Shown here piece after piece: positions 1-33,650 of a DNA stretch of 33,650 bases. A program made the position numbers and the translations under genes. The stretch is taken from IMG/VR virus record IMGVR_UViG_3300030616_000062, positions 1 through 33,650 of that record, one strand, 5' to 3'. The notes beneath the pieces were generated by a model. The model saw nothing but the letters and a program-made list of their open reading frames with translations, searched no databases and had not been told where the DNA came from. The stretch is from a virus. Numbering within the stretch: the first letter of the stretch is position 1; every line of letters starts with the position of its first letter.

Positions 1-203
1 GATTCGTTGTCGGATCCAAGGGCGACTACATTTCAAACTTGATTACCAAATCGGGAATTAATCTGACTGAGATCATCACGAAGGTTGATTCCAAATTTGT
101 AAACCAATCATCCATCGGAAGGATTCTACGCGTGTTGAATGAGATGCAGAATAAAAAAGTTATATATAAAAAAGATAATAAATATTATCTGGTTGTCGAA
201 TAG
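1..203 (+). CDS. C-terminal fragment of a winged-helix-like protein (5' end outside window)
   Basis: The frame starting at base 3 is open from the left edge to a TAG at 201-203 and encodes about 66 residues. The visible piece has the pattern of a winged helix-turn-helix end: a helix with INLTEIITKV, a recognition-helix-like NQSSIGRILRVLNEM, then a basic wing with KKVIYKKDNKYYLVV. This suggests a DNA-binding or regulatory protein, but the family cannot be fixed from a fragment. A strong terminator follows 22 bases after the stop, so it is the last gene of the upstream transcription unit and is separate from the packaging genes downstream. Confidence 0.6.
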   Translation, partial: FVVGSKGDYISNLITKSGINLTEIITKVDSKFVNQSSIGRILRVLNEMQNKKVIYKKDNKYYLVVE

Positions 204-225
204 TATATAATCATTCCCATACGCT

Positions 226-259
226 AATATAGGCGAGCATTGCGCTCGCCTATATTTTT
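226..259 (+). terminator. Rho-independent terminator after the upstream gene
   Basis: A perfect 13-base-pair stem (226-238 with 244-256, core GGCGAGC/GCTCGCC) encloses a 5-base loop and runs into a T-rich stretch (TATATTTTTATTT). It ends the transcription unit of the partial gene at the left edge and insulates it from the terminase genes. Confidence 0.85.
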
Positions 260-296
260 ATTTATAAATATTATTTTTAAATAATATAACACGCGC

Positions 297-378
297 TCTT
301 GGCCTAGGCCGCGGAAGCTTCCTTGGCCTAGGAAGCGGGGGGTTATGAGACATCCTAGGAATGAAGTGCCTAGGCAGA
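297..378. repeat. Cluster of four CCTAGG palindromes with nested hairpins (candidate packaging or regulatory site)
   Basis: CCTAGG occurs at 303-308, 327-332, 354-359 and 369-374. The first and last are extended palindromes (GGCCTAGGCC at 301-310, TGCCTAGGCA at 367-376). The 11-mer CTTGGCCTAGG is directly repeated at 298-308 and 322-332. GGAAGCTTCC at 313-322 is another 10-base palindrome, and GCTTCCT (317-323) pairs with AGGAAGC (330-336) around the second CCTAGG. The repeated, symmetrical units look like a multi-site protein binding region. Its position before the small terminase gene makes a terminase binding site the leading guess; a repressor or replication-protein site is an alternative. 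Confidence 0.5.
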
Positions 379-418
379 ACTACCGGCCATACGCATGTGG
401 CGCAATTTTTTAAAACCA

Positions 419-485
419 GGGGCCCCTTTTCTAACTGCGCGGCGCAGTAAAATACCCCCCATATATAGGCGGGGGTCAATTTTTT
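419..485 (+). terminator. Three further short inverted repeats ending in a T-tract (possible terminator or structured site)
   Basis: GGGGCCCC lies at 419-426. ACTGCGC (434-440) and GCGCAGT (442-448) form an inverted repeat around a single base. ACCCCC (454-459) pairs with GGGGGT (471-476) across an 11-base loop and is followed three bases later by six T residues. The last element resembles a weak intrinsic terminator. All three may equally be part of the same structured packaging region as the CCTAGG cluster. Confidence 0.3.
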
Positions 486-511
486 CCTTTTTATTGGTCT
501 CCAACAGTTTT

Positions 512-562
512 TTAAAATATCTCGTGATTTTATCTTATAATGTATGTAAATTCATATATAAT
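512..562 (+). promoter_or_regulatory. Possible promoter(s) for the packaging genes: two TATAAT boxes
   Basis: Exact TATAAT hexamers occur at 536-541 and 557-562 within an AT-rich stretch directly upstream of the small terminase start. No good TTGACA-like -35 element sits 16-18 bases before either. AT-rich DNA gives such matches by chance, so this stays a weak call supported mainly by position after a terminator and before the first gene of a new unit. Confidence 0.25.
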
Positions 563-584
563 ACATTATTACCGACATACTACC

Positions 585-1658
585 ATGGCACAGACAGAAG
601 ATAAAGAAATCGAATACCAGACGGATTACCTGATTACGGGGGCCGCAAAGGGTTCTATCTCCGAAGCCCAACTCATTGCTATTAAAACATATATAGAGTT
701 GGGTTTTCCTTATACCAAGATAGAACGTCTTACAGGAGTACCTGCTGATACTATCGGGCGCTTAAACAGAGGTAAGTTCGGGCGTTTGCACGAAGTTGCA
801 GCTGATCCACTAATTAAAAAACATTGGGACGAGCGAAGACGCAAGTTCATTAACGCAGCGTACGCAAAAGTTGAAGACATGCTTAATTCCGTCGATGCGG
901 GTAAGATTGAAGGCGCTAACTTGAAAGACACTGTTAACTCAATAGCGGTGCTCGTGCAGCAGATTGTTAACATGGTAGGTCATTCAAAACAGACAACCGA
1001 GACGACAGAAGAAATCGGTGTCGTAAAAAACATGAGCAACGAAAAGCTTGAACAATATATCGAGTCCGCAACAAAAGCTTTAGGAGTGAATGGTGGAGTC
1101 TTGCTGCGACGTACAAGAAAAACGACCGTTGAAGAAAGCCAGGTCGGAACCCCCGAAGACGGGGAACCCTCAAACTACACTTCAAACTACGACCCCGACC
1201 CCAACAACGACAACGACAACGACCTCGACACCGGCACCGGCACAAGAAGTACAGGGGGAGAAGAACTTCCAGGAGCTGTTGCAGAAGGACTTGAAATCAC
1301 AAGCATCCCAGTCGCCCAAGTGGAAGAATCCGACGAAGAGGGAACGTCACGCGGTTCAAACCGCGCACCCGCAACTAGTATCAGCGATAATGGACGTACT
1401 AACGGGCAAGGCGGAACATCTGGACAAGCAGGTCATACAGGACCTGGTGCAGTCCTCCATGACGAGCGAGACAGCGACGGAGAAGATGGAAGAGCAAAAT
1501 TCCGTAAAGTCGCTGACGGGGTCATCAGCGCCGCAAGAGCCCACCCCCTCGAAGCAGCTAAAGTTGACTCCGACCCAGACGGAACCGGCCATACGCCAGT
1601 TTATGAAGAACCAGGAGAAAATGGAACAGAAAAGGCTCCTGGCGACGGCACTGGATGA
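585..1658 (+). CDS. Small terminase subunit-like protein with a long tail overlapping the large terminase gene
   Basis: The protein is predicted to recognise phage DNA and start packaging with the large subunit. I chose ATG 585 (MAQTEDKEIE...) rather than the in-frame ATG 540, because the extra 15 residues look untranslated; neither start has a clear Shine-Dalgarno site. Residues about 25-65 form a helix-turn-helix-like segment (AIKTYIELGFPYTKIERLTG, then VPADTIGRLNRGKFGRL), followed by a helical region to about residue 170. From about residue 170 to the end at 357 the sequence becomes Gly/Asp/Glu/Pro-rich and disordered. This tail is read over DNA that also encodes the N terminus of the large subunit in the +1 frame. 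Small terminases are usually 140-200 residues, so the tail is anomalous. It may be a true overprinted extension, an out-of-frame passenger, or the result of an indel or frameshift. The identification rests on position and the helix-turn-helix pattern. Confidence 0.6.
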   Translation: MAQTEDKEIEYQTDYLITGAAKGSISEAQLIAIKTYIELGFPYTKIERLTGVPADTIGRLNRGKFGRLHEVAADPLIKKHWDERRRKFINAAYAKVEDMLNSVDAGKIEGANLKDTVNSIAVLVQQIVNMVGHSKQTTETTEEIGVVKNMSNEKLEQYIESATKALGVNGGVLLRRTRKTTVEESQVGTPEDGEPSNYTSNYDPDPNNDNDNDLDTGTGTRSTGGEELPGAVAEGLEITSIPVAQVEESDEEGTSRGSNRAPATSISDNGRTNGQGGTSGQAGHTGPGAVLHDERDSDGEDGRAKFRKVADGVISAARAHPLEAAKVDSDPDGTGHTPVYEEPGENGTEKAPGDGTG

Positions 1659-3021
1659 ACAGTTAAGAAGAAAAGCTAGTGGAGATATCAATGCCTTTTG
1701 CATGTACGTATTCAACTGGGAAAACCAGTGGTTCCATAAGGAATGGCATTACTGCATTGACACCCACCAATATATTCTTATCATATCTCCCCGAGATCAT
1801 GGAAAGAGTTCCCAAATATCTGTTGCAAGGGTACTTTTCGAACTCGGGAGAAACCCTGACCTACGAATCAAAGTTGTCTCCCAAAGCGACCCAAGAGCCG
1901 CGAACATCCTTTCCGAAATCACAGACCATATTTTACATAACAAAAGATTACATGCCGTATTTCCAAAGCTCAAGCCCGCAAAGGGAAAGCCTTGGACGCA
2001 ACATAAGGTTTATGTACAAAGAGAAATTATTTCCAAGGATCCATCTGTTGAATCCCTTGGAATACTCAGCACTGCAACCGGTGCTCGCGCCGACCTCATT
2101 ATCTTCGACGATGTCGTTGATTTCCGAAATGCAATCCAGAATCCAAAACTCCGTGATGTTGTTAAAGAAGCCTTCTTCTCTGTCTGGGTTAATCTCTTGG
2201 AACCCGAAGGAAGGCTCGTTTACATATGCACACTATGGCACAGAGACGACCTGTCGCATGCACTTATGGCAATGGATGCATATCATACAATATTTTATTC
2301 AATTCCTGAAGGTAGTTTCGAACCCATCTGGCCTTCGAAGTGGCCAGAGGAAATGCTGAGGCGCCGTTGTGAAGAGATCGGAAAACGCGAATTCGATAGA
2401 TCATTTAGAAACATCGCCCTCTCTTCTGAAGACACGTTGTTCAAGGACGAGTTTATCGAGGCTTGCTTTGTCGATGCAGTTGCACCACCCAAGGGACTCA
2501 AAACTTTCGCTGGAGTTGACCTTGCTGCGGGGAAGGGTAAAAAAGCAAAATTCAACGTGCTCTTCACTATTGCCGTCGACAGAAAAGGCCGTCGTTGGCG
2601 ACAAGAGATCCTCAGAGGAAGATTTACCGCCCCGCAATTCGCAAGGATAATTATTGCGGCGTATGATAGATTTAACCATGAAGCAATAATGGTAGAGAAT
2701 AATGCGTACCAAGAAAGTATGATCGAATGGATGCGCGAGTTAGGAAGGAAAGATGTTCCAATTGTCGGTTTCACAACGGGCAAAAATAAGCTCGATCTCA
2801 ATATCGGCTTACCCTCACTTGCCGTTGAAATGCAAAATGGGGCGTGGGCGATACCCAGAGCGAATAAGCATGACCCGACATGCATGTGTAACGACTGTAT
2901 CTGGATTAACGAACTTCGGTCGTACCCAATCGGGGAAACGTCAGACATCGTGATGGCGCAGTGGATGGCAAAAGAAGCAGCTAGGAAGTTTATGCATAAA
3001 GGCGGTTACGAATATTGGTGA
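1090..3021 (+). CDS. terL: Large terminase subunit (ATPase/nuclease)
   Basis: This is the packaging motor: it pumps DNA through the portal using ATP and cuts the concatemer. The Walker A-like motif SPRDHGKSS is at residues 233-241. Walker B is LIIFDDV at about 336-342, and a coupling-type motif YICTLWHRDD is at about 378-387. The RNase H-like nuclease domain begins at FAGVDLAAGKG with Asp477, and IMVENN follows with the next candidate acidic residue. The ATPase core normally starts 40-70 residues before Walker A. Here about 190 extra residues precede it, including a Thr/Pro run (PTPTTTTTTTSTPAPA, about 36-51) and then more ordinary helical sequence. The extra part overlaps the small terminase frame by 569 bases. 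ATG 1090 is preceded by TAGGAG with short spacing; a later start (for example in the 1600s) is possible but has no better ribosome site. The core assignment is firm; the N terminus is not. Confidence 0.93.
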   Translation: MVESCCDVQEKRPLKKARSEPPKTGNPQTTLQTTTPTPTTTTTTTSTPAPAQEVQGEKNFQELLQKDLKSQASQSPKWKNPTKRERHAVQTAHPQLVSAIMDVLTGKAEHLDKQVIQDLVQSSMTSETATEKMEEQNSVKSLTGSSAPQEPTPSKQLKLTPTQTEPAIRQFMKNQEKMEQKRLLATALDEQLRRKASGDINAFCMYVFNWENQWFHKEWHYCIDTHQYILIISPRDHGKSSQISVARVLFELGRNPDLRIKVVSQSDPRAANILSEITDHILHNKRLHAVFPKLKPAKGKPWTQHKVYVQREIISKDPSVESLGILSTATGARADLIIFDDVVDFRNAIQNPKLRDVVKEAFFSVWVNLLEPEGRLVYICTLWHRDDLSHALMAMDAYHTIFYSIPEGSFEPIWPSKWPEEMLRRRCEEIGKREFDRSFRNIALSSEDTLFKDEFIEACFVDAVAPPKGLKTFAGVDLAAGKGKKAKFNVLFTIAVDRKGRRWRQEILRGRFTAPQFARIIIAAYDRFNHEAIMVENNAYQESMIEWMRELGRKDVPIVGFTTGKNKLDLNIGLPSLAVEMQNGAWAIPRANKHDPTCMCNDCIWINELRSYPIGETSDIVMAQWMAKEAARKFMHKGGYEYW

Positions 3022-3031
3022 GGAGTAAAAG

Positions 3032-3877
3032 ATGAAACTCGCACTTTGTATAGGTATTAACGACTATCCAGGTACTATGAATGATCTGAATTGGTGTGTT
3101 TCAGATTCAGCAGCTTGGAAACAAATGCTCGAACTTCAGGGGTTTAAAGTAACGTGGTTGACGGATAAGAATGCTACGGCGCACAACATACTCACAGAGA
3201 TATACGCGATGGCACTTGTTACCGGTGTCGAGGATGAGGTCGTTGTAACATATTCTGGGCATGGAACACAAGTGTGGGATAAAGATGGCGATGAGGCTGA
3301 TGGGTATGACGAAGCGATATGCGCCTATGATCGGAATGTGATAGATGATGAGTTCCGACAGGCGATTATGAGTTTTGAAGAGACACGCGTGACCTTCTTC
3401 TTGGATTCATGCTTCTCTGGTACATGTACTAGGAAGCGCGCGACTTCGCGCAGAAAGGCCCGTTTCATGCCGTCGGATGTTCCTTCTGGTATGAAGCCTA
3501 AGAAGAAGTTTATGTCGGGTATGCATGAGATACTTCTTTCCGGTTGTGCAGATGATGAGTATTCATATGAAGGTATGGTCGGGGATTCTGGGTGGGGGAT
3601 GTTTACGTACTACTCGATGGCTTCATACCATGAAGGTATGACCTACAGAGAATTTTATGCGAAGATACGTGAACACTTGCCTTCGAACAATTTCCCGCAG
3701 ACACCCCAGCTGGAATGTGACGAAGAGAAAAAAGATCTGGTCATGTTTGATTCGGTCGGTGGGGATGTAGAGCCTGAACCTGTGGAGGAAGAAAGTTGGT
3801 TCAAACGCAACTGGGCGTGGGTGTTGTTCATTGCATCAGTTGTGTTTTTACTATTTGTGTATTTCTTTGTTAAATGA
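3032..3877 (+). CDS. Caspase-like protease (metacaspase, peptidase C14 type) with C-terminal membrane anchor
   Basis: Predicted cysteine protease of the caspase/metacaspase fold, 281 residues. The p20-type domain starts immediately (LALCIGINDYPG). The catalytic histidine is His77 in TYSGHGTQ and the catalytic cysteine is Cys127 in FFLDSCFSG. Between them lies DEADGYDEAICAYD, matching the DGxDE signature of metacaspases, which prefer basic P1 residues and often need calcium. A p10-like half continues to about residue 240 (LLSGCADDEYSYE, WGMFTYYSM). After an acidic linker (EPEPVEEE), residues about 262-280 form a single transmembrane helix followed by a terminal Lys, so it looks tail-anchored with the protease in the cytoplasm. 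AGGAG at 3021-3025 overlaps the terminase stop, so the two genes are translationally coupled. Its target is unknown. Roles in lysis timing, virion or scaffold processing, or countering host defence are all inference. Confidence 0.9.
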   Translation: MKLALCIGINDYPGTMNDLNWCVSDSAAWKQMLELQGFKVTWLTDKNATAHNILTEIYAMALVTGVEDEVVVTYSGHGTQVWDKDGDEADGYDEAICAYDRNVIDDEFRQAIMSFEETRVTFFLDSCFSGTCTRKRATSRRKARFMPSDVPSGMKPKKKFMSGMHEILLSGCADDEYSYEGMVGDSGWGMFTYYSMASYHEGMTYREFYAKIREHLPSNNFPQTPQLECDEEKKDLVMFDSVGGDVEPEPVEEESWFKRNWAWVLFIASVVFLLFVYFFVK

Positions 3878-3888
3878 GGAGAGTACGA

Positions 3889-4083
3889 ATGGAAGACACT
3901 TACGAACAGAAGATTGGGAAGATTCGCAACAAAGTGCGTGATCTACTTCATGAGCGCTATCGCGTTGCTGAAGGCGAAGGAGAGAAAGAACGCGTCTTTA
4001 GAATGGCTGTGAATCTTCTGACAGAAGAAGCGGGGACTTTGACCCTGCTACAGATCATCACAACCTTACAACAGCCGAGTTGA
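3889..4083 (+). CDS. Small helical protein of unknown function, downstream partner of the caspase-like gene
   Basis: I do not recognise a family. The 64-residue product (MEDTYEQKIGKIRNKVRDLL...) is almost entirely charged helix with no transmembrane segment, cysteine or signal peptide. I prefer ATG 3889, which has GAGGAG at 3875-3880 at good spacing. An in-frame ATG at 3874 overlaps the caspase stop as ATGA but has no ribosome site of its own. It lies between the anchored protease and a membrane/coiled-coil protein, so it may be co-expressed with them as a regulator or adaptor; that is inference from position only. Confidence 0.65.
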   Translation: MEDTYEQKIGKIRNKVRDLLHERYRVAEGEGEKERVFRMAVNLLTEEAGTLTLLQIITTLQQPS

Positions 4084-4102
4084 CTCGGCATCGGAGGCGG
4101 GT

Positions 4103-4456
4103 ATGGTACGTCTGAAAAGCGACCAGAATGGAGGTACCGTAGTTAATCTTGAAGGCATAAAGCCTCTATGGGCACGCATACTGATTGTTGTTACCTGTGT
4201 AATTGTTGGCGGCTCTCCTGTGGGAGGTTACTTCGGCGGGAAGATTATTGTCGCAAACGGAATTACTAATAAGATTAAGACTTTTGAGAGGCAGCTCGAA
4301 AAGATTGATGCAACGTTTGATGGTTGTAAAGAAGCACTTAGCAGCCATGAAAAAGCGTTGCTCCTTATCTCCGATCAAAACCGCATGATAGGAAACAAGT
4401 TGGGAATTGAAGGGTTCCCCGACATTCGTATTGTTCTATCAACAGAAACGGAGTGA
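4103..4456 (+). CDS. Small membrane protein with a cytoplasmic or periplasmic coiled coil
   Basis: A 117-residue protein with one hydrophobic segment at about residues 22-50 (WARILIVVTCVIVGG, then a Gly-rich stretch GGYFGGKIIVA). It is followed by a heptad-like helical region (KIKTFERQLEKIDATFDGCKEALSSHEKALLLI). The layout of one transmembrane helix plus coiled coil resembles small lysis accessory proteins such as XhlA-type or spanin-like products, but I see no lipobox and no endolysin or two-helix holin beside it. GGAGG at 4091-4095 serves ATG 4103. It may work at the membrane with the anchored caspase-like protein two genes upstream. Function unknown. Confidence 0.7.
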   Translation: MVRLKSDQNGGTVVNLEGIKPLWARILIVVTCVIVGGSPVGGYFGGKIIVANGITNKIKTFERQLEKIDATFDGCKEALSSHEKALLLISDQNRMIGNKLGIEGFPDIRIVLSTETE

Positions 4457-4461
4457 CAACC

Positions 4462-4998
4462 ATGATGAAGCATGCTCTAGAAGCACAATTCGTGAAGGGC
4501 TTTGAACATATACTCAATAATGCGGATTTGACAGGTGAACGTAAAGCACAACGTATTATGAGTATTCTTCATAGCGAACAGGTAACAACTTTTCTGGATC
4601 CTGACGTGGCTAAGGAGCTCAGAAACACCTTAGGCCGGAAATCGCTAGCGCGTTTGACTGGATTAACAGAAGGCATCGCACAACGGATTATAAAGAATGC
4701 GAGGAAAGGATCCCCAATGACATCGGATACTCTTGACTTGAAAGATGCTATCGACGTGAACGTGTTCATCGAAAAAAACGACATGAACCGCAGAGTGTAC
4801 AAAGGTCTGGAAAAACTACAAGCAGCGTTGATTCCAGATATTAAGTTTCGTGATGCGCTGAGCGTCTCTGCAGCGGTTTGGGCGAGTTTGCGCGAAAAGG
4901 ACGAATTTAAGAAGTTTCAAATCACAATACGTGGCAAACTATACTGGGCACAGCCAGAAGTAATCGGGCGCATCAAAACAGAGTTGGATTATCTATAG
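4462..4998 (+). CDS. Unknown protein with a helix-turn-helix-like segment
   Basis: I do not recognise a family. The 178-residue protein is soluble and mostly helical. A segment near residues 65-85 (LARLTGLTEGIAQRIIKNAR) has the spacing of a helix-turn-helix or helix-hairpin-helix, which suggests DNA contact. The C-terminal half (KFRDALSVSAAVWASLREKD, then an ITIRGKLYW strand pair) looks like a small folded domain. ACGGAG at 4448-4453 sits 8 bases before ATG 4462; the in-frame GTG 4453 overlaps this site and is rejected as start. The gene follows the membrane protein stop by 5 bases and precedes the metallophosphoesterase by 9, so it belongs to the same operon. Confidence 0.7.
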   Translation: MMKHALEAQFVKGFEHILNNADLTGERKAQRIMSILHSEQVTTFLDPDVAKELRNTLGRKSLARLTGLTEGIAQRIIKNARKGSPMTSDTLDLKDAIDVNVFIEKNDMNRRVYKGLEKLQAALIPDIKFRDALSVSAAVWASLREKDEFKKFQITIRGKLYWAQPEVIGRIKTELDYL

Positions 4999-5007
4999 GA
5001 GTAAGTT

Positions 5008-6123
5008 ATGACCGACGATCTCAAGCTTGACGGGGCTTTATCACCGGAAGAGTTGAAAAAGCAAGTTGAGCCCGATCCGAAGGTACGTGCGCTTACACAA
5101 GAGGTAAAGGACCTCAAGGCAACGATCGACTCCCTACGTTTGGGCGAAGGTCAGCTACAAGCTCTTGGTGATGCCATTATAGAACATATCCCTATTGCAC
5201 GACCTCCCGCGCAGATTTATATTCCGCCCAAGGAAAAAAGATCTGTCGACAGCCCCATTTCAGTCGTCTGCCACAATACAGACTGGCATTATGGGGAGTA
5301 CCAAAATCCCGACGAAGTAGAAGGGTTTGGAGAATTTAGTTGCGCGATATGTAAAGAGCGTATTTTAAATAAATTCAATCCTGGAATACTTGACTGGGTA
5401 GAATTACACCGGAAAAGTTACACCGTTAATGAGCTCGTGATGTTATATTCTGGTGATATGATCTCCGGGGATATTCATCAAGAACTTAAAGTGACGAATG
5501 AAATACCCTCCACTGCGCAAGCCGTTGAAGTAGCATTTCTTATCGAAGATCAGGTTTTAATGCTCGCACCACATTTTGATGTCGTGAGGGTTGAGTTCAT
5601 CGTCGCTGATAACCATTCGAGATTAACAGCGAAACCGCAGGCAAAGGAAGCTGGTCTGAATAGCTTCAATTATATGACGGCGCGTATGGTGCAAAGAGCA
5701 CTTCGCGACGTAGAGAACGTCCAGTTCAATTACTACCCAATGTTGCAAAAGACTATTGCTGTACAAAATATGCAGTATTTATGTATGCATGGTCATCAGA
5801 TTAAAGGTTGGGCTGGTTATCCTTACTACGGAATCGATCGACAAGCGGGTAAAGAATCTATGAGACGCTCGCAAAAATCGACCCCCGGAGAATTAACTTG
5901 GGAACAGGCATTTGAACTGTGGAAGAGTCTGCGTTTCAATAAGATGGTTCTCGGACATTTTCATGCACCACTTGATAGCCCATGGTGGTGTATCGGGGGA
6001 TCTGTATCCGGAACAAGTGCATATGATCACCAACACGGAAGATATTCACCTCCGTGTCAAACCGCCTGGTTCGTACACCCGAAGAAGGGTGAATTTGATA
6101 GGACTGTTTTTGATTTGACATAA
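5008..6123 (+). CDS. Calcineurin-like metallophosphoesterase with N-terminal coiled coil
   Basis: Predicted two-metal phosphoesterase of 371 residues. After a helical or coiled-coil N terminus (about 20-60), the metal-binding motifs appear in family order: TDWHYGE (Asp92, His94), YSGDMISGD (Asp150), DNHSR (Asn202, His203), CMHGHQIKG (His261, His263) and LGHFHAP (His317, His319). Members of this superfamily hydrolyse phosphomonoesters, phosphodiesters or DNA ends. Phage relatives are often labelled DNA exonuclease or repair-like and commonly lie near terminase genes, so a role in DNA processing before packaging is plausible. A pair of cysteines (CAIC at about 112-115) is inserted between the first and second motifs. 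ATG 5008 has AGGAG upstream at good spacing. A stable hairpin follows the stop and closes the operon. Confidence 0.88.
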   Translation: MTDDLKLDGALSPEELKKQVEPDPKVRALTQEVKDLKATIDSLRLGEGQLQALGDAIIEHIPIARPPAQIYIPPKEKRSVDSPISVVCHNTDWHYGEYQNPDEVEGFGEFSCAICKERILNKFNPGILDWVELHRKSYTVNELVMLYSGDMISGDIHQELKVTNEIPSTAQAVEVAFLIEDQVLMLAPHFDVVRVEFIVADNHSRLTAKPQAKEAGLNSFNYMTARMVQRALRDVENVQFNYYPMLQKTIAVQNMQYLCMHGHQIKGWAGYPYYGIDRQAGKESMRRSQKSTPGELTWEQAFELWKSLRFNKMVLGHFHAPLDSPWWCIGGSVSGTSAYDHQHGRYSPPCQTAWFVHPKKGEFDRTVFDLT

Positions 6124-6151
6124 GGCGCGGCTTCTCCTTGCTCTCCCCCCA

Positions 6152-6190
6152 ACAGAGCACGCACGGGGCGGCGTGCGTGCTCTGTAATTA
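6152..6190 (+). terminator. Strong hairpin after the metallophosphoesterase gene (likely terminator)
   Basis: A perfect 14-base-pair stem (6152-6165 with 6172-6185) with a GGGCGG loop starts 29 bases after the stop. It is followed only by AATTACTTTT, so the U-tract is poor. It may be an intrinsic terminator of limited efficiency or an RNA-stabilising or processing element that separates packaging genes from portal and head genes. Confidence 0.55.
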
Positions 6191-6211
6191 CTTTTAACGT
6201 AGGAGCTTATC

Positions 6212-6466
6212 ATGGGTAACGTAATTAATTACAAACATCATGGTAATATGGTTGCCGTGGATGAAGACCTTAAAGGTCTACACAGAGAACACTGTCTTTG
6301 CCACAGATGTAAGCGATTGAAAATACCTCGAGGGAGATGGGCATGGTTGATACGTTGGTTTATTAACTGCCCTCGCGCGAATATACTGTACACATTTTGT
6401 GTGCTGTTTAAAATGACTACGCCCGTTTTTGAATGCCCTATTGATGCATTCGACGAAATGGATTAG
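6212..6466 (+). CDS. Small Cys-rich (putative zinc-binding) protein
   Basis: An 84-residue protein with TAGGAG well placed before ATG 6212. It carries HREHCLCHRCKRLKI (residues about 24-38), then NCPRANILYTFCVLF and TPVFECPIDAF, giving six cysteines and a histidine spaced like a small metal-binding domain. Short phage proteins with this layout (HREHCLC..C..., NCP.A..LY.FC, TPV.ECP) are familiar to me as conserved hypotheticals, but I know of no assigned function. It sits alone between the hairpin at 6152-6190 and the portal gene. Confidence 0.75.
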   Translation: MGNVINYKHHGNMVAVDEDLKGLHREHCLCHRCKRLKIPRGRWAWLIRWFINCPRANILYTFCVLFKMTTPVFECPIDAFDEMD

Positions 6467-6477
6467 TAATAATTTAG

Positions 6478-6511
6478 TTGTTTTTCGCGATGAAATTACG
6501 TATTTTATATA
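6478..6511 (+). promoter_or_regulatory. Weak promoter candidate upstream of the portal gene
   Basis: TTGTTT (6478-6483) and TATTTT (6501-6506) are 17 bases apart, and the following TATATA is AT-rich. A promoter here would make sense because a terminator-like hairpin lies 300 bases upstream and the long head operon begins at 6542. The matches are poor and the call is tentative. Confidence 0.2.
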
Positions 6512-6541
6512 TAGGTATAGAACTAACTACAGGGGTTTATA

Positions 6542-7924
6542 ATGGCTGACACCGCCGATATTACGACGTCAAACCGTAAACGTATACCCCGTACACACGC
6601 ATCAGCCCCCGGAGGGCGAGCAAAGGTGGCTGGGGTTGATACATGGAGTGAGCGACTGTATCAACGAACGGATCCTTATTCACAGACGACATCTGTTCTG
6701 CGTAAATGCTACAAAAGATCATCAACGTGCAGATGGTGTGTTGATACTATTGCACGTGAAACCGCGCATCTTCCGTGGGCGGTTGTACCTAATTATCAAG
6801 GTAAGATCAAACCACGTACTTTGAATCATATCATCGAGCTTACACATTTCTTTAACGATCCGAACGTAAATGAAGAGGCTTTTTCTGAGCTAATACAACA
6901 GATGCTTATAGATGTGTTAGTCATCGATCGTGGCATAATAGAAAAAGTATTTAACGTTGGCGGATCACTGTCAGAAATGTGGGCGCGTGATGGGGCTACG
7001 TTCCATCCACTACGGGATGTACACGGTGTAGTTCAGTCGTATGTACAGAAGTATGAAGCTGTCGATAAAAGCATCGGTTTCGAACGTGACGAGATATTCT
7101 TTATGCGGTTGGTGCCTACTACATACTCAAAGTACGGACTACCGATTATTGAGTCTATTATTAATGAAGTAGGTGCGTTACTATTCTCAATAGACTGGAT
7201 AGCAGATTCTTTTACCGAGGACGAGATCCCGCCAGGTATTTTGACTATGGGCGAAATAGGTGAGGAAGCTTATAAGCGCGCGAAAGCCGACTTCCAGCAG
7301 CAAAAAGGTATTCACGGTAAATCTCGCATACGTGTGATTGACAACGTTAAAGATGTAAAATGGATAGAATTAACACGCGCTAATGCTGAAATGCAGCTGA
7401 CCGAATTATCAGAGCGCCTCGACCGGATAGTGTACAGAAACTTCGACATTGAATACGACGTAGCTGGAGGTAACATTACGGGGTTGTCTCTTACTGAGAA
7501 GCTACAGAAGATAAAGCTAATCAAACCGTTAGCACGTAAAATTGCTTGGAAGATAAACAACGAGATACTTCCACACTTCGGGTACAACGACGTACGTTTT
7601 CAATTCGTCATACGCGATACTATTGCCGAGCAACAGAGAGCCGCAGCGTCTAAAACGTACGTAATAACTGGACAGCGTTCTATTAACGAAGAACGTGCGA
7701 AAGATGGTTATCCACCTATTACTGGAGGCGATAGACGGTTTATGCTCATAGGAAAGCGCCTTGTCTTTGTTGACGATCTTGAAGAAATGGCATCTGAGTA
7801 CTTACGTGAAGCTGGGAACAACCCGAGAGAAGGTGCGACAGAACAATCTACCGAACAAGATCAAAAAGAGACCGATACAAATAGCCCTAAAGAGACACAG
7901 CCTGTTGAAAGAACAAGGGAGTAA
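6542..7924 (+). CDS. Portal protein
   Basis: The portal forms the dodecameric channel at one capsid vertex, docks the terminase and later the neck. The 460-residue length is usual. The sequence shows the portal pattern: an early helical segment with CVDTIARETAHLPWAVVP, a middle domain with LVIDRGIIEKVFN and DEIFFMRLVPTTYSKYGLP (the portal-type Y.KYG.P element), the long stem helices (ELTRANAEMQLTELSERLDR) and a crown-like region ending in a disordered acidic tail. RSINEERAKDGYPPITGGD near the C terminus is typical of HK97/SPP1-like portals. AGGGGT precedes ATG 6542. The gene after it starts 2 bases beyond the stop. Confidence 0.9.
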   Translation: MADTADITTSNRKRIPRTHASAPGGRAKVAGVDTWSERLYQRTDPYSQTTSVLRKCYKRSSTCRWCVDTIARETAHLPWAVVPNYQGKIKPRTLNHIIELTHFFNDPNVNEEAFSELIQQMLIDVLVIDRGIIEKVFNVGGSLSEMWARDGATFHPLRDVHGVVQSYVQKYEAVDKSIGFERDEIFFMRLVPTTYSKYGLPIIESIINEVGALLFSIDWIADSFTEDEIPPGILTMGEIGEEAYKRAKADFQQQKGIHGKSRIRVIDNVKDVKWIELTRANAEMQLTELSERLDRIVYRNFDIEYDVAGGNITGLSLTEKLQKIKLIKPLARKIAWKINNEILPHFGYNDVRFQFVIRDTIAEQQRAAASKTYVITGQRSINEERAKDGYPPITGGDRRFMLIGKRLVFVDDLEEMASEYLREAGNNPREGATEQSTEQDQKETDTNSPKETQPVERTRE

Positions 7925-7926
7925 TC

Positions 7927-8523
7927 ATGGCACAAGATAATCCTGCAACAGCACCTAGTGGTGCGTCTGTGTACAAATTACGCCCGAATATGAGTCCTGC
8001 AAAGATGGACGATCAGGATTTATATTTCGCGCATTCTATGTGTCACGCGTTTTTTAGGAACATGTCCCGTGCAGTTAAAGTCGATGGCTGGACAAAAGAG
8101 ACTTTGCTCACCTATTATCGTATCGTTGTAAAAGAGATGCTTACGCGCGACATGATTGTTGTACCAACACCGGATGAATTGGGTGAATCAGTAGTTGATA
8201 TAGTACCCGAGCCAGTTCCTGTAGAGAAGGAACTGGGTGTTGAAGACGCCGGGGATTCGATGACACAGCCACGTATAGAAGGCGGTAAGAAAGCGAAGAA
8301 GAAAAAGACAACAACAAAAATAGTCGACGAAGATGAAACGCTTCCCACAGACCCTGTGGAAGTAATGGCTAAAGCATTGGCGTATTTTCAAAAGTACAAT
8401 TCGAAATCTATCTTAGCCGTTTTGCAGATAGCAGAAGAGGCTGATATGTTACGCGAGATGGAGGAAGCACAAGATGCAAAAGCCCAAGATGCTGCTAATT
8501 CTGGGGGGTCTGAGGATAGGTGA
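7927..8523 (+). CDS. Unknown protein following the portal
   Basis: I do not recognise a family. The 198-residue protein has a helical N-terminal third (YFAHSMCHAFFRNMSRAV...ETLLTYYRIVVKEML), a disordered centre with a Pro/Glu/Val region and a very basic run (GGKKAKKKKTTTK), and a helical C terminus rich in Ala, Glu and Gln. The basic run suggests nucleic acid or membrane-surface contact. GGGAG lies before ATG 7927, only 2 bases after the portal stop, so the two are coupled. Its 3' end overlaps the next gene by 50 bases. Confidence 0.7.
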   Translation: MAQDNPATAPSGASVYKLRPNMSPAKMDDQDLYFAHSMCHAFFRNMSRAVKVDGWTKETLLTYYRIVVKEMLTRDMIVVPTPDELGESVVDIVPEPVPVEKELGVEDAGDSMTQPRIEGGKKAKKKKTTTKIVDEDETLPTDPVEVMAKALAYFQKYNSKSILAVLQIAEEADMLREMEEAQDAKAQDAANSGGSEDR

Positions 8524-9325
8524 TACTTTTCATATAATACCCTTTCTTAAGAAAGCGTGTGAAAAGTACCACGTCCATTGGATTCACGGCGCATATGCAA
8601 AACATGCTGTAGAGTTTATTCGCGATCACATAGTAGGTATGGACATTTCAAATGAAGTTCGTCCTGAATTGAAATCTCTACCGGGCGGATATCCTGACGT
8701 AAAGGAGTTCGCCCTTTTAAATATGCAAGATATTGATCAATCTGCATACGATGTAGTAGTACCCCCCTTAGAAAAGATCGACGTATGGTTCCCCGATCTT
8801 GTATGCCCCAATATGACACATACGAAGTTTAATATAGCGGGCGTTGAATTCGATAGACGCACTGATGCTATTTGTGCGCTTAAAAATTCAACGGATAAAC
8901 GTGGACAGTGTAAACATGTAGTAGTACAGCCTACGACAGTGTCCGCATGGAAGTCGTCTAACGCACTATATTGTCTAGGTATAGACATATTTAACGGTCT
9001 TACTGTGTACAACGTCGGTGCAGAAAAAGAACGTACGCTCGTAGGTGTAGGGAACCTTGTAGTAAAGAACGGATGTTCTTTTGAAGAAGTAGCACGTTTA
9101 TTAATGTCGTGCGCATTTGCAGTTACATTACATAGTGCCGTCGCATGTTTAGCATATCATTTAGGTACACCATTGATATGTTGTTCTTTTATGGCAAAGG
9201 CATTCCCCTTTCAAATAGGTAGACCTAACAACACAATGCTTATTACACCGACACGCAATGCTTTAGAAGATACAATTAAAGATTACATGCAGAATCCTCG
9301 TAAACATATAAAAGAGGCCTCATAA
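8474..9325 (+). CDS. GT-B glycosyltransferase resembling the ADP-heptose transferase (GT9) family
   Basis: Predicted sugar transferase of 283 residues. The N terminus (MLLILGGLRIGDTFHIIPFL) matches the GT9 opening, a Rossmann strand followed by G-x-GD. The C-terminal half has VVQPTTVSAWKSS, the family's region after the phosphate-binding loop, and then VARLLMSCAFAVTLHSAVACLAYHLGTPLI, the nucleotide-sugar-binding segment, with LHSAV in place of the usual DSGxxH. The acceptor is unknown. GGAGG at 8460-8464 lies inside the preceding gene, 9 bases before ATG 8474; ATG 8486 is an alternative. It is the first gene of a five-gene sugar island placed between portal and protease genes. Confidence 0.75.
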   Translation: MQKPKMLLILGGLRIGDTFHIIPFLKKACEKYHVHWIHGAYAKHAVEFIRDHIVGMDISNEVRPELKSLPGGYPDVKEFALLNMQDIDQSAYDVVVPPLEKIDVWFPDLVCPNMTHTKFNIAGVEFDRRTDAICALKNSTDKRGQCKHVVVQPTTVSAWKSSNALYCLGIDIFNGLTVYNVGAEKERTLVGVGNLVVKNGCSFEEVARLLMSCAFAVTLHSAVACLAYHLGTPLICCSFMAKAFPFQIGRPNNTMLITPTRNALEDTIKDYMQNPRKHIKEAS

Positions 9326-9326
9326 A

Positions 9327-10340
9327 ATGCAGACAAGTAAAGTAGGTGTCGTAGTACCCACAATACGCGAAGAATGTATCAAAAGATTTCTGTCTGAATG
9401 GAATGAAGAATTTGAGCGTAATAATTGCACAGTGTACGTAGTGGAAGATAATGAAGATGAAACATTCGACCTACCTGCGTATAAGTATGTAAAACATTTT
9501 GCACATAGAAACATCGAAGATGCGTTGGGAAAGAACGCGTGGATAATACCCAAAAAGACCGATTGCGTCAGGTCTTTCGGATATTGGCAAGCATATCTCG
9601 ACGGCATGGATTACATTATAACACTCGATGACGATTGCTACCCACTGACAGAAGAACGCGGTCTTACTAAGTATAAAAAAGTGCAACCTCAAGGTTCTAT
9701 AGCACAACATGTTTTGAATTTGACAAACCATAACGTAACTGATGATGCGTGGGTTAGTACTATCGAAGAGATGCGTCCGCGTGGAATACCTTATATGACA
9801 AGGTTTAGGGCATTGCCTATAGTATTGAGTCATGGTCTGTGGCTTAATAATCCCGATTTAGATGCAATCACACAGCTAAGTGCAAAACAGGTTCAGTACG
9901 GTTTGATTCAGCGCATTATACCTATAGGTAAGTACTATCCTATGTGTGGTATGAATATTGCTTTTATAAAAGAGCTTACACCTATAATGTACTTTCTATT
10001 AATGGGGCGCGATTATTCTTATGATCGCTTCGGAGATATCTGGGCGGGTATATTTTCGAAACGCATAATTGATCATCTGGGTAAAGGCGTTATCTCAGGT
10101 ACTCCTATAATATGGCACGAGCGTGCATCGAATCCCTGGGATAATTTACACAAAGAGCATATAGGTTATGAAATGAACGAAGGCCTATGGTCGTTAGTTG
10201 ACGGAATACGTTTTACAGAGACGACTTATAAAGGTTGTTATATACATTTAATACAAGAATTACGTAAACTCTTAGGAGCCAAATCAGATTACTGGAAACT
10301 CACTACTAATGCGATGAATATCTGGGTCGATTTATTTTAA
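9327..10340 (+). CDS. Reversibly glycosylated polypeptide / UDP-arabinopyranose mutase homologue (GT75)
   Basis: In plants this family interconverts UDP-arabinopyranose and UDP-arabinofuranose and becomes reversibly glycosylated. The signatures align along the whole 337 residues: VVVPTIRE at the N terminus, ITLDDDCYPL with the DDD metal motif at Asp101-103 and Cys104, GIPYMTRFRALPIVLSHGLW, NNPDLDAITQL, YPMCGMNIAF, and DRFGDIWAGIFSKRIIDHLG followed by IIWHERASNPW. Arg159 aligns with the arginine reported as the glycosylated residue in plant enzymes. It therefore probably makes or transfers a furanose or related sugar nucleotide. It follows the GT9-like gene by 1 base; AGAGG precedes the start. 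Confidence 0.87.
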   Translation: MQTSKVGVVVPTIREECIKRFLSEWNEEFERNNCTVYVVEDNEDETFDLPAYKYVKHFAHRNIEDALGKNAWIIPKKTDCVRSFGYWQAYLDGMDYIITLDDDCYPLTEERGLTKYKKVQPQGSIAQHVLNLTNHNVTDDAWVSTIEEMRPRGIPYMTRFRALPIVLSHGLWLNNPDLDAITQLSAKQVQYGLIQRIIPIGKYYPMCGMNIAFIKELTPIMYFLLMGRDYSYDRFGDIWAGIFSKRIIDHLGKGVISGTPIIWHERASNPWDNLHKEHIGYEMNEGLWSLVDGIRFTETTYKGCYIHLIQELRKLLGAKSDYWKLTTNAMNIWVDLF

Positions 10341-10350
10341 GGAGTATATT

Positions 10351-11937
10351 ATGAAGACTATGGTCATCTCATGTTTGGAGCCTGAGCACCTGGTAAATTG
10401 TCTACGTGCATTAAAGATGTGGTTGCCTACAGATGATATCTATGTCATTAACAATGGTAACACAGAAAAACGCGTAACTGAGATCGCAAGAATCGCGCGG
10501 AACGCACACGTGAATTTGATACGCCCTGAATACGTAGAAGGTGAGAAGTCTACTAAACCTTTTATTCATCGTATCACGAGAGATTTCGCACAGCGATTTC
10601 CTGACGAGATTATTCTCAAGGTCGACGAAGATAACATCCTTATCTCGTCGCAGGATAATTTTTCTTTTGAACCTGGAGTATTCTTTTTTCCGCTTTCAAC
10701 AATAAACAACTACACCACCCGTATTTATCTGGAGAAATTCTGGCCCGACATACTTTTGAAACTTGAGAAATGTTCGTGGATGTGGCACGAACCCGACCCG
10801 CCGGAATTTAAGAGCGTTTTGTTTGACGCTATATATGGTGCCGAACCAAAAGAACTTATAAAGTTCGCTGAGTCTCATAGTACGCGTGAGTATATTACGC
10901 ATGAAAATTACGATAAAAAATGTTTAATGACTGACAGGGGTATTTCTACGCACGCAGTTGCTTTCCACGCGCAAGATTACATCAATAATTATGGTGTCGA
11001 CGAAGCGAATCAAGAAATGCAACTCTTTCGTTCTTTAAAAGCGGGGCGCATAAGATTTGTAATTGACAGAAGTATTTTCTGTCATCATGTAAACTATCAT
11101 TCTATTCGTGAATTAGTTCATAAAAGAAGAGATCTTGTAGATACCTTCCATACGCGTATATTTGAATATTACGAGCAGACAAAAGGCGTACGCGTCGTTT
11201 CTTCAAAATCAGACGTGTGTGTTACAATAGGATGGTATTCTGATAGTACAGGAGGCAAACGCGGTAAAACGCAGTTAGCGCCCCAGTTGTTCAAACCAGA
11301 TTACCTTGCGAGTGTGCTTGTGCCCCGTATAAAGAAACAACTCGATCCGCGTATAATTCTATTGTATGTATCACAATGTGAGATACCTCCTGACCCAATG
11401 CCCGAAGGCGTTGAGGTTATCCACGGATATAGACATGCAAAACGCGATACTGCACCGGATAGAGCATCCCCTTATGAAATCGGCGCAGCACACGATTGGG
11501 GTGCTACAATGATGGTAGGAGCACAATATGCGTATTGTAACGATTTGAATTACGTTTTTTATGAACAAGATTGTTTAGTACATAACTTTGATGGTGTCAT
11601 AAGTTGCGCTCAGGGAAAATCTATCATTTATGGGTTTGGTGAAAAAGCTTCGTATAAACAGGGATGGGCCGAACCCAGTTTGGTGTATGCATCGCGGGAG
11701 TTTTTACCGGAGATGGTTGAACGCCTTAATAAAGGTATGTGGCATCAGTGGAACGAAGGTTTTGAACGTTTCAGGAATCCTGAAAAACAGTTTCACAATA
11801 CATTCGCGGACGTAGCTGAATATTGGCCTTTTGGTTATGGTATGGTGCGTCCTATAAATTATAGCGACGATGTATATTTTGCACAAAGATTTATTGAAAA
11901 AGACTATTTAGAATTTCTGGAGCACTCACCTGTATGA
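10351..11937 (+). CDS. Two-domain glycosyltransferase-like protein (GT-A-like domain plus a novel repeated domain)
   Basis: A 528-residue protein. Residues 1 to about 280 look like a GT-A fold: MVISCLEPEHLVNCLRALK, a strand ending IYVINNGN, and IILKVDEDNIL with DxD-like Asp92-Glu93-Asp94. Residues about 286-515 are a second domain homologous to the whole of the protein encoded at 13205-13903. Shared features include IGWYSD, DWGATMMVGAQYAYCNDLN, YVFYEQDC (405-408), HQWNEG and WPFGYGMVRPINYSDD. The acid-Gln-Asp-Cys motif at a strand end resembles a metal-binding turn, so the second domain may also be a transferase, but I do not recognise its family. AAGGAG lies before ATG 10351 and the stop overlaps the next start as ATGA. 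Confidence 0.7.
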   Translation: MKTMVISCLEPEHLVNCLRALKMWLPTDDIYVINNGNTEKRVTEIARIARNAHVNLIRPEYVEGEKSTKPFIHRITRDFAQRFPDEIILKVDEDNILISSQDNFSFEPGVFFFPLSTINNYTTRIYLEKFWPDILLKLEKCSWMWHEPDPPEFKSVLFDAIYGAEPKELIKFAESHSTREYITHENYDKKCLMTDRGISTHAVAFHAQDYINNYGVDEANQEMQLFRSLKAGRIRFVIDRSIFCHHVNYHSIRELVHKRRDLVDTFHTRIFEYYEQTKGVRVVSSKSDVCVTIGWYSDSTGGKRGKTQLAPQLFKPDYLASVLVPRIKKQLDPRIILLYVSQCEIPPDPMPEGVEVIHGYRHAKRDTAPDRASPYEIGAAHDWGATMMVGAQYAYCNDLNYVFYEQDCLVHNFDGVISCAQGKSIIYGFGEKASYKQGWAEPSLVYASREFLPEMVERLNKGMWHQWNEGFERFRNPEKQFHNTFADVAEYWPFGYGMVRPINYSDDVYFAQRFIEKDYLEFLEHSPV

Positions 11938-13208
11938 TACATGTAAATCTTATTAATCCGCCGGCGACGCATCTTAAGGAACCGGGAGCTCAAGTTCCAC
12001 TGGGGATATTGTATATTGCGGCACAGCTAAAAAAATATAATTATCCTGTTGATGTTTCGAATTATAGTTTTTATATTAAAGAGAAGGCTATCGAGTTATT
12101 ACAAAAAGCTGATGTATACGGAATAACGTGTACGTCGATGCAATTGCTTGAGGTATGTAGATTTGCGAAGCTTATAAAGCAAAAATTCCCACACTCGAAA
12201 GTCATATTGGGCGGTCCGGGCACGGTAACTCCTGAATATGTTGATTGGAAGTACGTGGACTCAATTGTATTTAGAGAGGGTGAATACGAAATGTTACGCG
12301 CTTTACGTGATATTGAGAATGGCGCCCTTAATAAACGTTATACAGGAGCTTTTATTACTGACTTGGATTCATTACCAATACCTGCCAGAGAACTTGTTAA
12401 ACACCAAGGCGGTAATATATTTGCGTATGGTAAGCATTATGCTAAAGGTCAAACGACTCAAATTCTTACAAGTCGGGGGTGTCCTTTTGGTTGTGCTTTC
12501 TGCGCTGCGAAGAAATTAAATCGTGGAGTACGCACACGTAGTATCGCGTCTATCGAAGAAGAGCTCATCGATGTTATTAAACATTACGGAATACATCAAA
12601 TACGCGTTGCAGATGAGAATTTCTTTACACATAGAGGTCGTTGTATAAAAATAATTGAGTTGTTTGCAAAGTATGATATCAAGTTTAGAATTTCGACGCG
12701 TGTAACACCTTTAGATAAAGAGCTATGGCAACTCGCAAAAGAAGGTGGTCTGTGTGAATTTTCATTTGGTATTGAAAGCTTCGACGATGATGTCCTTAAA
12801 GGTCTTAATAAGAAGGCTACGGCCTCCGATAATATTAAGGCACTCGAACTTGCGCATGCGTTAGGTATTCCCGCACGTGTATTATTGATGATTCGTACAC
12901 CGTTTCAAACACGCGATACCGTACGTTTGAATATTGAAGGTTTAAAACGTGTACCTTTCGAGATTGTTGCCTGTACACACTTCGTACCAATACCGGGGTG
13001 CGACATATGGTATTATCCGAAAAGATACGGAATCAAAATTGTTGACAGGAATCTTGACCACTATAATTTTTATGGATATGGGCCTGAAGGTCGTAGGCAT
13101 TTAATGAAAATCTTCGAATACGTGGATCGCGATACTGAAGAAGTCAATAAAGAGTCAGAATACTTTTTAAACTACTTAGACAAAATGGGTAAGGTTAACC
13201 GCGGATGA
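11934..13208 (+). CDS. B12-binding-domain radical SAM enzyme
   Basis: A 424-residue enzyme with an N-terminal Rossmann-type cobalamin-binding-like domain (about 1-135: VNLINPP, PLGILYIAAQLKK, VILGGPG, IVFREGEY) and a radical SAM domain. The cluster ligands are Cys183, Cys187 and Cys190 in SRGCPFGCAFC, and downstream SAM-site features include IRVADENFF and FSFGIESFDDDVLKGLNKK. This architecture is typical of class B methyltransferases, HpnJ/BchE-like enzymes and other modifications of unactivated carbon. Within a sugar island it could methylate or rearrange a sugar or glycan, or modify a protein; the substrate is unknown. The start overlaps the upstream stop (ATGA, 11934-11937) and its own stop overlaps the next start the same way, so the three genes are translationally coupled. 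Confidence 0.88.
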   Translation: MIHVNLINPPATHLKEPGAQVPLGILYIAAQLKKYNYPVDVSNYSFYIKEKAIELLQKADVYGITCTSMQLLEVCRFAKLIKQKFPHSKVILGGPGTVTPEYVDWKYVDSIVFREGEYEMLRALRDIENGALNKRYTGAFITDLDSLPIPARELVKHQGGNIFAYGKHYAKGQTTQILTSRGCPFGCAFCAAKKLNRGVRTRSIASIEEELIDVIKHYGIHQIRVADENFFTHRGRCIKIIELFAKYDIKFRISTRVTPLDKELWQLAKEGGLCEFSFGIESFDDDVLKGLNKKATASDNIKALELAHALGIPARVLLMIRTPFQTRDTVRLNIEGLKRVPFEIVACTHFVPIPGCDIWYYPKRYGIKIVDRNLDHYNFYGYGPEGRRHLMKIFEYVDRDTEEVNKESEYFLNYLDKMGKVNRG

Positions 13209-13903
13209 GAAAAGTAGTTATAGGTACCGGATGGTACGCTGACGAAAAAGGCCACAATAATAAAAACGTTGCCTTATACGTACAGAACTCCACGTTCTTT
13301 AGAGAGATGTGGATTCCGCATATTCGTAAGCAACTAAAAGAGCAATTGGGTGCAATTGTTATTTATCAATCTGACTGTACAAGGAAAATTTTTTCGACGG
13401 GTGATAAAGACGTTATATTAATACAAGGATTACGCGCTCCAGATCAACATCATCATAATGATTCGGGAGCTACGCAAATGTCGGGTGCTATGTATGCACT
13501 GTGTAACGAGATGGATTATGTCTTTGTGGAACAAGATTGTTTTATTTTGGGTTTTTCAGGCGCCCTCTCATGGGCCCGCCAGAACTTCGTTTCGGTGGCT
13601 TTTAGTATGCATAATTATTCACAGGATTTATCACGTGGTGAACACTGTTTTATGTATGTTTCATATGAGTATTTGAAAACGTACATTACGAAGTTGATGA
13701 ACGCCAATTGGCATAAGTGGGACGAGGGGAGAGGTTTTCCAGAATTGCACGTTGTTGACATGTTTGGTAACGACGCGGCACGCTGGCCTTTTGGGTACGG
13801 ACGTAAAAGACCTATTAATTGGAACGATCATATCTTATACCTCCAGCAGCCTACGGAAGATGATCTCAAGCACGTAGAAGAGCAACTGTCCAAACGTTTT
13901 TAA
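13205..13903 (+). CDS. Stand-alone copy of the novel domain found at the C terminus of the 10351-11937 protein
   Basis: A 232-residue protein that is homologous end to end with residues about 286-515 of the two-domain protein upstream. Conserved blocks are IGTGWYADEKG, HNDSGATQMSGAMYALCNE, DYVFVEQDCF (Glu109, Asp111, Cys112), WHKWDEG and WPFGYGRKRPINWND. The conserved WPFGYG..RPIN motif and the acid-Gln-Asp-Cys turn suggest an enzyme active site, probably a nucleotide-sugar or metal site, but I know of no named family. It overlaps the radical SAM stop as ATGA (13205-13208). It is the last gene of the sugar island before a 130-base AT-rich spacer. Confidence 0.75.
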   Translation: MRKVVIGTGWYADEKGHNNKNVALYVQNSTFFREMWIPHIRKQLKEQLGAIVIYQSDCTRKIFSTGDKDVILIQGLRAPDQHHHNDSGATQMSGAMYALCNEMDYVFVEQDCFILGFSGALSWARQNFVSVAFSMHNYSQDLSRGEHCFMYVSYEYLKTYITKLMNANWHKWDEGRGFPELHVVDMFGNDAARWPFGYGRKRPINWNDHILYLQQPTEDDLKHVEEQLSKRF

Positions 13904-14033
13904 CTTTGTAATTTACTTTGTATTTAATTATCATAATAGGAAACTTAAAGAACTAAAAATATACTAAATGAATTCTCTATAACGTACTTTAACTTTGTAA
14001 AAATAAATTTCGCCAATAAATAGGAGCCTTGTT
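13904..14033. other. AT-rich spacer with a 13-base direct repeat before the protease/scaffold gene
   Basis: The 13-mer TTTAACTTTGTAA occurs at 13899-13911 and 13988-14000, flanking about 75 bases of AT-rich DNA. No hairpin terminator or clear -35/-10 pair is visible. The spacer probably carries a promoter for the capsid genes and is the only break in an otherwise gapless operon. TAGGAG at the right end is the ribosome site of the next gene. Confidence 0.4.
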
Positions 14034-15710
14034 ATGCCTTATTCCAATGTTTCAGAAGCTCCACCGCAATGGCATTCTTTAGCGAGAACGGCGGGAGGTG
14101 CTACTAAACATCCGTTAACTCTTGAACAGATTAATTACATCGCACGGGTTTACGATAGCTTAGTAGAAGGGGGTATGCCAAAGAATCGGGCTGCAGCTGC
14201 TGCTATACAGGCGTTTAGAAGTCATTATAAAGTCGTTGACGGCAAATGGGTTCGAAAAGCCTTAGAAAGTGAGTACGACGTTATCGTATCTGAAGATAAC
14301 ACTGATGTACCTTTCGACGCACCTTTTTCTATTTCTAAGTATTGGGCGGAGGATTCGAAAGCGGATGATGAAGAACCCGAAGAGAAATGGTACATCGAAG
14401 GCCGCGCAGTCATCGACAAGATGGACTACCAGAGTGATGTAGTATCTCCTATTGCGATGAAACATGCATTACCGGATCTCGAAATAAATTCGACGGTATT
14501 GTACAATCATCATCTCGATGAAGAAGTAGGCAAAATAATTGCCTATAAGTTTGACGGCGAAGCTATTTACATTAAAGTACTCGTTACGAAGACACGCCCC
14601 GATATCTGGCAAAAGATCAAAGAAGGCGTGCTTCGTAAGTTTTCAATACGCGGGCGCGTTATTTCTTTTGACATTCGCTACGTCCCGCAGCTTGATACCA
14701 TTATCAGGTATATCAAAGCTATGCACATAAATGAGATTTCTGTTGTGACAGTATCTGGTCAGGCAGAAGTCGATTTTAAGTGGTACGTAGAGAAGAAGGA
14801 TGAACCTCTTTCGTACCACATACAGAAAGCCTTCCAACATTCTCTGAAAGGAGGTGACAAACAAATGAAGAAGGCGAGAAAACAAACCCCGGAAGCACCC
14901 TTGTTCAACATCGCAAAGAATAAAGACGGTGCACAGGTGATCAGTATTCAGGTCCCTGAAGGTTTCGAAGAAAATGCCGCGGATATGGATCTGGAAGCCA
15001 TCGAAAAGGCTATCCAGAGCGCGAACGCGAACATCGGATCGATCCTACAGGCTGTGAAGTCTGTTCCTGAAGACGCATCTGAAGCTGTCAAGATTCTTTT
15101 CGGTAAGATCGAGGAAGCAGCAACGGCACTAAAGAAGAGTGGCGGTGATGACGATACCGTTGCTGATGATGATGCGGATGACGATGACGTGACCAAGAAG
15201 GCAGACGATAAGAAATCTAGCAATACCGTACAGATCGTACTGCCGGCGACTTCACAGGACGAACCTGTCGAGCTGACGAAGGAACTTCTGTCTGATCCGA
15301 ATTTCCAGGAAGCATTGCTTACGCATACACAGAAGGGTCTCAGTATGCAGGAAGCAACAAAGAAAGCAGCTGAAGATGTCGTCAAAGCACGTGAAGCCGC
15401 AGCCAATGATCCTACAGGACTGGTTAAAACCCTGATGGAGCATCTGGTAAAGAAGGATCAGGGGCTTGAAGCTGTGAACGCAGCCGTTATCAAGATGGCT
15501 GAGTTGATGAGCGGCTACGGTGCCCAGATCGACGCCTTGAAAAAGGCGGTAGACACCATCCCGGTGCGTAAGGGCGTGACACTCTCCGAAGAGCAAGTCA
15601 CCACCGAACGCGAGAAGATCCAAAAATCCATTGAGGGTAAAGAACCCCGTGAGCAGCTGCTCTCGGTATTAGGCTACGCCCTCGGTAATCAAGATTCACA
15701 GACCGCTTGA
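14034..15710 (+). CDS. Head maturation protease fused to scaffold (HK97-type prohead protease)
   Basis: A 558-residue protein. Residues about 10-75 are a short helical domain ending in DGKWVRK, seen on other phage proteases and loosely like ChaB. Residues about 115-250 are the serine protease: KWYIEGRAVIDKMDYQSDVV, then VLYNHHLDEEVGKI with catalytic His159 or His160, LRKFSIRGRV with catalytic Ser204, and HINEISVVTV. From residue 278 on it is an acidic, helical scaffold (runs such as GGDDDTVADDDADDDD, many Ala/Lys/Glu). The protease matures the procapsid by digesting scaffold and trimming capsid protein. The C-terminal part is also predicted to be made separately from an internal start at 14865. 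TAGGAG precedes ATG 14034. Confidence 0.88.
   Translation: MPYSNVSEAPPQWHSLARTAGGATKHPLTLEQINYIARVYDSLVEGGMPKNRAAAAAIQAFRSHYKVVDGKWVRKALESEYDVIVSEDNTDVPFDAPFSISKYWAEDSKADDEEPEEKWYIEGRAVIDKMDYQSDVVSPIAMKHALPDLEINSTVLYNHHLDEEVGKIIAYKFDGEAIYIKVLVTKTRPDIWQKIKEGVLRKFSIRGRVISFDIRYVPQLDTIIRYIKAMHINEISVVTVSGQAEVDFKWYVEKKDEPLSYHIQKAFQHSLKGGDKQMKKARKQTPEAPLFNIAKNKDGAQVISIQVPEGFEENAADMDLEAIEKAIQSANANIGSILQAVKSVPEDASEAVKILFGKIEEAATALKKSGGDDDTVADDDADDDDVTKKADDKKSSNTVQIVLPATSQDEPVELTKELLSDPNFQEALLTHTQKGLSMQEATKKAAEDVVKAREAAANDPTGLVKTLMEHLVKKDQGLEAVNAAVIKMAELMSGYGAQIDALKKAVDTIPVRKGVTLSEEQVTTEREKIQKSIEGKEPREQLLSVLGYALGNQDSQTA
14865..15710 (+). CDS. Nested in-frame scaffold protein (internal start within the protease gene)
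   Basis: An in-frame ATG at 14865 (MKKARKQTPEAP...) is preceded by AAAGGAGGTGA at 14847-14857, a near-perfect match to the 16S rRNA 3' end and stronger than the site of the parent gene. It would give a 281-residue protein identical to the C-terminal half of the protease fusion: helical, acidic and low in aromatic residues, as scaffolds are. This is the arrangement of lambda C/Nu3, where many copies of scaffold are made from a few copies of protease. Base composition shifts toward more G/C third positions from about this point, resembling the capsid gene. Confidence 0.75.
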   Translation: MKKARKQTPEAPLFNIAKNKDGAQVISIQVPEGFEENAADMDLEAIEKAIQSANANIGSILQAVKSVPEDASEAVKILFGKIEEAATALKKSGGDDDTVADDDADDDDVTKKADDKKSSNTVQIVLPATSQDEPVELTKELLSDPNFQEALLTHTQKGLSMQEATKKAAEDVVKAREAAANDPTGLVKTLMEHLVKKDQGLEAVNAAVIKMAELMSGYGAQIDALKKAVDTIPVRKGVTLSEEQVTTEREKIQKSIEGKEPREQLLSVLGYALGNQDSQTA

Positions 15711-15726
15711 GAGGAGGTGAAAAAGC

Positions 15727-16656
15727 ATGGTCGACATTCGTAAAGCCCTCGGGCAAACTGACGCAGGCTCGGTTCTTATACAGCCTGAGATCGACAAAGT
15801 GCTTCAGCACCTCGTCGAGTACAAGAACCCCTTGCGGCAGAATCTGCCCCGTAAGCGCGGATCAGGACCTTCATGGTATCTGAACCGCAGATCCGCCGGA
15901 TCAACCGGCGCGCAGTTCGTCGGGGATAAGGATACCATCGATGAGGATCAGGGAAGCTACGCCCGTGTGGAATTCGGGTACAAAACCATTGCTGCTAAAG
16001 GCAAGGTGACCCGAAGGATGCAGGCAATCGGACGGAGCTATATGGACATCCTGGCTGAAGAAATCGAAGCACGAACGCTTGAGTTCAAGGACTATGAAGA
16101 CTGGGCGCTGTTCAGAGGTAGCACCAGCACTAGCGCGAATCAGTTCGACGGTCTCGATCGTTTGATTACCCAGACTGTAACGTGTGCAACCAGTACCAGC
16201 GCCGGTCCTCTGACGCTTGCGAAACTGGATGAGGCGATTGATACATGTACAGGTGATCCGAACATGATCATCGCATCGAAACGTACACGCCGAGTACTGA
16301 ACCAGCTCTTGCAGTCCGCACAGCGTTTTGTTAACGTTGTTGAGGTGAAAGGTGGATTTAAGGTGATGTCATACAATGGCATTCCTATTTTCACATCGTC
16401 CAACATCGTTGATACGATGCTTATGGCATCCGGTGGGGCATCCGTTGCTGCATACACCGGAGGCGATGCATCTACGCTGTATGTTCTCGATACTGAGTAT
16501 GTGTGGGTTGGCGAATTAACGCCCCTGAGCATCTTACCTCTCGCTAAGGTAAGCTCGCAGTACGACGAGTTCGATATCTACTGCGATCAGGCGTTAGTTA
16601 TGGCAAACGCGCAGAAGCATACTTCAGTGATCGGTATTTCTGGAAGCACTACCTAA
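15727..16656 (+). CDS. Major capsid protein
   Basis: A 309-residue HK97-fold shell protein, made in hundreds of copies. Evidence is its place directly after the scaffold, a very strong ribosome site (AGAGGAGGTGA before ATG 15727), and sequence features of the fold: an N-arm (IRKALGQTDAGSVLIQPEID), a spine-like region with SYMDILAEEIEARTLEFKDYEDWALFRGS, and a P-domain with MIIASKRTRRVLNQLLQSAQR and VMSYNGIPIFTSSNI. The C terminus (AKVSSQYDEFDIYCDQALVM) resembles other short capsid proteins without a large insertion domain. No separate delta-domain is obvious, consistent with the scaffold being a separate protein. Confidence 0.87.
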   Translation: MVDIRKALGQTDAGSVLIQPEIDKVLQHLVEYKNPLRQNLPRKRGSGPSWYLNRRSAGSTGAQFVGDKDTIDEDQGSYARVEFGYKTIAAKGKVTRRMQAIGRSYMDILAEEIEARTLEFKDYEDWALFRGSTSTSANQFDGLDRLITQTVTCATSTSAGPLTLAKLDEAIDTCTGDPNMIIASKRTRRVLNQLLQSAQRFVNVVEVKGGFKVMSYNGIPIFTSSNIVDTMLMASGGASVAAYTGGDASTLYVLDTEYVWVGELTPLSILPLAKVSSQYDEFDIYCDQALVMANAQKHTSVIGISGSTT

Positions 16657-16721
16657 TTCGGTTTTATCTATATGACGTGTCTGACGCGAGATTATCCGAA
16701 TTTCAAAGGAGACTGACAAAG

Positions 16722-16979
16722 ATGAACAAGATTTATTTAAAACACGCACCTAGCCATGAAGTTCCATGTGCAAGTGACTTCGAGGAGCATTTTTACGATG
16801 GAGCTGTCAAAGTGCATAAGGGTGTAGTCGAAGTGCCCGTAGAAAAGAAAATATGGATCGAACGCCTGCAGGCACTTGGTTTTGTAATTATCACAGAAGA
16901 TGAATTTAGACAGGCTCGGGGGCTTACCCCACTAACGCCGGAAATTGAAGAGAGTACGATAGTGAGGCAGGCTAGGTAG
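16722..16979 (+). CDS. Small protein after the capsid gene, function unknown
   Basis: An 85-residue protein starting at ATG 16722 (MNKIYLKHAPS...), which has AAAGGAG at about 16705-16711; an upstream in-frame GTG at 16677 lacks a ribosome site. It contains a beta-rich part (FYDGAVKVHKGVVEVPVEKK) and a helix-turn segment (WIERLQALGFVIITEDEFRQ). Small proteins of this kind after the capsid gene are often head-associated or assembly proteins, but I recognise no family. A structured spacer follows. Confidence 0.65.
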   Translation: MNKIYLKHAPSHEVPCASDFEEHFYDGAVKVHKGVVEVPVEKKIWIERLQALGFVIITEDEFRQARGLTPLTPEIEESTIVRQAR

Positions 16980-16990
16980 TCTGTTAAGGG

Positions 16991-17043
16991 TCCCGAAAGC
17001 TCTATACATAAGCCTCTAAAATGTATAGATTCGTTTTCGGGGA
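16991..17043 (+). terminator. Two-part hairpin between the capsid-proximal genes (weak terminator or RNA element)
   Basis: CTATACAT (17002-17009) pairs perfectly with ATGTATAG (17021-17028), and outside it TCCCGAAA (16991-16998) pairs with TTTCGGGG (17035-17042), giving a long interrupted stem. No T-run follows directly (ATAACTCTTAATT), so it may attenuate or stabilise the highly expressed capsid message rather than fully stop transcription. Confidence 0.4.
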
Positions 17044-17068
17044 TAACTCTTAATTAGGAGATCTACCG

Positions 17069-17452
17069 ATGGGTATAACCAACGTTGCACGTAGAGATTC
17101 AAATGGTACTCCTTGTTTATTGGGGTATGATGGTACAGACGTCCGAGTAATTAGGTGCGACTCGGAAGGTCACATTTATATTAATTCAGTTCCCGCAGCT
17201 GGCACACCTGAACACCATAACGGTACTGTCGGTACTAGTGCATCCGACATTACGTTTGGTGGGACTACTTCCAATATAAATATTCATAATACACACGGTT
17301 CTAATGACCTATTAATTTCTTTTGATAGTGGGTCTACTTGGTATACAATGGAAGCGGGCTCATACTGGAATTTGAATGCAAGTGTAGCATCTTTACAGAT
17401 AAAGGGAAGCACCGCAGGCACCACTTATGAAATGGTTGCGGTGATTGCTTAA
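17069..17452 (+). CDS. Small beta-rich virion-like protein (possible head decoration or fibre-base protein)
   Basis: A 127-residue protein with no signal peptide. The N terminus (ARRDSNGTPCLLGYDGTDVR, then a DSEGHIYIN strand) matches a motif I know from many phage virion proteins of the form R-x-x-NGxPxLLxxS...DGxxxxxxxVDxxTHxL. The rest is Ser/Thr/Gly-rich beta sequence (SNINIHNTHGSNDLLISFDS) ending in YEMVAVIA. Placement just after the capsid gene fits a decoration or fibre-attachment protein. AGGAG lies before ATG 17069. Confidence 0.6.
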   Translation: MGITNVARRDSNGTPCLLGYDGTDVRVIRCDSEGHIYINSVPAAGTPEHHNGTVGTSASDITFGGTTSNINIHNTHGSNDLLISFDSGSTWYTMEAGSYWNLNASVASLQIKGSTAGTTYEMVAVIA

Positions 17453-17477
17453 TATAAAATATTTAGGAGTATTTGCT

Positions 17478-20400
17478 ATGAAACGCTTTTTGTATTACGT
17501 AGGTTTGATAGGTGTACTTTTTGTTTTAGCAGGCACCAGTCTAAGCCAGTCACGTGATCCGAAGATAGTCATACAGAGAGCTGATACCCTCGCACTACAA
17601 GGATATTTCTCCTTTACAGGTGATGCAGGACGCTTTGAGATCCCGGGGGGTACTACACTACCTTCATCGGCCGTAGCAGGCATGCTTTTTTACAAGTCTG
17701 ATACGAAAGTCGTATACTTTTATAATGGAGCTTCATGGGTTGCATTTTCCTCCGGAGTGGCTGGAGATTACCTAACTAAGGATGGCACGACGGCGTTGAC
17801 AGGTGAGTGGGATGCGGGTACGTTTGAGATTATATCGGATACGCTCAATGCAGAGGATAAATTATTTGTAAACTCCTATTCCGTATACGATACGTTAGTT
17901 GCCCACCGACAAGTATATGTGAACAGAGATTCTATTGAAGTCCACACCTCAATCCTATATAATATAAGAGATACATATTTAACAGGAAACGAATCTATTA
18001 CATTGTCAGGGGATGTTTCTGGGTCTGGAACTACAGCTATAAATGTTACCATAGCAAGTAACGCTATTGAAGAGAGTATGCTTAAAGCGGTTAACGCTTC
18101 GACTGATGAAGATATTCTCACGTATGAAGCGGCGACCGGGGATTTTGAATGGCACACACCCGCCGAGCTCGGACTTGGAGGCTCTCAAGACTTTGCTGAT
18201 GTTTTAGGTAAAGATCCAGACGCTAATGATGTTGATATTACTTCTCTTGGCAAGCTTGAGTTCTTCGACGCAGGTTTATATCTCGATGCAGATGCTGATG
18301 GTGTAATGGATATAACATCCGATGGTACACTTGAATTACACTCTGCAGACTGGGATATATCTACTACAGGTGAGATAACAAATGCAAGTGGTAGTAACAG
18401 TCAATGGACAAATGATGAAGGTTATATAACTGCGACTTTAACACAAGAAGAAGTTGAAGACTATGCCGGAGGTTTATGGACAGGAAACACAGAAACTGGT
18501 GCTACAGTAACATATCAAGAAGCAGACAATACTTTAGATATCGTAATTGACCACGATGCTGCAAATAACTTTGAAGCGAATGAACATATTGATTGGACAC
18601 AGGATCAAGGTGCTACAAATATTCATTCTGGTAATTATACCGATACAAATACACAACTTTCTCAAGCTGAAGTCGAAGACTATGCTGGGGGTTTATGGAC
18701 AGGAAATACTGAAACAAACATAACTGTCACCTATCAAGAAGACGATAATACACTTGATATTGCATTAGATGCAGCTGCTACTCTTGATGAAGAATGGAAT
18801 ACTGAAGGCGAAGTAGAAACAGTTTGGGGTTCTGTCAATATACTTCTGGAAACTGAAATCGATGCTTCTAGTGAGTTGCTTGCTCTTATGGATGACGAAA
18901 CTGGTACTGGATTACTTGTGTTTGCTACTGCACCCACATTTACTACATCCATTACAATGGGAGATGCAGAACTTAGTGAAGCAGAGTTAGAAATACTTGA
19001 CGGAGCAACTGCTTCTACTGCAGACCTGAATATTATAGATGGTATAAGTGATTCAGGAGATCTAACTGCGGCAGAACTGTTGTATGTTGATGGTGTTACC
19101 TCCTCAATACAAGACCAAATAAATGCTATAGGAGCACCAGACTTTGCTGATGTTTTAGGTGAAGATCCAGACGCTAATGATGTTGATATTACTTCTCTTG
19201 GCAAGCTTGAGTTCTTCGACGCAGGTTTATATCTCGATGCAGATGCTGATGGTGTAATGGATATAACATCCGATGGTACACTTGAATTACACTCTGCAGA
19301 CTGGGATATATCTACTACAGGTGAGATAACAAATGCAAGTGGTAGTAACAGTCAATGGACAAATGATGAAGGTTATATAACTGCGACTTTAACACAAGAA
19401 GAAGTTGAAGACTATGCCGGAGGTTTATGGACAGGAAACACAGAAACTGGTGCTACAGTAACATATCAAGAAGCAGACAATACTTTAGATATCGTAATTG
19501 ACCACGATGCTGCAAATAACTTTGAAGCGAATGAACATATTGATTGGACACAGGATCAAGGTGCTACAAATATTCATTCTGGTAATTATACCGATACAAA
19601 TACACAACTTTCTCAAGCTGAAGTCGAAGACTATGCTGGGGGTTTATGGACAGGAAATACTGAAACAAACATAACTGTCACCTATCAAGAAGACGATAAT
19701 ACACTTGATATTGCATTAGATGCAGCTGCTACTCTTGATGAAGAATGGAATACTGAAGGCGAAGTAGAAACAGTTTGGGGTTCTGTCAATATACTTCTGG
19801 AAACTGAAATCGATGCTTCTAGTGAGTTGCTTGCTCTTATGGATGACGAAACTGGTACTGGATTACTTGTGTTTGCTACTGCACCCACATTTACTACATC
19901 CATTACAATGGGAGATGCAGAACTTAGCGAAGCGGAGTTAGAAATACTTGACGGGGCAACTGCTTCTACTGCAGACCTGAATATTATAGATGGTATAAGT
20001 GATTCAGGAGATCTAACCGCGGCAGAACTGTTGTACGTAGACGGGGTTACCTCTTCAATACAAACGCAACTGGGTAATATGTTAAATAAGGATGGCACTG
20101 TAGGATTGACGGGCGACTGGGATGCGGGGGATTACGAAGTCGAAGCAAATAAATTATATGTGACGGTGAACGGCGCTGCGATAACGGCTGAGACAAGTGC
20201 GTTACAAACTACCTTTACGAAGTCTGGGGGCGATACCGACGATGCAGACGATATCTGGGGTGCAAATATTGCAACGACGATGAACGACGGCGATGAAACA
20301 ATTGGATATCTTACAGGATTGCGTGTGTTTACGCGTTTACAGGATGGTACAATAGGCGCGGGCACAGAAGACTATCGAGGTATTTATAACGAACTCGAAT

Positions 20401-22049
20401 TCGATGCGGGCACAGCAGGAAAAGACGCTATAGGAACATTAACATGGTTAGACTTCGACGGAGGAACTGTTACAGGGGATGCTTACGGACATTATATTGA
20501 CATAGACTTAGAAACTGAAATGACTGATGTAGGTGATGATGTATTTGGGCTTTACATTACAATCGATGACGACGAAGGTGTGAATGGCACTGTTTATGAT
20601 ATTTACCTCGATAGCCAAACAGGCGTTGACTATGGTATTTATCAAGCTGACGGGGCTCCGAATTACTTCGCAGGAAACATAGCAACTGCAGGCGAGTTTA
20701 TCATAGGAAGTGCTAGTATAAACGAAACAGAGCTCGAGATTATCGATGGTGCCACAGCTTCTACTGCAGACCTGAATATTATAGATGGTATAAGTGATTC
20801 AGGAGATCTAACTGCGGCGGAACTGTTGTATGTTGATGGTGTTACCTCCTCAATACAAGACCAAATAAATGCGCTTTCCGGAACTATGTCAACTGTTGAA
20901 CAGGGCGATGCTGGTGTAGGTGATGCAGACATAGTAACATTAGACTTTGCCGATGCAGATTTTGCTGTGACAGAAGATCCTAATACTGAAATTAACATCG
21001 CTATCGAAGCGGCTATTACAAGAGATGAGGAATGGAATACTGAAGGCGAAGTAGAAACAGTTTGGGGTGATGTCAATATACTTCTGGAAACTGAAATCGA
21101 CGCTTCTAGTGAGTTGCTTGCTCTTATGGATGATGAAACTGGTACTGGATTACTCGTGTTTGGTACGGCTCCAACATTTGCTTCGACAATAACAATAGGC
21201 ACAAACGGCGGAACTTCCGGTCAGATTAATTTTGTTGCAAGTGATAATGATAACGGTCTTATGAAAATCAACACAAATGACCAAATTGACTTCCAGAATC
21301 TCGACGCAGTTACTTTTTCCAATGACATTCACGTTGCAGATGATATCACTCACCAGAGCGATACTGATACGGAAATCCAGTTTGACACCGACCAAATAAA
21401 AATCCTGGCCGGAAATGAAATTATGCTTACCATGTATGAAACCACACAGGATTATATCGAACTCGGGGACGACGGAGACATTGATATTAAACTATCCGCT
21501 GGAGTAGATGGGGCTCTTACAGTAGAAGGTTCAAGCGGTAATGTTTCTATTGCGAAAGATTTATCTATTACAGAAGACCTAACTGTTACGCTTGCAACTA
21601 CACTATCAGACAGCGTTACTATTGGGAAGTGGTTAAAACTAGACGCTTCGCCCGACGCAGACAGTACTTTTAGCGGAACTGCTGTCAGATTAGCTGTTGG
21701 TGAAGATGTGGACTTTGGAGAAGTTTTGTTTATGCACACAGATGGCGAACTTATGCTTGCAGAAGACGATGATGTTGAAAATAGTCCGGCATTGTGGGTA
21801 AGTGTGGATACAAGAACAGTTAATGACGGGGAATCTGCGTTGGTAGCACAGGGAGGTTCTTATATCAGAGACGATGACGGATGGGACTTTACAGCGGGGG
21901 ACTATCTATTTGTGAGTACTACTGCTGGTATAATATCTGCGACAGCGCCATCAACTGCGGGAGAATTTGTCTATGCAATTGGCGTAGCTATAACCGCAGA
22001 TGTTATATTCATATTTCCCGCTCCAGTACCAGTTAAAATAGCAGAATAA
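17478..22049 (+). CDS. Very large repetitive fibre-like protein with N-terminal signal-peptide-like segment
   Basis: A 1523-residue protein starting at ATG 17478, which has TTTAGGAG upstream. Residues 1 to about 25 (MKRFLYYVGLIGVLFVLAGT...) have the basic-hydrophobic-polar layout of a Sec signal peptide, with a cleavage region near SLSQS and no lipobox Cys. A region like PSSAVAGMLFYKSDTKVVYF (residues about 63-82) followed by YNGASWVAFSSG is common on fibre and cell-surface proteins. The body consists of Asp/Gly/Thr-rich repeats, including TADLNIIDGISDSG and LLYVDGVTSSIQ, motifs of the LDGVTSSIQTQL type known from tail fibres of aquatic phages. A 317-residue unit is duplicated in tandem and shorter pieces recur downstream. 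The C terminus (about 1370-1523) is a non-repetitive beta domain ending in IFIFPAPVPVKIAE. It is probably a surface fibre or adhesin; the signal peptide is unusual for a virion protein. Confidence 0.72.
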   Translation: MKRFLYYVGLIGVLFVLAGTSLSQSRDPKIVIQRADTLALQGYFSFTGDAGRFEIPGGTTLPSSAVAGMLFYKSDTKVVYFYNGASWVAFSSGVAGDYLTKDGTTALTGEWDAGTFEIISDTLNAEDKLFVNSYSVYDTLVAHRQVYVNRDSIEVHTSILYNIRDTYLTGNESITLSGDVSGSGTTAINVTIASNAIEESMLKAVNASTDEDILTYEAATGDFEWHTPAELGLGGSQDFADVLGKDPDANDVDITSLGKLEFFDAGLYLDADADGVMDITSDGTLELHSADWDISTTGEITNASGSNSQWTNDEGYITATLTQEEVEDYAGGLWTGNTETGATVTYQEADNTLDIVIDHDAANNFEANEHIDWTQDQGATNIHSGNYTDTNTQLSQAEVEDYAGGLWTGNTETNITVTYQEDDNTLDIALDAAATLDEEWNTEGEVETVWGSVNILLETEIDASSELLALMDDETGTGLLVFATAPTFTTSITMGDAELSEAELEILDGATASTADLNIIDGISDSGDLTAAELLYVDGVTSSIQDQINAIGAPDFADVLGEDPDANDVDITSLGKLEFFDAGLYLDADADGVMDITSDGTLELHSADWDISTTGEITNASGSNSQWTNDEGYITATLTQEEVEDYAGGLWTGNTETGATVTYQEADNTLDIVIDHDAANNFEANEHIDWTQDQGATNIHSGNYTDTNTQLSQAEVEDYAGGLWTGNTETNITVTYQEDDNTLDIALDAAATLDEEWNTEGEVETVWGSVNILLETEIDASSELLALMDDETGTGLLVFATAPTFTTSITMGDAELSEAELEILDGATASTADLNIIDGISDSGDLTAAELLYVDGVTSSIQTQLGNMLNKDGTVGLTGDWDAGDYEVEANKLYVTVNGAAITAETSALQTTFTKSGGDTDDADDIWGANIATTMNDGDETIGYLTGLRVFTRLQDGTIGAGTEDYRGIYNELEFDAGTAGKDAIGTLTWLDFDGGTVTGDAYGHYIDIDLETEMTDVGDDVFGLYITIDDDEGVNGTVYDIYLDSQTGVDYGIYQADGAPNYFAGNIATAGEFIIGSASINETELEIIDGATASTADLNIIDGISDSGDLTAAELLYVDGVTSSIQDQINALSGTMSTVEQGDAGVGDADIVTLDFADADFAVTEDPNTEINIAIEAAITRDEEWNTEGEVETVWGDVNILLETEIDASSELLALMDDETGTGLLVFGTAPTFASTITIGTNGGTSGQINFVASDNDNGLMKINTNDQIDFQNLDAVTFSNDIHVADDITHQSDTDTEIQFDTDQIKILAGNEIMLTMYETTQDYIELGDDGDIDIKLSAGVDGALTVEGSSGNVSIAKDLSITEDLTVTLATTLSDSVTIGKWLKLDASPDADSTFSGTAVRLAVGEDVDFGEVLFMHTDGELMLAEDDDVENSPALWVSVDTRTVNDGESALVAQGGSYIRDDDGWDFTAGDYLFVSTTAGIISATAPSTAGEFVYAIGVAITADVIFIFPAPVPVKIAE
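18188..19138 (+). repeat. 951-base tandem repeat, copy 1
   Basis: This unit (317 codons, in frame) is followed immediately by a second copy at 19139. By eye the first roughly 790 bases of the two copies differ at a single site (AAA versus GAA, Lys to Glu, near 18212/19163). Each unit itself contains two copies of an EDYAGGLWTGNTET motif. Confidence 0.93.
19139..20063 (+). repeat. 951-base tandem repeat, copy 2 (last bases divergent)
   Basis: Copy 2 matches copy 1 until about 19928, then carries roughly ten differences in the last 135 bases, all silent as far as I can see (for example GCA/GCG, GGA/GGG, ACT/ACC, GTTGATGGT/GTAGACGGG). Identity ends at 20063. The uneven divergence suggests recent duplication or gene conversion of the 5' part. 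Confidence 0.92.
20757..20872 (+). repeat. Partial copy of the repeat unit (116 bases of 19011-19126)
   Basis: This segment, encoding the TADLNIIDGISDSG...LLYVDGVTSSIQDQIN module, matches 19011-19126 with one visible difference. It is separated from copy 2 by unique sequence, showing that the fibre gene is built from shuffled modules. Confidence 0.88.
21024..21164 (+). repeat. Partial copy of the repeat unit (EEWNTEGEVETVWG module)
   Basis: This segment repeats the part of the unit beginning near 18786 (encoding EEWNTEGEVETVWG and SSELLALMDDETGTGLLVF) with few changes. It follows the previous partial copy in a different order from the full units. Confidence 0.85.
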
Positions 22050-22059
22050 GGAGTATAAA

Positions 22060-24840
22060 TTGAAGCGACTAATTTTCTTATGTATTCTTTTATTCATAAG
22101 TAGTTCTTTTACACAAACACTCGTACAAAGAGATGGTTCAGGTCTTTATATACCTGCAGAAAACGAAGTGGAACTGGTTGATGGTAGAACAAGGAGTTTC
22201 AAACAATTTAAGATAGGAGACTCTGGAAAACGCAGAATCATCGGTCAAGTCGGTCCTATTCATTATAAGGTAGACCCTTTTTCTGAAAGTGAACAATATA
22301 AAGAAATTGATTTAACAATAAGTCTTACGCCTCTTGAAAATTGGGATGCCGCTTGTGAAACTAATGGTTATCAAGTCAGGTTCTGGCAGTCGAGAGAAAT
22401 AAGTGGAAAAACAATACGTTATATTGCACAGTATAGACGTGCGAATAGATGGATTGGTATGGCACCACTTGCTTTAATGTGGGTTAATGAAGCTAATCAG
22501 AAACAGTTAATATCTGCTACTCAAGCTGTCGGTGCTCCAACGATTGACAATAACTCCTATACTGTAACGTGGGAAGACGTGTTCGGAAACGGAATACATT
22601 TTAGATACAACTTAAAGCCCGACGAGTTTTTCAAAACACTCGTCATAGATGATAAAACCGACTTGCCAACACCTACCATTCCAGTTTCTGGGTTGAAATT
22701 AGTATTAGTGATAGCTCTTTCATGGCATGGACAGGCTGAGGTTGGAAATGGTTTTGCTTCTGGGATTACAACTTCTGATTTGTCTGAAATTACTAATATA
22801 GATGCCTTCGATGAACAGTTAAACAACTCAGAAAAATTTAATTTTAGAGACGAATTACTTCGTAATGTATGGTGGATGCAAAAACCTAGAGCATGGGATA
22901 GCGCAGACAGCACACATTATATTGATGTCGATTGGCAGATAAGAAGGGTAGGAACTTATATATTTGGATTGTTTAGTGTTCCAGCAACCGCTTTAAATCA
23001 TTCTGCTACGGTTTATCCAGTTTATATGGATGCGGATATAACAGAAGAACAAGTTGGTGCAAGTGCTGATGATGGACACACTTGGGGCGACCCACATCCC
23101 GGAGATGACCAAAATCTTACTTATGCTTATCAAGCAAATGTTGGAGCAAGTACATCTAACTTTTATACTTGGGGATATAGATTTCAAACCGTGCCAGTTG
23201 ACGCATCAACCAACTTTGACAAAGCTGTTTTGGTTGTTAATGCACCATCGAACAGTGGTACATTAGACATAACTATATGGGGAGAGGACGTAGATGATGC
23301 TGCTGAATTTAGTTCGGGGCATACAATCTATGGAGATGCGTGGGGTGCAAAAACTACTGCTTCTGTTCAATGGATTCCTACAGAGTCATGGTCCTGGGAT
23401 GTTTGGTATGAGTCACCAAACATAAAAAGTATTATAGATGAGATAACTGGAAGAGGCGGTTGGGCATCTAATCAAGATATGATATTCTTAATAGCCAATA
23501 CAGAAACAAGTTTACCTGCTTCAAATGAATATAGAAGCTTCGTGCAATGGGATTCAGACTCAGACGATGCTACAAAACTTCAAATCATAACTTATACATC
23601 GGGAGACTTTATAGAAGCGATAGACGCAGTGGAGTTTAATACAAATCAAGTAAACTATTTAGCGAGAATAGAAAGGTGCGGTGTTACCGGAAATTATTAT
23701 GCAGTCCCATATATGGACAGTGGAAACGATTTAAACTTAGCCACATTTGAATGTAATACAACTGGAGAAATGGCAGCCGCACTAACAGAGGAATGGGAAG
23801 TACACGCTTCAACTTATATGTTATATCATGGCATGGATGCTGTTTGGCGACAGGGGGAAAATATACTTATTATTGCATCTGTAGAAGTTAACGCAGAACT
23901 TGATGTTAGAACTATTGAGATAGACACTACTGATGGCGACATAACAGCAACTGGTGTATTAGACATACAGGATTTTGTCAATGGAAGTTCAACAACACAA
24001 TTTCTAAGAGTATTTCACGTTGGCGGTATTTACTATGGTATAATTTATGAAAACTCGTCAAACTTAGGCGTACTAGAAACCTTTAGCGTAGCTACCGATG
24101 GAACAATAGCGAAAGTAGACTCATGGACTTTCGAAGCTGGAGAACTAAACGGTTGGACAGACGTTGTGCGTTTAGGAAGTTCAGACTATTTCCTATTAGC
24201 ATATAGAACAAGCGGAAATGATTTGGAGGTTAAAACAACAGAAATAGATGTGAGCGACGGTAGTTGTGATGGAAATGTGGACTCTTTAGTCGTAGACTCT
24301 GGAAATGTAACTGAGTATTGTGCCCTTACTAAAGCTGGTGATGATATGTACGTTGTTCATTATAAAGAGTATATAACAGACACAGATTTAGTAATTGCAA
24401 CATTCGAAGCAGATGATTCAGATGGTTCTATTGGAAGCTCCGTTACGGATTCATGGGACACAGAAGCGAATTATACGCCGATGCCAGAAGGGGTTTATTG
24501 CATAGAAGATACTATACATTGCTTCGCAGATAATGCGGGGAACTTTGCAGCGTATGTAATTAGTGCTGCTGGAACAATAACAGAATCTATTTTATCTGAG
24601 GGGTCTACCGTTGCTTTTTCAAACGCTAACTCCGATAACATATATATTGGAAAAACAGACGATATACACTACTTCATAACTGTAGGGCGTATTGATGCAG
24701 ATGCAGATGGATGGGCTTACAGCTATTCAGTAATGGGCACAGCAGGAGCTACGGGATGGTCACATTCAATTCATGGTGTGTCTTCTCCAGCTTCAGTAAT
24801 AAAAGTCGAGAACATACAGTCCGTATTAGGAGTAGAATAA
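22060..24840 (+). CDS. Large signal-peptide-bearing protein with a C-terminal beta-propeller-like region
   Basis: A 926-residue protein whose start is TTG 22060; AAGGAG lies at good spacing and no in-frame ATG fits. Residues 1 to about 19 (MKRLIFLCILLFISSSFTQ) look like a Sec signal peptide. Residues about 20-330 form a beta-rich domain with FGNGIHFRYNLKPDEFFKTL, and residues about 335-520 hold a second beta domain with many Trp residues. Residues about 525-900 contain six or so repeats of 50-60 residues with a strand pattern plus an EIDxxDGxI-type turn (TIEIDTTDGDI, TTEIDVSDGSC, TFEADDSDGSI), as in a beta-propeller. Together with the preceding fibre gene it forms a pair of exported-looking giant proteins between head and neck genes. 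It is probably a binding or adhesion protein, and no enzyme motif is visible. Confidence 0.68.
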   Translation: MKRLIFLCILLFISSSFTQTLVQRDGSGLYIPAENEVELVDGRTRSFKQFKIGDSGKRRIIGQVGPIHYKVDPFSESEQYKEIDLTISLTPLENWDAACETNGYQVRFWQSREISGKTIRYIAQYRRANRWIGMAPLALMWVNEANQKQLISATQAVGAPTIDNNSYTVTWEDVFGNGIHFRYNLKPDEFFKTLVIDDKTDLPTPTIPVSGLKLVLVIALSWHGQAEVGNGFASGITTSDLSEITNIDAFDEQLNNSEKFNFRDELLRNVWWMQKPRAWDSADSTHYIDVDWQIRRVGTYIFGLFSVPATALNHSATVYPVYMDADITEEQVGASADDGHTWGDPHPGDDQNLTYAYQANVGASTSNFYTWGYRFQTVPVDASTNFDKAVLVVNAPSNSGTLDITIWGEDVDDAAEFSSGHTIYGDAWGAKTTASVQWIPTESWSWDVWYESPNIKSIIDEITGRGGWASNQDMIFLIANTETSLPASNEYRSFVQWDSDSDDATKLQIITYTSGDFIEAIDAVEFNTNQVNYLARIERCGVTGNYYAVPYMDSGNDLNLATFECNTTGEMAAALTEEWEVHASTYMLYHGMDAVWRQGENILIIASVEVNAELDVRTIEIDTTDGDITATGVLDIQDFVNGSSTTQFLRVFHVGGIYYGIIYENSSNLGVLETFSVATDGTIAKVDSWTFEAGELNGWTDVVRLGSSDYFLLAYRTSGNDLEVKTTEIDVSDGSCDGNVDSLVVDSGNVTEYCALTKAGDDMYVVHYKEYITDTDLVIATFEADDSDGSIGSSVTDSWDTEANYTPMPEGVYCIEDTIHCFADNAGNFAAYVISAAGTITESILSEGSTVAFSNANSDNIYIGKTDDIHYFITVGRIDADADGWAYSYSVMGTAGATGWSHSIHGVSSPASVIKVENIQSVLGVE

Positions 24841-25406
24841 TGAGTATTTTAACAAGCGCACAATTCCAACAGTTCTTATCTGCAGCCGGGCAGACTATGT
24901 CGAGTGCAGATATTTCGTTGATTACGGAATTAGCTGAAGCACGTGTAGATAGTATGTGTAAAAGAACGTTTGCACTTCATTGGAAAAACGAAACACAGAC
25001 AATCGAAGACTTTGATACACGGCGCTGGCAGATTACCACAGAAGAATATCCCGTAGTTCTCGGGTCATTGATGCTTACGAACGGTTCTACTCTCATTGAA
25101 AACTCCGATCTTATAATTGACTATGACACCGGTGTAATTAAACTACGCGCCGACGATGACTACTTTGAAATTGGTCGAGATGCAATACTCTTATTATATC
25201 AAGCCGGATACGCCGAGGGGGAGGCCCCTCGGGATCTGCAATACCTGATCTACAAAGTCGGGTATACCATACACTCATTACCCGGCGTTGTGTATGAACA
25301 AGAAAAAGCAGGTGATTACTCGTACAAAACTTCCGAAGAGACTATTATGAACGGTCTTGATAATATTGCGATGGCAATCTTGACAAAATATAAAAAGGTA
25401 TTCTAA
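24840..25406 (+). CDS. Head-tail adaptor (gp6-like connector)
   Basis: A 188-residue protein starting at ATG 24840, overlapping the upstream stop as TAATG; AGGAG lies upstream. The in-frame open region before it belongs to the other frame of the preceding gene. The pattern is that of ring-forming connectors that sit under the portal: an N-terminal helical part with SADISLITELAEARVDSMCK and a hydrophobic beta core (YPVVLGSLMLTNGSTLI, GVIKLRADD, ILLLYQAGY). It ends with helices, PRDLQYLIYKVGYTIHS and NIAMAILTKYKKVF. The short helical ends and central beta turn are typical of this family, and neck position agrees. Confidence 0.72.
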   Translation: MSILTSAQFQQFLSAAGQTMSSADISLITELAEARVDSMCKRTFALHWKNETQTIEDFDTRRWQITTEEYPVVLGSLMLTNGSTLIENSDLIIDYDTGVIKLRADDDYFEIGRDAILLLYQAGYAEGEAPRDLQYLIYKVGYTIHSLPGVVYEQEKAGDYSYKTSEETIMNGLDNIAMAILTKYKKVF

Positions 25407-25996
25407 TGAGTTTCAATTCATTGATGCGTGCAATTACGTACGCACGAGATAGTGCGTATCTGGTGACAGAAACAGTTATTGCTACAACTGTGTCTGTAAC
25501 GTATCAACCTTCAGAACCTTGTGTTTTGCAGTTAGAACTTTCGGGAGGTTCTGTCTTCGGTGATTGTTTAATTACAGGTACTGATGCAAACGATTCCGTT
25601 ATTTCTGAGCACTTTATTTTTACACAGGATGACACACGTATAAGTCAGTATCTATTCAAAACTATAACAGGTATAACAACCGCAGGATTTACAGGAGGTA
25701 ATTTTTCAATCAAAGGTGCTTTGCGATCTGGCGAACTACTAAATACAAGACGTACACAGGGTACTATTTATGGAAGGATTTATGGACATAACCCCGATGC
25801 ATTCGTACATGAAGTCGGAGCAGTGCAAGAGCAACCTCTTAAGCTTATGTGTCGTGCCGCCGACTCGGCGTTGCAGAAGGGTGATTATTTAACCGACGGA
25901 AGCATCGTTTACAAATTAGAGGCCGACCTGCACCCTGTATACGGGGCATCGACAATACATCATTATGAATCAATAGTCACACGATTAGAATCCTAA
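25406..25996 (+). CDS. Neck/virion protein of unknown family
   Basis: A 196-residue beta-rich protein that overlaps the adaptor stop by one base (TAATG, 25405-25409), so it is translationally coupled. Strand-like segments (CVLQLELSGGSVFGDCLITG, DDTRISQYLFKTITGI) and a C-terminal part with QKGDYLTDGSIVYKLEA suggest a small structural domain. Position between adaptor and tail-completion genes suggests a head-closure or neck protein. I do not recognise a specific family. Confidence 0.6.
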   Translation: MSFNSLMRAITYARDSAYLVTETVIATTVSVTYQPSEPCVLQLELSGGSVFGDCLITGTDANDSVISEHFIFTQDDTRISQYLFKTITGITTAGFTGGNFSIKGALRSGELLNTRRTQGTIYGRIYGHNPDAFVHEVGAVQEQPLKLMCRAADSALQKGDYLTDGSIVYKLEADLHPVYGASTIHHYESIVTRLES

Positions 25997-26007
25997 GGAG
26001 GATCAAA

Positions 26008-28329
26008 ATGAAGTACAGTATTATTATTCCGACAGTAAACGGGCTACAACTACTCTCTGAATCTCTCCCGCGCGTGTTTGAGCACACACAAGACTTCGAA
26101 GTTATCATCGTAGACAACGCTAGTGACGACGGTACTGAGGGGTATATTAACGAGCTGCTACACAAACACGATAATATCACTTACATACGTTTGGAAGAGA
26201 ATAAAGGTTTCGGTGCGGCGTGTAACTATGGTATAAAAAATGCGACCGGGGAATTTATTGTTCTTCTGAACAACGACGCCCTTGTAACACCAAACTGGCT
26301 GTCTCAAATGTTTACCGCGATGCGCAGATACACGAAGCAGTCGGGTAAACGCATAGGTTTAGTCGGCCCAGCGACCAACTACGCCGGTGGAAGGCAAAAC
26401 GTACCAGGCGTAAAATATGAATTAACGCGCCTTGACCAATTCTCAGCAGAGTTCCATAGGAAGTATTTGACACAGCTTGATGAAGCAGGATTTTTATCAG
26501 GTTTTTGTTTGATGATAAAGCGCGCCGTTATCGATGACGTAGGACTTCTCGAAGAAGGTTTTTTCCCCGGTGGCTATGAGGACAACGATTATTTACTACG
26601 TGCGAATGAAAAGGGTTGGTATGGTATGATCGACGGCTCTACATTTGTACATCATCACGGTTCGAAAACGTTTCGTCGCCCGGAATTTGCGAAGGCTGAA
26701 GGAGGACTTTCTCCGCGCAATAAGTTCCTAGATAAGTGGGTCAGTAGAAACGAAGGTACAAAAAAGCTTGTAGGTATGTATCGTGTTAAAGGCCCTGATG
26801 AATACTTCGCGCAAAGCTTAGAAAAGGCTTCAACGTTCTGTGACGAAATAGTTGTGTTGATTGATAACCCCGATGAGAACGACAAATCCGAAGAGATCGC
26901 AAAACGTTTTTTGAAAGTTACACGCATCGAAAAAACCAACAGAGAATTTGACGAGCGTCGTGATAGAAATCAGCTAGTCATAATGGCGGAAGAGTCCGGT
27001 GCAGACTGGGCGATTTCTATTGACGATGACGAAGTATTCGAAGATAAGTTTGATCGTGCATACGTCGAACGTTTGATGCATCCACCTAATCCACATGTAA
27101 AAATGTATGGGTTTAATTGGCGTACATTTTTTAACGGAACGGAACGCTTCCGGATAGATGGTACCTTTGGAAAAATGAGTGGATATCGGATGTACAAAAT
27201 TGAACCAAATAGACGTATCAACTATGGTACGGATATTGGGTTACACTGCGGTAATATACCCTTGCATCCCCCGGAATGTGGGCGTTGGACGAACGTACGT
27301 ATTAAGCATTACGGATATTGTTCACGTGAAAAGTGCGCACGTAAGTATAAGTTTTATGAGTCCATCGATACAGAAAAATCGCCGGGACTTATCGGCCAAG
27401 AAGATTACTCGCACCTCGTTCAAGATAAGATGATTACGTACCCATGGTTCGAAGACGATGGATTGTCTCTTGTAATGACTGTGAAGAATGGTGGACATAA
27501 ATTGTGGGAACTCCTCGATCAAATTGGGTACTTTGTCGATGAGATTATATACGGGGACAACGAAGGTACGGATGATTCTGTACGCACCGCAGAACGTTTT
27601 AATGCAAAAATAATTCCCGTGAAATTCAACGATGATTTCAGTAAATTAAAGAATGAAGTCATAGAGAAAGCAACTGAGAAGTGGATTCTGCTTATGGATT
27701 GGGATGAAGAATTCGAACACAAGCGTATTCCATCTCTTAGGCGCATGATGGATAATGACTGTGACGGATACATGTTTCCTGTATATAATCATCAAAAAGG
27801 CGGGCAGGTATCTTTGTCAGAAGCTATAAGGCTCTTCCGTAATATCCCCGAAATGCGTTACACAGGTCGTGTCCATGAAAACTTCGATGTAAGTATGCAT
27901 GAAGGTAAAGTACGTATTTTACGTACTGAGCTTATTTTACATCACTACGGGTTCCTCGGTGATGATTTATACATGGACAAAAAACTTGCACTGTATGAAC
28001 GCTTAAATAAAATGCAGATGCAAGAGCACCCGCAAGACCCACGAGCTCCATATAATCTTGCGCTTCATTATGTAAATGAAGGTAACTTTAATGAGGCTAC
28101 GCGTTTGCTCAAGTATGCTATATCATTAAACGCGAATTTCTATCAAGCGCATAAAGAGCTGGGACTTTTGTATCTCAGACAAGGACAAGCGTGGTTGACA
28201 AATTCAAAACAGTTGCTTCCGAACGATCATCCGCTACATCACATGCTCGATAGACTTTTGAATAGTATTACAAGTGTTATAGGGGAACAAGATATTAAAG
28301 TAGGATCACGGAGACATGAAAGGTCTTAA
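26008..28329 (+). CDS. Three-domain GT-A glycosyltransferase with C-terminal TPR-like region
   Basis: A 773-residue protein. Domain 1 (about 1-250) is a GT2/rhamnosyltransferase-like unit: YSIIIPTVNG, VIIVDNASDDGT, LLNNDALV with Asp90, and GGYEDNDYLLRA. Domain 2 (about 255-475) has DEIVVLIDNPDEN and AISIDDDEVF with Asp339-341. Domain 3 (about 485-690) is SunS-like: LSLVMTVKNGG, VDEIIYGDNEGTDDS, and ILLMDWDEEF with Asp564 and Asp566. Residues about 690-745 (PYNLALHYVNEGNFNEATRL) look like TPR helices. All three DxD-type motifs are intact, so three transfer steps may occur on one chain. AAGGAGG precedes ATG 26008. It sits among neck genes, far from the other sugar genes but probably in the same pathway. 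It overlaps the next gene by 14 bases. Confidence 0.85.
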   Translation: MKYSIIIPTVNGLQLLSESLPRVFEHTQDFEVIIVDNASDDGTEGYINELLHKHDNITYIRLEENKGFGAACNYGIKNATGEFIVLLNNDALVTPNWLSQMFTAMRRYTKQSGKRIGLVGPATNYAGGRQNVPGVKYELTRLDQFSAEFHRKYLTQLDEAGFLSGFCLMIKRAVIDDVGLLEEGFFPGGYEDNDYLLRANEKGWYGMIDGSTFVHHHGSKTFRRPEFAKAEGGLSPRNKFLDKWVSRNEGTKKLVGMYRVKGPDEYFAQSLEKASTFCDEIVVLIDNPDENDKSEEIAKRFLKVTRIEKTNREFDERRDRNQLVIMAEESGADWAISIDDDEVFEDKFDRAYVERLMHPPNPHVKMYGFNWRTFFNGTERFRIDGTFGKMSGYRMYKIEPNRRINYGTDIGLHCGNIPLHPPECGRWTNVRIKHYGYCSREKCARKYKFYESIDTEKSPGLIGQEDYSHLVQDKMITYPWFEDDGLSLVMTVKNGGHKLWELLDQIGYFVDEIIYGDNEGTDDSVRTAERFNAKIIPVKFNDDFSKLKNEVIEKATEKWILLMDWDEEFEHKRIPSLRRMMDNDCDGYMFPVYNHQKGGQVSLSEAIRLFRNIPEMRYTGRVHENFDVSMHEGKVRILRTELILHHYGFLGDDLYMDKKLALYERLNKMQMQEHPQDPRAPYNLALHYVNEGNFNEATRLLKYAISLNANFYQAHKELGLLYLRQGQAWLTNSKQLLPNDHPLHHMLDRLLNSITSVIGEQDIKVGSRRHERS

Positions 28330-28804
28330 ACATGTATATGGGCTGGCGGAGATCTTAATCGCGTTTGGTAATGCGGAGAAAAATGCTGATAAGCTCTTCA
28401 AAAAGGCGGCTAAGAAATCACAAGATCATGTATACAAACGTATGCGTGAAAATGTAAGTTTAACGTGTCATAGTATACAAGAACTTCGTCTTCTTGGAGG
28501 GCCGTACGCAAAGTCACATCCAATAGCTCTACACGTACCTAATTGGTTAGTACATACTCAAGAAGGTGTATTGTTGAGTGCTATAGAAAAAACAACGGTG
28601 TCTGATCCTGAAAAGTCCCACGAAGCCGAGGTAGGTGTTAACGAGAGTAAGGCACCTCACGCGCGCTATATTATATTCGGTACATCTAAAATGGTTGCAC
28701 GTGACTTCGTTACGGGTACATACAATCAATGTAAAAAACACGTCAACGAGATATTTAACGAAGCACATAAAGCTTTAGTTGAAGCTGGTGATAAGGAGGC
28801 ATAA
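28316..28804 (+). CDS. Tail-completion / head-tail joining protein (HK97 gp10-like)
   Basis: A 162-residue protein with a helical N terminus (ADKLFKKAAKKSQDHVYKRM) and a core containing YAKSHP...VPNWLVHTQEGVL. It ends with HARYIIFGTSKMVARDF, where A.YI.FGT.....R.F is the typical closing motif of gp10-like proteins, and then a terminal helix. These proteins connect the completed tail to the head or control tail length ends. Its start lies inside the glycosyltransferase gene, with GGAG just upstream of ATG 28316, so the 773-residue gene is an insertion between neck genes that preserved coupling. Confidence 0.75.
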   Translation: MKGLKHVYGLAEILIAFGNAEKNADKLFKKAAKKSQDHVYKRMRENVSLTCHSIQELRLLGGPYAKSHPIALHVPNWLVHTQEGVLLSAIEKTTVSDPEKSHEAEVGVNESKAPHARYIIFGTSKMVARDFVTGTYNQCKKHVNEIFNEAHKALVEAGDKEA

Positions 28805-28806
28805 AA

Positions 28807-29097
28807 ATGGCGAAAGACCATACACACAACGATTCCTTGCAGCTCGGTGCAAAAGATGTTCCGTGGAAATGTAAGTGCGGATTTTTGCTAGGTGTACTAT
28901 CTCCTGAAAAAGATACCTTGCGTATTAAATACAAAGATTTGTATTTGAGTATTCAAGGGTCGGATGTTCGTGTAACTGAGCTTTGTCGGAGATGTGCAAC
29001 ATCAAATACCATCGAAAGTAACAACACTTCTAAGGTCCCCGAGAAGTTTAAGGACCTTGATAAAGCGACGAATGATGAGAAGAATCCTTCGGCGTAG
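28807..29097 (+). CDS. Small zinc-ribbon protein
   Basis: A 96-residue protein with AAGGAGG well placed before ATG 28807. WKCKCGFLLGVLSP and ELCRRCATSN supply four cysteines (CxC and CxxC, about 36 residues apart) around a beta hairpin (RIKYKDLYLSIQG), the layout of a zinc ribbon. The C-terminal tail is charged and disordered. The fold often binds RNA or DNA; the Mu Com translation regulator has a similar ribbon, but the similarity here is only general. Its place directly before the tail tube gene is unexplained. Confidence 0.72.
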   Translation: MAKDHTHNDSLQLGAKDVPWKCKCGFLLGVLSPEKDTLRIKYKDLYLSIQGSDVRVTELCRRCATSNTIESNNTSKVPEKFKDLDKATNDEKNPSA

Positions 29098-29126
29098 AAT
29101 TTTATTTCGAAAGGAGGTGAGTACAT

Positions 29127-29675
29127 ATGGCGTTTAACGTTCCTTCGTATGACACCGACCGATTCTCGTTCGGACCTGGAATCCTGTATATGGGCCCCAC
29201 AGGTTCTACACCGTCTATCGACGTAGGTGCTGTCACTGTAGGTGCAAAACTTGCGATCACGCGAGAGATCCTTGAGTTCAGACAGGGATCTCCTTCAACC
29301 GTGGTAAAGAAGTTTGCCATTCAGGAATCAGTAACTCTCGATGTCACGGGTATGGAGTGGAATGTGCGTAACCTGTCGCTCTCAACCGGCGGCGGCGTTA
29401 CCTCATCCGATGCGAGCCTCGAAACGTTTGAGTTTGGTGGATCTATGGATATCGACCAGTACGCGTTGCGTTTCGTGCACGTAACTCCCGCAGGACATAC
29501 GATCTCTGTCTATCTCTGGAAAGCTGAGGCCGGAGCTGGCTTCGAAGTTACCTTTGCAGAAGGTGCGCACGAGTTCCCGATGTCATTCAACGCGGTCGAG
29601 TCCACTACGGACTGGACCGGAGCAGCTGTTGCAGCAAACAAGCGGCTGATCAAACTAGTATACGAGAAGGCGTAA
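29127..29675 (+). CDS. Major tail tube protein
   Basis: A 182-residue beta-rich protein that should stack as hexameric rings to form the tail tube. Evidence is position directly before the chaperone pair and tape measure, the very strong ribosome site (AAAGGAGGTGA upstream of ATG 29127) shared with scaffold and capsid genes, and sequence features: RFSFGPGILYMGPTG, VGAKLAITREILEF, VTLDVTGMEWNVRNLSLSTG and a C-terminal FPMSFNAVES...RLIKLVYEKA. Alternating short strands and loops fit the tube fold. Confidence 0.82.
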   Translation: MAFNVPSYDTDRFSFGPGILYMGPTGSTPSIDVGAVTVGAKLAITREILEFRQGSPSTVVKKFAIQESVTLDVTGMEWNVRNLSLSTGGGVTSSDASLETFEFGGSMDIDQYALRFVHVTPAGHTISVYLWKAEAGAGFEVTFAEGAHEFPMSFNAVESTTDWTGAAVAANKRLIKLVYEKA

Positions 29676-29704
29676 TTCACTATGTCAAGAGGAGAGTGAC
29701 TTCT

Positions 29705-30208
29705 ATGAGTAATACAAAAGAAAAAACAGATATGTTTGATCCAACACAAGGTCTTGAAGAGCTTTTATCAATGCCTGAGGTGATTCAAACAAACACGGGC
29801 GAAGATGTACAAATACCTCGTGCTAACTGGGGTATGGAACTCCAGGTTATACGTTCCGTAGGTAAGCTTCTTGGTAATCTACGCGACGAACTCAACCTTA
29901 CATGGGATGGTGTAAAAGAACTTATGGCAGGTAACGATAGAGAAAAGCTCTTTTCACTTCTCGTGAAGGTCGCCGAATTAGCACCTGATGAGATTACAAA
30001 AATGGTTGCCACTATCATAGGAAAAGACGAAGACTTCGTACGTGATAGTCTTGAACTGGGCACCATTATAAAGGTGCTAATCCCTTTTTTAAGTCAGAGG
30101 ATGGAACAGCTAGCGCAGTCGATCGCGCCCATGGGGAAAGACTTAGGCGCCAGTACGCAGCAAATACAGGCAAGTCTGTCGACGGCAAAGGTGAAAAACC
30201 CCCATTAA
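29705..30208 (+). CDS. Tail assembly chaperone, short form (gpG-like)
   Basis: A 167-residue helical protein starting at ATG 29705 with AGGAGAG upstream (in-frame GTG 29696 overlaps that site and is rejected). It has an N-terminal strand region with NTGEDVQIPRANWGMELQVI and then helices to the C terminus. Chaperones of this class bind the tape measure protein during tail assembly. The gene ends in AAAAACCCCCATTAA, with a -1 frameshift site (A AAC CCC at 30196-30202) just before the stop, allowing a longer fused form to be made, as with lambda G and GT. Confidence 0.82.
   Translation: MSNTKEKTDMFDPTQGLEELLSMPEVIQTNTGEDVQIPRANWGMELQVIRSVGKLLGNLRDELNLTWDGVKELMAGNDREKLFSLLVKVAELAPDEITKMVATIIGKDEDFVRDSLELGTIIKVLIPFLSQRMEQLAQSIAPMGKDLGASTQQIQASLSTAKVKNPH
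30196..30202 (+). other. Predicted -1 ribosomal frameshift site (A AAC CCC)
   Basis: In the zero frame the codons are AAC CCC preceded by A, fitting the X XXY YYZ slippery heptamer. It lies four bases upstream of the short chaperone's stop codon. Slipping back one base continues as CCA TTA AAT GTG into the next open frame with no stop. The conserved position between chaperone genes and tape measure supports function. Confidence 0.75.
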
Positions 30209-30210
30209 AT

Positions 30211-30498
30211 GTGGCAGACGATGTTGCCATCATCCTCGCGTATTTTGCAATAAACTGTCACTACACCCCCGATCAAGTTTTAAGTATGTCTCGGGGAACT
30301 ATAGCAAAGCTAGTACCGGCGATTTCAGCCATACGCGAAGTTGCTGCAAAAATACAAGAAGAAGCGATGAACAAGAACTCCCCAAAAGGTAGATACTCAG
30401 ATCCTAGAGCTCATAAAGGGCCTGTTAAAGATCACAATGGTGTTGACCTCTCAGAATTTGATATGCGTGGTCTACGTGATTTAGTTGAGGAGAAATAA
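30211..30498 (+). CDS. Tail assembly chaperone, frameshift extension (gpT-like)
   Basis: A 95-codon frame in the -1 phase relative to the preceding gene. The only start-like codon near the beginning is GTG 30211, and it has no properly spaced ribosome site (CCCCCATTAAAT lies directly upstream), so separate translation is unlikely. Fused through the slippery site it gives a product of about 264 residues. The segment is helical (VAIILAYFAINCHYTPDQVL) and ends RGLRDLVEEK, matching the short second half of chaperone pairs. Its stop overlaps the tape measure start as TAATG. Confidence 0.78.
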   Translation: MADDVAIILAYFAINCHYTPDQVLSMSRGTIAKLVPAISAIREVAAKIQEEAMNKNSPKGRYSDPRAHKGPVKDHNGVDLSEFDMRGLRDLVEEK

Positions 30499-33400
30499 TG
30501 GCTCTTGGTATATTAAAAGTTAAGCTCGTCGCTGAGATCTGGAACTTCATTCGCAATTTCAAACTTGCGAAGATGACGCTGCTTACATTTTCTAAGATTG
30601 GCGGCGCTGCGATTGAGTTACTGCAAACTAAAATGGGCAAGCTTGCTGTAGCCGGGGCTGGGCTGCTCGCGACGTTTGCGATAGGAACACGCGCTATAGC
30701 AAAGAGTTTAGGCCCCGCTATCGAACTACAAAAAGAGATGGCGAACGTTGCGACTCTGTTACGCGATAGGGCGGGTGAGTCATATTCTTATGTAAATAAA
30801 TGGGTTAAGACATTTACACAGAATGTCATAAATTTGTCGGCCGAGTTTGGTGAAACAACCGCCGCTACAACAAAAGGTTTGTATGATATTCTGTCAGCAA
30901 CCATTCCCGCGTCTGATGCGATAAATGTTTTAACGGTTGCAATGCGTGCTGCACGCGCAGGGCTGACTTCTACTGCAACTGCAACGAAGGCGATAATTTC
31001 AGTACTTATGTCATATAATATGGCCTTCGACCAAGCCGCTAAAATATCTGATATATTCTTTGCAACGATCAGACGGGGTGTTACCACGTTTGCGGAACTA
31101 ACGCCTGTAATTGGTAGAGCTGCCGCTACCGCCGCAGCTGCGGGAGTAAGCTTTGAAGAGCTTATGGCCGCTATTACTACAATGACTCGTGCAGGGCTGG
31201 ATACAGGCGTTGCGATTACATCTATTAACCAGACACTATTACAGTTTTTCCGTCCCACTGAAGATGCGATTAAAGCCGCTGCAAGGTTAGGTCTTAATTT
31301 AGATTTGACCACGCTTCAGACAGAAGGTCTTGTATCAGTGATGGAAAAACTTAGCGATATACTTCCTGAACAAGTTGGATCAATGTTTAGACAGATGAGA
31401 GCGCTTCGTGGTGTTAATGCTCTTATCCAGCAGGTGACAGGATTCACAAAAGATTATAATGTAATGCTTAACGCTGCTGGTGAAACTCAAATAGCATTTG
31501 AAAAACAAGCAAAAGCTTTGGCATTTTCACTAGACAGATTGAAACAGAACTTTAATGCACTACGTATACAAGGCGCGTTACCGTTTTTAGCAACCGCGCG
31601 AAAAATTGTAGAGGCAATAAACTCAATAATGGGGGCAATGCGTAAAGTCGCACCAGGATTTGCGCAATTCGCAGGGTCTCTTGCGGCCATTGGTCTCGTC
31701 GCTGCTGGCCTAACTGGCGCTATACTGGTCACAGTAGCTGCATTGAGCGCTTTGGGAATCGCGGCAGGGGTTTTGGTAGGTAAGATGCTTTTAGTAGGAG
31801 CCGTAGCTGCTAGTATTTATATACTTATACGCGGGTTAATTTACCTACAGAAAAAATTTAGAGCGGTCACACGCGGTATTGATCTCTTTATACGAGTACT
31901 CTCTGCCGGATCTTTTGGTATTAAAGATGTTGGGAAGTGGATAAGTTGGCTTGGGGATAAGATTACGAAGTTATTACGTATAGTCGGGTTACTTCGTGAA
32001 AATTGGTCAGAGCTATCCGACGCAAAGACACTGTCGGCGGGGTTACAAGCCCTAACTGAGTCTATAGATAATACGGTTAAACCTACTGACGACTTGCAAG
32101 ACAGGTGGAAAGCTGTAATCGAAGCATTACAGAAAGGTGCGCCTCTTACAGCCGAGGTGAAGAAAGGTCTTGACGACCTCGCGGAATCTTTAAAAGTTAC
32201 TCCTGTGTATTCAGAAGAAACAAAAGAGGGTCTTCTTGGGATTGTCGATGCAGCGCGTGAAGTTACGGAGTTCACACCTGCAATGCAGGCACGCATGAAC
32301 GATCTTTCAAATGATTTAGCTTCGAATAAATACAAAAATGATCAATATGCTGCATCATGGTCGGATTTATTAGAGCAAATAGCCCGCGGGGCACATTTAA
32401 CAGATGAGAATCGTGCGAAGTTAGTAGGTATGTATGAAGCTCTCCACGATAATAATACAATATCAGGTAGACTGAAAGACCGTATTACCGAGTTGTCTAA
32501 GGAGCTACTTGAAACTGCGAGCATATCGGATGCCGTACGTAAGAAGATGAAGGAAATGACAGATGCGTTCAATAAGGCACGTGCAACCACTGCACGATTA
32601 AGAGCAGCCTTTAATATCTTGGGTATGGATATGCCTCAGCATTTAGAAGACATAGCAAAAGAAGCTGATTGGGCATTCAATACTATTTGGAAGGATGGCG
32701 GGTATTCCGCTGATAAACTTCGCGACATCTGGATAGATGGGTTCGTACCTAAGTTGATGGACGCATTCGGACAGATACCAGAGAAGTACCGCGAAATCAC
32801 TGAGAAGATGACTGGATATACTTTAGAGATGGTACAGGGTCTTAGTACCCTTGATGTTAAGATTCCATCTCAGCTTCAAGATGAAGCCCGCAAGGCTGCT
32901 GAGGCGTTATTGACGGTGAGTCAGGAAAATGCTAAGCTCCCGAAAGAATCTCAAGTATCAGCAGATATCATCGAAAAGGCTTGGGAAGATGTCGTAGAAA
33001 AAATTCGTATGGCGTTCGGCGAAGTACCCGCAGAGTTTGAAGCATTGGCGGAGACGGTTACTAATACTTCTACGGAGGCTATTAATGCTTTACATGAGCT
33101 TGGAGAGGAGCCTCTAGGACTTTTAAAGAAAAAGGCAAACGAAGTACTTGAGGCATTTATTAAGATCCGTCAACTTGTTGATGAAGGCGTACTAGATATA
33201 GATAGTGGTAAGATTAAAGATCTATGGGAGGGCGTGAAAGATTCTATTGAAGGTGCGTATGGGGATTTTCCAGACGACCTCGTACGGCAAGCGACAGAAC
33301 TTCAAGAGGTCATGGCAAACGCTCTTACATTAAAACCTGAAGTAACCGAGGATCTGCGCGCTGAGTTTAAAAAACTTGCGGACGAGATAACAAAGCGTTT

Positions 33401-33650
33401 AGAAAAGCTACCACCCGCCGCACAAAAAGTTTGGCGTGAGATGCTACTCATACCCGAACTAGAAAAACAAAACGCGGTAGATACATTTGAAGATCTTAAG
33501 GACCGCATCGCGGCTAATATGACTATGGAAGAGTGGGCGGAGTATAAACGTTTGCAACCTATGATTAAAGCGTGGGAACGTGCGTTTAAAGATATACGTA
33601 ATATGGAGGATGTTTCCGCCGAACAGCGCCGAGCGGCCCTACAAGAATTA
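30498..33650 (+). CDS. Tape measure protein (3' end outside window)
   Basis: The frame is open from ATG 30498 to the right edge, 1051 codons, with GAGGAG upstream. It sets tail length and is ejected with the DNA. The N-terminal region is the TP901-like tape measure core: helices with LQKEMANVATLLRDRAG, LSAEFGETTAATTKGLYDIL, AARAGLTSTATATKAIISVL, FATIRRGVTTFAELTPVIGR and VSFEELMAAITTMTRAGL. It is followed by a hydrophobic transmembrane-like stretch at about residues 385-450 (QFAGSLAAIGLVAAGLTGAI, then further Ala/Val/Gly-rich sequence). The remainder is long charged helices and coiled coils. Even truncated it exceeds 1000 residues, predicting a tail well above 100 nm. Confidence 0.93.
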   Translation, partial: MALGILKVKLVAEIWNFIRNFKLAKMTLLTFSKIGGAAIELLQTKMGKLAVAGAGLLATFAIGTRAIAKSLGPAIELQKEMANVATLLRDRAGESYSYVNKWVKTFTQNVINLSAEFGETTAATTKGLYDILSATIPASDAINVLTVAMRAARAGLTSTATATKAIISVLMSYNMAFDQAAKISDIFFATIRRGVTTFAELTPVIGRAAATAAAAGVSFEELMAAITTMTRAGLDTGVAITSINQTLLQFFRPTEDAIKAAARLGLNLDLTTLQTEGLVSVMEKLSDILPEQVGSMFRQMRALRGVNALIQQVTGFTKDYNVMLNAAGETQIAFEKQAKALAFSLDRLKQNFNALRIQGALPFLATARKIVEAINSIMGAMRKVAPGFAQFAGSLAAIGLVAAGLTGAILVTVAALSALGIAAGVLVGKMLLVGAVAASIYILIRGLIYLQKKFRAVTRGIDLFIRVLSAGSFGIKDVGKWISWLGDKITKLLRIVGLLRENWSELSDAKTLSAGLQALTESIDNTVKPTDDLQDRWKAVIEALQKGAPLTAEVKKGLDDLAESLKVTPVYSEETKEGLLGIVDAAREVTEFTPAMQARMNDLSNDLASNKYKNDQYAASWSDLLEQIARGAHLTDENRAKLVGMYEALHDNNTISGRLKDRITELSKELLETASISDAVRKKMKEMTDAFNKARATTARLRAAFNILGMDMPQHLEDIAKEADWAFNTIWKDGGYSADKLRDIWIDGFVPKLMDAFGQIPEKYREITEKMTGYTLEMVQGLSTLDVKIPSQLQDEARKAAEALLTVSQENAKLPKESQVSADIIEKAWEDVVEKIRMAFGEVPAEFEALAETVTNTSTEAINALHELGEEPLGLLKKKANEVLEAFIKIRQLVDEGVLDIDSGKIKDLWEGVKDSIEGAYGDFPDDLVRQATELQEVMANALTLKPEVTEDLRAEFKKLADEITKRLEKLPPAAQKVWREMLLIPELEKQNAVDTFEDLKDRIAANMTMEEWAEYKRLQPMIKAWERAFKDIRNMEDVSAEQRRAALQEL

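Follow-up and report, generated by a model that had tools for sequence, protein, structure and literature searches.

Between the portal and prohead protease genes of a 33,650-base viral record (henceforth the window), there is an island of five plus-strand genes (8474-13903) that constitutes a maintained unit, recurring in related phages beyond what chance would produce. A role for the island in sugar chemistry is well supported by the catalytic residues of a GT75 homolog, the GT-A fold predicted for a duplicated domain, and the gene neighborhoods in which the homologs occur. On balance, we favor, with confidence that is evenly poised, the reading that it is a late cassette that would make a glycan containing a furanose-type sugar tailored by a radical SAM enzyme, with virion proteins as the most likely acceptor. 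Within the open-license literature, this combination of enzymes at a head-gene site appears undescribed.

The island comprises five intact open reading frames, at 8474-9325, 9327-10340, 10351-11937, 11934-13208, and 13205-13903. They code, respectively, for a GT9-like (GT-B) glycosyltransferase candidate (gene 1; 283 aa), a homolog of the GT75 (RGP/NDP-pyranose mutase) family (gene 2; 337 aa), a 528-aa protein with a possibly GT2-like N-terminal domain (residues 1 to 285) and a predicted GT-A-fold C-terminal domain (residues 289 to 528) (gene 3), a cobalamin-binding class B-type radical SAM enzyme (gene 4; 424 aa), and a stand-alone copy of the gene 3 C-terminal domain (gene 5; 232 aa). Gene 1 overlaps the head-module gene before it by 50 nt, and the subsequent spacings are +1, +10, -4, and -4 nt, the last two being ATGA overlaps; the tight packing reported in a first-pass annotation of this DNA is thus borne out. 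The placement between portal and protease given there also holds, with the qualification that a 198-aa head-module gene (7927-8523, plus strand), conserved in both relatives described below, intervenes after the portal gene (6542-7924, plus strand; PF04860, E = 1.7e-23). On the other side, a 130-nt gap separates gene 5 from the protease gene (14034-15710, plus strand; PF04586, E = 2.7e-5), beyond which lies the gene for the major capsid protein (MCP; 15727-16656, plus strand).

Relatives were found by alignment-based scans of IMG/VR, single-sequence queries being insufficient: genes 2 and 5, used in this way against viral contigs, gave no match, and tblastn with genes 1 and 3 recovered no relative in named phages. 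In L003 and L012, the scans retrieved all five genes, with order and site unchanged. The lineage count is three, including the window, the L003 and L004 records being identical over 20.7 kb and L066 being a shorter copy of L012 (99.6% identical). The island orthologs share 52 to 75% protein identity with the window (59 to 69% for gene 1 in the two relatives), and the corresponding values for the flanking proteins are 63 to 72% for the portal, 63% for the protease, and 83% for the MCP. Across the island, third codon positions differ at 0.52-0.60 of sites, which is near saturation, as against 0.12-0.30 for second positions, with no stop codons, a pattern that points to purifying selection. Complete in three lineages and conserved like the portal, the set is therefore a maintained unit and not degenerate cargo. 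Conservation as a unit, without scatter or degeneration in relatives, had been set beforehand as a test of the proposal, and order, site, and intact frames in L003 and L012 all speak for it. Further, in a tree of 43 phage GT75 proteins, those of the island form a single clade (support, 98/98).

These observations bear on a different explanation, namely, that the genes are late-module cargo that acts on host metabolism or defense molecules and serves neither the virion nor the surface. Portal/capsid surroundings of Leptospira LE3, Paenibacillus C7Cdelta, and Pseudomonas Ab18, which have distantly related capsid proteins, gave no match to profiles of the five gene families, and this absence of the island from distant head-module relatives is what cargo might be expected to show. 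The G+C content of the island (0.39-0.41) is also slightly under that of the portal (0.44) and protease (0.47) genes (MCP, 0.52); however, the tail genes are equally low (0.39-0.42), and the island is therefore not marked as foreign by its composition. As all five genes have long been coconserved with head genes, we regard the cargo explanation as quite unlikely.

The best-defined component of the proposed glycan cassette is gene 2, which matches PF03214 over its full length (positions 2 to 336 of 342; 165.9 bits against a cut-off of 23.8; E = 1.8e-48), in agreement with its initial annotation as a UDP-arabinopyranose mutase homolog. Its nearest solved structures are MtdL-type enzymes (7yua/7xpr) and the plant UDP-arabinopyranose mutase (UAM; 8cid). 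When compared with the functional residues of MtdL (taken from PMC9937993), D101-103, H264, R152, D177, and D237 of gene 2 align with D109-111, H287, R159, D195, and D260. It thus shares with plant UAM/RGP and bacterial MtdL and Hyg20 the full-length RGP domain, the Mn-binding DDD and His, the autoglycosylated (nucleophile) Arg, and the equivalents of D195, D260, and R257. R152, D177, D237, and H264 are invariant among the 43 phage homologs; in MtdL numbering, equivalents of R159, R90, D111, D195, D260, and H287 are present in 43/43, that of D109 is present in 42/43, and those of D110 and R257 are each present in 39/43. Judged by these features, gene 2 is a clear GT75 homolog that keeps the reported catalytic residues. 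It departs from MtdL in having CGMN at the S228/Q229 site and a proline (Pro11) at the T13 site; as both positions are plant-like rather than MtdL-like, the nucleotide used is not readable from the sequence. It is further distinguished from the known GT75 enzymes by being encoded inside a phage head module.

GT75 genes were found in 47 IMG/VR loci and in the 595-kb phage genome LR756511, and none of the 296 sampled from the bacterial phylum had one above the cut-off. In LR756511, the adjoining genes are, from inspection of their sequences, ones that we take to be sulfotransferase-like and methyltransferase-like. Of 56 immediate neighbors of GT75 scanned in phage contigs, 12 match GT2, 6 match epimerase/GDP-mannose dehydratase, and 5 match Methyltransf_24. 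A radical SAM gene is present in 4 of the 46 phage records with GT75 and is hence not an obligate partner. In L027, which falls on a different branch of the tree, a B12-binding radical SAM gene immediately precedes GT75 in a cluster that also codes for a UDP-glucose/GDP-mannose dehydrogenase, an FkbM methyltransferase, a sulfotransferase, and a GT2 protein and that is followed directly by the gene for a candidate (DUF2213) head protease. L027 thus provides a second, independent occurrence of the pairing near head genes in a different phage lineage. The statement that head modules rarely hold metabolic genes accordingly needs tempering, as this distinct GT75/radical SAM/glycosyltransferase cluster likewise precedes a candidate head protease.

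The neighborhoods also raise the prospect that the cassette alters the glycans of the host surface, either toward the end of infection or during lysogeny, with receptor masking or superinfection exclusion as the outcome. Phage glycosyltransferases of the GtrB kind act in this way (PMC12619734), and matches to the GtrB-like phrog_841 were found both among GT75 neighbors and in the window protein encoded at 26008-28329 (plus strand), a 773-aa GT2-repeat and TPR protein of the tail-side module. A search of the five island proteins for a long, strongly hydrophobic stretch found none, and hence there is no flippase among them; moreover, in each of the three lineages the island lies within the head module, and no integrase was recognized in the window or in the genes examined of the 61-kb relative G001. 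We therefore consider a host-surface role unlikely. The 26008-28329 protein has a counterpart among the tail-side genes of G001 (L008 2845-5172); its retention is consistent with sugar chemistry being spread through the structural operon, and it is a possible functional partner of the island.

Gene 4 has a B12-binding domain (PF02310, E = 1.6e-11) followed by a radical SAM domain (PF04055, E = 4.5e-23) in which the CxxxCxxC motif reads CPFGCAFC, confirming its assignment as a B12-type radical SAM protein. This architecture is shared with PhpK, HpnR, CysS, TokK, and AprD4, and the nearest solved structures are AprD4, CysS, and TokK. Many models of such enzymes match gene 4, radical SAM families being prone to generic cross-matching, but its scores against the named NCBIfam equivalogs (PhpK, HpnR, BchE, and others) are all far below the cut-off, the best being 90 bits against a cut-off of 600 (PhpK). 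It also matches the PADLOC candidate model PDC-M51A (E = 1.7e-13), which could be cited in favor of the cargo explanation but is subject to the same generic cross-matching. The two characterized bacterial GT75 enzymes, MtdL and Hyg20, work in antibiotic pathways (A201A and hygromycin; PMC9937993), and AprD4, CysS, and TokK are natural-product enzymes, precedents that would suit a cassette whose product is a diffusible glycosylated small molecule. With no scaffold-building, export, or resistance gene recognized in the island, and with its location in a structural module, such a product seems to us most improbable.

The enzymes presumed to attach sugars in a glycan cassette would be genes 1, 3, and 5. 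As originally proposed, gene 5 duplicates the C-terminal half of gene 3, with which it is 32% identical across 234 aligned columns (E = 4e-35). The description of this duplicated domain as novel does not extend to its fold: modeling of the gene 3 version (pLDDT mostly 75 to 89, with weak loops) predicts a GT-A fold, with Z scores of about 11 to 13 to GT-A nucleotide-sugar enzymes and nucleotidyltransferases, the fold being common to both. Since the GT-A fold includes nucleotidyltransferases, we infer transferase activity only provisionally. An EQDC motif is invariant in the domain and follows the strand ending at residue 405, the usual place of the DxD motif; its acidic residues are spaced as in DxD, but the first is a Glu and the canonical DxD is absent. 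Among the Foldseek matches of the gene 3 model is the capsid glycosyltransferase of chlorovirus PBCV-1 (PDB 2p72/2p73), also of the GT-A fold; it comes from a eukaryotic virus, and with about 8% identity the likeness is at the level of the fold alone. The domain was found in 1 of the 296 sampled from the bacterial phylum, and the one bacterial relative, from an uncultured Ignavibacteriae metagenome-assembled genome, keeps the EQDC and PFGYGR motifs and lies in a cluster with glycosyltransferase genes. From inspection of their sequences, we take other genes of this cluster to be gmd/fcl-like. Thus, a previously unnamed duplicated domain gains a predicted GT-A fold assignment. The N-terminal domain of gene 3 yielded a predicted structure of poor quality and a weak GT2 hint in the L003 ortholog only (PF00535, E = 0.075), and profile comparison linked it neither to RGP nor to the C-terminal domain of the same protein. 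L003 additionally has, immediately upstream of the portal gene (L003 3975-5322), an unassigned 211-aa gene and an extra solo GT-A domain, both of which are absent from the window.

The window version of gene 1 has no Pfam match, and its L003 ortholog scores below the cut-off against PF01075 (E = 0.12; 12.2 bits against 22). However, profile alignment (hhalign) with GT9 gave probabilities of 61 to 80% over 95 to 106 columns of the donor-binding domain, with controls at no more than 0.7%. The pattern resembles the donor-binding region of GT9 heptosyltransferases, from which gene 1 differs in being shorter and in lying under the Pfam cut-off. Its AlphaFold (AF2) model is poor (pLDDT, 41). The GT9-like label thus survives for gene 1 as a tentative, profile-level similarity. 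A neighbor of the bacterial GT-A relative (L061:8577-9338) itself looks GT9-like, but profile comparison did not relate it to gene 1; the bacterial pair is therefore not a counterpart of a two-gene unit in the island.

Taken as a glycan-synthesis cassette, the five genes would be cotranscribed, with the late timing suggested by their position. The GT75 enzyme, going by its family and residues, would convert a host NDP-pyranose to an NDP-furanose; the island has no gene for NDP-sugar synthesis, and the cell is therefore assumed to provide the NDP-sugar. The B12 radical SAM enzyme may then C-methylate or otherwise change the sugar or its carrier, and the GT-B-like enzyme and the predicted GT-A domains could attach sugars sequentially. 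Given the arrangement of the cassette alongside genes for portal, protease, and capsid, and the soluble appearance of its enzymes, a virion structural protein is the most likely acceptor, gene position being the sole argument for this choice. Particles so decorated might evade recognition or attach better. Of the original suggestion that a glycan is made during assembly for the virion or the host surface, the sugar role stands, and the acceptor is read from gene position. Phage DNA is another conceivable acceptor, as phage RB69 has arabinosylated DNA (PMC6024577), and the enzymes might generate arabinosyl- or other hypermodified bases. No base-modifying enzyme was recognized among the replication genes scanned in G001 (primase, DnaB, RuvC, and gp32-like), and the cassette is located with head genes; we hold DNA glycosylation to be very unlikely.

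The virion reading has precedents, in that glycosylation of virions and host surfaces by phages is already known (PMC12619734 and its references). In mycobacteriophages, for instance, the capsid and tail-tube subunits carry glycans (Freeman et al. 2023, cited in PMC12619734). The acceptor has been demonstrated there, whereas for the island a virion acceptor is proposed. We know of no GT75 or radical SAM enzyme in the mycobacteriophage system. The open-license literature yielded nothing linking RGP or UAM with phages, that is, no description of a phage GT75, and its titles revealed no radical SAM/glycosyltransferase head cassette. What was put forward as an undescribed system is thus new, in that literature, as an enzyme combination at the head site and not as phage virion or host glycosylation in itself. 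It is a more doubtful proposition, which we entertain tentatively, that the island encodes a previously undescribed kind of pathway dedicated to virion glycosylation, in which a cobalamin radical SAM enzyme alters a furanose-type sugar that is put on the phage's own head proteins during assembly. If true, phage glycosylation, previously a matter of single transferases, would come to include a small pathway in which a sugar ring is contracted and radical chemistry is used, GT75, so far mainly of plants and two antibiotic pathways, would be common in phages, and the island would offer new enzymes for testing, both furanosyl-transferring ones and B12 radical SAM ones.

Several other features of the window and its relatives deserve mention. 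The gap after the island (window 13904-14033; L003 12713-12843) is 130 nt long and AT-rich and begins with the conserved CTTTGTAATTTACTTTGTA; in L012, it is only 3 nt long. The motif TAnnTTTG occurs 27 times on the plus strand against 13 expected, and 13 times on the minus strand; one of the plus-strand sites lies in the gap, and another overlaps the gap's start. Between the terminase and portal genes, a caspase-like peptidase (3032-3877; PF00656, E = 7e-24) has a hydrophobic C-terminal stretch, and no match to it was found among the L003 ORFs compared. A 1,534-aa protein (17445-22049) has long internal repeats, and a start codon shortly inside its frame would give a signal-peptide-like N terminus; its similarity to L003 is confined to roughly the first 90 aa, and the protein is therefore fast evolving. 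The late region of G001 has a sulfatase-like gene (L009 4746-5519; PF00884, just under the cut-off). Finally, the terminase frame has no stop across about 570 nt of the terminase-small-like gene before it, which is read in another frame (window 540-1658 and 1090-3021), and in G001 the corresponding open stretch covers about 800 nt (L100 80-1423 and 624-2786); either the two frames overlap at length or the terminase starts very late.
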